Positions 1-64,000 of a stretch of 64,000 nucleotides of DNA are shown piece by piece. Below the pieces are notes generated by a model. That model was not told where the DNA came from. It did no database searches and saw nothing but the letters and a program-made list of their open reading frames with translations. Source of the DNA: Sphingomonas jejuensis (GTDB lineage: Bacteria; Pseudomonadota; Alphaproteobacteria; Sphingomonadales; Sphingomonadaceae); assembly GCF_011927695.1 (NCBI RefSeq), contig NZ_JAATJE010000001.1:744001-808000 (forward strand), written 5' to 3'. The position numbers were made by a program, and so were the translations under genes. Position 1 is the stretch's first letter; each line of letters begins with the position of its first letter.

Positions 1-1
1 C

Positions 2-1456
2 CAGGCGGGCATCCACGCCGGCGAGATCGACGGCAAGGACGCCGGCATGATGTTGCTGCGCGACATCGCGCTGCGCGGCAAGGACGGGTTGCTGGACGAC
101 GCCACCTTCGTCTTCGTGCCGGTCTTCAACGTCGACGGGCATGAGCGGTCATCGCGCTGGAGCCGTCCCAACCAGCGCGGCCCGCGCGAGCAGGGGTGGC
201 GAACCACGGCGCAGAACCTCAATCTCAATCGCGATTACCTGAAGGCGGACGCGCCCGAGATGCAGGCGATGATCGCCCTGATCCGCAGGCTTGATCCCGC
301 GCTCTACATCGACGTGCACGTCACCGACGGCATCGATTACCAGTATGACATCACCTACGGCTTCAACGGCTGGGGCGGGGAAGATGCCTATTCGCCCGCG
401 ATCGCCCGCTGGATGGACGGCCGCTTGCGCCCTGCCTTTGATCGGGCTCTCATACGGGGCGGGCACATTCCGGGGCCGCTGATCTTTGCGACCGACGACC
501 GCGATCCTGCCGTCGGCTTGTCCGCCGGACCATCGAGCGGACGCTTCTCGCAAGGCTATGGCGACCTGCGTCACATGCCCTCGATCCTGGTCGAGAACCA
601 CAGCCTGAAGCCTTACCGCCAGCGAGTGCTCGGCACCTATGTCTTGATGGAAGAAGCGCTGCGCCTGGTCGGCGCGGAGCGAAGCGCGGTGCAGCGCGCC
701 GTGGCGGAGGATCGAGCGGCCCGGCCGACAGAGATGTCGCACGGATGGCAGGCGGAAGAACAGCCAACCACCCGTCGCTGGCGAGGCGTTGCGTGGGAAC
801 GGTACCGTTCGGCCGCGTCCGGCCGCGACGAGATCCGGTGGCTTGGACAGGCTCGCGATGGTGAGATCGCGTCGACCGGGCAACGGTTCGCGCCGGCCGC
901 GCCGCTGCCGTCGGCCTGGTGGGTGCCGGCCACCAAGCCGGACCTGATCGCGGTGCTTCGCCTGCATGGCGTGGAGATGACGGAGGCCGCCGGGTCGACG
1001 GCGCTCGACCTCGACATGGTGCGGCTGCCGCTTGCGCGGCTGTCACAAAGGGCAAGCGAGGGGCGCGTGCCGATGAACGTCGGGGAGGGGCGCCACGAGC
1101 GACGCCGCGTCGTCATGCCGCCCGGGTCAGTTCGGGTGCCGGCGGACCAGCCGCTCGGCCTCGTCGCGGCCGCGCTGCTGGAGCCGGACAGCCGCGAGTC
1201 CCTCCTGGCGTGGGGAGCGTTTCCGGAGATCCTCGAGCGCACGGAGTATATCGAGGGCTATGCGATCGCGCCGCTGGCCGACCGCATGCTGGAAGCGGAT
1301 CCGGCGCTTCGCGCGGCGTTCGAGGAGCGGATTGCGGCGGATCCGGCCTTTGCAGCGGACGGCGACGCGCGGCTGGCCTGGTTCTATGCGCGCACGCCTT
1401 ACTACGACGACCGCTACCTTCTTTATCCGGTCGGCCGGGAGACTGTGGAACGCTGA
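2..1456 (+). CDS. M14-family zinc carboxypeptidase, 5' end outside the window
   Basis: The reading frame is open from base 2, so the gene starts upstream and only its last 484 residues are visible. The fragment opens with the M14 zinc motif HxxE (IHAGE, fragment His5 and Glu8). It continues with the substrate-binding NLNLNRDY stretch, a third zinc ligand in YIDVHVTDG, and a likely catalytic Glu in ILVENHS. This is the order expected of a carboxypeptidase A-like metallopeptidase, which trims C-terminal residues or peptidoglycan-type peptides. The signal peptide, if any, lies outside the window. The gene ends just before the repeat that precedes the next gene, so it is probably a separate transcription unit. 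The substrate is unknown. Confidence 0.85.
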   Translation, partial: QAGIHAGEIDGKDAGMMLLRDIALRGKDGLLDDATFVFVPVFNVDGHERSSRWSRPNQRGPREQGWRTTAQNLNLNRDYLKADAPEMQAMIALIRRLDPALYIDVHVTDGIDYQYDITYGFNGWGGEDAYSPAIARWMDGRLRPAFDRALIRGGHIPGPLIFATDDRDPAVGLSAGPSSGRFSQGYGDLRHMPSILVENHSLKPYRQRVLGTYVLMEEALRLVGAERSAVQRAVAEDRAARPTEMSHGWQAEEQPTTRRWRGVAWERYRSAASGRDEIRWLGQARDGEIASTGQRFAPAAPLPSAWWVPATKPDLIAVLRLHGVEMTEAAGSTALDLDMVRLPLARLSQRASEGRVPMNVGEGRHERRRVVMPPGSVRVPADQPLGLVAAALLEPDSRESLLAWGAFPEILERTEYIEGYAIAPLADRMLEADPALRAAFEERIAADPAFAADGDARLAWFYARTPYYDDRYLLYPVGRETVER

Positions 1457-1458
1457 GG

Positions 1459-1520
1459 TTGTCACAAAAGCGTCTCGCGGCTGTCTCGCATCTGTAACGG
1501 ATGCGTCATCAAACCATCAT
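1459..1520 (+). promoter_or_regulatory. Candidate extended Pho box (six heptamers, 11-bp phase)
   Basis: Six heptamers begin exactly 11 bp apart at 1459, 1470, 1481, 1492, 1503 and 1514: TTGTCAC, GCGTCTC, CTGTCTC, CTGTAAC, GCGTCAT and CCATCAT. Five of the six match the PhoB half-site CTGTCAT at five of seven positions. A 7+4 bp direct-repeat period is the hallmark of PhoB operators. A weak -10-like TAGGCG sits at 1531-1536, ten bases after the last unit, which is the usual PhoB spacing. A small hairpin (1546-1563) lies in the leader. PhoB control of the downstream lipoprotein and receptor is inferred. Confidence 0.55.
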
Positions 1521-1594
1521 CGCGCAGGCCTAGGCGCCCCTCAAGCCGGGGGCGGAACCCCGGTGCCGACTCCGTCGACCAAGGGGAATATTCG

Positions 1595-3163
1595 ATGACG
1601 CGCACCCGCCTGTTGCTCCTTATGGGAGCCGCTCTTCCGCTCGCCGCCTGCGGTGCCGACGACGTCGCCTCCCCCGGCGAGGGTGTGATTGTGGTGCCGG
1701 CGCCGACGCCGACCACCCCCACTCCGACGACCCCAACGCCGACCACGCCGACCCCGACCCCGGGAACGCCGGCGGCTGACTGCCCCACCGGCACGACCGA
1801 CGCTGGCGTGATCGGCAGCGTCCGCGCCTGCCGCCTGCCGACCCAGATCCTGAGCGACCTGACGCTAGCGCGTCGTGCCGGCACCGCCTACATGATCGAC
1901 GGCCGCGTCGACGTGGGCATCGACGTCGGCGGCGCCTCCACTCCTGCCTCCACTGGTCGCTCGGCGATCCTGACTGTTCAGCCGGGTGTGGTGCTGTTCG
2001 GCAATGGCGGCCCCAACGGTGGCGCCGACAACGACTTCCTGGTCGTGAACCGCGGTTCGCAGATCCTGGCTGAGGGCACGGCGTCGCTGCCGATCATCTT
2101 CACCTCACGCCAGAACATCGACGGCACCGTTGCTGCGGACTCGCAGGGTCAGTGGGGCGGCGTGATCCTCGCCGGCCGCGCGCCGATCTCCAACTGCGAC
2201 ACCACGGTCGCCGGCGGCAGCGCGGGCTGCCAGGCGGTGGTCGAAGGCACCGGCAACGCGCGCTACGGCGGCGAGGTGGCGAACGATAGCAGCGGCATCT
2301 TCCGCTACGTCCAGATCCGCTACTCCGGCATCGCGATCTCCGCGGGCAACGAGCTGCAGGGCCTCACCATGGCCGGTGTCGGCTCCGGCACTCGGGTCGA
2401 TCACATCCACGTCCACAACAGCGCGGATGACGGCATCGAGGTGTTCGGCGGCCGCGTGAACGCCAACTATCTCGTGATGACCGGCACGGACGACGACGCG
2501 CTCGACACCGATGTTGGCCACCAGGGTGCCTTCCAGTTCGTCCTCGCGATCCAGCGCACCGGCAACGGCAGCTCGGACCCACGCGGCCTGGAGATTGACT
2601 CCGACTCCAACCCGGACGCGCTGCCGCGCAACGACTTCCGCTTGGCGAACTTCACGCTGGTCTCGGCGCTGAACTTCCAGTCGATCCTGCTGCGCGGCGG
2701 CACGGACGCCACGCTCGTCAACGGCGTGGTCGTCAATCCGCTCAGCCAGTGCCTTGACATCGATGGTTCGGAGACGATCCGCGCGGCCGATACGGCGCTG
2801 CAGGATCGTGGTCCGCCGGCGTTCCAGTCGCTGTTCTTCCAGTGCGCTTCACCCTTCACGGACGACACCAACGTCACCGGTGCGCAGATCCAGACTGTGT
2901 TCGGCGCATCCACCAACACCAACAACACGACCAACGGTACGGGTGGTCTGAGCGGAACGTTCATCACCGCCGGTGCCGCGGCATCCGTGACGCCGTTCAA
3001 CGCCGCGTCGCTGAACTTCGCCGGGCAGTCGTTCCTGGTGCAGACGAACTATATCGGTGCCGTTCGTGACGCGAACGACACCTGGTATCGCGGCTGGACC
3101 TGCGACAGCGCCACGGCGAGCTTCGGAAGCAACCTGAGCTGCACCGCGCTGCCGACCCTTTAA
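1595..3163 (+). CDS. Secreted lipoprotein paired with a TonB-dependent receptor
   Basis: The 522-residue protein starts with a lipoprotein signal peptide ending in the lipobox LAAC (Cys19), so it should be lipid-anchored outside the inner membrane. A Thr/Pro-rich linker (about residues 33-55) separates the anchor from a Gly/Asn/Asp-rich body. The body has repeated short beta-like units (phrases such as LTVQPGVVLFG, WGGVILAGRAP and FRYVQIRYSG), suggesting a right-handed beta-helix; four or more cysteines lie in the body and C-terminus. The start has a good ribosome site (AAGGGG). The gene lies behind the Pho-box-like array and 82 bp before a TonB receptor, so a surface-exposed partner that captures a substrate for the receptor is a reasonable inference. 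No catalytic motif was recognised. Confidence 0.6.
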   Translation: MTRTRLLLLMGAALPLAACGADDVASPGEGVIVVPAPTPTTPTPTTPTPTTPTPTPGTPAADCPTGTTDAGVIGSVRACRLPTQILSDLTLARRAGTAYMIDGRVDVGIDVGGASTPASTGRSAILTVQPGVVLFGNGGPNGGADNDFLVVNRGSQILAEGTASLPIIFTSRQNIDGTVAADSQGQWGGVILAGRAPISNCDTTVAGGSAGCQAVVEGTGNARYGGEVANDSSGIFRYVQIRYSGIAISAGNELQGLTMAGVGSGTRVDHIHVHNSADDGIEVFGGRVNANYLVMTGTDDDALDTDVGHQGAFQFVLAIQRTGNGSSDPRGLEIDSDSNPDALPRNDFRLANFTLVSALNFQSILLRGGTDATLVNGVVVNPLSQCLDIDGSETIRAADTALQDRGPPAFQSLFFQCASPFTDDTNVTGAQIQTVFGASTNTNNTTNGTGGLSGTFITAGAAASVTPFNAASLNFAGQSFLVQTNYIGAVRDANDTWYRGWTCDSATASFGSNLSCTALPTL

Positions 3164-3180
3164 TCGGCCGCCATCTCTCG

Positions 3181-3214
3181 TCGGGGGTGGCGCGATAATC
3201 CGCGCCGCCCCCGA
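3181..3214 (+). terminator. Strong intergenic hairpin between lipoprotein and receptor genes
   Basis: A 14-bp stem with one G-T wobble closes a 6-nt loop (ATAATC, 3195-3200). The arms are 3181-3194 and 3201-3214, and only a short T-run follows. It sits 17 bp after the lipoprotein stop and about 30 bp before the receptor start on the same strand. It could act as a partial terminator or an mRNA-stabilising structure that gives more lipoprotein than receptor. Confidence 0.55.
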
Positions 3215-3245
3215 ATTTCGTATCGCTCTTGATTGGACACTCGCG

Positions 3246-6005
3246 ATGAAGACGCCGCTTGCACTTGGGGGAGCGCTGCTCGTCTCAACCTTCCTGACCG
3301 GCTCCGGCTGGGCGCAGACCAGCGGGTCAACCGCAACCGCGCAGACTCCGCCGTCGGCGCCTGCACAGTCGACGCCGAGCACGCCGGCCACCGGTGCGGA
3401 GGGAACGCCCCCGACCGCGTCGCCCACGACGCCGCCTGCGTCCGCAACCGATCCTGCCGCAGACGGCACGCAGGAGTCGGTCGACGTTTCCATCCCCGGC
3501 GCGGATGCCGGTGAGGAAATCGTCGTGATCGGCCGCAACATTCCGGAACCGGTGCGCAACACGGCAGCCGTCGTAAACGTGCTGTCCACGGCAGACATCG
3601 CGCGCACCGGCGAAGGCGACATTTCGGGCGCGCTGCAGCGCGTGACCGGCCTCAGCGTCGTGGGACAAGGCTTTGTCTATGTGCGCGGATTGGGCGATCG
3701 CTATTCGCTCTCTCTTCTCAACGGATCGCCGTTGCCGAGCCCCGAGCCGCTGCGTCGCGTTGTTCCACTCGATATCTTCCCGAGCCGCCTGATCGCCTCG
3801 GCGCTCGTCCAGAAGAGCTACTCGCCCAACTTCCCCGGCGAGTTCGGCGGTGGCGTGATCAACCTGACGACGGTCGCGACGCCCGACGAGACCTTCTACA
3901 GCGTGGGAGCCTCCATCGGCGGCGACACCGAGACGACGGCCAAGCTCGGCTACACCTATTACGGATCAGACCTCGACATCCTGGGCTATGACGACGGTGC
4001 GCGGCGCGTGCCTGGCTTCGTTCGCCGCGCCGGTGAAACCGGGCAGGGACTCTCGCCGCAGGAAGCGGCGCTGCTGACCAACGCTCCGACCACGCTTCTT
4101 CAGCGCAACTCGGACATCCCTGCAAACTTCGGTGCCGACTTCAGCGCGGGCACGCGCTTCGAAGGCGGCGACGTGACGGTCGGCGTGATCACCAGCCTCG
4201 GCTATTCGAACAGCTGGCAGGTGCGTGCGTCGGAGCAGCAGTCGACCGACGACAGTGCCGGCCTCATCATTCGTGACTTCGACACCGTGCTCACCGACAA
4301 CCGCATCCTCGTGAACGGCCTTGTTGGTCTGGGAGTCGAATTCGGTGAGCATCGCATCCGCCTGACCAACGTCTACATTCATGACACGCTGAAGCAGACT
4401 CGGCTGTCATCGGGCTTTGACGTCACAAACGTGGACTTCGACCCGAACTTTCCCGATCCGCTGTTGGAGCAGAACACCTTCTTCTTCGAGCGGCAGCTGT
4501 ACGACCTGCAGGCAGTCGGTGAGTTCGACTTTGGCGATCTCGATATCGACGTCCGCGGCACCTACGCGAACACCCGGCGCGAGTCGCCCTATGAGCGTGG
4601 CTTCGTCTACTCCTACGATCGTGAGGTCGGCGACTATGTGAATCGCCTCGCCGGCAGTTTCGAGGAAGCGTCGATCGCGTTCAGCGACCTGGACGAGGAT
4701 CTTTATTCCGGCGGTATCGACGCAACCTATGAGCTGCCGACAGCGCGTCCCTTCTCGCTCACCGCGGGATACGCGTACACAGACACCGACCGCACATCGA
4801 CGCGCTACGAATTCATCTATCGCGGCGTGAACGGCAGCGGCGTCAACAACACGGTCGGGCAGCTGCGCCCGGACTACCTGCTCTCCGACTATACGTTGCT
4901 GACCTACAATGTTGGCCTCATCAATCAGTCGACGAGCCAGGGTGCCGCCCGCTACGATGCCGGCCTGACGATCCACGCCGGATATGGTCAGGCGGAGATC
5001 GAGCTGTTCGACGGGGTGCGGGTCCAGGGCGGCGTCCGCTACGAGACCGCCGATCAGTTCGTGGATACCTTCAGCAACATCGCGCGCACCGAATTGTCCA
5101 ACGACTACTGGTTGCCTGCGCTGACGGTCACCTGGAACTTCGCAGAGGACATGCAGCTTCGCCTGCATGGCTCGAAGACGATCGCGCGTCCGCAGTTCCG
5201 CGAGCTGGCACCGCAGCTGTACCAGGACTTCACGTCCGACCGGCAGTTCATCGGGAACCCGTTCCTGCAGGACAGCGAGATCTACAACGCCGAAGCACGT
5301 TACGAATGGTTCTTCCGCCGTGGCGAGCGGATCACGCTGGCCGGCTTCTACAAGAAGCTCGAGAACCCGATCGAGCCGGTGGCGTTTGCGTTGCCGAACA
5401 GCCAGCTGCAGACCGGCTTCGCCAACGCGCCGGAGGCCGAGCTCTACGGTGCTGAAGTGGAGCTGCAGACCTATGTTCCGCTCAGCGGGATCAACAGCGA
5501 CTTCTTCACGACTCGTCGCCTGGTGCTGATCGGCAACTACACCTACTCACAGTCGGAACTGAAGACCGACGACAGCCTGGTGGCCGGCCCGATCTCCAGC
5601 GTGACGCCGGAACTGGTGCAATCCTCGCTGCTGTTCCGCGATGGTGCGCCGCTGACCGGCCAGTCGGATCATCTGGTGAACGTTCAGATCGGTATTGAGG
5701 ATACGGAGCGGCTGTCGCAGGCGACGCTGCTGTTCACCTATGCTAGCGACCGCGTCACCAATCGTGGACCGGTGGCGTTCGGAAACCGTTTGCCCGACAT
5801 CGTCGAGCGACCGGGGATCCGCCTGGACTTCGTTGCCCGCGAAGCTATCGAGCTTCTCGGCACGAACATGGAAGTCAAGTTCGAGGCACGAAACCTGACC
5901 GGCCAGGATTATCGCGAGTTCCAGCAGTTCGAGAACAGCGCGATCAACATCAACGCTTATGATCTTGGCACCAGCTTCTCGCTGGGCGTCAGCGTCGGCT
6001 TCTGA
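3246..6005 (+). CDS. TonB-dependent outer-membrane receptor
   Basis: This 919-residue protein has a signal peptide ending near GWAQT and then a long Thr/Pro/Ala-rich linker (about residues 25-80). A TonB-box-like EEIVVIG stretch precedes a plug domain with the typical VRGLGDRY, NGSPLPSPEP and GEFGGGVINL motifs. The remainder is a 22-strand-type beta-barrel ending in an aromatic residue (SVGF), as outer-membrane proteins do. Such receptors use the TonB/ExbBD energy chain to import scarce large solutes. The extended Ala/Pro/Thr linker is unusual. It shares the upstream region with a lipoprotein gene and probably belongs to the same phosphate-responsive unit; the ligand is not known. Confidence 0.9.
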   Translation: MKTPLALGGALLVSTFLTGSGWAQTSGSTATAQTPPSAPAQSTPSTPATGAEGTPPTASPTTPPASATDPAADGTQESVDVSIPGADAGEEIVVIGRNIPEPVRNTAAVVNVLSTADIARTGEGDISGALQRVTGLSVVGQGFVYVRGLGDRYSLSLLNGSPLPSPEPLRRVVPLDIFPSRLIASALVQKSYSPNFPGEFGGGVINLTTVATPDETFYSVGASIGGDTETTAKLGYTYYGSDLDILGYDDGARRVPGFVRRAGETGQGLSPQEAALLTNAPTTLLQRNSDIPANFGADFSAGTRFEGGDVTVGVITSLGYSNSWQVRASEQQSTDDSAGLIIRDFDTVLTDNRILVNGLVGLGVEFGEHRIRLTNVYIHDTLKQTRLSSGFDVTNVDFDPNFPDPLLEQNTFFFERQLYDLQAVGEFDFGDLDIDVRGTYANTRRESPYERGFVYSYDREVGDYVNRLAGSFEEASIAFSDLDEDLYSGGIDATYELPTARPFSLTAGYAYTDTDRTSTRYEFIYRGVNGSGVNNTVGQLRPDYLLSDYTLLTYNVGLINQSTSQGAARYDAGLTIHAGYGQAEIELFDGVRVQGGVRYETADQFVDTFSNIARTELSNDYWLPALTVTWNFAEDMQLRLHGSKTIARPQFRELAPQLYQDFTSDRQFIGNPFLQDSEIYNAEARYEWFFRRGERITLAGFYKKLENPIEPVAFALPNSQLQTGFANAPEAELYGAEVELQTYVPLSGINSDFFTTRRLVLIGNYTYSQSELKTDDSLVAGPISSVTPELVQSSLLFRDGAPLTGQSDHLVNVQIGIEDTERLSQATLLFTYASDRVTNRGPVAFGNRLPDIVERPGIRLDFVAREAIELLGTNMEVKFEARNLTGQDYREFQQFENSAININAYDLGTSFSLGVSVGF

Positions 6006-6013
6006 ATGGAGCG

Positions 6014-6043
6014 CCGGAGCCTGCCATTACTGGCAGGCTCCGG
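6014..6043. terminator. Bidirectional terminator hairpin
   Basis: A perfect 13-bp inverted repeat (6014-6026 and 6031-6043) with a TTAC loop lies in the 52-bp gap between the convergent receptor and oxygenase genes. It is symmetrical, so it can terminate transcription from both sides. Confidence 0.8.
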
Positions 6044-6057
6044 AAACGCGTACGAAA

Positions 6058-6696
6058 TCACCCCCAGGGACGTTCCCTGAACCACTGGGTGATGACATAT
6101 TTTACGCCGGCACGAACCTTCATGCCGTGATGGAGGGTGGACGGGTTCACGCTTCCATCCGGGCGGCGGTTGTTCCAGGCCAGGAGCTTGCCGATCTCGG
6201 GCTGGACGATCTTGTCGATCGCCTTGAAGCGGGTGGCGCCGCCGGCTTCCGGCTCGTTCAGGTAGATCATCACCGTCCAGGTCCGGTTGCCCGCGACCGA
6301 GCAATATTTGGTATAATCCTCCCCGGTGGGCTCGAAATAGTCGGTATGACCCTTGAACTCCTGCCCCACCGCGTAGCGTTGCCCTTGCATGGGTTCGCCG
6401 TAGACCGGATCGAGGTCGGTCAGCGCTGTGATGCGCCGGCGGATCTCGATCACAAGCGGATCCTGCCCGTCGAGGTCGCACGTTTCGCTCGTGCGGAAGG
6501 CATCGTCGCCGTTATAGTCGGACACGGTCGAGGGGCGACGATTGGCGTCGATCCGGGCGATCACGCCGGTGCACTCCTCGGGGCTGAGGAAGTCCTTGTG
6601 GATGAACAGGCTGAGCTTGGGCGAGGGCACGCGCTGAATGCCCGGCTTGGCCGCCAGGATATCGGCAACGTCAGGCCGGAGAAGATCGGTGGACAT
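6058..6696 (-). CDS. 2OG-Fe(II) oxygenase, prolyl 4-hydroxylase type
   Basis: This is a 212-residue protein with a P4Hc-type jelly-roll domain from about residue 30 to the C-terminus. The iron ligands are visible as HTD (His117, Asp119) and a distal His (about 189) in the LHHGMKV segment. Lys199 in GVKYVITQW is the likely 2-oxoglutarate contact. The ATG at 6696 is chosen because AAGGA lies six to seven bases upstream; the longer open frame has no ribosome site and reads low-quality residues. The enzyme would hydroxylate a protein or small molecule using oxygen and 2-oxoglutarate. It is convergent with the receptor and divergent from the secretion operon, so its partner is unclear. Confidence 0.85.
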   Translation of the reverse strand: MSTDLLRPDVADILAAKPGIQRVPSPKLSLFIHKDFLSPEECTGVIARIDANRRPSTVSDYNGDDAFRTSETCDLDGQDPLVIEIRRRITALTDLDPVYGEPMQGQRYAVGQEFKGHTDYFEPTGEDYTKYCSVAGNRTWTVMIYLNEPEAGGATRFKAIDKIVQPEIGKLLAWNNRRPDGSVNPSTLHHGMKVRAGVKYVITQWFRERPWG

Positions 6697-6767
6697 GTCG
6701 CATTCCTTCGTGGACGACGGATCCAGCAAGCCGCGACGACGCGCCTTCGTCAAGCGTTCAAAGCAGG

Positions 6768-6797
6768 TTGCGGCACAGGCGGGCTGACCGCTATGGT
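6768..6797 (+). promoter_or_regulatory. Possible promoter of the type II secretion operon
   Basis: TTGCGG (6768-6773) and TATGGT (6792-6797) are separated by 18 bp. They lie about 100 bp before gspC in the divergent gap. This is a pattern match only. Confidence 0.35.
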
Positions 6798-6899
6798 AAA
6801 TCGGTCGCTCCAGCGGGGGAGCGGCGCTGGCGGGGCATCGACGGCCTTCATGATGGAGCGGTGCCTGTTCATGGCGGCGGAACAGAAGGGGGTGCAGGC

Positions 6900-7766
6900 A
6901 TGCGCCTGACGCTCGACCCGCGGTTGCGCGCCTGGGCACGGCGGCTGCCTGTCACCAATTTCTACAGCCTCGCCGAGTTGCTCCTGCTGGTGGTGCTGGC
7001 GGTTCAATGCGCACGGCTGCTGTGGACCCTGGTGACGCCGGTCGGGCCGATCGGCGACTGGCGCCCGGCCAGCGGCGTTTCAGCCGGCGACCCGGCGCAG
7101 GCGGCGCGGCTGCGGACCTTTGATCCTTTCTTCAGGCTGGTCGACACGGGCACGGCGACCGTCTTGACCTCTCTGCAACTGGTTCTCTACGGCACCCGGG
7201 TTGATGAAGCCACGGGTCGCGGATCGGCCATCCTGGGTCCGCCCGAAGGTGTTCAGAACAGCTATGCAATCGGCGACGAGGTGGTCCCCGGCGTGATCCT
7301 GTCCGGCGTTGCTTTTGATCATGTCACGCTTACACGCGGCGGCGCGGAGGAAACCTTGTTCATCGACCAGTCCAACCCTGCCCCCGTGGCCGATGCGAGC
7401 GGCGCTCCTGCCGCCTTGGGAGCGGCACCCGCCGCGACGGTTCCGGCGGCTGCGCCAGTCGATCCGCGCCGCGCCGGCCCGCCGCCGCTGACCATCGAGA
7501 CGATCCGCCGCGATATCCGCTTCACCCCGCGTACGGTGGATGGCCAGCGCAGCGGCGTGGCGGTGACCGGAACCACGGGGTCACCGACGCTTGGCCAGGC
7601 CGGGCTCGTTGACGGCGACGTCATCCTGGAGGCGGGCGGCCGGCCTGTGAGCGGATCGGCCGACATTGAGGCGGCCGCCGCCGGCGTGCAGCCCGGCACC
7701 AGCCTTCCGCTGGTGGTGGAGCGCGGCGGGCAGCGCGTGCCGATCGCCGTGCCGGTGCGCCAGTGA
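6900..7766 (+). CDS. gspC: Type II secretion protein GspC
   Basis: The 288-residue protein is the inner-membrane clamp linking the secretin to the platform. A short cytoplasmic N-terminus is followed by one membrane helix (about residues 25-42), a homology region (about 60-160), an Ala/Pro-rich linker and a C-terminal PDZ domain (about 205-285). The chosen ATG has an AAGGGGG site 8 bases upstream and avoids a longer nonsense leader. It is the first gene of a 12-gene operon and overlaps gspD by one base (TGATG). Confidence 0.9.
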   Translation: MRLTLDPRLRAWARRLPVTNFYSLAELLLLVVLAVQCARLLWTLVTPVGPIGDWRPASGVSAGDPAQAARLRTFDPFFRLVDTGTATVLTSLQLVLYGTRVDEATGRGSAILGPPEGVQNSYAIGDEVVPGVILSGVAFDHVTLTRGGAEETLFIDQSNPAPVADASGAPAALGAAPAATVPAAAPVDPRRAGPPPLTIETIRRDIRFTPRTVDGQRSGVAVTGTTGSPTLGQAGLVDGDVILEAGGRPVSGSADIEAAAAGVQPGTSLPLVVERGGQRVPIAVPVRQ

Positions 7767-10072
7767 TGCGGGGTGCCCTCGGGATCGCGCTGGCACTGGC
7801 GCTCGCCGCGCCGGCCGTGGCGCAGCAGACGCTGAACGTCCGCGACGCGGATATCCGCGCCTTCATCCAGGATGCGGCGCGCGTCACCGGACGGGTGTTC
7901 ATCATCGATCAGCGGGTGCAGGGCCGCGTCTCCGTGACCAGCGATCGGCCGCTGTCGCGATCAGAGTATTTCGAGCTCTTCCTGGCGACCCTGCGGGCAA
8001 ACGGCCTGGTTGCGGTTCCGACGAACGGCGGGGCGTTCCGCATCCAGCCAGTCGAGGGTGCGGCGGCCACGGCCGGCCGGGTTGGGGGTGGCAGTACCGC
8101 CAACAGCTTCGTCACGGAAGTCTTTCGCCTGCGGTCCATCGACGCCACGCAGGCGGTGGAGACAATCCGACCGCTGGTGAGCCGCGAGGGATCGGTCACG
8201 GCGAACCGGGGCGCCAATTCGCTGGTGGTCGCCGACTTCGGCGACAATTTGCGCCGGATCCGGGAGCTGATCCGCCGCATCGACCAGGACGGCAGCGCAA
8301 CCCGCGTGGTGCCGCTGGAGAATGCGGGCGCGCGTGAGATCGCGACGTCGCTCAGCCAGCTGATCCAGGGTTCGGGCGGGCAGGGCGGAACCGGCCTGAC
8401 CGCGACGGTCGTTCCCGTCGACAGCGCCAATGCGATCGCGCTTCGCGGTGACGCCGCGACGGTGGCCCGCCTTGCCGAAACCGCGCGCGAGCTTGACCGA
8501 CAGGCCGAACAGGGCACCGAGATCCGGGTGATCTATCTGGAGCATGCGGATGCCGCGCAGCTGCTGCCCGTGCTGCAACAGCTGACCGGCCAGCCCGTGA
8601 CTCAGGCGTCCTCGGACACGGGCGCCCTGTCGGCGAGCCGTGGCGGCGTGTCGGGCAGCGGCACGGGCGGAGCCGGCGGCAGCATTCCGACCTCGACGAG
8701 TGTGGCGAGTGCGCCGGTCGCGGCAAGCGGCGGCAATCCAGGTGCCGCATCCGCGCTGGGCCTGCTTGGCCGCGGCCCGGCCATCGTGACGCGGTTCGAA
8801 GGTGCGAACGCGCTGATCGTCGCGGCACCCGGAGATACGCAGCGGCTGCTGGGCGAGGTGATCCGTCAGCTCGACGCCCGGCGCGAGCAGGTGCTGGTCG
8901 AAGCCATCGTCGTGGAGATCAGCGACACGGCGGCCCGGCGGCTGGGCGTGCAGTTCCTGCTGGGCGGCCTGCCGGGCAGCGGCCTGCCGTTCCTGGCGAC
9001 CAGCTATGCGAACTCGGCGCCGAACCTTCTGACGATCGCTGGTGCGGTGGCGGCCCGGTCGCTCAACACGACGACGACCGTGGTCAACGGAACCACGGTG
9101 ACCACGTCCACCGACAACGCCATCTCGAACCAGTTGGCGCAGGCGGCCGTCAACTCGATCCTCGGCAACCCGGCCGGGCTGATCGGGTTCGGCACGGAGA
9201 TCGGCCGTGACGGCATCTTCGGCACGATCATCAATGCCGTGCAATCCGACGGTCAGTCCAACCTTCTGTCGACCCCGTCGATCATGACGCTGGACAATCA
9301 GGAAGCACGGATCCTGGTGGGACAGGAGATTCCGGTGACAACTGGCGAGGCGCTTTCGAACAATTTCGACAATGCCTTCCGGACGGTGCAGCGGCAGAAT
9401 GTCGGCATCCAGCTGGAGGTCCGGCCGCAGATCAACGCCGGCGGCGAGATCAAGCTGGCGCTGCGGCAGGAGGTCAGCTCCATTTCCGGCGCGGTGTCGA
9501 ATGACAACAGCGACCTGATCCTCAACAAGCGTGAGATCGAGACCACGATCACCGTGCAGGACGGGCAGATCGCGGTGCTGGGCGGCCTTCTCGACGATAA
9601 CGAGCGCAACACGATCGAGAAGATCCCGCTTCTGGGCGACTTGCCCGCCATCGGCGCGCTGTTCAGATCGCGGGCGCGGCAGCGGGCAAAGACCAACCTG
9701 ATGGTCTTCATCCGTCCCACGATCATCCGTTCACCCAATGACCAGCAGGTGCTGACCGAGCAGCGTTACGGCTATGTTCGTCGCCAGCAGATGGAGCAGC
9801 AGCCGAACGTCGAGCCCAGCCTGGATGAACTGGTGCGCGATTACATGGGGGCAGCGCCGCCGGTTCCGCGCGAGCCGCTGCCGGGCAGCTACCCGCCGGC
9901 TGCGCCGCCTGCCACTGCGCTGCCGCCGCCGCTGCTGACGCCCGAGGGCGAGGCGGCCCTGCCAGAGACGGTCGTTCCGCGTCCGCTGTCCGAGCAGCAG
10001 CCCCGCGTGATCGTGCCGGAGGTGCGCAGCACACGCCAAGTCGTGCGCCCGATCACGGGTGATCCGCAATGA
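7766..10072 (+). CDS. gspD: Type II secretion secretin GspD
   Basis: This is the outer-membrane secretin of 768 residues. A signal peptide ends near AVAQQ. The N0 domain follows (LNVRDADIRAFIQ), then N1-N3 repeats containing the conserved RLRSIDA.QAVETIRPLV-type segment. The secretin core contains VEAIVVEIS, LLSTPSIMTLDN and GGLLDD, and ends with KTNLMVFIRPTI. A Ser/Gly/Thr-rich insert (about residues 285-330) interrupts N3. The C-terminus is a Pro-rich tail (about 700-768), which may be the docking segment for an outer-membrane pilotin, although no pilotin gene is nearby. The TGA of gspC overlaps the ATG, and the ATGA junction with gspE implies translational coupling. Confidence 0.95.
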   Translation: MRGALGIALALALAAPAVAQQTLNVRDADIRAFIQDAARVTGRVFIIDQRVQGRVSVTSDRPLSRSEYFELFLATLRANGLVAVPTNGGAFRIQPVEGAAATAGRVGGGSTANSFVTEVFRLRSIDATQAVETIRPLVSREGSVTANRGANSLVVADFGDNLRRIRELIRRIDQDGSATRVVPLENAGAREIATSLSQLIQGSGGQGGTGLTATVVPVDSANAIALRGDAATVARLAETARELDRQAEQGTEIRVIYLEHADAAQLLPVLQQLTGQPVTQASSDTGALSASRGGVSGSGTGGAGGSIPTSTSVASAPVAASGGNPGAASALGLLGRGPAIVTRFEGANALIVAAPGDTQRLLGEVIRQLDARREQVLVEAIVVEISDTAARRLGVQFLLGGLPGSGLPFLATSYANSAPNLLTIAGAVAARSLNTTTTVVNGTTVTTSTDNAISNQLAQAAVNSILGNPAGLIGFGTEIGRDGIFGTIINAVQSDGQSNLLSTPSIMTLDNQEARILVGQEIPVTTGEALSNNFDNAFRTVQRQNVGIQLEVRPQINAGGEIKLALRQEVSSISGAVSNDNSDLILNKREIETTITVQDGQIAVLGGLLDDNERNTIEKIPLLGDLPAIGALFRSRARQRAKTNLMVFIRPTIIRSPNDQQVLTEQRYGYVRRQQMEQQPNVEPSLDELVRDYMGAAPPVPREPLPGSYPPAAPPATALPPPLLTPEGEAALPETVVPRPLSEQQPRVIVPEVRSTRQVVRPITGDPQ

Positions 10073-11619
10073 GGATCGGCCGCGGCGAGACGATCGTCGC
10101 GGAGCCGACGATCCCGGATGCAATGCCGATGCCGACGCCGGCATCGGCGACGCCGGTGATCCCCTATGCCTTCGCCCGTAAATACGGCGTCGTCATTTCC
10201 GGAGCTGGTGGCGACCGTCCAACGATCGCGCTTCGGGATGGCGCCGACCCGCGCGTCCTGATCGAGCTCAGGCGCCATTTCGGCGGCGGCTTTGCCGTCG
10301 ACCGGGTAACGCAGGTTGCCTTCGACCGGCTGCTGTCCGATCAATATGCGATGACCGGCCAGGCGACGGCCGACGCAGCTGGATCGCTCGACGCCGACGA
10401 TCTTGCGCTCATCGCCGGTGACATCCCGACCGCCGAGGATCTTCTGGAGAGCGCGGACGATGCCCCCGCCATCCGCCTCATCAACGGCATCATCGCCGAT
10501 GCCGCTCGCCAGGGTGTGTCCGACATCCATGTCGAGCCTTATGAGACGGGCCTAGTGGTGCGGATGCGGATCGACGGCGTTCTGCGCGAGACGCTGCGCA
10601 TGCCGCCGCACGCGGCGCCGGTGCTCGTCAGCCGCATCAAGGTGATGAGCCGACTGGACATCGCGGAGCGACGTGTCCCGCAGGACGGGCGCATGGGGTT
10701 GTCGCTTGGTGGGAAGCTCCTGGACGTTCGTGTCTCAACACTGCCGAGCAGGGCGGGCGAGCGCGTCGTCATGCGCATTCTCGACAAGGAGAATGCGGGC
10801 ATCGGGTTCGACACGCTCGGCCTTACGCCCGCGACGACGGAGGTGCTGGGCGACGCGCTGGGCGAGCCCAACGGCATCATTCTCGTCACCGGCCCGACCG
10901 GGTCGGGTAAGACCACGACGCTCTACGCAGGGCTGCGGCTGTTGAACGATGGCAGCCGCAACATTCTGACGGTCGAGGATCCGGTCGAATATGCAGTGGA
11001 CGGCGTCGGCCAGACGCAGGTCAACGCAAAGGTGGGCATGGACTTCGCCACCGGCCTTCGAGCGATCCTTCGCCAGGATCCCGACGTCGTGATGGTGGGC
11101 GAGATCCGCGACCGGGAAACGGCCGAGATCGCGGTTCAGGCGTCGCTGACCGGGCATCTGGTGCTGTCGACGGTCCACACCAACGATGCGCTGGGTGCGA
11201 TCACGCGGCTTCGCGATATGAAGGTGGAGCCCTTTCTGCTCGCGTCGACGCTGCGCGCGGTGCTGGCGCAGCGGCTGGTCCGGCGATTGTGCCCGACCTG
11301 CCGCCGGCCTCAGCCCGCCGGCGAGCGCGCCGCGGCGCTGCTGGGATTGCGGCCGGATGAGACGGTGTACGAGCCGGGCGGCTGTGTCGAGTGCAACGGC
11401 ACGGGCTTCAAGGGTCGTATCGGCGTGTATGAGGCCGTTCGGATTGACGACACGCTGCGCCGGCTGATCAATGACGGCGCGGACGAAAGCGCGATGGCGC
11501 GTCATGCCTTTGCCCGCACGCCGACACTGACGCAGGCGGCCCGGCAGATGGTGCGCGACGGCACCACCACGCCGGAGGAAGCGGTCCGCGTGTCCCGCCG
11601 CGAAGAGATCGATGGCTGA
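10069..11619 (+). CDS. gspE: Type II secretion ATPase GspE
   Basis: This 516-residue cytoplasmic ATPase powers pseudopilus assembly. It has an N-terminal GspE/PilB domain, a Walker A loop (GPTGSGKTT), an Asp box and a Walker B segment (VMVGEIRD). The His-box region reads LVLSTVHTND. Near the C-terminus lies a four-cysteine zinc module (CPTC and CVEC) characteristic of GspE proteins. It overlaps gspD by 4 nt and gspF by 8 nt. Confidence 0.97.
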   Translation: MRIGRGETIVAEPTIPDAMPMPTPASATPVIPYAFARKYGVVISGAGGDRPTIALRDGADPRVLIELRRHFGGGFAVDRVTQVAFDRLLSDQYAMTGQATADAAGSLDADDLALIAGDIPTAEDLLESADDAPAIRLINGIIADAARQGVSDIHVEPYETGLVVRMRIDGVLRETLRMPPHAAPVLVSRIKVMSRLDIAERRVPQDGRMGLSLGGKLLDVRVSTLPSRAGERVVMRILDKENAGIGFDTLGLTPATTEVLGDALGEPNGIILVTGPTGSGKTTTLYAGLRLLNDGSRNILTVEDPVEYAVDGVGQTQVNAKVGMDFATGLRAILRQDPDVVMVGEIRDRETAEIAVQASLTGHLVLSTVHTNDALGAITRLRDMKVEPFLLASTLRAVLAQRLVRRLCPTCRRPQPAGERAAALLGLRPDETVYEPGGCVECNGTGFKGRIGVYEAVRIDDTLRRLINDGADESAMARHAFARTPTLTQAARQMVRDGTTTPEEAVRVSRREEIDG

Positions 11620-12832
11620 CTTCGACTATCTCGCGCTCGACGTGGCCGGGCGGGAACGACGGGGGCAGGTGCAGGCCAGCTCGCTTGACGACGCGCGCAC
11701 GCGGTTGGCGCGGCGGCGGCTCTACGTCGTCGAGGTTGCGCCGGGAACGGGTGAGCGGCCGCAGCGGGGGCCGGCGCTGGTCGGTCGTGGCCGTGGACGG
11801 ATGGGATCGAAAGCGCTGACGCTGTTTACGCGGCAGCTTGCGACGCTGGCACAGGTCAGCCCGCTTGAGGAATCATTGCGCACGATCAGCCGGCAGACCG
11901 AGCAGGCGCATGTCCGGCGGGTCGTTGGTGCGGTGCATGCGGGCGTTGTGGAGGGAAGGCGGCTGTCGGACGCCATGGCGCGCGAAGCCAAGAGCTTCCC
12001 GCCGCTCTACCGCGCGATGGTGAATGCGGGCGAGAGCTCCGGCACGCTTCCGGCGATCCTGGAGCGACTGGCCGAGTTGCAGGAACGTCAGGCGCAGATC
12101 CGGGGCAAGGTGCTGACGGCGATCGCCTACCCGACCGTGCTGGCGGCGGTGGCGATGCTCGTCGTCATCTCGCTTATGGTGTTCGTGGTGCCCCGGGTCG
12201 TCGAACAGTTCGAGGATTTCGGGCAGACGCTGCCGCTGCTCACCCGGATCGTGATCGGCATCTCCGACCTGCTGGTCGACTGGTGGTGGGCGATCCTGCT
12301 GGTGGTGGGCGGCATCGTGCTCCTGACATGGCAGGCGTTGAAGACGCCGGCGACGCGGCTGCGGTTCGATGCGGCGCTGCTGAGGCTGCCGCTGATCGGG
12401 CGGCTGACCCGCGACCTTCACGCGGCGCGGATGTCGCGGACGTTGTCGACGATGGTGGCGTCGCGGCTGCCGCTGATCGACGGGCTGGCGCTGACCGTTG
12501 GGACGATCAACAACCGCGCGCTGCGGCTGGCATCCGAGGAAATCGTGGAGGCGATCCGCGGCGGCGGCAGCCTGTCGGCGGCGCTACGGCGGGCGGCGGT
12601 GTTCCCGCCGCTGCTGGTCTACCTGGCGGCGTCGGGCGAGAGCAGCGGGCGGCTGGACATCATGCTGGAGCGGGCGGCCGATTATCTGGAGCGCGAGTTC
12701 GACGGGTTCACCGCAACCGCGCTGTCGCTGCTGGAGCCGGCGATCATCGTCGTGATGGGCGGTATTGTCGCGGCGATCGTGCTATCGATCCTCCTCCCCA
12801 TCCTTCAATTGCAGACGCTGGCTGGCGCTTGA
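11612..12832 (+). CDS. gspF: Type II secretion inner-membrane platform protein GspF
   Basis: At 406 residues this is the usual size for GspF. Two T2SSF cytoplasmic domains are each followed by membrane helices (about residues 170-195 and 215-240), and there is a last helix near the C-terminus (about 375-400). It forms the membrane platform contacted by GspE and GspL. The start codon lies inside the last codons of gspE. Confidence 0.95.
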   Translation: MADFDYLALDVAGRERRGQVQASSLDDARTRLARRRLYVVEVAPGTGERPQRGPALVGRGRGRMGSKALTLFTRQLATLAQVSPLEESLRTISRQTEQAHVRRVVGAVHAGVVEGRRLSDAMAREAKSFPPLYRAMVNAGESSGTLPAILERLAELQERQAQIRGKVLTAIAYPTVLAAVAMLVVISLMVFVVPRVVEQFEDFGQTLPLLTRIVIGISDLLVDWWWAILLVVGGIVLLTWQALKTPATRLRFDAALLRLPLIGRLTRDLHAARMSRTLSTMVASRLPLIDGLALTVGTINNRALRLASEEIVEAIRGGGSLSAALRRAAVFPPLLVYLAASGESSGRLDIMLERAADYLEREFDGFTATALSLLEPAIIVVMGGIVAAIVLSILLPILQLQTLAGA

Positions 12833-12840
12833 GGACCAAC

Positions 12841-13308
12841 TTGACACTCAGAGAGCATGAAACGGGCACTTCGTTGCCGAAGCGTAACGATGGCGAGGAG
12901 GGCTTCACGCTGGTGGAGCTGATGGTGGTGATCGTCATCATCGGCCTGCTTGCCACCATCGTGGTGGTGAACGTGCTGCCGTCGCTGGACCGCGCGAACG
13001 ACACGCGGGTGCGCAGCGACATCCAGACGCTGGAATCCGCGCTGGAAATGTACCGGCTGGACAACCTGACCTATCCGTCGACGACCGAGGGGCTGCAGGC
13101 GCTGACCACGCCGCCGCCGACCTTGTCGCAGCCGGCGCGGTACCGGCCCGGCGGCTATGTCCGCCGGCTGGAGGAGGACCCCTGGGGCCGGCCGTACCTG
13201 TATTCGCAGCCCGGGCGGAACGGGCGCCCGTTCGACGTCTTCACGCTGGGCGCGGACGGCGCCGAGGGCGGCGAGGGCGAAAATGCCGATATCGGCACCT
13301 GGCAGTAG
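12841..13308 (+). CDS. gspG: Major pseudopilin GspG
   Basis: The 155-residue pseudopilin carries the prepilin signature EEG|FTLVELM with Gly21 at the cleavage site and Glu at +5, followed by a hydrophobic helix. The C-terminal half holds the GspG signature (YPSTTEGLQAL and DPWGRPYLY). The TTG at 12841 is chosen because GAGGA ends five bases upstream and no in-frame ATG precedes the signature. The 21-residue leader is long for this family. It starts eight bases after gspF ends. Confidence 0.9.
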   Translation: MTLREHETGTSLPKRNDGEEGFTLVELMVVIVIIGLLATIVVVNVLPSLDRANDTRVRSDIQTLESALEMYRLDNLTYPSTTEGLQALTTPPPTLSQPARYRPGGYVRRLEEDPWGRPYLYSQPGRNGRPFDVFTLGADGAEGGEGENADIGTWQ

Positions 13309-13765
13309 GCGCCGAGGGCGGCGGCGGGGCGAGGAGGGCTTCACCCTCGTCGAGCTGATGGTGGCGATCGTCATCATCGGCCTGCTGTCGGCCACCGTGG
13401 TGCTGGCGATCCCCGACCCGCGCGGGCGCGTGATCGACGAGGCGGAAAGCTTTGCCGCGCGCACGGCGGCTGCCCGCGACGCTGCCATCATCGAGGCGCG
13501 TGCGACCGCCGTGCGCGTGACGCCCGCCGGATATGCATTCGACCGCGAGGCCGACGGCGAGTGGGCGCCCATGCAGGAGCCGCCCTTCCAGGCGCGGGCC
13601 TGGAGCGGGGAGGTGCGGGCCGACCTGGGGCCGGAAGGCGGCGCGCGGATCGCGTTCGACCCGACCGGCACGGTCAGCGGGCCGATCAGCTTTGCGCTGG
13701 TGCGCGAGGATGCGCGGGTCGGCGTGGCGGTGGGCGCGGACGGCCGGGTGCGCGTGGGCGGATGA
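13283..13765 (+). CDS. gspH: Minor pseudopilin GspH
   Basis: This 160-residue protein has the prepilin cleavage motif EEG|FTLVELM about 18 residues from an ATG that lies inside the end of gspG (26-nt overlap, with a GAGG site upstream). The region after the helix is the typical GspH globular domain. It is a minor pseudopilin near the pilus tip. Its residues around the cleavage site nearly duplicate those of GspG, which helps explain the similar DNA at 12897 and 13333. Confidence 0.87.
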   Translation: MPISAPGSRRRGRRRGEEGFTLVELMVAIVIIGLLSATVVLAIPDPRGRVIDEAESFAARTAAARDAAIIEARATAVRVTPAGYAFDREADGEWAPMQEPPFQARAWSGEVRADLGPEGGARIAFDPTGTVSGPISFALVREDARVGVAVGADGRVRVGG

Positions 13766-14244
13766 TGCGTCGCGCCCCCTGCCATCGGGAACGGCCCGCC
13801 ATGTCCGGGCGCGCCGCCGGCGGCAACGGCGGGCAGTGCCGACAGCGGGCGGAGCAGGGCTTCACGCTGATCGAGATGCTGGTCGCGCTGGCGGTGTTCA
13901 GCCTGGCGGCGCTGGCGCTGCTGCGGCTGGAGACGACCACGCTGGCGAATGCGGCGGTGCTGGAGACACGGGCGCTGGGCCAGGTGGTCGCGCGCAACGT
14001 GGCGGTGGAGACGCTGGCCGACCCGATGCCGCCCACGCTGGGCGTCAGCAGCGGCCAGGAAGTGAATGGTGGCGCGACCTGGAACTGGACGCGCAACACG
14101 TCCAACACCGACGACACCAGCATCCTGCGCATCGACATCGCCGTGACGGGTCCGACCGGCGAACCGGCGGCGGTGCTGACCGTGGTGCGCCCGGCCGAAT
14201 ACCGGCTGGACGCGGCCGCGACGATCACGGCGCCGGGATCATGA
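13762..14244 (+). CDS. gspI: Minor pseudopilin GspI
   Basis: The 160-residue protein has the motif EQG|FTLIEML followed by a hydrophobic helix, and a short globular C-terminal domain. The start overlaps the gspH stop (ATGA). An alternative ATG at 13801 would give a shorter leader of about 20 residues. It belongs to the I-J-K tip complex of the pseudopilus. Confidence 0.88.
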   Translation: MMRRAPCHRERPAMSGRAAGGNGGQCRQRAEQGFTLIEMLVALAVFSLAALALLRLETTTLANAAVLETRALGQVVARNVAVETLADPMPPTLGVSSGQEVNGGATWNWTRNTSNTDDTSILRIDIAVTGPTGEPAAVLTVVRPAEYRLDAAATITAPGS

Positions 14245-14837
14245 CCGGTCCGCGCGAGCACGGCTTCACGCTCGTCGAGCTGCTGGTGTCGCTGGTGATC
14301 TTCGCCGTGCTGAGCGCGGCGGGGGTGTCGCTGCTGCAGATGAGCGCCCGATCGCAGGCGGCGGTGGGCGAGCGGCTGGAGGAAGTGGCCGCGTGGCGGC
14401 GCATCTCGTCCCTGATCGCGAGCGACCTGTCCGCCGCCGTGCCGCGGACCACGCGCGAGGTGGCCGGCACGCTGCGCCCGGCCTTTGTCGGCAATGCCGT
14501 GAACGACGGTCCGCTGCTGGTGGGCTTCGTCCGCAGTGGTTGGAGCAACCTGGACCAGGCGCCGCGCGCCAGCCTGCAGAAGGTCGATTACCGGTTCGAG
14601 CAGGGGCGGCTGGAACGTGTCGCCTATCCCGCGCTGGACGGGGCGGAGCCCGAGGTGCCGGCGGTGCTGGCGGACAATATCGAGCGCTTTTCGATCCGGT
14701 ACCGCGCGCGCGACGGGTGGCGCAGCCAGTGGGAAGCGCTGGGCGCCGAGCCGATGCCGTCGGCCATCGAGATCACCATCGGACAGGCGGGACGCGCGGA
14801 CGTGCGCCAGCTGTTCCTGGTCGGGGCGGGGCGATGA
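14241..14837 (+). CDS. gspJ: Minor pseudopilin GspJ
   Basis: This 198-residue protein begins with a seven-residue leader and the cleavage motif EHG|FTLVELL. It contains a hydrophobic helix and the conserved late segment (VADNIERF-type, here VLADNIERFSIRYR) of GspJ. The ATGA overlaps with both neighbours indicate coupling. It partners GspI and GspK at the tip. Confidence 0.92.
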   Translation: MTGPREHGFTLVELLVSLVIFAVLSAAGVSLLQMSARSQAAVGERLEEVAAWRRISSLIASDLSAAVPRTTREVAGTLRPAFVGNAVNDGPLLVGFVRSGWSNLDQAPRASLQKVDYRFEQGRLERVAYPALDGAEPEVPAVLADNIERFSIRYRARDGWRSQWEALGAEPMPSAIEITIGQAGRADVRQLFLVGAGR

Positions 14838-15832
14838 GGCCGAACATGCCCGTGCCGCATGGCGAACGCGGCGCCGCGCTGCTGACCGTGCTGCTGCTGG
14901 TGGCGGTGATGGCGGTGATCGCGGCGTCGTCGCTGGAAAAGCTGCGGCTCGCCACCCGATTGTCGGGCAACAGCTTCGCCGTCGACCAGGCGCGCGCCTA
15001 TGCCAGCGCCGCCGAAACCATCGCGGCGGCGCGCGCCGAGCGGCTGATCGAACGGTCGCTGGCGCGCACCACGTTGCAGGGCGGATGGAACGGCCGCGCG
15101 ATCGGCGTGCCGGTGCCGGGCGGCAGCGCATCGGTGATCGTGCGGGACGGGGGCAACTGCTTCAACCTCAACAGCGTCGTGCAGGGCGAGAGCCTGTTCC
15201 AGCTGACCAGCCGCATCGCCGGGATCCGGCAGTTCGTGGGGCTGATGCAGGCGCTGCAGATCCCGCAGGCGCCGGCGGAGCGCATCGCGGCGGCCACCGC
15301 CGACTGGATCGACAGCGACGTGATCCCTCAGCCGAACGGCGCGGAGGATGATTTCTATGGCGGGGTGCAGCCGCAGCGCCGCGCGGCAAACATGCTGATG
15401 AGCGACCCGAGCGAGCTGCGGCAGGTGGCCGGCATGACGCCGGAGATCTACGCCCGGCTGCGCCCCTTCATCTGCACGCTGCCGACGCCCGACCTGTCGC
15501 CGATCAACGTCAACACGGTGCTGCCCGAACAGGCGCCGCTGATCGCCATGCTGCTGCCGCGGAACTTGACCCCCGACCGCGCGCGAACTTTGCTCGCGGA
15601 GCGCCCCGCGACCGGCTATGGATCGGCGCAGGAATTCCTGAACCGGGCGGCGCTCAGCGTCGGGGCACAGGACGATGGGCAATTGGGGCGGCAGTTGAAG
15701 GTCCGAACAACCTGGTTTTCGCTGGAAACCCGCGTCGAGCTGGGCGGCACGCGCGTGACGCAGCGGGCGATGATCGACGCGCGGACCACCCCCGTGCGCG
15801 TCACCGCGCACCTGGCGGGGCGCGGCGACTGA
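14834..15832 (+). CDS. gspK: Minor pseudopilin GspK
   Basis: At 332 residues this is the large tip pseudopilin. The leader ends ERG|AALLTVLLL. It lacks the Glu at +5 found in the other four pseudopilins, which is normal for GspK and consistent with a tip position. The body contains the helix-rich segment with DWIDSD and the late INVNTVLPEQAPL segment, both typical of the family. Confidence 0.92.
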   Translation: MRPNMPVPHGERGAALLTVLLLVAVMAVIAASSLEKLRLATRLSGNSFAVDQARAYASAAETIAAARAERLIERSLARTTLQGGWNGRAIGVPVPGGSASVIVRDGGNCFNLNSVVQGESLFQLTSRIAGIRQFVGLMQALQIPQAPAERIAAATADWIDSDVIPQPNGAEDDFYGGVQPQRRAANMLMSDPSELRQVAGMTPEIYARLRPFICTLPTPDLSPINVNTVLPEQAPLIAMLLPRNLTPDRARTLLAERPATGYGSAQEFLNRAALSVGAQDDGQLGRQLKVRTTWFSLETRVELGGTRVTQRAMIDARTTPVRVTAHLAGRGD

Positions 15833-17013
15833 TGGCGACGATCGCACCGCCCCTGCCGCGCGTGGCGCCGACGCGCACCCGCACCCGGGCGCGATCGCAG
15901 GCGGCGGGCACCGTGATCGCCTTTCTGCCGACCGACGACGCCGCGCCGATCGCGTGGCAGCGTTTCGAGGGCGGGGTGCCGGCGGCATCCGGGCCGAGCC
16001 TGGACACGCTGGGCGAGGCGATCGTCGACCTGGGCACCGAGCGCGTGGTGGCGGTGGCGCCGGCGGCCGACGTGACGCTGCACTGGGCGGAGCTGCCCGG
16101 GCTGGCGACGGCGCAGGCACGCGCGGCCGCCCGGCTGATGGTGGCCGAACAGAGCCTGGTGTCGGGCGACGCGCTGCATGTCGCGGTGGGCGACGAGACG
16201 GAGGACGGCGAGCGCCCGGTGGCGGCGGTGGCGACGGAGCGGATGTCGACCTGGCTGGCGCGGCTGGCCGGTGCCGGCATCGATCCGTCGGCGATCGTCG
16301 CCGCGCCGCTGCTGCTGCCGCTGGCGGATGAAGGCTTCACGCGCGCGGCGGTGGGCGGCGAGACGGTCTATCGCGGGCGCAGCAGCGGTTTTGCCGACGA
16401 TCCCGTGCTGACGCCGATCCTGGTGGAAGCGCGGCCGGTGACGCCGCTGACCGGGCGCGCGCTGGACGAGGCGGTGCTGGCGGGAGCGGAGACGCCGGTC
16501 CTGGACCTGCGGCAGGGTGCCTTTGCGCGCAGCCGGCGCGGGCGGCTCGACTGGGCGCTGGTGCGGCGGCTGGGCTGGCTGGCGCTGGCGATCGCGGCGG
16601 TGTCGCTCCTGATCGGGCTGGTGTCGATCATGCGGCTGAGCTTTGCCGCCGACGCGGCCGAGCGGGAGGCGGCGGAGATCGCCCGCAGCGCCCTGCCGCG
16701 CGGCACGGCCGCGGGCGCCGACCCGGTGCTGGCGCTGGACCGCGCGCTGGCGGGCGAGCGCGGCGGCGGGCTGGGCTTCACCACGACGGCGGGCGTGCTG
16801 TTCGGCGCGGTGCAGGCGGTGCCGGGCGTCGAGCTGACCGGCATCGATTTCGGCGCGGACGGCGTGATGCGCGCCGCGCTGCGCGCACCGGGCGCGCCGG
16901 AGGTAGAGGCGATCATCGAGCGGGTCGAGGCGAGCGGGCTGGAGGCGACGCCCAGTCCGTTCCAGGCGAGCGAAGGCCGGGTGTCGGGCGAGCTGAGGAT
17001 CGCACTGCCATGA
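15832..17013 (+). CDS. gspL: Type II secretion protein GspL
   Basis: This is a 393-residue bitopic protein. An actin-like cytoplasmic domain (about residues 25-235) recruits GspE. One membrane helix (about 248-266) is followed by a periplasmic ferredoxin-like domain. The ATG shares a base with the gspK stop, and gspM follows with an ATGA overlap. Confidence 0.88.
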   Translation: MATIAPPLPRVAPTRTRTRARSQAAGTVIAFLPTDDAAPIAWQRFEGGVPAASGPSLDTLGEAIVDLGTERVVAVAPAADVTLHWAELPGLATAQARAAARLMVAEQSLVSGDALHVAVGDETEDGERPVAAVATERMSTWLARLAGAGIDPSAIVAAPLLLPLADEGFTRAAVGGETVYRGRSSGFADDPVLTPILVEARPVTPLTGRALDEAVLAGAETPVLDLRQGAFARSRRGRLDWALVRRLGWLALAIAAVSLLIGLVSIMRLSFAADAAEREAAEIARSALPRGTAAGADPVLALDRALAGERGGGLGFTTTAGVLFGAVQAVPGVELTGIDFGADGVMRAALRAPGAPEVEAIIERVEASGLEATPSPFQASEGRVSGELRIALP

Positions 17014-17492
17014 CCGAGCGGTTCCAGGCCTGGTGGCGGCTGCGATCTGTGCGCGAGCAGCGGCTGTTGCTGGTGATGGCCGGGTTGTTCCTGGTGGTGT
17101 TCCTGTGGATCGGCATCATCGGGCCGATCGCCGACGCGCGGGCCGGCGCCTGGTCGCGGCACGAGGAAGCGGTGGCGACGCTGGGACGCGTGCGCGCCGA
17201 CGCGGCCGCGCTGCGGGCGATCGCGCGGCGCCCGGCCGCCCCGCTCGATGCGCCGCTGGCGACCGTTGTCAGCAACGCGGCATCGGCGGCGGGTTTCGCC
17301 AGCGCGGGCGTTTCCGCGCAGGGCACGGCGCGGGTGACGGTATCGATCGCCTCCGCGCGGCCGGGCGCGCTGTTCCCGCTGATCGCCGATCTGGAGCGGC
17401 GCGGCATCCTGGTGGAGCGCATCGCCGTGCGGGCCAATGCCGACCAGACGCTTGGCGCGGACATGACGCTGATCGGAAGGGGCATCAGATGA
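17010..17492 (+). CDS. gspM: Type II secretion protein GspM
   Basis: The 160-residue protein has a short cytoplasmic N-terminus, one membrane helix (about residues 20-40) and a periplasmic ferredoxin-like domain, matching GspM, which stabilises GspL. It sits between gspL and gspN and overlaps both. Confidence 0.85.
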   Translation: MTERFQAWWRLRSVREQRLLLVMAGLFLVVFLWIGIIGPIADARAGAWSRHEEAVATLGRVRADAAALRAIARRPAAPLDAPLATVVSNAASAAGFASAGVSAQGTARVTVSIASARPGALFPLIADLERRGILVERIAVRANADQTLGADMTLIGRGIR

Positions 17493-18205
17493 GGATCAGG
17501 CTGCCGGTCGGGCGCAGCGTGCTGTTCGGCATCGCCTTTGTGGTGGCGCTGGTCCTGTTCCTGCCGATGCGGCTGGGGCTGGGGATGTTCGGCGTCGCCG
17601 ACGAAGGGCTGACCGCGCGCGGTGCCGATGGCACGATCTGGACCGGGCGGCTGAGCGAGGCGCAGCTGGGCGGGATCAGCGTGGGCGACGTGGAGGCCGG
17701 GCTGTCGCCGTTCCAGCTGCTGGTCGGGCGCGCGCGGGTGAACGTGTCGCGGGAGGCCGGCGGCACCGACATGCTGCACGGGGCGGTCGGCGTGACGCGC
17801 AATTCAACGGGAATCGACGACCTGACTGCGACGCTGCCGGTGGGCACGCGCTTTGCCCCGCTGCCGATCAGCGCGCTGGGCTTTACCGATTTCACCGTGC
17901 GCTTCGTGGGCGACGCGTGCCGCAATGCCGAGGGCGCGGTGCGCGCGGTGATGAGCGGCGAGGTGGCCGGCATCAACCTGGCGCAGGGCTTCACCGGGGC
18001 GGCGCGGTGCGACGGCGCGGCGCTGCTGCTGCCGCTCGCCAGCCAGTCGGGCCAGGAGCGGCTGGACGTCCGCATCGACGTCGGCGGGGCGTGGCGCGCG
18101 TCCGTGGTGGTGGCGAGCACCGACCCGGCGGTCGTGGCGCAGCTGACCGCCGCGGGCTTCGCGCCGGGAGAGGGCGGTTACCGGCTGGAGATCGGCGGCC
18201 GCTGA
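17489..18205 (+). CDS. gspN: Type II secretion protein GspN
   Basis: The 238-residue protein has one N-terminal membrane helix (about residues 9-30) followed by a periplasmic domain with the GspN pattern (ADGTIWTGRL near residue 50, and two cysteines about 40 residues apart). GspN is present only in a subset of type II systems. It is the last gene of the operon, and no prepilin peptidase gene follows. Confidence 0.85.
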   Translation: MRIRLPVGRSVLFGIAFVVALVLFLPMRLGLGMFGVADEGLTARGADGTIWTGRLSEAQLGGISVGDVEAGLSPFQLLVGRARVNVSREAGGTDMLHGAVGVTRNSTGIDDLTATLPVGTRFAPLPISALGFTDFTVRFVGDACRNAEGAVRAVMSGEVAGINLAQGFTGAARCDGAALLLPLASQSGQERLDVRIDVGGAWRASVVVASTDPAVVAQLTAAGFAPGEGGYRLEIGGR

Positions 18206-18213
18206 GCGGCTGC

Positions 18214-18242
18214 TTGACGGGGGGTGGACCCCGCCCCTATGT
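18214..18242 (+). promoter_or_regulatory. Possible tRNA-His promoter
   Basis: TTGACG (18214-18219) and CTATGT (18237-18242) are separated by 17 bp, ending about 34 bp before the tRNA. This is a good sigma-70-type match in the only gap between gspN and the tRNA. Confidence 0.45.
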
Positions 18243-18275
18243 CCGCGCGCATCGGGCACCAACCGCCCGGAACAT

Positions 18276-18353
18276 GGCGACCGTAGTTCAATTGGTTAGA
18301 GCGCCGGCTTGTGATGCCGGAAGTTGCGGGTTCAAGTCCCGTCGGTCGCCCCA
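18276..18353 (+). tRNA. tRNA-His (GTG)
   Basis: A complete cloverleaf can be drawn. The acceptor stem GCGACCG pairs with CGGTCGC, with the extra G at -1 paired to C73 as is unique to histidine tRNA. The anticodon stem CCGGC/GCCGG encloses the loop TTGTGAT with anticodon GTG. The T arm has the loop TTCAAGT, and the 3' CCA is encoded. A pyrimidine-rich run follows. Confidence 0.97.
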
Positions 18354-18390
18354 CTCCCTTTCTCCCCTTTGAACGAGAAGGATCCGGCGC

Positions 18391-19434
18391 TTGGGCTCCC
18401 CATGGGAATTCGCTGACTTCGACGACCATGAGGGCGTCCATTTCTTTCGCGACCAGGCCAGCGGGCTGCGCGCGATCGTCGCCATCCACTCCACCGCGCT
18501 GGGACCGGCGGCGGGGGGCGTGCGGCGGTGGCGCTATCCCACCACCGATGCGGCGGTGACGGACGCGCTGCGCCTGTCGCGGGGCATGAGCTTCAAGAAC
18601 GCGATGGCCGGGCTGCCGATGGGCGGCGGCAAGGCCGTGATCCTGGACGACGGCAACCGCGATCCGGCGGTGCTGGACGCGTTTGCGCGCGGCATCGATT
18701 CGCTTGGCGGACGCTATGTCACGGCCGAGGATGTGGGCGTGTCGGTGGCCGACATGGTCCGCATCTCCGACACCACGCGCTTCGTGTCCGGGCTGCCGGT
18801 GGAAGGCGGCCGGGTCGGCGGCGATCCGGGCCCGCACACCGCGCTCGGCGTGTTCCTGGGCGTGAAGGCCGCGGTGCGCCGCGCGCTCGGCAAGGATGAC
18901 GTGGCGGGCGTGCATGTCGCCATCCAGGGTGCCGGCAGCATCGGCGGCGGGCTCGCCCGGCTCCTGGCGCGCGACGGCGCCCGCGTGACGGTGGCGGACG
19001 TCGACCAGGCGCGCGCGGCGGCGCTGGCGGCGGAGGTCGGCGGCACCGCGGTGGACGCGGACGCGATCATGACCGTTGAGGCGGACGTGCTCAGCCCGTG
19101 CGCCCTGGGCGCGATCCTGACCGAGGAGAGCATCGCCGCGCTGCGTGTGCCGGTGGTGGCGGGCGGTGCCAACAACCAGCTGGCGACGCCGGCGGACGGC
19201 CAGCGCATCCATGCGCGCGGCATCCTCTATGCGCCCGATTATGTGATCAACGCAGGCGGCATCATCAACGTGGCGCTGGAATATCTCGGCAACGGCGACC
19301 CGGCCGACGTGGAAGCACGGATCCACCGCATCCCCGAACGGCTGGAGCAGGTCTGGGCGGAGAGCGAGGCGAGCGGGGACCCTGCCGCGACGGTCGCCGA
19401 CCGCATCGCGTCCGGCCTGATCGGACGCCGCTGA
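18391..19434 (+). CDS. Leucine dehydrogenase (Glu/Leu/Phe/Val dehydrogenase family)
   Basis: The 347-residue NAD-dependent amino acid dehydrogenase deaminates branched-chain amino acids to 2-oxo acids. The length fits leucine dehydrogenase rather than glutamate dehydrogenase. The catalytic Lys lies in GGGKAVI (Lys81) and the substrate Lys in SFKNA (Lys69). The Rossmann motif reads IQGAGSIGGG (about residue 180). The TTG start at 18391 has an AGAAGGA site eight bases upstream; no in-frame ATG is closer. It lies just after tRNA-His and 77 bp before ccmC, probably as its own unit. Valine or phenylalanine specificity cannot be excluded. Confidence 0.85.
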   Translation: MGSPWEFADFDDHEGVHFFRDQASGLRAIVAIHSTALGPAAGGVRRWRYPTTDAAVTDALRLSRGMSFKNAMAGLPMGGGKAVILDDGNRDPAVLDAFARGIDSLGGRYVTAEDVGVSVADMVRISDTTRFVSGLPVEGGRVGGDPGPHTALGVFLGVKAAVRRALGKDDVAGVHVAIQGAGSIGGGLARLLARDGARVTVADVDQARAAALAAEVGGTAVDADAIMTVEADVLSPCALGAILTEESIAALRVPVVAGGANNQLATPADGQRIHARGILYAPDYVINAGGIINVALEYLGNGDPADVEARIHRIPERLEQVWAESEASGDPAATVADRIASGLIGRR

Positions 19435-19511
19435 TCGGCGCTCCGACCATTGCCCGAACCGCGCGCAAGCCTTTGCGTCCGAAGCCCGTTCCCGGTAAGG
19501 GAAGCGCGCTG

Positions 19512-20246
19512 ATGCACGCGCTCGCCAACCCCGCACGGTTCCTGAAGATCGCGCGCCCGCTGACCCCCATCCTGACACTTGGCGGGGCCGGGCTGGCGAC
19601 CGTCGGCGCATGGGCGGGGCTGACGCAGACGCCCGCCGACTATCTGCAGGGCGACAGCGTGCGGATTCTGTACGTGCATGTCCCGGCCGCCTGGCTGGGC
19701 ATGGGCGGATGGATGGGGCTGGCGATCGCCTGCCTGACGCAGATCGTCTGGCGCCATCCGCTGGCAGGCATCGCCGCGCGCGCGATCGCGGTGCCGGGCA
19801 TGGTGTTCGCCGGGCTGTGCCTGGCCACGGGATCGATCTGGGGACGGCCCACCTGGGGCACATGGTGGGAGTGGGACGGGCGCATGACATCCATGTTGGT
19901 CCTGTTCTTCCTTTATGCCGGCTTTATCGCGCTGGCGCGGGCGAGCGACGGGCAGGACGGCGCGGCCGAGGGCGGCGGGATCAGCCGGGTGACGGCGATC
20001 TTCGGCCTGGTCGGCGCGGTCAACGTGCCGATCATCAACCGGTCGGTGGTGTGGTGGAACTCGCTGCACCAGGGGCCGAGCATCACGCTGCGCGGATCAA
20101 GCATCGCGCCCGAGATCCTCTGGCCGCTGGCGCTGACCGCGCTGGGCTTCACCCTCCTGTTCGCGGGCATCGTGCTGATGCGAATGCGCGCGATCCTGGC
20201 GGGCGCGAAGGTCGAGGCGCGGATGCGGCGGATGGCGGCGGCATGA
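19512..20246 (+). CDS. ccmC: Heme transporter/handling protein CcmC
   Basis: This is a 244-residue inner-membrane protein with six predicted helices. It contains the Trp-rich heme-binding motif WGTWWEWD flanked by conserved His residues (YVHVPAAW upstream, NSLHQGPS downstream). It loads heme onto CcmE for c-type cytochrome maturation. The ATG at 19512 is preceded by TAAGGGAAG. It is the first gene of the Ccm operon here; ccmA and ccmB, which normally precede it, are absent from the window. Confidence 0.95.
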   Translation: MHALANPARFLKIARPLTPILTLGGAGLATVGAWAGLTQTPADYLQGDSVRILYVHVPAAWLGMGGWMGLAIACLTQIVWRHPLAGIAARAIAVPGMVFAGLCLATGSIWGRPTWGTWWEWDGRMTSMLVLFFLYAGFIALARASDGQDGAAEGGGISRVTAIFGLVGAVNVPIINRSVVWWNSLHQGPSITLRGSSIAPEILWPLALTALGFTLLFAGIVLMRMRAILAGAKVEARMRRMAAA

Positions 20247-20371
20247 ACGCCTGGCCCTTCATCGCGGCCGCGTACGGCCTGACGGGCGCGGCGACAGCGG
20301 CGCTGGTCGGCTGGTGCTGGTCGGCCATGCGGCGGGCCGAGCGCGCGGCAGAGGCGCTGCGCCGGCGATGA
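20243..20371 (+). CDS. ccmD: Small membrane protein CcmD
   Basis: This 42-residue protein has one hydrophobic helix (about residues 6-28) and a basic C-terminal tail (MRRAERAAEALRRR), the usual CcmD form. It helps release heme-loaded CcmE from CcmC. Both ends overlap neighbours by 4 nt (ATGA). Confidence 0.85.
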   Translation: MNAWPFIAAAYGLTGAATAALVGWCWSAMRRAERAAEALRRR

Positions 20372-20820
20372 AGGCCAAGCATCAGCGACTGGTGCTCGCC
20401 CTGGTGGCGGTCGGCGCGATGAGCGGATCGGCGCTGCTCGCCATGTCCGCGCTGGGAGACCGGGCCGCCTATTTCCAGGCACCGAGCGACGTGGCGCGGA
20501 CCGGCATCGAGCCCGGCCGCGCGATCCGGCTGGGCGGCATGGTGGACCGCGGATCGATCAGCCGCGGTGGCGACGGCGTGTCGATCCGCTTCACCGTATC
20601 GGACGGCGGCGGGCGCGTGCCCGTGCGCTTCACCGGCATCACCCCCGACCTGTTCCGCGAAGGATCGGGCATGGTGGCGGAAGGCCGGTTCGGCAGCGAT
20701 GGCGTGTTCGTGGCCGACACCATCCTGGCCAAGCATGACGAACGCTACATGCCGCCCGGCATGAACACCGACGTGACCAGCGGCAGCGCGAGCCCCGGCA
20801 CCACCACCGTCGCCAGATGA
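20368..20820 (+). CDS. ccmE: Periplasmic heme chaperone CcmE
   Basis: The 150-residue protein has an N-terminal signal anchor (about residues 8-30) and an OB-fold. The covalent heme-binding motif AKHDERYMPP carries His123 and Tyr127. It carries heme from CcmC to the CcmF/H ligase. ATGA overlaps on both sides. Confidence 0.96.
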   Translation: MKAKHQRLVLALVAVGAMSGSALLAMSALGDRAAYFQAPSDVARTGIEPGRAIRLGGMVDRGSISRGGDGVSIRFTVSDGGGRVPVRFTGITPDLFREGSGMVAEGRFGSDGVFVADTILAKHDERYMPPGMNTDVTSGSASPGTTTVAR

Positions 20821-22742
20821 TCGCAGAAGTCGGCCATGCCGCGCTGTGGGTCGCCGCCGCGCTGGCGCTGGCACAGCTGATCTTCGCCGCCGCCGCCTTC
20901 ACCATGCGCGGCGCCGCGCTGGCGGACGCCGTGCGGCCGGTGGCCATCGTTCAAGGTCTCGCCGCGGTGTGCGCGTTCGCCATGCTGGCATGGTTGTTCT
21001 CACGCACAGACCTGTCCGTGCTGCTGGTCGCCTTGAACAGCCATGTCGACAAGCCGTGGCTCTACAAGATCGCCGGCACATGGGGGAACCATGAGGGGTC
21101 GATGCTGCTGTGGGTGGCCGTGCTGGGCGCAGCGGGCGCGGCCTATGCGCTGCTGGAACGGCAGCTGGCGGCGCGCACCACGATCGCGACGCTGGGCGCC
21201 CAGGCGGCCATCGCGCTCGGCTTCTATGCCTTCCTGCTGATCGCCTCCAACCCGTTCACCCGGCTGAACCCGCCGGCGGCGACGGGGCTGGGGCTGAACC
21301 CGATCCTGCAGGACCCCGGCCTCGCCTTTCACCCGCCCACGCTCTACCTCGGCTATGTCGGGCTTTCGATCGCCTTTTCGATCGCGGTCGGCGCGCTCGT
21401 CACGCGCGACGTGGGGCCGGACCTTGCCAAGGCGATGCGGCCGTGGGTGCTGGGCGCCTGGGTGCTGCTGACGCTGGGCATCACCGCCGGCAGTTACTGG
21501 GCCTATTATGAGCTCGGCTGGGGCGGCTGGTGGTTCTGGGATCCGGTCGAGAACGCATCGCTGATGCCGTGGCTGGCGGCGACCGCGCTGCTCCATTCGA
21601 TCAGCGTGCTCGCCGCGCGCGGTGCGCTGCGCGCCTGGACGGTGATGCTGGCGGTGCTGGCATTTTCCATGTCGATGGTGGGCACCTTTCTGGTGCGGTC
21701 GGGCATCCTGACCAGCGTGCACGCCTTTGCGGTCGATCCCGCGCGCGGCAGCTTCATCCTGGCGCTGCTCGTCATCTACATCGGCGGCGCGCTGGCGCTG
21801 TTTGGATGGCGCGTCGGCACCGTCCGGCAGGGCGCGACCTTCACCGCATGGAGCCGCGAAGGATCGCTGGTCCTGAACAACCTGCTGCTGACCGCGATCC
21901 TGGGGATCGTGCTGGTGGGCACGCTTTATCCGCTAGCGATCGAGGCGCTGGGGCTGGAGCGCGTCTCGGTCGGGCCGCCCTATTTCAACGCGGCGACGGC
22001 GCCGCTGGCATTGGCGCTGATGGTGGCGATGGTCGCCGGACCGCTGATCCGGTGGCGCCGCGACGATTGGCGCGAGACGCTGGCCAAGCTGCGCCTTCCC
22101 GCCGGCCTTGCCGTGCTGGTGGCGGCGGTGGTGTGGATCGCCGCCGGATGGATCGGCCTGCTGCCGCTGCTGGGCCTTGCGATCGCAGCGGCGGTGGCGG
22201 CGGGCAGCGTCGCGCCGCTGTGGGGACGCAACCTGCGCCGCACGCCGCTGTTCACCTGGGGCATGGTGGTGTCGCACCTGGGCGTGGCGGTGAGCGTGGC
22301 CGGGATGGCATCCGAGAGCGCCTTCACGCAGGAGGTGCTGGTGGCCGCCCGCGCCGGAGAGGTGCACGAGGTGGGGCCGTTCCGCGTCCGCTTCGTCGGA
22401 ATCGAGCCGATCTCCGGCCCGAACTTCACCGCATTGCAGGCCGTGCTCTATGCCGGCCGGCGGGGCGGCGCGGTCCACGAGCTGAAGCCGCAGGCGCGAA
22501 GCTTCTGGAACCCGCCCACCGAAACGCGCGAGGCGGCGCTGCTGACCTCCGGCGGCGGCCAGCTGTACGCCGTGCTCGGCCGGCAGGAGAGCCGCGGCCG
22601 GTGGCAGCTGCGGCTGTGGTGGAAGCCCTGGGTGACGCTGATCTGGGGCGGCGGCGCGCTGATCGCCGCGGGCGCCGCGCTGTCCATCCTGGGGCGCGTG
22701 ACACGGCGGCGACGCCGTGCCGACCGGACCGCCTACGCATGA
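20817..22742 (+). CDS. ccmF: Cytochrome c heme lyase subunit CcmF
   Basis: At 641 residues with about 15 membrane helices this fits CcmF. The WWD-type motif is visible as GWGGWWFWDPVENASLMPW, with conserved His residues in GNHEGSM and in the LLHSISVLA segment. It attaches heme to apocytochrome c in the periplasm. The gene overlaps ccmE and ccmG by 4 nt. Confidence 0.97.
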   Translation: MIAEVGHAALWVAAALALAQLIFAAAAFTMRGAALADAVRPVAIVQGLAAVCAFAMLAWLFSRTDLSVLLVALNSHVDKPWLYKIAGTWGNHEGSMLLWVAVLGAAGAAYALLERQLAARTTIATLGAQAAIALGFYAFLLIASNPFTRLNPPAATGLGLNPILQDPGLAFHPPTLYLGYVGLSIAFSIAVGALVTRDVGPDLAKAMRPWVLGAWVLLTLGITAGSYWAYYELGWGGWWFWDPVENASLMPWLAATALLHSISVLAARGALRAWTVMLAVLAFSMSMVGTFLVRSGILTSVHAFAVDPARGSFILALLVIYIGGALALFGWRVGTVRQGATFTAWSREGSLVLNNLLLTAILGIVLVGTLYPLAIEALGLERVSVGPPYFNAATAPLALALMVAMVAGPLIRWRRDDWRETLAKLRLPAGLAVLVAAVVWIAAGWIGLLPLLGLAIAAAVAAGSVAPLWGRNLRRTPLFTWGMVVSHLGVAVSVAGMASESAFTQEVLVAARAGEVHEVGPFRVRFVGIEPISGPNFTALQAVLYAGRRGGAVHELKPQARSFWNPPTETREAALLTSGGGQLYAVLGRQESRGRWQLRLWWKPWVTLIWGGGALIAAGAALSILGRVTRRRRRADRTAYA

Positions 22743-23263
22743 GGCGGTGGATGCTGTGGGCGCCGCTGGCCGGCTTTGTGCTCCTGGCGGTGCTGGTGGC
22801 GGTGGGGCTGTTGCGGCCCGCCGACCGCACCGTGCTGTCGCGGATGGTGGGGCGGCCGGTGCCCGCTTTGGTGCTGGCGCCGGCCGTGGCGGGCAAGCCG
22901 GGCCTGTCGACGGCCGACCTGAAGGGCGAGGTGCGGCTGGTGAACCTGTTCGCGAGCTGGTGCGCGCCATGCATCGCGGAGGCGCCGCAGCTGCTGGCGC
23001 TGAAGCAGGCGGGCGTGCGGATCGACGGCATCGCGCTGCGCGACGCGCGGGCAGACGTGACGCGGTTCCTGGCCGATCACGGCGACCCGTTCGACCACAT
23101 CGGCGACGATCCCCGATCAACCGCGCAGCTGGCGCTGGGATCGTCGGGCGTCCCCGAAAGCTTCGTGGTGGATGCGGCGGGCGTGATCCGCCACCAGCAT
23201 GTCGGGCCGATCATGCCGCAGGACATGGACGCGATCCTGGCCGCGATCGAGGACGCGCGGTGA
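22739..23263 (+). CDS. ccmG: Thiol:disulfide oxidoreductase CcmG/DsbE
   Basis: This is a 174-residue membrane-anchored thioredoxin with an N-terminal helix (about residues 7-25) and the redox motif WCAPC (Cys75, Cys78). A cis-Pro segment (GVPESFVVD) follows. It keeps the apocytochrome CxxCH cysteines reduced. Overlaps by 4 nt on both sides. Confidence 0.93.
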   Translation: MRRWMLWAPLAGFVLLAVLVAVGLLRPADRTVLSRMVGRPVPALVLAPAVAGKPGLSTADLKGEVRLVNLFASWCAPCIAEAPQLLALKQAGVRIDGIALRDARADVTRFLADHGDPFDHIGDDPRSTAQLALGSSGVPESFVVDAAGVIRHQHVGPIMPQDMDAILAAIEDAR

Positions 23264-23658
23264 GGCGGGCCGCGATCCTGGCCGCGCTGATGCTGGCGAC
23301 GCCCGCGGGTGCGCGCGTGCCGCCGCCGCCGCTCGCCAACCTGCCGCTGCCCAATGCAGCGCAGGAAGCGGACGCCAAGGCGCTGATGGAGACGATCCGT
23401 TGCCTGGTGTGCGCCGGACAGTCGATTGCCGACAGCGACGCCGCGATGGCGGCCGACATGCGCGCGATGGTACGCGCGCGGATCGCGGCGGGGGAGCGGC
23501 CGGAGGCGGTGCGCGCCTGGTTGGTCGATCGATATGGCCGGGAGGTCAGCTATGACCCGCCGCTGTCGGCCGGGACGGCGGTGCTGTGGGCGGCCCCCGT
23601 GCTGATGATCCTGGCCGGCGTGCTGATCGCCCGCGCAAGCTTTCGGAAGCGGCGATGA
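23260..23658 (+). CDS. ccmH: Cytochrome c maturation protein CcmH (CcmL type)
   Basis: The 132-residue protein has a signal peptide and the redox motif RCLVCAGQSIADS (Cys48, Cys51), a bundle with MVRARIAAGE, and a C-terminal membrane helix. It passes reducing power to apocytochrome c. The start is a GTG overlapping the ccmG stop (GTGA). In the motif an Ala replaces the common Gln after the second Cys. It corresponds to the N-terminal half of E. coli CcmH. Confidence 0.92.
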   Translation: MRRAAILAALMLATPAGARVPPPPLANLPLPNAAQEADAKALMETIRCLVCAGQSIADSDAAMAADMRAMVRARIAAGERPEAVRAWLVDRYGREVSYDPPLSAGTAVLWAAPVLMILAGVLIARASFRKRR

Positions 23659-24284
23659 CGGGCTGGCTGCTGGCGATCGCCGTGGCCGGCGCGGCCTGGC
23701 TGCTGCTGTGGCGGGTGGTGCGCGTGCCGCGCGTCGCGCGGGAGGCGGTCGGGGCGACGCTGGTGCTGGCGCTGGCCGGATATGCATTGAGCGGGGTGCC
23801 CGGCCAGCCGGGCGCGCCGGCGACGCGCGCAGCTGCCCGGCCGCAGGTGGACGAGCGCGCGATCGAGCTGCGCCAGGCGATGAGCGGCGGGTTCGGGACG
23901 GCCTATAACTGGTTGATCGCATCCGACGGCGCGATGCGCGCGGGGTTGCCGAGCGCAGCCGTCACCTACATCCGCAGCGGCATCGCGGAGGACCCGCGCA
24001 ATGCTGACCTGTGGCTGGGGTTGGGCAACGCGCTGGTGGCGCGGGCGGACAACACGCTGACGCCGGCGGCGCTGTTCGCCTATGAACGCGCGGCCGTCCT
24101 GAACCCGCGCCATCCGGGGCCGTGGTTCTTCCTGGGTCTGGCCTATATGCGCGGGGGCGAGCCGGAGCGGGCGCGGCCATTGTGGCTGCAGGCGCTGCGC
24201 CGCGCACCGGCCGATGCGGAATATCGGCCGGTGCTGGAGGCCGCCTATGCGATGGTGGCGGCCGGGACGCCGCCACCGCGCTGA
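23655..24284 (+). CDS. ccmI: TPR protein of CcmI/CycH type
   Basis: This 209-residue protein has two N-terminal membrane helices (about residues 3-18 and 33-48) followed by TPR motifs (about 95-200, for example ADLWLGLGNALVARAD and PGPWFFLGLAYMRGGE). This matches the apocytochrome chaperone CcmI, in a shorter form. It ends the Ccm operon, overlapping ccmH by 4 nt, and converges on the next gene with a four-base gap. Confidence 0.85.
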   Translation: MTGWLLAIAVAGAAWLLLWRVVRVPRVAREAVGATLVLALAGYALSGVPGQPGAPATRAAARPQVDERAIELRQAMSGGFGTAYNWLIASDGAMRAGLPSAAVTYIRSGIAEDPRNADLWLGLGNALVARADNTLTPAALFAYERAAVLNPRHPGPWFFLGLAYMRGGEPERARPLWLQALRRAPADAEYRPVLEAAYAMVAAGTPPPR

Positions 24285-24288
24285 ACGA

Positions 24289-24510
24289 TCAGTCCTTTCC
24301 GCGGCCGGTTTGTTCCTGAAGCGCGTCGATGCGCTTGGACGCCTCGGCCTTGCTAAGCGTGTCGTCGAACTGCTCGCCCGCTTCCTCGCTCAAGGTCTTC
24401 AGGTAGGACGCCTGCGCGCCCGTCATGGCCTCGTCGCCCGTTGTCCAGTCGTCCGGGTTCTTCTCGGCATTGGAGGTGGGGTGCGTCTTGGGGTTCTCGG
24501 TCTCTGCCAT
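24289..24510 (-). CDS. DUF3072 small protein, likely stress-induced
   Basis: The 73-residue acidic, hydrophilic protein contains the DUF3072 pattern (MTGAQASYLKTLSEEAGE and LSKAEASKRID). No membrane segment or catalytic motif is present. The ATG is supported by AAGGAG six bases upstream. An EcfG-type promoter lies just before it, so a role in the general stress response is inferred. The molecular function is unknown. Confidence 0.82.
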   Translation of the reverse strand: MAETENPKTHPTSNAEKNPDDWTTGDEAMTGAQASYLKTLSEEAGEQFDDTLSKAEASKRIDALQEQTGRGKD

Positions 24511-24532
24511 GATGATCTCCTTGCCCCCGCAG

Positions 24533-24557
24533 AACGCGCCCGTTCCCGCTCCGTTCC
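24533..24557 (-). promoter_or_regulatory. Candidate EcfG (general stress) promoter
   Basis: On the minus strand GGAAC (24557-24553) is followed by 16 bp and CGTT (24536-24533). This is the exact consensus of alphaproteobacterial EcfG sigma factors. The predicted start is about 15 bases before the DUF3072 gene. The -35 element lies three bases after the end of the alanine dehydrogenase gene. Confidence 0.65.
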
Positions 24558-24559
24558 CG

Positions 24560-25657
24560 TCAGGCCGCGAACGGCAGGTCGAGCGCGTCGGCGACCGCCT
24601 TGTGCCGGATCTTGCCGCCCGACACGTTGAGGCCGGCCGCCAGATGCGGGTTCGCGGCCATCGCCGCCTCCGCGCCGTCCGCCGCCAGCCGGAGCACGAA
24701 GGGCAGGGTGGCGTTGTTGAGCGCAAAGGCGGAGGTGCGGGCGACAGCGCCCGGCATGTTGGCGACGCAATAATGGATGACGCCGTCGATCTCGAACACG
24801 GGATCCTCGTGCGTGGTCGGGCGCGACGTCTCGAAGCAGCCGCCCTGATCGATCGCGATGTCGACCAGCACCGACCCGCGCTTCATGGTCTTCAGCATGT
24901 CGCGGGTGACGAGCTTGGGCGCCGCGGCGCCCGGGATCAGCACCGCGCCGATCACCAGGTGCGCGCGCGACACCGCCGCGGCGATCGCCGCCTTGGACGC
25001 AAACGCCGTCTTGATCTGGTTGGAAAAGAACATGTCGAGCTCGGCCAGGCGGGCGTTGGACACGTCGTAGATGGTGACGTCGGCGCGCATGCCGACCGCC
25101 ATCTGCGCCGCGTTCACGCCCGACACGCCGCCGCCCAGGATGGCGACTCGCGCGGGCGCGACGCCGGGGACGCCGCCCAGCAGCACGCCGCGGCCGCCCT
25201 GTTCCTTTTCGAGATAATGGGCGCCGACCTGCACGGCCATGCGGCCCGCGACCTCCGACATCGGCTTCAGCAGCGGCAGGCCGCCGCCGGGTGCCGTCAC
25301 CGTTTCATAGGCGATGCAGGTGGCGCCCGAGCGCATCAGCCCTTCGGCCTGCGGCTTGTCGGCGGCGAGGTGAAGATAGGTGAAGAGCAGGTGATCGGGA
25401 CGCAGCATCGCGATCTCGGACGCCTGCGGCTCCTTTACCTTCACGATCATCTCGGCCTGGTCGAACACCTCGGCAGCCGAGCCGACGATGCGGGCGCCGG
25501 CCTCCACATAGTCCGAGTCGTCGAAATCGATGCCGGAGCCGGCGCGCGTCTCCACGATCACCTCGTGGCCGGCGGCGGTGAGTTCGGAGACGGACGGGGG
25601 CGTCAGGCCGACGCGGTATTCGTGATTCTTGATCTCTTTCGGGACACCGACTCGCAT
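24560..25657 (-). CDS. ald: Alanine dehydrogenase
   Basis: The 365-residue NAD-dependent enzyme interconverts alanine and pyruvate. Active-site residues are visible as Lys75 in VKVKEPQ and His96 in TYLHLAAD. The Rossmann motif reads ILGGGVSGVNAA (about residue 170). The start at 25657 is favoured by GGAG six bases upstream; a second ATG at 25669 would add MELK. It is transcribed away from kup. Confidence 0.95.
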   Translation of the reverse strand: MRVGVPKEIKNHEYRVGLTPPSVSELTAAGHEVIVETRAGSGIDFDDSDYVEAGARIVGSAAEVFDQAEMIVKVKEPQASEIAMLRPDHLLFTYLHLAADKPQAEGLMRSGATCIAYETVTAPGGGLPLLKPMSEVAGRMAVQVGAHYLEKEQGGRGVLLGGVPGVAPARVAILGGGVSGVNAAQMAVGMRADVTIYDVSNARLAELDMFFSNQIKTAFASKAAIAAAVSRAHLVIGAVLIPGAAAPKLVTRDMLKTMKRGSVLVDIAIDQGGCFETSRPTTHEDPVFEIDGVIHYCVANMPGAVARTSAFALNNATLPFVLRLAADGAEAAMAANPHLAAGLNVSGGKIRHKAVADALDLPFAA

Positions 25658-25717
25658 CTTCAGCTCCATTGTACGATTTTGAAGGCGCCATAACGCGGCC
25701 GGGCGCGGTTGTCGCCG

Positions 25718-25746
25718 TTGCGGGGCATAGGTGGCGGTGCTAGGCC
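25718..25746 (+). promoter_or_regulatory. Possible kup promoter
   Basis: TTGCGG (25718-25723) and TAGGCC (25741-25746) have 17-bp spacing, about 33 bp before the kup start, within the divergent ald-kup gap. Confidence 0.35.
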
Positions 25747-25778
25747 GCGCGCCGCCCCTCCCCAGGGCGTTTTGGAGC

Positions 25779-27725
25779 ATGAGCACGATGGGTGAGCCTG
25801 CGGCCCCGGCCGTTCCGACCGGGATGATGCCCAGCGATCGACCGGTTGAAGATGGCGCCCACAACCACGAGCGGCAGGGCCTGGCCGCGCTCGCCTTCGG
25901 CGCGATCGGCGTGGTCTACGGCGACATCGGCACCAGCCCGCTCTATGCCATGAAGGAGACGTTCGTCGGCCATCACCCGCTGACGGTCGACCCGCTCCAC
26001 ATCTTCGGCGTGATCAGCCTGATCTTCTGGTCGCTGACGCTGATCGTGACGATCAAATATGTGTTCCTGATCCTGCGCGCCGACAACAACGGTGAGGGCG
26101 GCAGCCTGGCCCTGCTGGCGCTGATCCAGCGATCGTCGGGCACCAAGAAATGGGGGGCGAGCCTCGTCATTCTCGGCGTGCTGGCGACCGCGCTGTTCTT
26201 CGGCGACTGCATGATCACGCCCGCCATCTCCGTGCTGTCGGCGGTGGAGGGGCTGACCACCGTGCGCGAGGGGCTGGACTGGCTGGTGCTGCCGATCGCC
26301 ACCGCCATCCTGGTCGGGCTGTTCCTGATCCAGTCGATCGGCACCGCCAAGGTCGGGCGCCTGTTCGGCCCGATCATGCTGGCCTATTTCGTGACGCTCG
26401 CCGTGCTCGGCGTGGTGAACATCGTCGGGCGGCCGGACATCTTCCTCGCGCTCAATCCCTGGTACGCCTACCAGTTCGCGGTGACCGACGGCTGGCTCGC
26501 CTTCCTGGCGCTCGGCTCAGTCGTGCTGGCGGTGACGGGGGCGGAGGCGCTTTATGCCGACATGGGCCATTTCGGGCGCCGGCCGATCAGCGTCGCGTGG
26601 CTCTACATCGTGTTTCCGGCGCTGATGCTCAATTATCTGGGGCAGGGCGCGCTGCTGCTCGATCAGCCGGAGGCCGCGGAAAACCCGTTCTTCATGATGG
26701 CGCCCGACGAGCTGCGCCTGCCGCTGGTGCTGCTTGCCACCTGCGCCACCGTCATCGCCAGCCAGGCGGTGATCACCGGCGCCTTCTCCGTCGTGCAGCA
26801 GGCTGTGCAGCTGGGGCTGATGCCGCGCCTCAGGATCGACCACACCAGCGCGTCGGCGGCCGGCCAGATCTACATTCCCAGCGTCAACACCGCGCTGATG
26901 GTGATGGTGCTGCTGCTGATCGTCGGGTTCCAGGAATCGTCCAACCTGGCCGCGGCCTATGGTATTGCGGTGACGGGCACGATGTTCATCTCCACCTGCA
27001 TGGTGGCGGTGCTGCTGCACCGCGTGTGGTCGTGGCCGGCCTGGGGCACGGGCGCGTTCCTGGCCGTGTTCCTGCTGATCGACGGCGCCTATTTCTTCTC
27101 CAACATGACCAAGGTGCCCGATGGCGGCTGGTTCCCGCTGCTGGTGGGGCTGATCGCCTTTGTGCTGCTGACGACCTGGGCCAAGGGTCGTGCGCTGATG
27201 ATCGGGCGGATGCGCGAAGCGGCGATGCCCGTGCAGATCTTCGTGCAGTCGGCCGCCAATTCGGCCACGCGCGTGCCGGGGACGGCCGTGTTCATGACCT
27301 CCACCCCCGACGGCGTGCCCCACGCGCTGCTCCACAACCTGAAGCACAACAAGGTGCTGCACGAGCGGGTGGTGCTGTTGACGGTGAAGATCGCCGACGT
27401 CCCTTATGTGCAGCCCGAATATCGCTGCATGCTGGAAGACCTGGGGCAGGGGTTCCACCGGCTGGTGGTCAAATATGGCTTCATGCAGGATCCGGACGTG
27501 CCGTCGGCGCTGAAGCGGCTGACCGGATGCGGGCCCGAGTTCAAGATGATGGACACCAGCTTCTTCCTTGCGCGGCAGACGCTGTTGCCGTCGTCGCGGC
27601 CGGGCATGGCGATCTGGCGGGAGAAGCTGTTCTCCTGGATGCTGCGCAACGCGGCGAGCCCGATGGAATTCTTCCGCCTGCCCACGAACCGGGTGGTTGA
27701 GCTCGGCAGCCAGGTCGAGATCTGA
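25779..27725 (+). CDS. kup: Kup-type potassium uptake transporter
   Basis: This is a 648-residue KUP/HAK transporter with about 12 membrane helices and a C-terminal cytoplasmic domain. The family signature [14 protein letters not shown] lies near residue 40, followed by ADNNGEGG. It takes up K+ with protons. The start at 25779 or 25788 is uncertain; GGAG lies two or ten bases upstream respectively. The next gene begins directly after the stop. Confidence 0.95.
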
Positions 27726-28235
27726 GTGAGCGACACGGCCCCGCTGATCCTGACGGCGATGCTGGGGCCGGAGGACCACCGCTGGGCCGACGACCTGCGG
27801 CAGGCGCATTTCCCGCCGGAGCGCAACCAGCTGGCCGCGCACCTGACGATGTTCCACGCGCTGCCGCCGTCTGCCGCGCCCGAGCTGAAGCGCCGGATCG
27901 TCGACGAGACGCGCGGCGTCGCGGCGCCGGACGCGAGCGTCGCGCGCATCCTGGACCTGGGCGGGGGCACCGCGCTGGGCATCCAGAGCCCCGGGCTGGT
28001 CGAGATCCGCGCTCGGATCGCCGATGCCTTTCACGGATCGCTGACGGCGCAGGACGCGCAAGGCTGGCGCCCGCACATCACGATCCAGAACAAGGTGACG
28101 CGCGACGCCGCCAAGGCGCTGCAGGCGGCGATGTCGGCCGACTTCCGCCCGCGCGCCATCCGCATCCACGGCCTTGCCGCGTGGGCCTATCGCGGCGGCC
28201 CGTGGGAGCCGTTGTTCGAGGCGCGGTTCGCCTGA
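27726..28235 (+). CDS. 2H phosphoesterase / 2'-5' RNA ligase-like protein
   Basis: The 169-residue protein carries both HxT motifs of the 2H superfamily, HLT (His39) and HIT (His118), about 80 residues apart as expected. Members cyclise or open RNA 2',3'-phosphates or ligate 2'-5' bonds. The GTG start directly abuts the kup stop, so it is probably co-transcribed. The substrate is unknown. Confidence 0.88.
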   Translation: MSDTAPLILTAMLGPEDHRWADDLRQAHFPPERNQLAAHLTMFHALPPSAAPELKRRIVDETRGVAAPDASVARILDLGGGTALGIQSPGLVEIRARIADAFHGSLTAQDAQGWRPHITIQNKVTRDAAKALQAAMSADFRPRAIRIHGLAAWAYRGGPWEPLFEARFA

Positions 28236-28260
28236 GCTGCGGGCGTCGCGCCGGCATCGG

Positions 28261-28288
28261 TTGACCGCGAGGAATGGGCTGCTATAGG
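28261..28288 (+). promoter_or_regulatory. Probable tRNA-Met promoter
   Basis: TTGACC (28261-28266) and TATAGG (28283-28288) have 16-bp spacing and lie 42 bp before the tRNA. Confidence 0.5.
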
Positions 28289-28330
28289 CCGCCTCCGCGC
28301 TGCGGCGCGACAGGCCCCAAGTGGCATCGG

Positions 28331-28407
28331 GGCGGAGTAGCTCAGCTGGTTAGAGCAGCGGAATCATAATCCGCGTGTCGGGGGTTCAAGTCCCTCCTCC
28401 GCTACCA
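28331..28407 (+). tRNA. tRNA-Met (CAT), elongator
   Basis: A full cloverleaf is present: acceptor GGCGGAG with CTCCGCT (a G-U pair at 1-72), anticodon stem GCGGA/TCCGC with loop ATCATAA and anticodon CAT, T loop TTCAAGT, and encoded CCA. It lacks the unpaired C1-A72 and the three G-C anticodon pairs of initiator tRNA. A tRNA-Ile2 role is less likely but not fully excluded. A T-rich run follows. Confidence 0.95.
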
Positions 28408-28594
28408 TTTTCAAAACAAAGAGTGAGGTGGGCGCTCAGGCCGTCGGAGTGATCGGACGTGCGCTGCTCGGCGGTGATGGTGACGCGCCGGATCATAATG
28501 CGCCGACTGATACTGTCGGCAACCTCGGGAGCTGCCATACCGAGCTTTAGTTCGAGTTCCGCCAGCCCCGCGAAGACCATCGTGTCAGCGATCC

Positions 28595-28608
28595 ATGATC
28601 TGGATCAA
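28595..28608 (+). promoter_or_regulatory. Orphan FNR/FixK-type box
   Basis: ATGAT-CTGG-ATCAA matches the TTGAT-N4-ATCAA consensus at nine of ten positions. It lies in a 292-bp gap between tRNA-Met and a PEP-CTERM gene that ends towards it. No gene starts at the right distance on either strand. The rest of this gap (28408-28594) contains only a doubtful 64-codon frame on the minus strand that runs into the tRNA. Confidence 0.45.
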
Positions 28609-28645
28609 GTGACGCCCCTCCATCGCGTCGGATGGTTGGTTCGGT

Positions 28646-28689
28646 GACGGATCGGCACCCCGACATGCGCCGGTCGATGCCGATCCGTC
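28646..28689. terminator. Long stem-loop after the PEP-CTERM gene
   Basis: A perfect 12-bp inverted repeat (28646-28657 and 28678-28689) encloses 20 bases. It begins ten bases beyond the stop of the gene read on the minus strand and probably serves as its 3' hairpin. No T-run follows. Confidence 0.5.
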
Positions 28690-28699
28690 GTCTTGGGCG

Positions 28700-29245
28700 T
28701 CAGGCGAAGGTGACCGCGGTAGTCTGCCGGCGGCGGCGCATTGCGGAGCCGACGAGGCCGAAGCCGCCGATCATCATTGCCCAGGTGGCGGGCTCCGGCA
28801 CGGCGCCGACCGGACCACGGTTGATGGTCACACCGTCGCTGAAGGTTGCCCGAAAACGAGTTTCACCGCGCGTGTAATCCGCAGTGCCCCGCCGCGCTTC
28901 ATTCTGGGTGAAGTTGAAGGTGCCGACGGACAGCACATAGTTTCCGGCCGCAAGCGAGCCGGTGAACAGAGCGCCAAAGCCGTCCCCACTATCGTCGTCG
29001 CGGCCAATCAGCGTGCCCGTCAGCGCGCCGCTGGCCGACCCGTCATCGGCGAACAGGAACAACTCCGGATCCGGGATGCCGTTGAGCGCAGCCGGATCAA
29101 CCGCAACCGAGAAGTCGCCGCCAATCCAATTGAAGAAGGTGTCACTGGTGCCGTTCGGCGTGATGTTGCCGGTGATGGTGACGGCCGCCGACGCGGGCGC
29201 GGCAAAGACTGCGCTGGCAAGCAGCGCGGTTGCGAAGAAACGCAT
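28700..29245 (-). CDS. PEPxxWA-CTERM secreted protein (first)
   Basis: The 181-residue protein has a signal peptide (cleaved near ASAA, residue 20), a beta-rich middle with DVARxx-like DPE/DDDSGDG segments resembling pre-peptidase C-terminal (PPC) domains, and a C-terminal sorting tag. The tag reads VPEPATWAMMIGGFGLVG followed by basic RRRR, the PEP-CTERM form of sphingomonads. It should be processed by exosortase A and linked to the cell surface or polysaccharide. The start has a strong AGAGGGGGA site. It is divergent from the TIR gene. Its function is unknown. Confidence 0.85.
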   Translation of the reverse strand: MRFFATALLASAVFAAPASAAVTITGNITPNGTSDTFFNWIGGDFSVAVDPAALNGIPDPELFLFADDGSASGALTGTLIGRDDDSGDGFGALFTGSLAAGNYVLSVGTFNFTQNEARRGTADYTRGETRFRATFSDGVTINRGPVGAVPEPATWAMMIGGFGLVGSAMRRRRQTTAVTFA

Positions 29246-29292
29246 TGGTAATCCCCCTCTTGTCGCGGCCCCCTGCCGCAACGGAGACATGC

Positions 29293-29308
29293 CTAAGGGC
29301 CCGTTAAC
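29293..29308. promoter_or_regulatory. CtrA-like site
   Basis: CTAA-GGGCCCG-TTAAC matches the CtrA consensus TTAA-N7-TTAAC with one mismatch. It lies in the divergent gap (29246-29529) about 50 bp upstream of the PEP-CTERM gene. This is a pattern match only. Confidence 0.25.
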
Positions 29309-29529
29309 CCTGTGGATTGTATCAGGACGCCAACTGCTTAACCTGCCTCAATCTCTGATCGGTCCGTTTGGGGCCGGGTTTGCCCAGACGATCCCGACGG
29401 AATGCTTTACAAGGCGGGATCGCCGTTCGCGCCGGCGCTTCCCTTCCGCTCGCGATATCGCGCGCCGGCTACCGGCTTGAGAAAAGCCCACCCCTCTGTC
29501 ACCATCCTGCCGGCCTTGGGGGAGGCACG

Positions 29530-31380
29530 ATGCGCGAATATGCGGCCTTCATCAGCTACAGCCATGCCGATGCGGCCACCGTGCGATGGCTGCACCACAG
29601 GCTGGAGACATACCGGTTGCCGCGCGCGCTGGTCGGCCGCGAGACGCGCTTCGGCCCGGCGGCGCGGCGGTTGCCGCCGGTGTTCCGCGACCGTGACGAG
29701 CTGCCGGCGAGCGGGGATCTCGGCTCCGAACTGAGGGCCGCGCTCGCGGCGGCGCGGACGCTGGTGGTGCTGTGCAGCCCGCGCGCGGCGGCGTCGCGCT
29801 GGGTCAATGAGGAGGTGCTGAGCTTCAAGCGCCTGCACGGCGAGGACCGCGTGCTCGCGCTGATCGTGTCGGGCGAGCCGGGCGATCCGGAGCAGGAATG
29901 CTTCCCGCCCGCGCTCCGCTTCCGGATCGGCGCGGACGGCGCGCTGTCGGACACGCCCGCCGAGCCGATCGCAGCCGACATGCGGCCGGGCAAGGATGGG
30001 CGGCGGCTCGCGCTCCTGAAGCTGATCGCGGGGATCGCGGACGTTCCGCTCGACGCGCTGGTCAGGCGAGACGCGGCGCGGCGGCAACGCCGGCTGTTGT
30101 GGATCACGGCCGGGTCGCTCGCCATCGCGGTGCTGACGATCGGCTTGGCGATCTATGCCGAAGGGCAGCGCCGCGTGGCGGAGCGGCAACGCCAGCTTGC
30201 CGACCGGAGCCTCGCGTTCCTGATCGGCACGTTCAACATCGCCAACCCGGCGACCGAGAACCCGCGCACGATCACCGCGCTCACCATCCTGCAGCGCGCC
30301 AGCCGCAGCGCCGCGACCGACCTGAGCGACCAGCCCGGCGTGAGTGCCCGGCTGCTGCGTGCGACCGGAGAGATCTATTATAATCTCGGCCTGCCGCAGG
30401 AAGCGGCGCGGGATTACCGGGCGGCGCTGAGCCGGCTTCCTGCGCGGGGCGAGGAGCGGGCGGTCACCGCGCTGAAGCTCGCGTCCGTCGCGTACAACCG
30501 CGGCGACCTGGCCGCCATGCGCCGCGCCATTGCGGCCGCCGTCGCTGCGACCGATCAGGGCGCCCGCTATGCCCCCGCAATCAACGCGGCGCTGGCCGAG
30601 GCGAGGGGACGCGCGGACGTGCTGGACGGGAACTATGCCGATGCGCAGCGCAACCTGGCGGAGGCGGCGCGTCTGCTGACCGAGCTGCCGGGCGACCAGC
30701 GCGAGGCGCTGGGTCGGGTATGGATGAACGAGGCCGATGCCTGGGGGCGGCTGGGCCGGTATGACGAGGCCGACCAGCTGTTCGCGGCGGCGGCGGCGGC
30801 CTATCAGGCGAAGTTCGGCCGGGATCATGTGTCCACGGCCAAGGCCATCCAGAACCGCGCCTTTGTCGACTTCGAGCTCGGACGTGTCGCGATCGCGCAG
30901 CAGCGCATGGAGCAGGTGCTAGGCATCTTCGGCCGGGTGCTGGAGCCCGACCATCCATTCGTGGCCGCATCGCTGCTGCTGACGGGGCGGATCCGGACGG
31001 CCAATGGGGAGCCGGACCGCGCGCTTGGCGATCTGGACCGCGCCGCTGCGATCTACCGGCGGCTGTACGGCGCGGATGCCCCGGCGATCGGCGACGTCGC
31101 CTTCTATGCCGCCGAGGCGGAGGCGGCCGCCGGGCGAACGGACGCCGCATTGGGCCGGATCGCGACGGCCAAAGCGATCTACGACGAGGCCTATGGCCCC
31201 GACGATCCCGACCAGGTGGAACTGTTGCTGTTGCGCGCCCGGGTGCTGTCGGGCGGTGGCCGTGCGGGCGAGGCGCGGGCCGCGTGCCGGTCGGCATTGT
31301 CGCTGCAGCAGCGGATCGATGCGACGGCGGCGGCAGTGGGCGGAGTGCGGGACCAATGCGCGCGCCTGGGACAACGCTGA
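29530..31380 (+). CDS. TIR domain - membrane helix - TPR protein
   Basis: The 616-residue protein starts with a TIR domain (about residues 1-125), with the opening motif YAAFISYSHAD and SRWVNEE. In SRWVNEE, Trp91 and Glu94 occupy the WxxE position of NAD-cleaving TIR enzymes. A membrane helix (about 189-210) follows, and then a long extracytoplasmic or cytoplasmic region of tetratricopeptide repeats (about 275-600). The ATG has a GGGGGAGG site. The architecture suggests a membrane-bound sensor or signalling protein with TPRs for ligand or partner binding and TIR for output. Whether it acts in defence, stress or signalling is not known. It stands alone between two PEP-CTERM genes. Confidence 0.85.
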   Translation: MREYAAFISYSHADAATVRWLHHRLETYRLPRALVGRETRFGPAARRLPPVFRDRDELPASGDLGSELRAALAAARTLVVLCSPRAAASRWVNEEVLSFKRLHGEDRVLALIVSGEPGDPEQECFPPALRFRIGADGALSDTPAEPIAADMRPGKDGRRLALLKLIAGIADVPLDALVRRDAARRQRRLLWITAGSLAIAVLTIGLAIYAEGQRRVAERQRQLADRSLAFLIGTFNIANPATENPRTITALTILQRASRSAATDLSDQPGVSARLLRATGEIYYNLGLPQEAARDYRAALSRLPARGEERAVTALKLASVAYNRGDLAAMRRAIAAAVAATDQGARYAPAINAALAEARGRADVLDGNYADAQRNLAEAARLLTELPGDQREALGRVWMNEADAWGRLGRYDEADQLFAAAAAAYQAKFGRDHVSTAKAIQNRAFVDFELGRVAIAQQRMEQVLGIFGRVLEPDHPFVAASLLLTGRIRTANGEPDRALGDLDRAAAIYRRLYGADAPAIGDVAFYAAEAEAAAGRTDAALGRIATAKAIYDEAYGPDDPDQVELLLLRARVLSGGGRAGEARAACRSALSLQQRIDATAAAVGGVRDQCARLGQR

Positions 31381-31441
31381 GGAGTCGCACGTCCCCCGAA
31401 ATCCTGCTATAGCGCTAACCATCATTTCCGGGGGGAAAGTC

Positions 31442-32482
31442 ATGTCCAAGCCAGTGTTTCTGCGCGCGATCATCGGGTCGGGGGCCGCCTTGCTGTGCGC
31501 CGGCGCAGCGCCTGCCGCGATCGTCGAGACGGTGCGGGTCACCAACACCTATGGCCTGTCCTTCACGCCCTTTACCCTGCCGAGCGAGCTGCCCGGCGGA
31601 TCGCGCGAAACGCTGATCCAGCGGTCCGGCGTGCCCGGCGCCGACTCGGAGGCGGGGATCGACCTGGTCGGCGAGGCGGACAGCGGCGGCTTCTTCTTCC
31701 TGCACAATGATTATTGCGTCGGTCAGTGCGCGATCGCGTCGAGCACGGAGATCCGGTTCGTGGTCACGAACACCGGCACCGAGGCCGTCAACCTGCGCTT
31801 CGACTCGCTGATCACCCCCGGTCACCTTGCCCGGATCGGCAACGATCCCCGCGCCACTGGCGGATTCGATTTCCGGGTCACGCAGCAGGACACCGATCCG
31901 TTCGAGGAAAATATCCCGGAGCTGCTGTATTCGGCCTTCGGCAACGTCAATGCGGAGGACATCTTCGTCGAGACGACGGGCGGCGTGCCGTTCAACAACT
32001 ACAACGACCAGACGATTGGCGACGGCCGCGTCGTCGACTGGAGCTGGACGCCGCTGAACCTTGAACTGGGTCTGCTCGGCGCGGGTCAGTCGAAGATCGT
32101 CACCTATTCAGCCTTCTACTTCATGACCGGCAACGGCGTGTGCGAGGATGTCGCCAATTGCAGCGGCCTGCAGGTCGCCTTCGGCGATCCGCGCAACAAC
32201 GGCACGATCCTGTCGCGGATGGCGTCGTTCGCAGCCTTTGCCGACGATGGCACGCCGATCATCAACCGCGAGTATGACGCGGTGTCCGTCCCGTTCGCGT
32301 TCAACCTGTCGGGCAGCCCGCTGCCGCCGCTGCCGCCGACCGAAGGCCCGGTGAACTATGGCGTGCCGTTCGTGCCGGCCGCGCTGGGTGCGGTGCCTGA
32401 GCCGGCGACATGGGCGACGATGGTCTGCGGCTTCGGCCTTGTCGGATCGACACTCCGCCGCCGGCGCCCGCTGACGGCCTGA
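31442..32482 (+). CDS. PEPxxWA-CTERM secreted protein (second)
   Basis: This 346-residue protein has a signal peptide (to about residue 26) and a large extracellular domain with four cysteines in two CxxxC/CxxxxxC-like pairs (DYCVGQC and NGVCEDVANC). The C-terminal tag is VPEPATWATMVCGFGLVG plus RRRR. It is probably exported and processed by exosortase A. The strong GGGGGGAAAG ribosome site fixes the ATG. The domain was not recognised. Its tag closely matches that of the other PEP-CTERM protein on the far side of the TIR gene. Confidence 0.83.
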   Translation: MSKPVFLRAIIGSGAALLCAGAAPAAIVETVRVTNTYGLSFTPFTLPSELPGGSRETLIQRSGVPGADSEAGIDLVGEADSGGFFFLHNDYCVGQCAIASSTEIRFVVTNTGTEAVNLRFDSLITPGHLARIGNDPRATGGFDFRVTQQDTDPFEENIPELLYSAFGNVNAEDIFVETTGGVPFNNYNDQTIGDGRVVDWSWTPLNLELGLLGAGQSKIVTYSAFYFMTGNGVCEDVANCSGLQVAFGDPRNNGTILSRMASFAAFADDGTPIINREYDAVSVPFAFNLSGSPLPPLPPTEGPVNYGVPFVPAALGAVPEPATWATMVCGFGLVGSTLRRRRPLTA

Positions 32483-32490
32483 CCGCGCAG

Positions 32491-32520
32491 TCCGCCGCCG
32501 CGTGATTGCGCGGTGGCGGA
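32491..32520 (+). terminator. Hairpin after the second PEP-CTERM gene
   Basis: A 12-bp stem with one G-T wobble (32491-32502 and 32509-32520) encloses a TGATTG loop, eight bases after the stop codon. No T-run follows, so factor-independent termination is uncertain. Confidence 0.55.
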
Positions 32521-32613
32521 TGCGGTAGACTGTCCTCACGCGCCACTCACTCAGGTGAATGCAGAGCCAGATTGCGCTGCCGCAGTGCTTGCCCGAGATC
32601 AGACGAAGCGAAC

Positions 32614-32639
32614 TTGACATGTGATGTTGTAACGTGGTG
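32614..32639 (+). promoter_or_regulatory. Possible Zur-controlled promoter
   Basis: A perfect -35 element TTGACA (32614-32619) is followed by a partial palindrome around GTT-GT-AAC (32626-32633), 33 bp before a ZnuD-like receptor gene. Alphaproteobacterial Zur sites contain a similar GTTnnAAC-type core within a longer palindrome. The match here is imperfect, and a clear -10 element is not seen. Confidence 0.3.
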
Positions 32640-32671
32640 GGAGGCGCCAGCTTCAGCCACGAGTGACAGAC

Positions 32672-34747
32672 ATGACCCACACGCTTCGCCTCGCCCTTCT
32701 GGGCAGCATCGCCGCCATCGCCGCGCCGGCGGCGGCGCAGACGACGACCGGCACCGATGGCGATCATCATGCCGACCAGCCCGAGACGATCGTCGTCACT
32801 GCGCTGTCGCGCAACCGGGAGGATTTCCTCGGCGGCGTGTCCGTCCTGTCCGGCGCGGACCTGGATGCGGCGCGGCGCACGTCGATCGGCGAGACGCTGG
32901 CGCAGCTGCCGGGCGTCAGCGCGACCTCGTTCGGGCCGACCGCGTCGCGGCCGGTGCTGCGCGGCTTCCAGGGTGATCGCATCCGCGTGCTGACCGACGG
33001 CATCGGCAGCTTCGATGCGTCGTCGTCGTCGGTCGACCATGCCGTGGCGATCAACCCGTTGCTGGCCGAGCGCATCGAGGTGCTGCGTGGCCCGGCGGCG
33101 CTGCTCTACGGCTCGGCGGCGATCGGTGGCGTGGTGAACGTGCTCGGCACCCGCATCCCACGCAGCGTGCCGGCCGAGACGGTCCATGTGGAGGCGAATG
33201 CGGATTACGGATCGGCGGCCGAGGAACGCCGAGCGGCAGGCATCGTCGATGTCGCGATCGGCGGCAATTTCGTCGTCCATCTCGACGGCAGCTATGCCAA
33301 GACCGATGACTTGCGCACCGGCGGATATCTGCTGAGCCGGCCGCTGCGCGCGGCCGCGGCGGCATCGCCGGACGCCGAGGTGCAGGAGCTGGCGACCCTG
33401 CGCGGCCGCCTGCCCAACACGGCTTCGGAGCAGAGCGAGTTCGGCGGCGGCGTCGCCTATGTCGCGGAGGGCGGCAACATCGGCGTGTCGTTCAGCCGGC
33501 TCGACAACAATTACGGCGTGCCGATCCGCTTCCCGCTGGAGCCCGGCGAGGAGGCGGAAGCGCCGACGCTGGACGTTCGCCAGGATCGCGTCGACCTGCG
33601 CGCCGAGATCACGCCGGCGACCGGGGCGTTCGACGCCATCCGCCTGCGCGCCGGATATGGCGATTACCGCCATTTCGAGATCGAGGACACGGGCGAGATC
33701 GCCACGACCTTCCTGAACGACGGCGCGGAAGCACGGCTCGAGTTCGTGCAGCGCCGGCAGGGCGCCTGGAGCGGGGCGTTTGGCGCGCAGCTGATGACGC
33801 GCGACTTCACGGTGATCGGCGAGGAAGCATTTCTGCCGCCGACGAGCACGGCGCAGGTGGGGCTGTTTGCGGTCCAGAACCTCGACCTGGGCGCCGTCCG
33901 GCTGGAGGTGGGTGGCCGGTACGAGAACACGACAACGGAATCGCAGGCATCCGAGGCACTGGGCACCGAGCGGGACCGGCGGACCTTTGACGCGTTCAGC
34001 GGATCGATCGGCGGCAGCGTCGGGCTGGCCGACACCGTGCGGCTGGGCCTGAACCTCAGCCACACCGAGCGCGCCCCAACCGTCGAGGAGCTGTACGCGG
34101 CCGGCCCGCATCTCGCCACCCAGGCGTTCGAGGTGGGCAATGCGGACTTTGCAAAGGAGCGGTCGAACGGTGCCGAACTGGTGCTGCGCGGCGGCGGCGA
34201 TGCTTTCCGGTTCGAAGTGTCCGGATATTACAACGACTTCAGCAACTTCATCTTCCAGGCACCGACCGGCGAGGAGGAGGATGGCCTGCCCGTCTATGCC
34301 TACCAGTCTGCCGGTGCGGAGCAGTGGGGCCTGGAGGGCGAGGTGAGCGCCAGGCTGGCCCGGATCGGCGAGGGCGAGGTGCGCGTCGAGGCGCTGGCCG
34401 ACTATGTGCGGGTGACCCTGGACGATGTCGGCCCGGCGCCGTTCATTCCGCCGCTCCGCGCGCTCGGCGCGATCGAATATCGCACCAACAGCTTCGACCT
34501 GCGCGGCGAGGTGGAGCATGTGACCGAGCAGGAGCGGATCGCGCAGTTCGAGACCGAGACACCGGCCTACACGCTGGTGAACGCGCGGGCCGAATGGCGC
34601 CCGGGCGGCCCGGAAGGCGCGTTCGCGATCCGCGTGGCGGCAAACAACATCTTCGACGTGGAGGCGCGGCGCCACGCATCCTTCCTGAAGGATTATGCGC
34701 CGCTGGCCGGACGCGACATCCGGGTGGGCGGCAGCATCCGCTTCTGA
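32672..34747 (+). CDS. ZnuD-like TonB-dependent receptor (probable zinc uptake)
   Basis: This 691-residue receptor has a signal peptide ending AAAQ and a His-rich N-terminus (DGDHHADQ), followed by a TonB box (ETIVVTAL). The plug carries SRPVLRGFQGDRIRVLTDG, a loop with ASSSSVDHAVA and ERIEVLRGPAALLYG. This combination is typical of ZnuD-type zinc receptors. The barrel ends in GGSIRF with a terminal Phe. An in-frame GTG nine bases upstream is an alternative start. The nearby possible Zur site fits zinc uptake, but copper or heme transport cannot be excluded. Confidence 0.82.
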   Translation: MTHTLRLALLGSIAAIAAPAAAQTTTGTDGDHHADQPETIVVTALSRNREDFLGGVSVLSGADLDAARRTSIGETLAQLPGVSATSFGPTASRPVLRGFQGDRIRVLTDGIGSFDASSSSVDHAVAINPLLAERIEVLRGPAALLYGSAAIGGVVNVLGTRIPRSVPAETVHVEANADYGSAAEERRAAGIVDVAIGGNFVVHLDGSYAKTDDLRTGGYLLSRPLRAAAAASPDAEVQELATLRGRLPNTASEQSEFGGGVAYVAEGGNIGVSFSRLDNNYGVPIRFPLEPGEEAEAPTLDVRQDRVDLRAEITPATGAFDAIRLRAGYGDYRHFEIEDTGEIATTFLNDGAEARLEFVQRRQGAWSGAFGAQLMTRDFTVIGEEAFLPPTSTAQVGLFAVQNLDLGAVRLEVGGRYENTTTESQASEALGTERDRRTFDAFSGSIGGSVGLADTVRLGLNLSHTERAPTVEELYAAGPHLATQAFEVGNADFAKERSNGAELVLRGGGDAFRFEVSGYYNDFSNFIFQAPTGEEEDGLPVYAYQSAGAEQWGLEGEVSARLARIGEGEVRVEALADYVRVTLDDVGPAPFIPPLRALGAIEYRTNSFDLRGEVEHVTEQERIAQFETETPAYTLVNARAEWRPGGPEGAFAIRVAANNIFDVEARRHASFLKDYAPLAGRDIRVGGSIRF

Positions 34748-34756
34748 CGCGGCGCG

Positions 34757-34785
34757 TTGCCGCGGCGCGGGCAAGCGCTTATCTG
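34757..34785 (+). promoter_or_regulatory. Possible trxB promoter
   Basis: TTGCCG (34757-34762) and TATCTG (34780-34785) are separated by 17 bp, 36 bp before trxB. Confidence 0.35.
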
Positions 34786-34820
34786 GACGGGAACCACCCA
34801 ACCTGGAGCGCTTGCCCCCC

Positions 34821-35798
34821 ATGGCCGACATCATGAAGACCCGTATGCTGATCCTGGGATCGGGCCCGGCGGGCCTGTCGGCGGCGATCTATGGCGCGCG
34901 CGCGGGTCTGAAGCCGATCGTCGTGCAGGGCATCCAGCCGGGCGGCCAGCTGACCACCACGACGGACGTCGAGAATTACCCCGGCTTCCGCGACGTGATC
35001 CAGGGCCCATGGCTGATGCAGGAGATGGAGGCGCAGGCCGTCCATGTCGGCACGCGCATGATCTACGACCATATCGTCGAGGCGCAGCTGGACAGCGCGC
35101 CGTTCCGCCTGATCGGCGACGGCGGGCAGGTGTACGAGGGCGACACGCTGGTGATCGCGACCGGCGCGCAGGCGCGCTGGTTGGGGCTGCCGAGCGAGGA
35201 CGCGCTGAAGGGCAAGGGCGTCAGCGCCTGCGCGACCTGCGACGGGTTCTTCTATCGCGGCAAGAAGGTGGCGGTGATCGGCGGCGGCAACACCGCGGTC
35301 GAAGAAGCGCTGTACCTGACCAACCATTCGGACGACGTGACGCTGATTCACCGCCGCGACCGGCTGCGGGCCGAGCGCATCCTGCAGGAGCGGCTGCACG
35401 CCAACCCCAAGATCAAGGTGCTGTGGAACAAGCGGGTCGAGCAGTTCGTGGACGGCGGCGGCAATGCCGGGCTGGTCGCGATCGACCTGGTCGACACGGT
35501 TACGGGCGAGCCGTCGACGCTGGCGGTGGACGGCGGCTTCGTGGCGATCGGTCATCATCCCGCGACCGAGCTGTTCCGCGGCAAGCTGGAGCTGGACGAC
35601 GAAGGCTATGTCGTCGTGGAGACGGGATCGACCCGCACCGCCATTCCCGGCGTGTTCGCGTGCGGCGACGTGCAGGACAAGATCTACCGCCAGGCGGTGA
35701 CGGCGGCGGGCACCGGCTGCATGGCTGCGCTCGACGCCGAGCGTTACCTGCAGGAGCTGGATTTCGAGGAGCGGGTGGAGGAAGCGGAGGCGGCCTGA
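34821..35798 (+). CDS. trxB: Thioredoxin reductase
   Basis: The 325-residue FAD/NADPH enzyme reduces thioredoxin. It contains the FAD motif GSGPAGLSAAIY, the redox pair in CATC (Cys137, Cys140), the NADPH motif GGGNTAVEEA and the late FAD motif GVFACGDV. The ATG at 34821 is kept; a second one at 34833 also fits. It is convergent with the acyl carrier protein gene, with a ten-base gap. Confidence 0.97.
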   Translation: MADIMKTRMLILGSGPAGLSAAIYGARAGLKPIVVQGIQPGGQLTTTTDVENYPGFRDVIQGPWLMQEMEAQAVHVGTRMIYDHIVEAQLDSAPFRLIGDGGQVYEGDTLVIATGAQARWLGLPSEDALKGKGVSACATCDGFFYRGKKVAVIGGGNTAVEEALYLTNHSDDVTLIHRRDRLRAERILQERLHANPKIKVLWNKRVEQFVDGGGNAGLVAIDLVDTVTGEPSTLAVDGGFVAIGHHPATELFRGKLELDDEGYVVVETGSTRTAIPGVFACGDVQDKIYRQAVTAAGTGCMAALDAERYLQELDFEERVEEAEAA

Positions 35799-35808
35799 GC
35801 GCGCGGGC

Positions 35809-36081
35809 TCAGACGGCCGCCTTGGTGAGCACGAACTGCTTCAGCGAGCCGAACGTCTCCAGCAGCTCGCCGTCGACCTCGTCATCCTCGATGACGATGC
35901 CCATGCGGTCCTCGACATCGGTCAGGAGGCCGGCGACCGCCATCGAGTCGAGCTCCGGAAGCGCGCCGAACAGCGGCGTGTCGTTCGTGAAGGCCGCGAC
36001 GCGGTCCGCATCGATGCCGAGCGTGTGGACAAGGGCGTCGCGCAGGGCGCGATCGGTGGCGGGTTCGTCGTCGCGGATCAT
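35809..36081 (-). CDS. Acyl carrier protein, exosortase A-associated type
   Basis: The 90-residue acidic protein contains the phosphopantetheine site LPELDSMAVAGLL with Ser46. Unlike the fatty-acid ACP, it sits opposite an acyl-CoA ligase and a PLP decarboxylase, the combination found with exosortase A and exopolysaccharide loci. It probably carries an activated acyl or amino group for that pathway. The start lacks a clear ribosome site. Confidence 0.83.
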   Translation of the reverse strand: MIRDDEPATDRALRDALVHTLGIDADRVAAFTNDTPLFGALPELDSMAVAGLLTDVEDRMGIVIEDDEVDGELLETFGSLKQFVLTKAAV

Positions 36082-36129
36082 GCACGCGCCTGTAACGCAC
36101 ATGGTGGCAGGATCAATGGGGCGGCAGCG

Positions 36130-37611
36130 ATGACCGTGCCGGATCGGGAGCCGCGGCCGCTCGACCATCTGACGCTGCGCGGCCGGGCCGACGCCGTCGC
36201 GATCGACCGGCGCGACGGCGCCTTGAGCTATGCGGGGCTGGAGGAGGCGGTGGGCAGCCTCGCCGGGTGGCTGGTGTCGCGCGGGCTGACGACCGGCGAC
36301 AGGGTGGCGAGCTGGCTGCCGAAGACGCGGCTGGCGCTGCTGTTGCCGCTGGCGACGGCGCGGGCGGGGCTGATCCATGTGCCCGTCAATCCTTTGCTGA
36401 AGCGCGCGCAGGTCGCACATATCCTGGTCGACAGCGGAGCGCGGCTGCTGCTGAGCCAGGCGCCGCGGCTGGCGACGTTGAGCGCGGATGACGTGCCGTC
36501 CGGATGCGCCGCCGTGACGGAGGACGAGGCGGCGGGCGCGGGGGCGCCGGCGCTGCCGCCGTCCGACGTGGACCCTGAGACGCTCGCCGCGCTGCTCTAC
36601 ACGTCCGGATCTACGGGGCGGCCGAAGGGCGTGATGCTGACCCATGCCAACCTGTGGCTTGGAGCGGTGTCGGTCGCGCATTATCTGGCGCTGTCGCCAG
36701 CCGACCGCGTGCTGGCGGTGCTGCCGCTGGCGTTCGATTATGGGCAGAACCAGCTTCTTTCCACCTGGCATGCCGGCGGGACGGTGATCCCGATCGACTA
36801 TCTGGTGGCGCGCGACGTGCTGCGCGCGGTGGAGCGGTGGCGGCCGACGACGCTGGCGGGGGTGCCGCCGCTGTGGACGCAGTTATGCGAGATCAGCTGG
36901 CCTTCGGAGACCAGCCTGGAGCGGCTGACCAATTCGGGCGGTGCGTTGACGCCGGCGTTGATCGGCCGATTGCAGGCCACCTTTCCCGGCGCGCGCATTC
37001 ACGCGATGTACGGGCTGACGGAGGCGTTTCGCTCCACCAGCCTCGATCCCGCGCTGCTGTCGGCGCATCCGGAATCGATCGGAACGGCGATCCCCTTTGC
37101 CGAGATCAGCGTGCGGACGCCCGACGGCGGCATCGCGGCCGATGGCGAGCCGGGCGAGCTGGTCCACGCCGGTCCGCTGGTGGCGCGAGGGTACTGGCGC
37201 GACCCCGAGCGATCCGCCGCGCGCTTCCGGCCGGAGCCGGACGGTTCGCTGGCGGTATGGTCGGGCGACACGGTGGTGCGGGATGCGGACGGGCTGCTCC
37301 GCTTCGTCGGGCGCGAGGACGAGATGATCAAGACGGCGGGCAATCGCGTGAGCCCGACGGAGGTGGAGGCAGCGGCGGTGGCAAGCGGGGCGACGACGGA
37401 GGCGGTGGCGATCGGCGTGGCCGACGCGCGGCTGGGCCAGTCGATCCTGCTGGTCGCGGCGGGTGCGCCGGACGATCGGCTGCAAAGGCACCTGGCCCAT
37501 GTGCTCCCCGCCTTCATGCAGCCGCGCGAGATCCGCTGGCTGGACGTGCTGCCGCGCAACCCCAACGGCAAGATCGATCGCGCCGCGCTGAAGCGGGAGG
37601 CGCAGCCATGA
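36130..37611 (+). CDS. AMP-forming acyl-CoA ligase, exosortase A-associated
   Basis: This 493-residue adenylate-forming enzyme has the P-loop-like TSGSTGRPKGVMLTH, the A5 motif MYGLTEAF, the A8 hinge FVGREDEMIKTAGNRVSP and the catalytic Lys in NPNGKIDR near the C-terminus. It would activate a carboxylic or amino acid as an adenylate and load it onto the ACP or CoA. The start has a GGGGCGG site. It overlaps the decarboxylase gene by 4 nt, so they are coupled. Confidence 0.88.
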   Translation: MTVPDREPRPLDHLTLRGRADAVAIDRRDGALSYAGLEEAVGSLAGWLVSRGLTTGDRVASWLPKTRLALLLPLATARAGLIHVPVNPLLKRAQVAHILVDSGARLLLSQAPRLATLSADDVPSGCAAVTEDEAAGAGAPALPPSDVDPETLAALLYTSGSTGRPKGVMLTHANLWLGAVSVAHYLALSPADRVLAVLPLAFDYGQNQLLSTWHAGGTVIPIDYLVARDVLRAVERWRPTTLAGVPPLWTQLCEISWPSETSLERLTNSGGALTPALIGRLQATFPGARIHAMYGLTEAFRSTSLDPALLSAHPESIGTAIPFAEISVRTPDGGIAADGEPGELVHAGPLVARGYWRDPERSAARFRPEPDGSLAVWSGDTVVRDADGLLRFVGREDEMIKTAGNRVSPTEVEAAAVASGATTEAVAIGVADARLGQSILLVAAGAPDDRLQRHLAHVLPAFMQPREIRWLDVLPRNPNGKIDRAALKREAQP

Positions 37612-38840
37612 CGGGCAAGCCGATCGGGCCGATCCCGCCGGAATTCGCCGCGGCGGGGGCGCTGCACCTGGGCGGCCAGACAGCGGACGCGCTGGTGGAG
37701 GCGCACGGCAGCCCGCTGTTCGTCTACGACCGCGGCGTCATGGCGGCGCGGATCACGCGGTTTCGCCAGGCCTTTGCCGGCATCGACCTGCATTATGCGA
37801 TCAAGGCCAATCCCAATGCCGCACTGCTCGGCTGGATGGCGGAGCGGGTCGACGGGTTCGACACCGCATCGGCGGGCGAGATCCAGTTCGCGACTGAGGC
37901 CGCCGCGCACCCGCGATCGAGCGTGCGCGACATCTCGATCGCGGGTCCGGGCAAGTCGGATGACGAGCTTGTCGAGGCGCGGCGCCGCGGCGTCACGGTG
38001 AACGTCGAATCGATCGGCGAGGCGGCGCGCATCGACCGGCTGTCACGCGACGGCGACGGGCCGTTCAGGGTCGCCGTTCGCGTGAACCCCGACTTCGAGC
38101 TGCGCGGATCGGGCATGCGGATGGGCGGTGGCGCGCGGCCGTTCGGCGTGGATGTCGACCAGGTGCCGGTCGTGCTGAACATGCTCCAGCGCCAGCAGGT
38201 GCGCGGCTTCCACATCTATGCCGGATCGCAGTCGCTCGACGCCGAGGCGATCATCGATGCGCAGCGCCGCACGATCGACCTGGCCGCGCGGCTGTCGGAC
38301 GCTGCGGGCATCGCGCCGGAGCTGGTCAATCTGGGCGGCGGGTTCGGCGTGCCATATTTCGCGGGCGATACCCCGCTCGACATCGACGCGGTGGGGGCGG
38401 GGCTGGCCGCCAGCCTGGCGCAGCGGCCGGCGGTGCTGGCGGATACGCGCTTCGCGATCGAGCTCGGCCGCTGGCTGGTGGCGGAGGCGGGCGTCTACCT
38501 GACCCGGGTGCTCGACCGGAAGACGAGCCATGGCGAGCTGTTCCTGGTGACGGACGGCGGCCTGCACCATCAGCTCGCCGCGTCCGGCAATTTCGGCACG
38601 GTGGTGCGGCGAAACTATCCGATCGCGGTGGCTGCGCGCATCGGTGCGGCGCCGGACGAGGTGGCAACGGTGGTCGGCCGGCTGTGCACGCCGCTCGACC
38701 GGCTCGGCGACCGGATCGCCCTGCCGCGCGCGGAGGTGGGCGACGTGATCGCGATCTTCCTGGCAGGCGCCTATGGCAGGTCGGCGAGCCCGGCAGCCTT
38801 CCTTGGTCACCCCGCGGCGGCGGAAGTGCTGGTCGGGTAG
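37608..38840 (+). CDS. PLP-dependent decarboxylase, exosortase A-associated
   Basis: The 410-residue protein belongs to the DapDC/ornithine-decarboxylase fold type III. The PLP Lys lies in YAIKANPN (Lys66) and the phosphate-binding loop in [10 protein letters not shown]. The C-terminal domain has the GRLCTPLD segment with the catalytic Cys. It resembles diaminopimelate decarboxylase but sits in the exosortase-associated pair, so it likely makes an amine for surface-polymer modification. Its last 34 bases overlap the end of truA on the other strand. Confidence 0.88.
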
Positions 38841-39571
38841 ACCGCTTCGGTGAAGTAGAGCCCGTCCGGGGGCGCATTGTGGCCGAGTGCGGCGCGGTCG
38901 CGTGCGGCGAGCGCGCCCGCCAGGTCGTCGGCCGACCACCGCCCGCGCCCGACCAGCGCGAGGCAGCCCACCATCGAGCGCACCTGATGGTGGAGAAAGG
39001 AGCGGGCGGCGGCGATCACGACCACCTCGTCGCCGTGACGCGTCACATCAAGCCGGTCGAGCGTCCTGAGCGGACTGTCCGCCTGGCAATGCGCCGACCG
39101 GAAGGTGGTGAAGTCATGCCGCCCGACCAGCCGCTGCGCGGCCTCGTGCATGGCAGCGGCGTCAAGCGGATCGGGAACGCGCCAGGCGAGGCCGCGGTCG
39201 AAGGTGAGCGGCGCGCGCCGGTTGACGATGCGGTAGCGGTAGCGCCGTCCCACGCAGGAAAAGCGCGCGTGCCAGTCGTCCGGCACCGCCACGCAGCCGA
39301 TCACCGCAATGGGATCGGGCCGGACAAGCGCGTTCAGCCCCTCTGCCAGGCGAAAGGGATCGATGTGCCGGTCGAGATCGAGATGCGCGCGCATCGCGGT
39401 CGCATGGACGCCCGCGTCGGTGCGTCCGGCGGCGTGGACCGCGACCGTCTCCCCGGTCATGCGGTGAACGGCATCCTCGAGGCTGGCCTGGACGCTGGGC
39501 CCATGATCCTGCCGCTGCCATCCCATGAAGGGGCGGCCGTCATATTCGACGACCAGCGCATAGCGGGTCAC
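38807..39571 (-). CDS. truA: tRNA pseudouridine(38-40) synthase TruA
   Basis: The 254-residue enzyme forms pseudouridine in the tRNA anticodon arm. The catalytic Asp lies in GRTDAGVHA (Asp52), and the conserved [11 protein letters not shown] segment is near the C-terminus. It overlaps fmt by 4 nt at the start and the decarboxylase by 34 nt at the end. Confidence 0.96.
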
Positions 39572-40473
39572 GCCAGCACCATTCCCGGCGGCACGGCGAA
39601 GCCGCGAAGGAGGGCATCGGGCGCCATCGCCGGGCGACCGGCCCGCTGGATCAGCGTCGGCCGGACGGCGCCGGTGCCGCAGGCGATGGTCAATTGGTCG
39701 TCGAGCACCTGGCCTGGTTCGCCGGCACCGGGCGCCGGCGTGGCGGCAAGCAGCCTGAACCGCTCACCCGCCAGCTCAAAAAAGGCGCCGGGCGCCGGAG
39801 CGAAGGCTCGAACCTGCCGGAGGAGCGCGTCGGAAGGGGCTGAAAAATCCAGCTTTGCTTCGCTTTTCTCGATCTTGTGGGCGTAGGTCACGCCGATAGC
39901 CGGCTGGGGCACCGGCGGATGTGCCGGCAGGTCCGCCAGCACCTCCACCATCAGGCGCGCGCCGGCCGCTGCGATCGCCGCCGTCAACGTGCCGGCGTCT
40001 TCGTCCATGATCGGTATGACATGGCGCGCGCGGACAGGGCCAGTGTCGAGCCCGGCCTCCATGTCCATGATGCACACGCCCGTTTCGGTGTCGCCGGCGA
40101 TGATGGCGCGCTGCACCGGGGCGGCCCCGCGCCAGCGCGGCAGCAGCGAGCCATGGACGTTCAGGCAGCCGTGGCGCGGCGCATCGAGGATCGGGCGCGG
40201 GAGGATGAGGCCGTAGGCGGCAACGACGGCGACGTCCGCGTCGAGCGCGGCAAAGGCGGCCTGCTCGTCCGGCGAGCGGAGCGACGCGGGGCTTCGCACG
40301 GGTATGCCGAGATCCTCTGCGCGCGTCTGCACGGCAGACGGGCGCGGCGCCTTGCCGCGGCCGGCGGGGCGGGGCGGCTGGGTATAGGCGGCGACCAGAT
40401 TGTGCCCCGCCGACACCAGCGCCTCCAGCGTCGGCACGGCAAAGGGCGGCGTTCCCATGAAGACGATGCGCAT
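39568..40473 (-). CDS. fmt: Methionyl-tRNA formyltransferase
   Basis: The 301-residue enzyme formylates initiator Met-tRNA. It has [14 protein letters not shown] at the start, the formyl-donor motif [15 protein letters not shown] and a C-terminal OB-like domain. The ATG at 40473 removes a short unsupported leader. It precedes truA in a two-gene unit and is divergent from recR. The usual partner def is close, but on the opposite strand. Confidence 0.97.
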
Positions 40474-40490
40474 GCACCCGTCTCTTCCGA

Positions 40491-40519
40491 TTGGCTTGGG
40501 CGTAAGCAACCCCTATCTG
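40491..40519 (+). promoter_or_regulatory. Possible promoter giving leaderless recR mRNA
   Basis: TTGGCT (40491-40496) and TATCTG (40514-40519) are separated by 17 bp. The -10 ends only eight bases before the recR ATG, and no ribosome site is seen. Confidence 0.45.
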
Positions 40520-40527
40520 TTCCCGGC

Positions 40528-41124
40528 ATGGCATCGCCCGAGATCGAAACATTGACGGAGGCGCTGTCGCGGCTGCCGGGGCTTGGCCCGCGATCCGCGC
40601 GGCGGGCGGTGCTGCACCTGATCAAGCGGCGGGAGGCGGCACTCGCGCCGCTCCGCGCCGCGCTGGAAGCAGTGGAGGCCCGGCTGACGAGCTGCGGCAT
40701 CTGCGGCAATGTCGACACGTCTGACCCCTGCGGCATCTGTCGCGACCCGCGGCGCGACGCGCGGGCGCTGTGCGTGGTGGAGGAGGTCGCCGACCTGTGG
40801 GCGCTCGACCGGGCGAAGCTGTTTCCCGGGCGTTTCCATGTGCTTGGCGGGCGTCTTTCAGCGCTTGATGGAGTGCGGCCGGAGGATCTGTCGATCGACC
40901 TTCTGATGCGCCGGCTGGAGGCGGGCGGCATCGACGAGGTGGTGCTGGCCATGAACGCCACGCTGGAAGGACAGACGACGGCGCATTACATCGCCGACCG
41001 GATCGAGCGGATGCCGGTGCGCGTGACGCAGCTGGCCCACGGCCTGCCCGTCGGTGGCGAGCTCGATTACCTGGACGAGGGCACGATCGCCCAGGCGCTG
41101 CGGGCGCGGCGACCGGTCGCTTGA
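40528..41124 (+). CDS. recR: Recombination mediator protein RecR
   Basis: This 198-residue protein works with RecO/RecF to load RecA. It has a helix-hairpin-helix start ([14 protein letters not shown]), a zinc finger (CGICGN...CGIC) and a Toprim domain ([15 protein letters not shown] through [14 protein letters not shown]). No Shine-Dalgarno sequence precedes the ATG. Confidence 0.97.
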
Positions 41125-41149
41125 AGCGGCGCACCCGCTCCGGTATCGC
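41121..41149 (+). promoter_or_regulatory. Possible promoter giving leaderless def mRNA
   Basis: TTGAAG (41121-41126) and TATCGC (41144-41149) have 17-bp spacing. The expected start base coincides with the ATG at 41156, and no ribosome site is present. Confidence 0.4.
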
Positions 41150-41155
41150 GGCGCC

Positions 41156-41680
41156 ATGGCAATCCTTCCCATCATCGAGACACCGGACCCCCGGCTGCGC
41201 CTGATTTCCGAGCCGGTGGAGCAGTTCGACGACGCGCTTTCCACCCTGATCGACGACATGTTCGAGACGATGTACGCGGCGCCCGGCATCGGCCTGGCCG
41301 CGATCCAGGTGGCGGTGCCGAAGCGGGTGCTGGTGATCGACCTGCAGGAGCCGGAGGAGGACGAGGGCGAGCCGGTGAAGCGGCCGCGCGTCTTCATCAA
41401 CCCGGAGGTGCTGGAAGAATCGGAGGAGTTGTCGAGCTACAACGAAGGCTGCCTGTCGGTGCCGGAGATGTTCGGCGATGTGGTGCGGCCCGCCCGCGTG
41501 CGGGCGCGCTGGCTGGACCGCGACGGCAGCACGCAGGAAGCCTGGCTCGACGGCTTGCTGGCGACCTGCCTGCAGCACGAGATCGACCATCTGAACGGCG
41601 TGATGTTCTTCGATCACCTGTCCAAGCTGAAGCGCGACATGCTGTTGAAGAAGCTCGCCAAGCTGCGCAAGGCCGCCTGA
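41156..41680 (+). CDS. def: Peptide deformylase
   Basis: The 174-residue metalloenzyme removes the N-formyl group from new proteins. All three motifs are present: [16 protein letters not shown] and QHEIDHLNG. It starts 31 bases after recR and has its own promoter-like sequence. Confidence 0.97.
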
Positions 41681-41689
41681 CGCCGCGCT

Positions 41690-41717
41690 TGTGCGGGGCC
41701 GCCGCCGCCGCTAGGTT
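41690..41717 (+). promoter_or_regulatory. Possible rmuC promoter
   Basis: TTGTGC (41690-41695) and TAGGTT (41712-41717) are separated by 16 bp, 29 bp before the rmuC GTG. Confidence 0.35.
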
Positions 41718-41746
41718 CACCTTGTGTTCCAAGGGGAGACGGGTGG

Positions 41747-43267
41747 GTGGAGCTGATGAGCCTGATCGCGGTGGCGATCGCCCTTGTTGCCGGGGTCGGT
41801 CTCGGCTGGCTGATCGCCAGCCGTCCCGCCGCGGCCGCGCGGGCGGAGCGCGGCGCCGCGGAGGAGCGCGCCCGCACCGCGGAAACCGCGCTGGCGCTTG
41901 CCGAGCAGCGCGCGGGTGATCTGCCGCCGCTTCGCCTGATGCTGGATGCCGTCCGCAACGAGCGGGACGAGGCGCAGCGCGAGCTGGCCGCGGCGCGGCC
42001 GATCGCAGAGCGGGTGGGCACGCTGGAGCAGGAGCTGGGCGAGGCGCGCGCGCGGGCCGAGCTCCTGTCCGCCGAGGTCGCGGGCTTCCGCCGCGGCGAG
42101 GACGAGCGCGCGCGGGCGCACGACGCGCAGCTCGCCACGCTGAAGGAGATGGAGCAGCGACTGCACGGAAGCTTCGGCGAGCTTGCGGGCAAGGCGCTGG
42201 GCGAGGCGCAGAGGCATTTTCTGGAGCGCGCGGACGCCCGGTTCCGGCAGGCAGAGGAAACCAGCGGCCAGTCTCTGAAGGCGCTGTTGCAGCCGGTGAG
42301 CGAGCGGCTGCAGCGTTACGAGGAGAGCGTCGGCAAGGTCGAGGCGGAGCGGCGCGAGGCCTATGGCAACCTGACCGGCCTGATCGAAGGCATGCGGGCC
42401 GGCCAGGAGGCGGTGCGCAGCGAGGCGGCGCGGCTGGTCAACTCGCTGCGATCGGCACCGAAGGCGCGGGGGCGCTGGGGCGAACAGCAGCTGCGCAACG
42501 TCCTGGAGACCTGCGGATTGGCCGAGCACACCGACTTCATGATGGAGGTGTCTGTCGCCGGGGACGAGGGCGAGGGGCGCCTGCGGCCGGACGCGATCGT
42601 CACCGTGCCGGGCGGCCGATCGCTGGTGATCGACGCCAAGGTCTCGCTCAATGCCTATCAGGATGCCTATGGCGCGGTCGACGAGGCCGAGCGCGAGCGC
42701 AACCTGACGCTGCATGCCGCGGCGATGCGGGCGCATGTCAGCGGGCTGGCGGCGAAAGCATATTGGAACCAGTTCGCCGACGCCCCCGATTATGTGATCA
42801 TGTTCGTTCCCGGCGAGCATTTCCTGGCCGGGGCGCTTGAGCATGACCCCACGCTCTGGGATTATGCGTTCGACAAGCGGGTGCTGCTGGCGACGCCGAC
42901 CAACCTGATCGCGATCGCGCGCACGGTGGCGGCGGTGTGGCGGCAGGAAAAGCTCGCCAAGGAAGCGCAGCAGATCGGCGAGCTCGGCAAGGAAATGCAC
43001 GACCGTCTGGCGGTGGCGGCGGACAAGCTGCGCCGGGTGGGCGGCGGGCTGGGCACCGCCGTCAGGAGCTACAACGAGTTCGTGGCTAGCTTCGAGGGTC
43101 GGTTGATGGTGACGGGGCGCAAGTTCCGCGACCTCAACATCGAAACCGGATCGCGCGAGCTGGAAAGCGTGCTGCCGGTCGAGGCCATGGCGCGGCACGG
43201 CGACCTGGATGTCGCGCTGCCGGCGCCCGCCGGACTCAGCGATCCGGCTGCCGGGCGCGCGGCCTGA
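41747..43267 (+). CDS. rmuC: DNA recombination protein RmuC
   Basis: The 506-residue protein has an N-terminal membrane helix (about residues 4-24), a long coiled coil (about 25-190) and the RmuC nuclease-like domain (about 200-460), with APKARGRWGEQQL, DAKVSLNAY and VIMFVPGE. It limits sequence inversions and rearrangements. The GTG at 41747 has an AAGGGGAG site eight bases upstream. Its end overlaps the small membrane protein gene on the other strand by 32 bases. Confidence 0.95.
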   Translation: MELMSLIAVAIALVAGVGLGWLIASRPAAAARAERGAAEERARTAETALALAEQRAGDLPPLRLMLDAVRNERDEAQRELAAARPIAERVGTLEQELGEARARAELLSAEVAGFRRGEDERARAHDAQLATLKEMEQRLHGSFGELAGKALGEAQRHFLERADARFRQAEETSGQSLKALLQPVSERLQRYEESVGKVEAERREAYGNLTGLIEGMRAGQEAVRSEAARLVNSLRSAPKARGRWGEQQLRNVLETCGLAEHTDFMMEVSVAGDEGEGRLRPDAIVTVPGGRSLVIDAKVSLNAYQDAYGAVDEAERERNLTLHAAAMRAHVSGLAAKAYWNQFADAPDYVIMFVPGEHFLAGALEHDPTLWDYAFDKRVLLATPTNLIAIARTVAAVWRQEKLAKEAQQIGELGKEMHDRLAVAADKLRRVGGGLGTAVRSYNEFVASFEGRLMVTGRKFRDLNIETGSRELESVLPVEAMARHGDLDVALPAPAGLSDPAAGRAA

Positions 43268-43430
43268 GAAGCAGAAACGCCGCCATGGTGACGGCGGCCA
43301 CCGTCTTCGCAGGGCCGGTGGCGGCATCGTCGTAGCCGAACAGCGCGGCGCGGACGATGACGAGCAGGGCGAGCACGGTGCCCGTCACCGCCGCCATCTG
43401 CAGCGCCACGGTGGTGGTGACCTGTCTCAT
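43236..43430 (-). CDS. Small two-helix membrane protein
   Basis: The 64-residue protein has two hydrophobic segments (about residues 7-26 and 39-56) with a short polar loop (FGYDDAATGP). A GAGGAAGG site precedes the ATG, and the start overlaps the stop of the HTH gene (ATGA). It is the last gene of a three-gene operon with an XRE regulator and another membrane protein. The function is unknown. Confidence 0.7.
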   Translation of the reverse strand: MRQVTTTVALQMAAVTGTVLALLVIVRAALFGYDDAATGPAKTVAAVTMAAFLLLRPRARQPDR

Positions 43431-43630
43431 CAGCCTTCCTCGTGAAGCGTGAACAGCGTTTCGACCGGCTGATCGAAGTGCCGGGCAAGCTTCAGCGCGA
43501 GCTCCAGGCTCGGCTCGAACCGTCCCGTCTCGATCGAATTGATGGTCTGGCGCGAGACGCCGACCGCCTCGGCGAGCTGCGCCTGGGTCAGGCGCTGGTC
43601 GGTGCGGGCGGCGAGCACCGCAGTGATCAC
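43430..43630 (-). CDS. Small XRE-family transcriptional regulator
   Basis: This 66-residue protein is essentially one helix-turn-helix domain (LTQAQLAEAVGVSRQTINSIE) with a short C-terminal helix (HFDQPVETLFTLHEEG). The GTG start overlaps the stop of the preceding membrane protein (GTGA). Similar small regulators control operons encoding membrane partners. A palindrome inside the operon promoter is its likely operator. Confidence 0.9.
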   Translation of the reverse strand: MITAVLAARTDQRLTQAQLAEAVGVSRQTINSIETGRFEPSLELALKLARHFDQPVETLFTLHEEG

Positions 43631-44121
43631 TGCCACAGGCGGCGCGCGTCCACCATCCACACCGCGGTGCAGATGACCAGCCAGTCGAGCAGCACCCAGC
43701 CGGCGGTCGGCGACGGCAGCCAGCCGATCCGCTCCCCCGCGAGCCACAGCGCAAGAGCTGCCAGCGTGATGAAGCTGCCAAGACCGTAGGACCGGTTCTG
43801 CACGCGGTTGAACAGCTCATCCTGGCGCGCGCTGAACAGCGACCAGAGGACGGCGGCGACGGCGAACAGCAGCACTGTTAGCAGTGTCAGCCAGCGGTCG
43901 ACGACAGGCGACAGCAGCGCGGATCGCGTCTCCGGCGGCGCCATCCCGCCCGAGCCAAGGCGGAAGCCGAGATCGTAGAAGGGGCCGCCCGCATCCATCA
44001 GCTGCGTCAGGCAGGCGGTGCCGACGCCGATGCAGGTGAGCGACGTCGCCAGCAGGATGCGTTCGGCGCGGTTGAGCGCGCTCCACTTGAACCAGGTGCC
44101 CCGTCCGGTCGGCTCGTACAT
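43627..44121 (-). CDS. Four-helix membrane protein of an XRE mini-operon
   Basis: The 164-residue protein has four hydrophobic segments (about residues 24-42, 76-94, 113-129 and 138-156). The ATG at 44121 has GGGGAGG seven bases upstream; an earlier ATG at 44127 is too close to that site. It is the first gene of a three-gene operon and overlaps the regulator gene by 4 nt. The family was not identified. Confidence 0.75.
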   Translation of the reverse strand: MYEPTGRGTWFKWSALNRAERILLATSLTCIGVGTACLTQLMDAGGPFYDLGFRLGSGGMAPPETRSALLSPVVDRWLTLLTVLLFAVAAVLWSLFSARQDELFNRVQNRSYGLGSFITLAALALWLAGERIGWLPSPTAGWVLLDWLVICTAVWMVDARRLWQ

Positions 44122-44148
44122 CGTCATCCCTCCCCAAGAGCGGGATGG

Positions 44149-44177
44149 ATGTAAAGTCGGCTTTACACCTGTGTCAA
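44149..44177 (-). promoter_or_regulatory. Promoter with operator palindrome for the XRE mini-operon
   Basis: On the minus strand TTGACA (44177-44172) and TTACAT (44154-44149) are 17 bp apart. A perfect palindrome, TGTAAAG-N4-CTTTACA (44150-44167), fills the spacer and reaches the -10. A repressor bound there would block polymerase, which fits autoregulation by the small XRE protein. It overlaps the last codon of the methyltransferase gene. Confidence 0.65.
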
Positions 44178-44989
44178 GCGTGCTTGACCTGACGGCGGTG
44201 CTGGTTCAGCACCTCATAGGCCATCACGGCCGTCGCAACCGCGGCGTTCAGGCTGTCGGCCCGCCCGAGCATAGGCATGCGGACGAGGTGATCGCAGGCG
44301 GCTTCCTTGTCGGCGGGCAGGCCCTGCGCCTCGTTGCCGACGAGGATGAAGGTCGGGCGCGGATAGGCGATGGCTTGGTAATCGGTGTCCGTGCGCAGGC
44401 TGGTCCCCACGAGCGTGCCGGGCCCGGACCGCAGCCAGGGGAGGAAATCTTCCCAACGGGTCTGCACGATCGCCTGCGTGAACAGCGCGCCCATCGACGC
44501 ACGCACCGCCTCCACGGAGAAGGGGTCCACGCAGTCGTCGACCAGGATCAGGCCGCCGGCGCCGACCGCGTCGCCGGTGCGCAGGATGGTGCCGAGATTG
44601 CCGGGATCGCGCAGCCGTTCGGCCACGATCCAGATCGGCGCGGCCGTGCGGTCGATCGCTTCCAGCGCAGTGCCGCGGTCGGCATAGGCGCCGAGCAGGA
44701 TGCCCGGATTGTCCTTCCCCGACATCTTGGCGAGGATGTCCGCGCCCGTCGTGACGACATCGCCGCCAGCCGCCTCCGTCCGCGCGATCAGCTGGCGGGC
44801 CAGCGGCGGCAGATCGGGGCGGTCGACATAGACCAGGATTTCCGGCAGCGCGCCGGCATCGGCGGCCTCCGTCAGGATGCGCAGCCCTTCCGCCAGGAAC
44901 AGGCCTTCGGCACGGCGGTGCTTCTTGTCGCGGAGCGAGCGCAGGCGCTTCACGAGCGGATTGGAAAAGCCGGTGATCTCGCGAGCCAT
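44174..44989 (-). CDS. TrmH/SpoU-family RNA methyltransferase
   Basis: The 271-residue SAM-dependent 2'-O-methyltransferase has an N-terminal substrate-binding domain (about residues 1-100) and a SpoU knot domain with RLRDPGNLGTILRTGDA, VGNEAQGLP and MPMLGRADSLNAAVA. The target (rRNA or tRNA) cannot be told. The start at 44989 is next to the end of the HPr gene, five bases away. Confidence 0.92.
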   Translation of the reverse strand: MAREITGFSNPLVKRLRSLRDKKHRRAEGLFLAEGLRILTEAADAGALPEILVYVDRPDLPPLARQLIARTEAAGGDVVTTGADILAKMSGKDNPGILLGAYADRGTALEAIDRTAAPIWIVAERLRDPGNLGTILRTGDAVGAGGLILVDDCVDPFSVEAVRASMGALFTQAIVQTRWEDFLPWLRSGPGTLVGTSLRTDTDYQAIAYPRPTFILVGNEAQGLPADKEAACDHLVRMPMLGRADSLNAAVATAVMAYEVLNQHRRQVKHA

Positions 44990-44994
44990 CGGGC

Positions 44995-45267
44995 TCAATC
45001 CTCGCCGAACTTGCCCTCGACGAGCGCCACGAGCTGATTGAGCGCGTCTTCCGCCCCGTCGCCGTGCGTGCGGATGGTGACGCTGTCGCCCATCGCCGCG
45101 CCCAGCATCATCAGCCCCATGATCGACGTGCCGGTAACGCTGCTGCCGTCCTTTTCCACCTCCACGCGGGCGGGAAGGCCGCTCGCCAGCGTGACGAACT
45201 TGGCGGAGGCGCGGGCATGGAGGCCGCGGCGGTTGGTGATGGCGACGGTTCGGCAATGCTCCGTCAT
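44995..45267 (-). CDS. ptsH: Phosphocarrier protein HPr
   Basis: The 90-residue PTS protein has the active His in NRRGLHARA (His17) and the regulatory Ser in GTSIMGLMML (Ser48, equivalent to Ser46), the target of HPr kinase. It overlaps the EIIA gene by 4 nt. The kinase that would act on it is encoded upstream in the same cluster. Confidence 0.95.
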   Translation of the reverse strand: MTEHCRTVAITNRRGLHARASAKFVTLASGLPARVEVEKDGSSVTGTSIMGLMMLGAAMGDSVTIRTHGDGAEDALNQLVALVEGKFGED

Positions 45268-45671
45268 GCAGCGGCTTCCCCCAGCACCTCGGACGCGACG
45301 GAGATGTATTTGCGGCCGGCGTCACGCGCGGCGGCCACGGCCTGGCGCACGTCCATCGACTTGCGCGCGCCTTCCAGCCGGATCAGCATGGGCAGGTTGA
45401 CGCCGGCGATCACCTCGACACGGCCCGGGACCATCAGCGAGATGGCGAGGTTGGACGGCGTGCCGCCGAACAGGTCGGTGAGCACCACCACGCCGCGTCC
45501 CTCATCGACCCGGCCGATCGCGCCGGCGATGTCGCCGCGGCGCAGCTCCATGTCGTCTTCCGGTTCGATGCAGATCGTCTCCACGCCGGCCTGCGGACCC
45601 ACCACATGCTCCAGGGCGACCACGAACTCGGCCGCAAGCCGGCCATGGGTCACCAGCACTAGTCCGATCAT
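45264..45671 (-). CDS. PTS EIIA component, mannose family
   Basis: The 135-residue protein has the EIIA-Man fold with the phospho-accepting His9 in VLVTHGRLAAEF and the LTDLFGGTPSN segment. There are no EIIB/EIIC transporter genes nearby, so it probably serves regulation, receiving phosphate from HPr. The ATG has an AAGAGGA site. Confidence 0.93.
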   Translation of the reverse strand: MIGLVLVTHGRLAAEFVVALEHVVGPQAGVETICIEPEDDMELRRGDIAGAIGRVDEGRGVVVLTDLFGGTPSNLAISLMVPGRVEVIAGVNLPMLIRLEGARKSMDVRQAVAAARDAGRKYISVASEVLGEAAA

Positions 45672-45691
45672 CAAGTCCTCTTGAGCAAGCG

Positions 45692-46585
45692 TCACCTCCG
45701 GTCGGGGAGCGCGTCGGGCGCTTCCGGCAGGTCGCGATGCACGATGGTGGGGGAAAATCCGGCAGCGCGCAACCGTGCTGCGACGGTCTCCGTGACGTGC
45801 ACGGAGCGGTGTCTCCCCCCGGTACAGCCGAACGCCATGACGACATAGGCCTTCCCCTCCGCCTGGTAGCGGGGGATCAGCAGCCGCAGCAGCCCTTCGA
45901 TGCGATCGACCGCTTCGGCATAGGCGGGGTCGGCGCGGACATAATCGGCGACGGGTGCGTCCCGCCCCGTCAGCGGCCGCAAGGCGTCGTCCCAGTGCGG
46001 GTTGCGCAGGAAGCGCATGTCGAACACGAGGTCGGCATTGCGCGGCAATCCGCGAGCATAGCCGAAGGACATGACAACAAGCGTGGTGGCGGCGCCCGCA
46101 CCGGCGAAGCGATCCCGCACCGCGCCCTGCAAGCCGCGCGAGGTGAGGCCGCTCGTGTCGATCAGGTTCTCGGACCAGGCGCGGAGCGGCGCGAGCAGCG
46201 CCTGTTCCTGCGCGATGCCGTCGCTCGCGGCGCGGTCCAGGGCGAGCGGGTGGCGGCGGCGCGTCTCGGCGAAGCGGCGTTCGAGCTCGGCCGCGCTGCA
46301 ATCAAGGAAGAGCGTCGAGATGTCGTGCGTGGCGGCCAGCCGCTCAATCCGACGGATGATGTCGACCGCATCGAAGCCGCGGGTGCGGCTGTCGATGCCG
46401 ATGGCGAGGGGGCGCGCCTCGTCCCGCGCATCGTCCGGCGTGGCGCCCAGCAGGCGCTTCAGGAGCGGGATGGGCAGGTTGTCGACCACCTCCCAGCCGA
46501 GATCCTCCAGCGTGTGGAGCGCGGTGGTCTTGCCGGCACCGGACATGCCGGTGACGATCAGGGTGCGGGGCGGCGCATGGGTCAT
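45692..46585 (-). CDS. rapZ: RapZ-type nucleotide-binding protein
   Basis: This 297-residue protein has an N-terminal P-loop (GMSGAGKTTAL), the segment DNLPIPLL and a C-terminal domain with FGCTGGRHRSV. In enterobacteria RapZ adapts RNase E to the small RNA GlmZ; in this PTS-linked context it may sense cell-envelope precursors. It overlaps hprK by 4 nt (ATG at 46585; an alternative TTG at 46591). Confidence 0.94.
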   Translation of the reverse strand: MTHAPPRTLIVTGMSGAGKTTALHTLEDLGWEVVDNLPIPLLKRLLGATPDDARDEARPLAIGIDSRTRGFDAVDIIRRIERLAATHDISTLFLDCSAAELERRFAETRRRHPLALDRAASDGIAQEQALLAPLRAWSENLIDTSGLTSRGLQGAVRDRFAGAGAATTLVVMSFGYARGLPRNADLVFDMRFLRNPHWDDALRPLTGRDAPVADYVRADPAYAEAVDRIEGLLRLLIPRYQAEGKAYVVMAFGCTGGRHRSVHVTETVAARLRAAGFSPTIVHRDLPEAPDALPDRR

Positions 46586-47022
46586 GGGCAAAGCATCCGA
46601 AGCGCGAGTTCCGTCTTGATCGGGGCGGACGCTGCAAAGGCGTCGAGTGCGATCCGGGGCAGGGGGAGATCAAGGATGGTTTCCTCCTGACGGTCGGGAA
46701 GGCGGTCCGGCTCCGCACCCAGGTCGACGATGAGGGCGAGCGGTGTCGCGTCCGCGGCGACGACGGTGGCGATGCCGATGCCGCGCACCTCGATCATCCC
46801 GGCGATGCGCGGCGGGGCGGACGCGAGCAAGCCGTTGCCAGCCCGGGCGACCAGCGTGCGATCGTCCGAGACCAGCAACGCGCCGCGATCGATCAGGCGC
46901 AGCGCCAGGTCCGACTTGCCGCTGCCCGACGCCCCGCGCAGCATCACGCCGCGGCCATCGATCGCGACGGTGGTCGCGTGCAGGTTGAGCGGCTCTTTCA
47001 CCTCAATCGGGGTCCTCGACAT
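46582..47022 (-). CDS. hprK: Short-form HPr kinase/phosphorylase
   Basis: The protein has only the catalytic half of HPrK (about 146 residues), with the P-loop GASGSGKSDLAL and the acidic LLVSDDRT stretch. It lacks the N-terminal domain of Gram-positive HPrK, which is normal in alphaproteobacteria. It phosphorylates the Ser of HPr. The start is uncertain: ATG at 47022 overlaps chvG by 20 bases, while GTG at 47001 follows the chvG stop directly and gives 139 residues. Confidence 0.88.
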   Translation of the reverse strand: MSRTPIEVKEPLNLHATTVAIDGRGVMLRGASGSGKSDLALRLIDRGALLVSDDRTLVARAGNGLLASAPPRIAGMIEVRGIGIATVVAADATPLALIVDLGAEPDRLPDRQEETILDLPLPRIALDAFAASAPIKTELALRMLCP

Positions 47023-48598
47023 CGGCGGCGGGCAGGACGACCACGATACGGGCGCCGGACCGGCCGTCCGCACGGTCCTCTACATGGATCTGGCCGTCAT
47101 GTCCTTCCACGATGGTGCGCGCGATCGCGAGGCCGAGGCCACTGTGCCGGCCGAAGCTCTCGCCGTCCGGCCGGTCGCTGTGGAACCGCCGGAACACCGC
47201 CTCGCGCGCGTCCGGGGCGACACCCGGGCCATCGTCTTCCACCGACAGGAGCACGTCGTTGCCGCTGCGCGTCGCGGTGACGCGCACCACCCCGCCGGGC
47301 GGGGAGAAGGACAGCGCGTTGTCGATGAGGTTGTCAACGACGCGTTCCAGCCGCGCGGGCAACCCCATCACCACGGCCGTATCGCGCTGCGGGCGGGCAA
47401 AGGCGACGGACGCCGGGCTGTCGCGGTCGGGGCGGTTGGCGAGCAGCCCTTCGATCAGGCGGCCGAGGTCGATCCGTTCGAACGGCGCGCGGGCGAGCTG
47501 CGCATCGAGGCGCGACGCGTCCGCGATATCGGTGATCAGGCGGTCGATGCGGCGCACATCGTCGCGGACGATGCCGAGAAGCTGGTCGCGCGCCGCCGGG
47601 TCACGGACATGATCGAGCGCATCAACGGCGGAACGGAGCGAGGCGAGCGGGTTCTTGATCTCGTGCGCGACATCGGCGGCGAAGCGCTCGGTCGCGTCGA
47701 TGCGCGCGTTGAGGCCCTGGCTCATGTCCGACAGGGCGCGCGCGAGCATGCCGATCTCGTCGCGGCGGGAGGGGAGGCGGGGGACGACCACGTCGCGCGC
47801 ACGGCCCAGCCGCACGCGAACCGCGGCGCGCACCAGCCGACGCAGCGGGCGCACGATGGTGCGGGCGAGGAACAGCGACAGGAGCACGGATGCCGCCAGC
47901 GCCGCCGCCAGCACGATGCCCAGACGGACGCGTTCCGCGCGAACAACCTCCAGGATGCGCCGCGCGCCGGTGGTGGACAGCAGCACCGCGCCGCCCGGCG
48001 TGATCGGTGCTGCGGCCGAGATGATCGGCGTGCCGTCGGCCGCCGCCCGCACGATCGCCTGCGCCTGTCCGCGGTCGGAGGCGGCGCGCACTTCCGGCCA
48101 GGCCACGGCACGGTCGGTCGCGGGCTCGGCAAAGGGGGGCAGGGGGCGGCGCCACACCACCAGGTTGACCAGCTGGTCGATGGCGAGCGCGCCGCGCGCG
48201 GCCAGCGTGGCACGTGCGGGATCGCGGACGCCGTAGCTTCCCGGTGCAAGGCGCCAGCTGTCCTCGACCGGGCGGTCGCCCTGGTAGAGCCTGTACCGGG
48301 CGCCCGTGGCGGCGCCCAACTCGGCGAGCAGCGCGCCATGTTCATCCGCCGGCAGCCGGCGGAGGGCGGCCGCGACCAGCTGTACCTCACGCCCCAGCTC
48401 GCGAACGCGGCTGTCGATCAGGCGGGCGCGGTAGGTGTCGAGATAGAAGAAGCCGCCGGCAAGAAAGGCGAGCACGAGGATGTTGAGCGCCAGGATGCGG
48501 CGCGTGAGCGAAACGCGCCCCGACCAGCGAAGCGCGAGATCACCGGGCTCGCGCCGGGGCGGATCCTCAACCTTCGGCGAAGCGATAGCCGGCGCCAT
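47003..48598 (-). CDS. chvG: Sensor histidine kinase ChvG
   Basis: The 531-residue membrane kinase has two helices (about residues 23-42 and 240-260) framing a periplasmic sensor. A HAMP domain, the H-box [18 protein letters not shown], the N-box DNLIDNAL and the G-boxes (DDGPGVA and HSGLGLAIA) follow. In alphaproteobacteria ChvG responds to acidity or envelope stress. The start lies inside the end of chvI (32 bases). Confidence 0.94.
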
Positions 48599-49277
48599 AG
48601 AGCGTCTCGATGGCATCGAATTCGGGATCGCTCTCGCGGAACTTGCGCCTCAGCCGCTTGATGTGGCTGTCGATCGTGCGGTCATCGACATAGACATCCT
48701 CCTGATAGGCGGCGTCCATCAGCTGGCTGCGCGATTTCACCACGCCGGGGCGCTGCGCGAGTGATTCGAGGATCATGAACTCGGTCACCGTCAGGGTGAC
48801 GTCGTGTCCGTCCCACGTCACGCGGTGGCGTGCCGGATCCATCGCCAGCCGGCCCCGAACGATCGGCTCCGCCTGCGGTTCGGGCGCCGACCCGTCGGCG
48901 GGACGCTGCGTCAGTTCGGTGCGGCGCAGGATCGCGCGGATGCGGGCGATCACCAGGCGCTGCGAGAAGGGCTTGGCGATATAGTCGTCGGCGCCCATCG
49001 CGAGGCCGAGCGCCTCGTCGAGCTCGTCGTCCTTGGATGTCAGGAAGATCATCGGCACCGGGCTTTTTTCGCGCAGGCGGCGCAGCAGCTCGAGCCCGTC
49101 CATGCGCGGCATCTTGATGTCGCTGACGACAAGGTCGGGCGGATTGTCGAGCAGCGCCTTCAGCGCGGCCTCGCCATCGGCATAAAGACGCGTGGTGAAG
49201 CCTTCGGCCTGCAGCACCAGCGAGAGCGAGGTGAGGATATTGCGGTCGTCGTCGACCAGCGCGATCGATGCGGCCAT
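48567..49277 (-). CDS. chvI: Response regulator ChvI
   Basis: The 236-residue OmpR-type regulator has an Asp pocket (LVDDDRN), the phosphoacceptor Asp53 in VSDIKMP, Lys in IAKPF and a C-terminal winged helix ([13 protein letters not shown]). It is the first gene of a unit that continues with chvG, hprK, rapZ, EIIA and HPr. Confidence 0.95.
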
Positions 49278-49461
49278 CGTCTTCAGCCTCGCCTTGTCAC
49301 CAGGAACCCCTCGGGCGGGTCCTACACGGCCGGGCGGGCCGATCGCAAATCGTTAACGACGAAAGCCGTCCTTATTAATTGATCGACCGGTCAGTCGGTT
49401 TGACGGCAAAGCCGCCGGTCGGGTAAGCGCGCGGAAAGGAACGAGGCAGGGGAGAGTGGCA

Positions 49462-51060
49462 GTGGCGAACCGGGAACCGCAGCATGGCCTTAAGGCCGGC
49501 GGCATCGAGACGGGCGCCGAGCTGCGCTGGAACCTCGGCACCGCCGCGCTGGTGGAAGAAGCCGTGCGCCGCGGCGAGGGCGTGCTGGCCAAGGACGGCC
49601 CGCTGGTGGTGCAGACGGGTCGCCACACCGGCCGGTCCGCATCCGACAAATATACGGTGCGTGATGCCGGAACGGACCAGACGATCTGGTGGGGCAAGTC
49701 CAACCAGCCGATGAGCCCGGATCACTTCGCCGCGCTGAAGGAAGATTTTCTGGCGGCCGTCCGCAGCAAGCCCAAGCTGTTCGTGCAGGACCTTTACGGC
49801 GGGTCGCAGCCCGAGCACCGGGTGAATGTGCGGGTTATCAACGAGCTCGCGTGGCACAGCCTGTTCATCCGCACGATGCTGGTGCGGCCGGACCGCGCCG
49901 ATCTCGACGGGTTCGTGCCCGACTTCACCATCATCGATCTGCCGAGCTTCCGCGCCGATCCCGCGCGCCACGGCTGCCGGGGGGAGACGGTGATCGCGGT
50001 CAACATGACGGAGCGGCTGATCCTGATCGGCGGCACCGCCTATGCCGGCGAGATGAAGAAGTCGGTGTTCGGCATCCTGAACTACCTGCTGCCCGAACGC
50101 GGCGTGATGCCGATGCACTGTTCGGCCAACATCGGCCGCGACGGGGACACCGCCGTGTTTTTCGGCCTGTCCGGAACCGGGAAGACGACGCTGAGCGCGG
50201 ATGCCAACCGGACGCTGATCGGCGATGACGAGCATGGCTGGTCCGACACCGCCGTCTTCAACTTCGAGGGCGGCTGCTATGCCAAGATGATCCGGCTGTC
50301 GGCCGATGCCGAGCCCGAGATCTTCGCCACCACCCGCCGGTTCGGCACCGTGCTCGAGAACGTCGTGATCGATCCGGAAACGCGCGTCCTCGACCTGGAC
50401 GATGCCAGCCTGGCGGAGAACAGCCGCGGCGCCTATCCGATCGACTTCATCCCCAATGCGTCGGCCGACAACATGGGGCCGGTGCCGACCACCATCATCA
50501 TGCTGACGGCCGATGCCTATGGCGTGCTGCCGCCGATCGCGCGGCTGACGCCGGACCAGGCGATGTACCATTTCCTGTCGGGCTATACCGCGCGGGTGGC
50601 GGGAACGGAGATGGGGGTGACCGAACCGACCGCGACCTTTTCCACCTGTTTTGGTGCGCCCTTCATGCCGCGCCACCCGAGCGTCTACGGCAACCTGCTG
50701 AAGGAGCGGATCGCCAAGGGCGGAGTCACCTGCTGGCTGGTCAACACCGGGTGGACGGGCGGCAGCTTCGGCACCGGAAGCCGAATGCCGATCAAGGTGA
50801 CGCGCGCGCTGCTGAACGCGGCCTTGGACGGCAGCCTGTCGCGCGCAACGTTCCGGACCGACCCGAACTTTGGCTTCGAGGTGCCGGTCAGCGTGCCGGG
50901 CGTGGAGGACCGCATCCTGGATCCGCGCGCGACCTGGGCCGACGGCGATGCGTATGACGCCACCGCCCGGCGGCTGGTGGAGCAGTTCATCGCCAACTTC
51001 GCCCAGTTCGAGGAGCATGTGGACGATGGCGTGCGGGAGGCAGCGCCGCGCGCGGCGTGA
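49462..51060 (+). CDS. pckA: ATP-dependent phosphoenolpyruvate carboxykinase
   Basis: The 532-residue gluconeogenic enzyme converts oxaloacetate and ATP to PEP. It has the P-loop [13 protein letters not shown], the metal-binding [14 protein letters not shown] and [15 protein letters not shown] near the N-terminus. The GTG at 49462 is chosen because GGGGAG lies seven bases upstream; a GTG six bases earlier is too close to that site. The 184-bp divergent gap to chvI contains an AT-rich stretch and a GACCGGTC palindrome (49385-49392). Confidence 0.96.
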
Positions 51061-51116
51061 CCGCCAACCACAAGCCGGGGTGACGCGGGCGGCGAAAGCC
51101 GTCACATGCCGGCGAC

Positions 51117-51686
51117 ATGGATCTGGAACAGCTCGTCGCCCGGTGGGGGCTGCTCGCGCTGTTGATCGGCGCGGGCGTGGAAGGCGAGACGGTGGTGGTG
51201 CTGGGCGGCATCAGCGTCAGTCGTGAGCTGCTGGCGCCGGTGCCCGCGGTGCTGGCGGCGGCGACCGGATCCTTCATTGCAGACCAGCTGTTCTTCGCGA
51301 TCGGGCGGCGATCCCGATCTGCGGGGATCGTCGTGCGGGCGCAGCGGCGCGCCGCCTTTGCGCGCATCCTGCGAACGCTGGAGCGCCGGCCGGTGGCCTT
51401 CATCTTCGCATTCCGTTTCCTGTGGGGGCTGCGCACGATCAGCCCGATCGCGATCGGGACCAGCGCGGTACCGACCCGCCTGTTCGTGATGGTCAACGCG
51501 GCCGCCGCACTGTGCTGGGCCACGCTGTTCGTGACGCTGGGCGCGGTGTTCGGCGAGGCGCTTGGCAGCGCCATTGGCGAGTTCGCCCCGCTGGAGCACA
51601 GCTTTGCCATCGGCATCGCCGCGATCCTTGCGATCGCCGCGACCTATTGGGTGGTGCGCCGTCGGCGCCTGCGCGGTCGCGACTGA
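51117..51686 (+). CDS. DedA-family membrane protein
   Basis: The 189-residue protein has the DedA pattern: a first re-entrant segment (GVEGETVVVLGG), RFLWGLRTISPIAIG and two C-terminal helices. Members are undecaprenyl-phosphate or phospholipid flippases linked to envelope homeostasis. The family Glu is present in GVEGE (about residue 23). The gene stands alone, with a weak ribosome site. Confidence 0.88.
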   Translation: MDLEQLVARWGLLALLIGAGVEGETVVVLGGISVSRELLAPVPAVLAAATGSFIADQLFFAIGRRSRSAGIVVRAQRRAAFARILRTLERRPVAFIFAFRFLWGLRTISPIAIGTSAVPTRLFVMVNAAAALCWATLFVTLGAVFGEALGSAIGEFAPLEHSFAIGIAAILAIAATYWVVRRRRLRGRD

Positions 51687-51741
51687 GGACGGCGACCCAT
51701 GCCGGCGGGGAACGGCCGCCGCCGCACCGTGTTACCCAAGC

Positions 51742-52839
51742 ATGCGACAGATCGACATGTTCGGGTGGGACGTGCCCGCCCCCCTGGTCGCGGCCGGTGC
51801 GATCGCGCTGGCGGTGCTGGCAGGCCTCCTGATTCACGCCACGGCATTCCGGCTGCTCCGCCGCTTTGCGGAACGGACGCCGGCGACGGCAGACGACATC
51901 CTGGTGTCCCATGCGCGCCGGCCGGCGCGGTGGATCACCGTGGCGGTCGCGCTCGCCTTGATCCGCCCGGCCGTGAACCTCAGCGAGAGCGGCGACACGC
52001 TGTGGCGGCAGGTCGCCGGGCTGGTCGTGCCGGCGCTGATCGGCTGGCTGGCGATCGCCATGCTGCGCGCCTTCCAGAAGGTCGTGGAGATTCGGGCGGA
52101 CATCAGCGTGGAGGACAATCTTCGCGCACGGCGGCAGCGCACGCGGGCAAGCATCCTGACCCGCATCGGCGTGTTCGCGATCATCTTTGTCACCTTGTGC
52201 CTGATGCTGCTCAGCATCCCCAGCGTGCGGAGCGTGGGCGTGACGCTGATGGCGTCCGCCGGCATCGCCGGCCTGGTGGTCGGTGCCGCGGCACAGCCTG
52301 CGCTGAAGAACGTCATCGCAGGCGTGCAGATGGCCTTTTCCGAGCCGATCCGCATCGATGATGTCGTCATCATCGATGGCGAATGGGGGCGCATCGAGGA
52401 GATCCGGCTGACCTTCGTGCAGGTAAAGCTGTGGGACGAACGACGCCTGATCGTCCCGGTTTCAAAATTCCTGGAGCAGAGCTTCCAGAACTGGACGCGC
52501 GAAACGAGCCACCTGCTCGGCTCCGTGTTCTGGCGGCTCGACCCGGCCGCCGACATCGATCGGCTGCGGGACCGGCTGGGCGCGCTGGTGGATGCCAACC
52601 CACGCTGGGACCGGCGGTTCTGGAACATGCAGGTGACCGACATGACCGCCGACGCCGTCGAGGTGCGGGCGCTCGCCACCGCAAAGGACGCATCCACCGC
52701 GTTCGACCTGCGCTGCGACCTGCGCGAGGGATTGCTGAAGTTCATCCGCGACGAAATGCCCGAAGCGTTGCCCAAGACACGCGCCTTGGTCGAAGCAGGA
52801 TCGTCAGCGTCGGTGGGCGCAGAGAACGAGCGCGTCTAG
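51742..52839 (+). CDS. MscS-family mechanosensitive channel
   Basis: This 365-residue channel has four to five membrane helices. The pore helix is Gly/Ala-rich (ASAGIAGLVVGAAAQPALKNVIAGVQMAF), and the beta domain follows (IRIDDVVIIDGEWGRIEEI). It releases solutes under hypo-osmotic stress. The longer frame before the ATG at 51742 is unsupported. Confidence 0.92.
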   Translation: MRQIDMFGWDVPAPLVAAGAIALAVLAGLLIHATAFRLLRRFAERTPATADDILVSHARRPARWITVAVALALIRPAVNLSESGDTLWRQVAGLVVPALIGWLAIAMLRAFQKVVEIRADISVEDNLRARRQRTRASILTRIGVFAIIFVTLCLMLLSIPSVRSVGVTLMASAGIAGLVVGAAAQPALKNVIAGVQMAFSEPIRIDDVVIIDGEWGRIEEIRLTFVQVKLWDERRLIVPVSKFLEQSFQNWTRETSHLLGSVFWRLDPAADIDRLRDRLGALVDANPRWDRRFWNMQVTDMTADAVEVRALATAKDASTAFDLRCDLREGLLKFIRDEMPEALPKTRALVEAGSSASVGAENERV

Positions 52840-52849
52840 CCTGTCGTGT

Positions 52850-52874
52850 CCGGCCTCCAACGGGTGGAAGCCGG
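52850..52874. terminator. Bidirectional hairpin between convergent genes
   Basis: The arms 52850-52859 and 52865-52874 pair over ten positions with one mismatch around an ACGGG loop. They lie in the 38-bp gap between the channel and NfeD genes. Confidence 0.55.
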
Positions 52875-52877
52875 TGC

Positions 52878-53330
52878 CTAGCGCAGCATCTCGACCGGGC
52901 GGACGATCAGCGTCGCGCCTTCCGAGCCGATGATGGTGAGGCATGCGCCTTCGGCACAGTCGGGGCCGCGCGCGGACCATTCGCTGTCGCCCAGCCGGAT
53001 GCGGCCGCGACCGTTCTGGAACGCCGTGGTGGCGCGCACTTCCTCCCCGATCAGTCGGATGGCGCGTTCGTTGATGAAGGGATCCTGCGAGGCAACCGGA
53101 TGGGTGACGTACCACCGGCGGCCCCCCAGCACGGCGGCGATCGCGAAGGCGGTAAAGGCGATCAGCTGGACCACGAGCGGGGGCGCAAGGCCCCAGGTGA
53201 CCACCGCCGTCCCGGCCGCCGCCGCCGCCAGCCAGACAAGGAACACGCCGGGCACCAGCAGCTCGGCAATGGCGAGCAGCAGCGCCAGCCCCATCCAGTA
53301 CCAGGCCGGGTCGAGGTCGGACGGGTTCAT
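52878..53330 (-). CDS. NfeD-family membrane protein
   Basis: The 150-residue protein has three N-terminal membrane helices (about residues 12-65) and a C-terminal OB-fold (about 85-148). It pairs with the SPFH protein upstream, with a 4-nt overlap. Such pairs form membrane microdomain complexes. Confidence 0.9.
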   Translation of the reverse strand: MNPSDLDPAWYWMGLALLLAIAELLVPGVFLVWLAAAAAGTAVVTWGLAPPLVVQLIAFTAFAIAAVLGGRRWYVTHPVASQDPFINERAIRLIGEEVRATTAFQNGRGRIRLGDSEWSARGPDCAEGACLTIIGSEGATLIVRPVEMLR

Positions 53331-54328
53331 CCCTGGCGCTGTCCGGCGGGATCAAAGGGCAGCGGCGGGCGGGCAGGCGCGGGCGCGGGCGCGGCTCGTC
53401 CGGACTGCTTCGTCTCCTCGGCGCCGCCGAGCGCTTCCTTGGCGAGCTGGCCGATTCCGCCAAGCGTGCCGATCAGCTGCGTCGCCTCGACCGGGAACAG
53501 GATGGTCTTGGCGTTGGGCGATGTCGCGAACTGGCTGACGGCGCGGACATAGTCCTGCGCGATGAAGTAGTTGACGGCCTGCGCGCTGCCGCCCGCGATC
53601 GCGTCCGACACCATCTGCGTCGCCTTGGCCTCCGCCTCTGCGCCGCGCTCTCGCGCTTCGGCATCGCGGAAGGCAGCCTCGCGCCGGCCCTCGGCCTCCA
53701 GGATCTGGCTCTGCTTGGCGCCTTCTGCGCGCAGGATCTCCGACGCGCGCAGGCCCTCTGCCTCCAGGATCGCAGCGCGCTTCTCACGCTCCGCCTTCAT
53801 CTGGCGCGACATGGAGGTGACGATGTCCTGCGGCGGGCGGATGTCCTTTACCTCGACCCGGGTGATCTTGATGCCCCAGGGCGTGGTCGCGTCATCGACA
53901 ACGTTCAGCAGGCGCGCGTTGATCTGGTCGCGGTGCGACAGCGTCTCGTCCAGGTCCATCGACCCCATGACCGTGCGCAGGTTGGTGGTGGTGAGATTGA
54001 GGATCGCGCTCAGCAGGTCCGACACCTCGTAGGCGGCCTTCGCGCTGTCCAGCACCTGGAAGAACACGACGCCGTCCACCGCGACCACGGCGTTGTCGCG
54101 GGTGATGATCTCCTGCCCGGGGATGTCCAGCACCTGCTCCATCATGTTCACCTTGCGGCCGACACGGTAGAAGAAGGCGGGAAAGAAGTTGAAGCCGGGG
54201 CGCGCCACCGTGGTGAAGCGGCCGAAATGCTCGATCGTGTACTGGTACCCTTGGCGCACCACCTTCACGCTGGCGAACAGGTACAACACGACAAGGATCA
54301 GGATGAACAGTCCGATCGTCGCGGCCAT
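53327..54328 (-). CDS. SPFH/band 7 (stomatin-like) membrane protein
   Basis: The 333-residue protein has an N-terminal membrane helix (about residues 4-22), a PHB domain (about 25-180) and a coiled coil rich in Ala and Glu (about 180-250). A Pro-rich tail follows. It resembles QmcA/stomatin and acts with NfeD. The ATG has a GGGGAGG site. It is divergent from guaB. Confidence 0.92.
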   Translation of the reverse strand: MAATIGLFILILVVLYLFASVKVVRQGYQYTIEHFGRFTTVARPGFNFFPAFFYRVGRKVNMMEQVLDIPGQEIITRDNAVVAVDGVVFFQVLDSAKAAYEVSDLLSAILNLTTTNLRTVMGSMDLDETLSHRDQINARLLNVVDDATTPWGIKITRVEVKDIRPPQDIVTSMSRQMKAEREKRAAILEAEGLRASEILRAEGAKQSQILEAEGRREAAFRDAEARERGAEAEAKATQMVSDAIAGGSAQAVNYFIAQDYVRAVSQFATSPNAKTILFPVEATQLIGTLGGIGQLAKEALGGAEETKQSGRAAPAPAPARPPLPFDPAGQRQG

Positions 54329-54427
54329 TGATGCCTCCCCCTGGCAATATCCGGAACGATTATGGAACAGCCGCCCGTGAGCGCCAAGTGGATTCGGGGT
54401 CTGGCATCCCACGGCGTCGCCGTTTAA

Positions 54428-55894
<1,467 letters not shown>

Positions 55895-55897
55895 GCG

Positions 55898-57082
55898 GTG
55901 ACGCCCGCCGCGCGCGTCCAGACCGCCATCGAGCTGCTCGACGAGATCGTGGCGGCCGCGCGGGACGGCGGTCCGGCCGCCGACACGCTGATCCAGCGCG
56001 GCTTTGCCGCCCGGCGCTATGCCGGGTCGGGTGACCGGCGCGCGATCCGCGAGCTGATCTACGCCGCGATCCGGCGCGCGGGCGAGCGTCCCGAGAGCGG
56101 ACGCGCGGCGATGGTGGGGCTGGCGGCGGAGGACCCCGCTCTCGCGGCGTTGTTCGACGGATCTGCCCGTGGTCCGCAGCCGATCGCCGCCGGAGAGGCG
56201 AGCGCGCCGGCGGGGATCGCCCCCCGCTGGATCGCCGACCGCCTGACCCGGAGCCTGGATGCGGACGGGCTGGCCGCGCTGCTCGACCGCGCGCCGGTCG
56301 ACCTTCGGGTCAACCGCGCGCGAACGACGCGTGAGCGGATGCTCGCCGAGTTTTCCGAGGCCGAGCCGAGCCCGCTCTCACCGGACGGGCTGCGGCTCCA
56401 GCCCGGCGCGGCGGCCGGGATTGACCGGCACCCCCGGACCGTCGACGGCAGCGTCGAGGTGCAGGACGAGGGGAGCCAGATCGTCGCGGGCGCCGCCAGG
56501 GCAGGCGCGGGGATGCTGGTGGTGGACCTATGCGCCGGCGCCGGTGGCAAGTCGCTGGCGATCGCTGCGGCGACGCCGGATGCCCGCATCGTCGCCTGCG
56601 ACACCGACCGCGCCCGGCTGCAGCGGCTGCCGCCGCGCGCCGAGCGTGCGGGAGTGACCGGGATCGAGACCCGGCTGCTCGATCCCGGCCGCGAGACCGA
56701 GCGGCTCGACGACCTCGCCGGGCAGGCGGATGTGGTGGTGGTCGATGCACCCTGTTCGGGCACCGGCACCTGGCGCCGCAATCCCGAAGCCCGCTGGCGC
56801 CTGACGCCCGCCCGTCTGGAGGCGCTGGTGACGCTGCAGCGCCGGCTGATCCGGATCGCGGCGGGGCTGGTCCGGCCGGGCGGGGCATTGGTCTACATCA
56901 CCTGTTCGCTGCTGCCGGAAGAGGGACCGGACGCGGTGGCGGACTTCCTGGCGGAGCACCCGGGCTGGCGTGCGGAGGACCCGATCAACGGGCTTGGCGA
57001 ACCGGCGGGGGCCGGACGGCGGCTGCAGCCCGCAACGCATGGCACCGACGGCTTTTTCGTCGCGCGGCTGCTGCGGCCATGA
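55898..57082 (+). CDS. RsmB/NOP-family rRNA cytosine methyltransferase
   Basis: The 394-residue protein has an N-terminal NusB-like part and a Rossmann methyltransferase domain with [24 protein letters not shown] and the catalytic Cys in [11 protein letters not shown]. It methylates a cytosine C5, probably in 16S rRNA; the exact position cannot be told. The GTG at 55898 is the start nearest the guaB stop, so the two genes are coupled. Confidence 0.92.
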
Positions 57083-57116
57083 TAGGCTGACCGCCGTGCC
57101 CCCCATGGAGACCGTG

Positions 57117-57650
57117 ATGCGCTTCACCCCGGCTGCCCTTGCCCTGTCGCTGCTGCTCGTGACGGTGTCGAGCGCGGGATTGGGACAGCGTCCCGATGAC
57201 GAAATCGACCCGCGGTCGGTGGCGCTGGTGGAGCGCGGCCGCGTGGCCCAGCGGGCCGGCAACCTCGCCGAGGCGAACGGCCTTTACGAAACCGCGCTGG
57301 CGGTGGATCCGCGAAACCGCACCGCCTTTATCGCGCTGGCCGAGGTTGCGCGGCGGCAGGAGCTGCCCGGCAAGGCGATCCGGCTCTACCGCGACGCCCT
57401 GCGGCTGGAGCCGAACGACGTCCGCGCGCTCGCCGGGCAGGGTCAGGCGATGGTGCAGAAGGGCGCGGTCGAACGGGCACGTGCCAATCTGGCGCGGGTG
57501 CGCACGCTTTGCACCGCGCCGTGCAGCGAGGCGACCGCGCTGCAGGCGGCGATCACCGCCGGCCCGCCCGCCCGCGTCGTCTCGGCGCAGGCGAACCCGA
57601 GCGCGCCGCCGCCGGGAGCCGAAACGCAGACCCGCGCGCCGCAGAACTGA
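57117..57650 (+). CDS. TPR-repeat exported protein
   Basis: The 177-residue protein has a signal peptide (cleaved near LGQ, about residue 22) and three TPR units (about 35-135, including [15 protein letters not shown] and [15 protein letters not shown]). The tail is Pro/Ala-rich. The ATG at 57117 has GGAG six bases upstream. It probably acts in periplasmic protein assembly. The function is otherwise unknown. Confidence 0.8.
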
Positions 57651-57674
57651 CGCGCTCGCCCGGCCGCTGCCGGA

Positions 57675-58553
57675 TCAGGCTGAGGGGGTCGCTACCTCCC
57701 CGTCCATCACGCGGGCAAGGGCCACGAAGTCGGCCACGGACAGGGTTTCGGCACGCCGCGTCGGATCGATCCCGGCGACCTCCATCGCACGGTCGGCGCC
57801 GGCCACGCCCTTCAGGCTCTGGCGGAGCATCTTGCGGCGCTGGCCGAAGGCGGCGGCTGTCAGGCGCTCCATCGTCGCCATGCTGACCGCCGTCGGCTGG
57901 GCGGCCGGCACGATGTGGACCACCGCCGACATGACCTTGGGCGGCGGGGTGAAGGCGGAGCGATGCACCCGCATCGCCAGCCGCGCGTCGCTGCGCCACT
58001 GCGCGAGCACGGACAAGCGGCCATAGGCTTCGTCGCCGGCATGCGCGACGATGCGCTCGGCGACCTCCGCCTGGAACATCAGCGTCAGCGACAGCCACCA
58101 GGAGGGCCAGGGATCCGCAGTCAGCCAGCGGACCAGAAGTGCCGTGCCGACATTGTAGGGCAGGTTGGCGACGATATGCGCGGGAGCTCCGATCGCGGCG
58201 GCGGCATCGAACCGCAGCGCGTCGTCCTCGACCACCCGCAGCTTGTCGGGGAATGCCGCGCCGAGCTCGGCCAGCGCGGGCAGGCAGCGCCGGTCGCGCT
58301 CGACCGCCGTCACATCCGCACCGGCGCGCAGCAGCGCGCGGGTCAGGCCGCCGGGGCCGGGTCCGACCTCGAACACGGCCGCGCCGTCCAGATCGCCTGG
58401 GATGCGGGCGATGCGGCCCAGCAGCTGCTCATCAAGCAGGAAGTTCTGCCCGAGCGCTTTCGACGCCTGCAGCGAATGGGTGCGGATGACGTCGCGAAGC
58501 GGCGGCAGCGCCGGGGATGGGGCGGTCAGGCCGCGGCCCGGCGCGCCCGGCAC
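57675..58553 (-). CDS. rsmA: 16S rRNA adenine dimethyltransferase RsmA (KsgA)
   Basis: The 292-residue enzyme dimethylates two adenines near the 3' end of 16S rRNA. It has the SAM motif [12 protein letters not shown], the catalytic NLPYN motif and a C-terminal helical domain. The GTG at 58553 has a GGAGG site and overlaps the end of pdxA by 28 bases. It ends the lptD-surA-pdxA-rsmA block. Confidence 0.95.
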
Positions 58554-59533
58554 TGCGCCGCCTCCGCCGCCACCCGGATCGCCGCCGTCATGGCGCGGTG
58601 GTCGGCCTTGTCCTGACCGGCGATACCGAACGCGGTGCCGTGGTCGGGCGCGGTCCGGACGATGGGCAGGCCCAGCGTCATGTTCACGCCTTCCTCGAAC
58701 GCGATCGTCTTCAGCGGGATCAACGCCTGATCATGATAGGTGCAGATGGCTGCGTCGTAGGTCGCCCGTGCGCTGGCATGGAACATGGTGTCGGCGGCAA
58801 AGGGGCCCCGCGCATCGATGCCTTCCGCGCGCAGCTCCATGATCGCCGGCAGCAGGATCTCCAGCTCCTCGCGCCCGATCTTGCCGCTTTCGCCGGCATG
58901 GGGGTTGAGGCCCGCAAAGGCCAGCCGCGGCCGTTCGATGCCGAAGTTGCGCGCCAGCCCGCGGACCAGCACGCGCGACTTGGCCACCACCAGCTCCACC
59001 GACAGGAGCGAGGTGACATCCATCAGCGGAACATGGGTGGTGAGCGGCACGACCTTCAGCCCGGCGCCCATCAGCATCATCACCGCGTTGTCCTCGGCGA
59101 TGCCGCAGCGTTCGGCGACGAATTCGGTCTGGCCGGGATGACGAAAGCCGATGGCGTAGAGCTGCGCCTTGGCGACGGGCGCGGTGACAAGCGCGCCGGC
59201 CGAGCCCGACCGGACGATGCCGGCCGCAAGCTCAAGCGAATCAAGGGCGGTGCGCGCGCCCTCCAGCTTCGGCTCGCCGGGTTCGACCGGACCATCGCCG
59301 TCGAGATGGATGAGGGGAAGGGCGTCGCCGAAGATCCGGGTGGCTTCGTCCGGATCCGAGATGCGACGCACCGGCCCGTCCCAGACCGCCCCGATCGCCG
59401 CGGCGTCGCCGACCGCGAAGAACGGGGGCAGACCGGTGTCGCGACCCGCCGCCCAGGCCTTTGCCACGATCTCCGGCCCGATGCCGGCCGGATCACCGAG
59501 CGCGACGGCCAGAGGCTTCAAGGCGCTTCCCAC
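58526..59533 (-). CDS. pdxA: 4-hydroxythreonine-4-phosphate dehydrogenase
   Basis: The 335-residue enzyme acts in pyridoxal 5'-phosphate synthesis. Motifs are [30 protein letters not shown] and [11 protein letters not shown]. The GTG at 59533 lies ten bases after the surA stop; a TTG at 59521 has a better ribosome site (GGGAAG) and would remove four residues. Confidence 0.95.
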
Positions 59534-59543
59534 AGGCGAACCG

Positions 59544-60941
59544 TCACCGATAGTCGACAACGGCGTCGCGGCGCAGATCGCGCAGGTAGCGACGGGCCCG
59601 GCGGCCGACACGCTCCTGCTCCAGCTGCGTGGCGATGCGCTCACGCGAGGCCTCGTTCGTGACCTCCGGATCATCGCGGCCGCACAGGACGAGCACGCGC
59701 AGGCCGTCCTCCGGAGAGCCGAACGGCGGCGTCGCCGACCCGACCTGCAGGTTCAGCATCGTCTGCTGCAGCTGCACGGGCAGGTCGCGGACGCGCACCT
59801 GATCATTGTCGACGATCTCCGCATTGAGCTGTCGGGCGATCGCGTCGACCGCGCCGCAGCCCTGAATGTTGCGCGTGGCATCGGCAAAGGCATTGGCGCG
59901 CGCCTGAAGCTGCGCCTGGGTGACGTTGGGCGGAAAGCTGATCGCCACCTGGCGGAGGTTGAGCACCGCGTCGCGCGGATCGGCCGTCAGCACCTGACGC
60001 TGATCGATCAGGTAGAGGATCGACAGGCCGCCCGGCACCGGGATCGGGCCGGCGAGCTGCCCGACCTGCATCTGCCGCGCCTGGTTGGCGAGCGGATCGG
60101 GGAGCTGTTCCGCCCGCACCCAGCCGAGATCGCCGCCGACCGCCGCCGTCGAGGCTTCGGAGAACTGGCGCGCATAGGCGGCGAACGACGCGCCCTGCTG
60201 CAGCTGCTGCATGATGCGCTGGGCGTTGGCGATCGTCTCGTTCTGGGTCGCAGGCGTGGAGGCGAGATAGATTTCGCCGACGCGGTATTCGCTGGTGCCG
60301 CGCGCCGCGTTCAAGCGGTCGACGATCGCCTGCACCTCGGCCTCACCGACGTTGGTGGTGGGTTCGATCCGCCGGCGGAGCAGGCGCGACCATGCGAGTT
60401 CGGCATGGATCTGCTGCTTCAGCGACGTGTCCGAGCTGTTGTTCTCGCGCAGGTAGGCGTCGAGCTGGGCGGGCGTGCGGCGGAAGTTCTGCGCCACCCG
60501 GTCGTAGCTCTGCTGGATCTCGGCCGCGCTCACCGTGATCTCGTTGGCGCGCGCTTCCTGGATCTGCAGCATCTCGTCGATCAGGTTGCGCAGCACCTGA
60601 AGGCGCAGCCGCTCGATCTCCTCCTGCGGGATCTGCTGGCCCTGGTTGGCGAGCAGAGTGAGCGCAAGGCGGTGGTCAACATCGCTGCGCGTGATGATCT
60701 CGCCATTGATAACGGCGGTGGGCTTGCGCACGGCCGTGTCGTTGCCGAACAGCACGACGTCTGCCGGGATGTCGAGCGCGGCGCGCTGAGCGGCGTCCGC
60801 GGCGGGCGCGGATGCGGGCGCCTCCTGCGCGAGGGCGGGCACGGCGGCGCCGCTGGCGGCGATGCCGATCACGAGCGCGGAAGACGCGGATGCCGCGGCC
60901 ATGCCGGACAGGAGCCGCTCAAAACTGGTGCGAATCGTCAC
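59544..60941 (-). CDS. surA: Periplasmic peptidyl-prolyl isomerase SurA
   Basis: The 465-residue protein has a signal peptide ending ALAQ (about residue 39), a SurA N-terminal chaperone domain (about 75-195) and parvulin-type isomerase domains (about 215-320 and a less conserved one to about 435). It folds outer-membrane proteins such as LptD, whose gene lies directly upstream. The start is GTG with a GAGGATCG site. Confidence 0.93.
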   Translation of the reverse strand: MTIRTSFERLLSGMAAASASSALVIGIAASGAAVPALAQEAPASAPAADAAQRAALDIPADVVLFGNDTAVRKPTAVINGEIITRSDVDHRLALTLLANQGQQIPQEEIERLRLQVLRNLIDEMLQIQEARANEITVSAAEIQQSYDRVAQNFRRTPAQLDAYLRENNSSDTSLKQQIHAELAWSRLLRRRIEPTTNVGEAEVQAIVDRLNAARGTSEYRVGEIYLASTPATQNETIANAQRIMQQLQQGASFAAYARQFSEASTAAVGGDLGWVRAEQLPDPLANQARQMQVGQLAGPIPVPGGLSILYLIDQRQVLTADPRDAVLNLRQVAISFPPNVTQAQLQARANAFADATRNIQGCGAVDAIARQLNAEIVDNDQVRVRDLPVQLQQTMLNLQVGSATPPFGSPEDGLRVLVLCGRDDPEVTNEASRERIATQLEQERVGRRARRYLRDLRRDAVVDYR

Positions 60942-61007
60942 AGTGAAGATCGATCCTCGAACTGAAAGGAACCGGCGGCGGATAAGCCAGCGCCGCTGAA
61001 CGACGGC

Positions 61008-63239
61008 TTAGCGGCCGATGTTCCGGAGCGCGACCCGGAAGAGAAAGCTGTTGCCACGCCGTGCGTCACCGGTGTCCTCATAGTCGCGACGCCAGGTCAA
61101 GCCAAGTTCCAGGCAATCGTCCGAATAGGCGAAGCCGAGCCGCGAGCGGATCGGCTGGAAACCGTCGGCAATCGAGAGCGGATCTTCGGACCGATTGGTG
61201 AGGTCAACGATCGCCGATCCGAACACGGACCAGAAGCGGCTGACCTGCACGCGGCCGCCCGCGCGGACCTCTTCCCGGTCGGACAGGTCCTCATAACCTT
61301 CCTCAATGTCGCGGTTGAGGCGGAGGTAGCCGAGCACGAGATAGGTGCGGCGCGTGCCGATGGTGGCGTCGATCTCGTTGCGGCGGAGCTCGAAATCATC
61401 CTTGTCGAGCCGGTAGCGGTGCGTGAGGCTGATGAAGTCGCGGAAGCGGACCTCCGTACGGCCCACGAAGTCGGAGAAGCGTTCGTCGACGCCGGTGCCG
61501 GCCGGGAAGATCGTCTCGTCGCCGGACATGCGCAGGCTCTGCCCGACATTGGCGGCGACGGTGACGCCGGGCAGCGTCAGCGCATAATCGACGCCGTAGG
61601 TGACGCGCGCGCCATCCTCGAATCGGTCATAGCCGGGAAAGCGGTTGAGCGAGAACAGGTTGCTGTCGTCGAGGTCGAACGCGCGGCTGTCCTCGTTCGG
61701 GATGGGATCGTTGCGAAGCGGCGGCGTGACGGCGAACTGGACGCGCGGGGTGATGCGCTGCGTTCCGCCGAATGCGGCGCCGACCAGCGGCCAGCGGACG
61801 TCGATCGCCGCCGCGGCGATGCCGCGCGCCTGCCACCCCTCGTCCCCACGATAGGGGATGGTGGCAGTCAGCAGCGTCTCGTCCGTGTGGTAGGCGTCCA
61901 CCCGGCCAAGCAGGGTGAAATCGACCTCCTGTCCCCAGTTGGTGAGGCGGCGAAGATCCCAGCGGGCGCCGGCAAAGGCGCGCTGCGTGTCCTGTCCGTC
62001 GGTGCGGCCGATGGCGAGGCTGTTGAGCTGCAACTCCACCCGTCCGCCGAGCAGCGGATCGTTGATGCGGCGGCGGTAGTCGACGACCGGCAGCGCGATG
62101 GGCGTCTGGCCCTGGCTTTCGCCGACGCGCAACGTCTGCACCGCCCAGCCGGCGAGCGAGAAATAGCTGTCGGCATCGATGCGTTCGACATTGATGGTGG
62201 AGCGCAGCCGATCGTCACGGGAAATGTCGTAGCGGCGCAGGAAGGTGCGGTCGGTCGCGCGGCGGATCGACCCGGAAATGCTCCAGTTGGGGTCGAGCTG
62301 GAACCGGCCGCTCGCGTCCACGAACCCGCGCAGGCGGTCCCGCTCCTGCCCGGTGGGATCGAGCGACAGGCTTTCCCGGCCCGAATAGGTCAGCATGCCG
62401 CGCAGCTGATAGGCGCCGTCCTCCGTCAGCGCGCGATACTGCCCTTCCAGCGCGGGCAGGACGGAGGTGTAGATGTGCGGCGTGATCGTCAGATCGCGGT
62501 TGGGTGACAGCTTGAAATAATAGGGCTGGGCGACCTCGAAGCCATTCACCCGGCTGATGCGCACGTCTGGGACGAGCAGGCCGGGCCCACCCCCCGACCC
62601 AGTCGGTTGCGACAGCACCGGCAGCGGCAGGATCGGCAGGCCGAACAGCGACACGGTCGCGCCCTCGAACCGGATCCGCTCCCGGTTCTCGTCATAAACG
62701 ACGCGGCGGGCGGTGACCTTGAAGGACGGTTCGCGCGGGCAGCCGTTCGCATCCACCACGGCGCATGGCGTGTAGGCGGCGCGCGACAGGGTGAACACCG
62801 CGCCCTCCCGGTTGCCGCTTTCCGCCGCGAGCCGCGATCCGTTGTCGAGCACCAGCAGGAGGTTGGCGACCGCGCCGTCGCGCAGATCCTCCGCCAACAC
62901 AACCGAGTCGCCATAGGCGGTGTCGCCCGCCGGATTGGTGATGGCGACATCGCCCTCCGCCCGCACCTCGCCCGACCGCCGGTTCCAGATCACGCGATCG
63001 GCGCGAAGGCGATTGCCTTCGCGGGCGACACGCACATCGCCGGACGCGGTGATCACATCGGCATTCTGGTCATATTCGACGGTGGCGGCGCTGAACTCGA
63101 TCTGGTCGGCCGGGACCTCCGCGCCGGTTTCGGGCGGCGGCGCGACCGGGCGGGGCGACAGATCCTGCGCCGCGGCGGGAAGGCTGCACAGGCCGACGAT
63201 CGGAAGCGTGGCCCAGCGGATCGCCTCCATCCCCGTCAA
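61008..63239 (-). CDS. lptD: Outer-membrane lipid assembly protein LptD
   Basis: The 743-residue protein has a signal peptide ending AAAQD, a periplasmic LptA-like beta-jellyroll (about residues 45-170) and a large C-terminal beta-barrel. Two Cys follow the jellyroll (YTPC and NGCP) and one lies near the end (SDDCLELG), fitting the disulfides that lock LptD. It inserts lipopolysaccharide into the outer membrane with LptE. The TTG at 63239 has a GGGGAAG site; an ATG nine bases later is the alternative. It leads the operon to surA and pdxA. Confidence 0.95.
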   Translation of the reverse strand: MTGMEAIRWATLPIVGLCSLPAAAQDLSPRPVAPPPETGAEVPADQIEFSAATVEYDQNADVITASGDVRVAREGNRLRADRVIWNRRSGEVRAEGDVAITNPAGDTAYGDSVVLAEDLRDGAVANLLLVLDNGSRLAAESGNREGAVFTLSRAAYTPCAVVDANGCPREPSFKVTARRVVYDENRERIRFEGATVSLFGLPILPLPVLSQPTGSGGGPGLLVPDVRISRVNGFEVAQPYYFKLSPNRDLTITPHIYTSVLPALEGQYRALTEDGAYQLRGMLTYSGRESLSLDPTGQERDRLRGFVDASGRFQLDPNWSISGSIRRATDRTFLRRYDISRDDRLRSTINVERIDADSYFSLAGWAVQTLRVGESQGQTPIALPVVDYRRRINDPLLGGRVELQLNSLAIGRTDGQDTQRAFAGARWDLRRLTNWGQEVDFTLLGRVDAYHTDETLLTATIPYRGDEGWQARGIAAAAIDVRWPLVGAAFGGTQRITPRVQFAVTPPLRNDPIPNEDSRAFDLDDSNLFSLNRFPGYDRFEDGARVTYGVDYALTLPGVTVAANVGQSLRMSGDETIFPAGTGVDERFSDFVGRTEVRFRDFISLTHRYRLDKDDFELRRNEIDATIGTRRTYLVLGYLRLNRDIEEGYEDLSDREEVRAGGRVQVSRFWSVFGSAIVDLTNRSEDPLSIADGFQPIRSRLGFAYSDDCLELGLTWRRDYEDTGDARRGNSFLFRVALRNIGR

Positions 63240-63286
63240 ACCACTTCCCCACGCACAATGCCGGGGCCGCCCCCGTTCGATCGCTG

Positions 63287-63315
63287 CCTATTGCAGACGC
63301 CCGCGCGGGCCGCAA
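63287..63315 (-). promoter_or_regulatory. Possible lptD promoter
   Basis: On the minus strand TTGCGG (63315-63310) and AATAGG (63292-63287) are 17 bp apart, about 48 bp before lptD. Confidence 0.35.
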
Positions 63316-63329
63316 TGCGCGACCCGGGG

Positions 63330-63358
63330 TTGGGTCCGCGACCGGCTTCGCCTAGAAG
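63330..63358 (+). promoter_or_regulatory. Possible pepA promoter
   Basis: TTGGGT (63330-63335) and TAGAAG (63353-63358) have 17-bp spacing, 33 bp before the aminopeptidase gene. Confidence 0.4.
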
Positions 63359-63391
63359 CATCCCTCAAGAGAAGACATCGAAAGGTCGCCC

Positions 63392-64000
63392 ATGCCCGCC
63401 ATCAGACTTCAAGCCGCCCGGCCCGACAGCGTCCACGACATCGCGATCCCGGTGGCGTCCGGCGGCCTGGGCGCCGCGCGGTTCCCCGGACTGGCGGCAC
63501 CGGCGACCGCGCTGGGCAAGGCGGCGGCGGCGGCCGCCCGGTTCGACGGCGAAGCGGGCGGGATTGTCGATTTCGTGGCCGACACCGGCGCGGGCATCGC
63601 GCGCATCCTTCTGGTCGGCACTGGTGCCGGAGCCGATGCGGACTGGGAGAAGGCCGGCAGCGCGATCGTCGCCCGCCTGCTGGTGTCTGGAACGCATGTC
63701 GTCGCCGTTGACGTATCGGGCACGGACGCGACGGCGGCAAACGTCGCGGCGCTTGCGTCCGGCGCCGCCGCGCGCGGGTGGCGTTTCGACCGCTACCGCT
63801 CCCGCCTGCCGCAGAAGCAGAAGCCAACGCTGGACGAGGTGGTGATCGTCGGCGCGCCGGAGGGCAGCGAGGACGCATGGTCGCGCGGCGCCGCCGTGAT
63901 CGAGGGCCTGTCGTTGACGCGCGAGCTGGTGAGCGAGCCGCCCAACATCATCTATCCCGAAAGCTTCGTCGAGCGCTGCCGCGAGCTGGAGGCGCTGGGT
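63392..64000 (+). CDS. pepA: Leucyl aminopeptidase, 3' end outside the window
   Basis: The frame is open from the ATG at 63392 to the window end (203 codons), so only the N-terminal macro-like domain and the start of the catalytic domain are seen. The segment EGLSLTRELVSEPPNIIYP is typical of M17 aminopeptidases. The metal ligands lie beyond the window. An AAAGG site precedes the ATG. It is divergent from lptD, as in many alphaproteobacteria. Confidence 0.9.
   Translation, partial: MPAIRLQAARPDSVHDIAIPVASGGLGAARFPGLAAPATALGKAAAAAARFDGEAGGIVDFVADTGAGIARILLVGTGAGADADWEKAGSAIVARLLVSGTHVVAVDVSGTDATAANVAALASGAAARGWRFDRYRSRLPQKQKPTLDEVVIVGAPEGSEDAWSRGAAVIEGLSLTRELVSEPPNIIYPESFVERCRELEALG

Follow-up and report, generated by a model that had tools for sequence, protein, structure and literature searches.

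A six-unit Pho-box-like array, with related arrays at orthologues, at an ElpS-type lipoprotein and TonB-dependent receptor locus of sphingomonads

The window, which is the whole 64,000-nucleotide stretch of Sphingomonas jejuensis DNA analyzed here, contains a short direct repeat between the stop codon of an M14 peptidase-like ORF (..1456) and the ATG, at 1595, of a lipoprotein gene that is followed by a gene for a TonB-dependent receptor (Table 1). Among the titles listed in literature searches, none deals with the lipoprotein promoter in sphingomonads.

Table 1. Features of the locus, numbered from the first letter of the window
Feature	Position	Strand	Description
Six-unit 11-bp direct-repeat array (three tandem Pho boxes)	1459..1524	+	top array of the window; recurs in orthologues
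Array unit 1	1459		TTGTCAC-AAAA
Array unit 2	1470		GCGTCTC-GCGG
Array unit 3	1481		CTGTCTC-GCAT
Array unit 4	1492		CTGTAAC-GGAT
Array unit 5	1503		GCGTCAT-CAAA
Array unit 6	1514		CCATCAT-CGCG
-10-like CCTAG	1529..1533	+	fixed spacing from last unit; 77 aligned promoters
ElpS-type lipoprotein, 522 aa	1595..3163	+	lipobox LAAC, C-GADDVASPG motif, Pro/Thr linker, predicted right-handed beta-helix
Intergenic GC-rich stem-loop (lipoprotein/receptor)	3181..3214	+	14-bp arms, one G-U pair
TonB-dependent receptor, CC0171-like	3246..6005	+	plug and barrel; PF00593/PF07715
2OG-Fe(II) oxygenase gene between receptor and T2SS	6058-6939	-	PF13640
Type II secretion (T2SS) genes gspC-gspN	6900..18205	+	Pfam matches above curated cut-off
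gsp starts, C to H	C 6900, D 7763, E 10069, F 11612, G about 12874, H ORF from 13157
gsp starts, I to N	I 13801, J 14241, K 14834, L 15832, M 17010, N 17489

The array and its recurrence upstream of orthologues

The array has the organization of a Pho box, with direct repeats of seven conserved and four less conserved bases and a CTGTCAT-like heptamer, at an exact 11-bp period; the four spacer bases of the last unit end at 1524. Five of the units differ from CTGTCAT at two positions and GCGTCTC differs at four, and the log-odds exceed 2 in five of the six, GCGTCTC reaching 1.7. With a hand-set weight matrix built around CTGTCAT/C, the whole array scores 34.6, no other array on either strand of the 64-kb window scores above 17, and the maximum in 20 first-order Markov sequences of 64 kb, scanned on one strand, is 15.3. 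Six CTGTCAT-like heptamers at an exact 11-bp period, as described by the first-pass annotation, are therefore confirmed, in register from 1459. Tandem Repeats Finder reports only a weak 2.2-copy 11-bp repeat (1472-1495, score 34) because the copies have diverged. The single units are degenerate; the run as a whole is exceptional.

Of 149 genomes drawn from the family, 107 have a match to the lipoprotein, a weak one in two cases. The promoter set comprised 81 loci, one per genome, namely the window and the 80 other genomes with the highest scores; 24 weaker full matches and second copies were excluded. The genomes G008, G066, and G087 each have two full-length lipoprotein genes. A weight-matrix scan of orthologous upstream regions, the check that had been proposed for the repeat, was run on 300 bp (shorter at contig ends), and the best 11-bp array in each region was compared with 300 dinucleotide shuffles. 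With the window included, arrays are found at p < 0.01 in 55 of the 81 regions and at p < 0.05 in 69, and 12 have no array at p < 0.05 against these shuffles. Long arrays of period 11 occur in 40/81 regions, and every other period between 7 and 16 yields at most 6/81. An unbroken run of at least six units is seen in only 20 of the 81. A genome-wide pattern scan allowing three mismatches was noisy, with 181+194 matches versus 134+133 in the control.

The array is followed by a -10-like element, CCTAG, whose second C lies 16 bp downstream of the first base of the last heptamer. Among the 77 of 81 promoters that could be aligned, T and A at 1531-1532 have frequencies of 0.99 and 1.00 and the flanking C, C, and G of 0.75-0.81, and the last unit together with the -10 element, at fixed spacing, was found in 76 of 81. 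A -10-like element at fixed spacing, as had been suggested for a PhoB promoter, was borne out, CCTAG being locked to the array.

To reduce circularity, the phase of the remaining units was assessed in promoters for which only the last unit and the -10 element served as the anchor, with a log-odds threshold of 2. In-phase units 2-6 are above threshold in 27, 27, 26, 16, and 16 of 76 promoters; out of phase, the means are 2-6% and the maxima 8-12%. Unit 7 is above threshold in 10/76 (13%), barely over the off-phase maximum of 12%, and units 8-10 in 4/76, 4/75, and 0/75. No above-threshold unit among units 2-6 is present in 24 of the 76 anchored promoters, versus 54-68 of 76 when the phase is shifted. 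As in-phase enrichment extends to unit 6 and fades at unit 7, the enriched footprint is about six half-sites, or three Pho boxes by the definition given in PMC4415409, although much of the family has retained fewer. In three genomes (L077, L087, and L088), a near-palindromic sequence, TGTAATATTAC, stands, upstream of the lipoprotein gene, where the second-last unit would otherwise lie.

The layout of the array varies with the presence of the T2SS. Contiguous runs of at least five units, counted with no p filter, are present in 24/51 T2SS-bearing and 1/30 T2SS-lacking genomes (Fisher p 1.6e-5). On a quick lipoprotein tree, five independent pairs of array and T2SS states could be drawn on supported branches, of which on average 2.2 are concordant, 0 opposed, and 2.8 undecided (median sign-test p 0.5), and long arrays occur on either side of the midpoint root. 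A causal link between array and T2SS was set aside, the association being mostly shared descent and largely one clade without T2SS, and is kept only as a lead. It is a tentative proposal, and one less likely than not, that the six-site array is a selected, length-defined operator on which three cooperative PhoB dimers would form a steep, high-amplitude switch distinct from that of pstS (two to four sites), and that its layout evolves with the deployment of the lipoprotein, contiguous mostly in T2SS-bearing lineages and altered in T2SS-lacking ones. In five genomes with no T2SS detected (L132, L126, L134, L135, and L147), a final CTGTCAC/T-like unit follows TGCAA-rich sequence upstream of the lipoprotein gene, and the further units upstream are mostly 1-3 bp out of phase.

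PhoB and the comparison with pstS and phoX

One regulator in the genome scores above the cut-off of the PhoB model, and its gene lies ~5 kb from pstS in one cluster. The motif is also found at other Pho genes of the same genome, with three units preceding its pstS and four preceding its phoX, each at the control floor. In relatives, represented by the 30 pstS loci with the highest scores, an array at p < 0.02 lies upstream of pstS in 28 of 30, with 2-6 units and a median of 3. Runs of at least six units are present in 20/60 significant lipoprotein promoters versus 2/28 significant pstS promoters (p 0.008, uncorrected for descent). The first-pass view of two units as the usual number oversimplifies, the median at pstS being 3, although six or more are uncommon there.

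The phoX promoters of relatives are significant in only 8 of 30 cases; these regions were measured from the Pfam match rather than from the start codon, and many reach into coding sequence. The genome's own phoX, which has a four-unit array when measured from its start, does not score in the set built as for relatives (L169). Scans of the upstream regions of the nearby phoD-like gene, the receptor gene, and gspC found no array.

Three further observations concern the surroundings and possible other targets. A PhoD-family phosphatase gene (L071:4813-6375, minus strand; PF09423, E 7e-94) lies ~4 kb upstream of the array. At L067:1994-2011, a one-mismatch Pho-box pair (CTGTCTCAAAACTGTCAC) precedes a decarboxylase-like gene (Orn_Arg_deC) and may mark a further Pho target. 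At L069:2831-2859, two overlapping Pho-box-like matches lie where an ORF of 127 residues begins; this ORF has a signal-like sequence and belongs to no Pfam family.

In Caulobacter crescentus, the elpS promoter is reported to be induced by phosphate starvation in a PhoB-dependent manner (PMC5172544). T2SS and TonB receptors are reported to belong to the PhoB regulon (PMC11208175). PhoB is the likely regulator of the array, since the motif is shared with the genome's own pstS and phoX and with pstS in 28 of 30 relatives. The proposal of a PhoB-type promoter is supported by this motif sharing, by the arrays at orthologues, and by the PhoB-dependent promoter of the Caulobacter orthologue (PMC5172544). 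Judged by sequence comparison, the array is a genuine operator of the PhoB type that recurs across the family, and the phosphate-starvation locus at which it lies is of a kind already known.

The lipoprotein, its receptor, and the secretion genes

The lipobox cysteine of the lipoprotein, Cys19, is invariant in 24 of 24 aligned members and is followed by Gly in 23 of them and by Asp-Gly in one. The residues after the cysteine fit CG[APG][DEQ][DEGN] in 69/81 sequences, SPG occurs within a few residues in 78/81, and a Pro/Thr-rich stretch is common after this motif. Eleven short N-terminal matches to the lipoprotein are mostly other lipoproteins with CGG-type starts and Pro/Thr-rich stretches.

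The AlphaFold2 model of the lipoprotein is a right-handed beta-helix with a mean pLDDT of 87.8 and a pTM of 0.86, in which the first 35 residues are mostly below pLDDT 50. The top VIA-align match is a phage tailspike (Z 23.6, rmsd 3.2, 283 aligned), and an alginate epimerase/lyase also aligns (Z 22.5, rmsd 3.9, 284 aligned). These matches to the model show a right-handed beta-helix but no function. Foldseek with the same model returned no match below E 0.001; Pfam has no family for the lipoprotein, and a loose cut-off applied to the 24 members named nothing; and in a sequence search of the PDB the best match (E 0.27) is over the linker, with nothing naming the lipoprotein. Nine acidic residues are invariant in the 24 sequences (D278, D279, E282, D300, D301, D304, D306, E333, and D335), a cluster that may bind metal or substrate.

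Relatives of the lipoprotein are found in Caulobacter endophyticus (L256; 48% identity over residues 20-503) and Phenylobacterium (L249; 46%). Both loci have the order lipoprotein-receptor-gspC-gspD and an array of three units, the middle one weak, at the same distance to TAG (p 0.007 and 0.003, respectively).

The receptor gene is on the same strand and less than 1200 bp downstream of the lipoprotein gene in 76/78 and 74/74 loci of two sets that overlap in species, counted where there is more than 3 kb of room. Of the uptake system that had been suggested for the two proteins, the pairing of the lipoprotein with a TonB receptor is supported, as anatomy only. Within limited flanks, oxygenase-like genes are present in 12/80 and 43/80 related loci. 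In 49 of 105 genomes that carry the lipoprotein, none of GspC, GspG, and GspN was detected, although a few of these genomes are incomplete and detection is limited; therefore, on gene content, the lipoprotein-receptor pair is the core unit. This occurrence of the pair with no detectable T2SS agrees with reports from Caulobacter, in which ElpS reaches the cell surface without the T2SS, the T2SS being needed for its release (PMC2996285).

Export of lipoproteins that depends on GspN has been demonstrated in Acinetobacter (PMC12802150), and both C-GADD after the lipobox and a GspN gene are present in the window. A GspN route is possible for the lipoprotein here, but would hardly be general for its family. 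GspN was considered as the exporter and set aside: its gene is present in 48/105 genomes with the lipoprotein and 9/44 without it, a moderate difference (p 0.005, uncorrected for descent), and the post-cysteine motif persists in 28 of the 30 genomes read in which GspC, GspG, and GspN are undetected.

Between the lipoprotein and receptor genes, a hairpin recurs, with a stem score of at least 10 in 58/157 loci compared with 0.2% of shuffles. The stem scores 11 in the window, 9 in Caulobacter L256, and 14 in Phenylobacterium L249. The hairpin is claimed on these stem scores rather than on folding energies, for which z-scores are modest (mean -1.61; 32/142 below -2; window -1.1). A T run follows some of the hairpins and is absent after others, including that of the window, so that the element may be either a terminator or a stabilizer; an Rfam search of 1400-6100 named no RNA. 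A likely role of the hairpin is to allow the lipoprotein to be made in excess over the receptor. Such uncoupling would fit the differing expression reported for CC0171 and elpS, CC0171 being expressed in both rich and poor medium (data not shown in that study; PMC2996285); the receptor may therefore not depend on the array promoter alone.

Proposed mechanism, alternatives, and known systems

Taken together, the observations make it probable that a PhoB-activated promoter drives an ElpS-type lipoprotein that works with the receptor in phosphorus acquisition. The array would be a promoter activated by phosphorylated PhoB, with six half-sites in three tandem Pho boxes accommodating what would be three PhoB dimers just upstream of the -10 element. 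Upon phosphate starvation, it would recruit RNA polymerase, and the lipoprotein gene would be transcribed, with the intergenic hairpin presumably yielding lipoprotein in excess over receptor. The lipoprotein, a predicted beta-helix on a Pro/Thr-rich tether, would be exported to the outer surface; in Caulobacter, both the surface location and the T2SS-dependent release of ElpS have been demonstrated (PMC2996285). There it would act with the adjoining receptor, and with secreted phosphatases, in acquiring phosphorus from what may be a large or complex source. The constitutive expression of CC0171 (PMC2996285) fits poorly with one co-regulated operon.

Binding to tandem direct repeats is a common trait of OmpR/PhoB-family regulators, and six further full-length members of the family in the genome match the PhoB model below its cut-off, so that another response regulator of this family could in principle read the array. 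This is improbable given that the same heptamer and period precede the genome's own pstS and phoX and pstS in 28 of 30 relatives, and that the promoter of the Caulobacter orthologue is PhoB-dependent (PMC5172544). That the repeat is a chance or compositional periodicity, as its degenerate units and the Tandem Repeats Finder score of only 34 might suggest, has a negligible probability in view of the Markov, shuffle, off-phase, and period controls and of a -10 element in register in 77 aligned promoters.

The function of the lipoprotein leaves more room. It could be an enzyme that acts on a phosphorylated or capping glycan as a lyase, epimerase, or hydrolase, instead of being the binding partner of the receptor: many of the structural matches are glycan-active beta-helix proteins such as the tailspike and the alginate epimerase/lyase, the nine invariant acidic residues lie between 278 and 335, and the Flavobacterium relatives have been likened to polygalacturonase (PMC8115612). 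The sequence search of the PDB, whose best match covers the linker, and Foldseek, with nothing below E 0.001, speak against an enzyme, and the beta-helix fold equally serves binders and adhesins, leaving this a serious but minority reading. Somewhat less likely still is a lipoprotein that is chiefly a T2SS/GspN substrate to which the receptor is incidental. The gspC-N genes, GspN included, do lie downstream of the pair in the window, and the post-cysteine GADD resembles GspN sorting motifs (PMC12802150). Against this, GspC, GspG, and GspN are undetected in 49 of 105 lipoprotein-bearing genomes, with the motif kept in 28 of 30 read; the receptor follows the lipoprotein in 76 of the 78 loci when the whole set is counted; and surface location in Caulobacter is T2SS-independent (PMC2996285). 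A PhoB-activated lipoprotein and receptor acting together in phosphorus acquisition is the reading preferred here.

The locus thus represents a widespread, little-studied lipoprotein-TonB receptor pair that is tied to the phosphate response in sphingomonads. The family offers a natural series of PhoB operators of differing length at one gene, at which PhoB cooperativity would be measurable, and the suggested independence of the pair from the neighboring T2SS narrows the search for the route that takes the lipoprotein to the surface. New here are the six-unit footprint, the comparison with pstS, the pair in genomes with no detectable T2SS, and the recurrent hairpin; the gene pair itself was already known as a phosphate-starvation system first described in Caulobacter.

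The closest known system is the phosphate-starvation-induced locus of Caulobacter crescentus that comprises ElpS (CC0170, CCNA_00169), CC0171, and the T2SS (PMC2996285), and a similar gene arrangement was reported for Sphingomonas alaskensis by Le Blastier and colleagues (PMC2996285, 2010). The first-pass annotation knew of no described function for the pair, which is contradicted by this precedent and by relatives in Flavobacterium (PMC8115612). Similar to the ElpS locus, the window has the order lipoprotein-TonB receptor-gspC-N, a lipobox, and a PhoB-type promoter (PMC2996285, PMC5172544); the assignment as ElpS-type follows from this gene order, the lipobox LAAC, and a sequence relationship drawn through the Caulobacter endophyticus (L256) and Phenylobacterium sequences rather than C. 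crescentus ElpS itself. In Caulobacter, ElpS itself showed no phosphatase activity; the phosphatase activity of the supernatant rose when ElpS was overproduced, and deletion of elpS changed nothing (PMC2996285). The differences are the 2OG-Fe(II) oxygenase gene between the receptor and the T2SS in the window, and six contiguous Pho units in place of the three, one of them weak, of Caulobacter endophyticus.

In Flavobacterium johnsoniae, a member of the Bacteroidota, the lipoproteins FI, FII, and FIII are induced by low phosphate, and FI and FII are clustered with a low-phosphate-induced TonB transporter; FI-FIII are reported to be 31-36% identical (50-54% coverage) to the Caulobacter protein (PMC8115612). 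As in SusCD and PusCD, of which PusCD is induced by phosphate depletion (PMC8115612), a surface lipoprotein and a TonB transporter are encoded together. Unlike in those systems, the partner in the window is a predicted beta-helix with no Pfam family, where absence from the list of structural matches does not exclude membership in the SusD family. At the level of the promoter, E. coli ugp and the complex operators of Streptomyces likewise have several 7+4 direct repeats upstream of phosphate-regulated promoters (PMC4415409), whereas the array of the window has six units at an exact period and a fixed -10 element, with in-phase enrichment over six units across the family at one gene.
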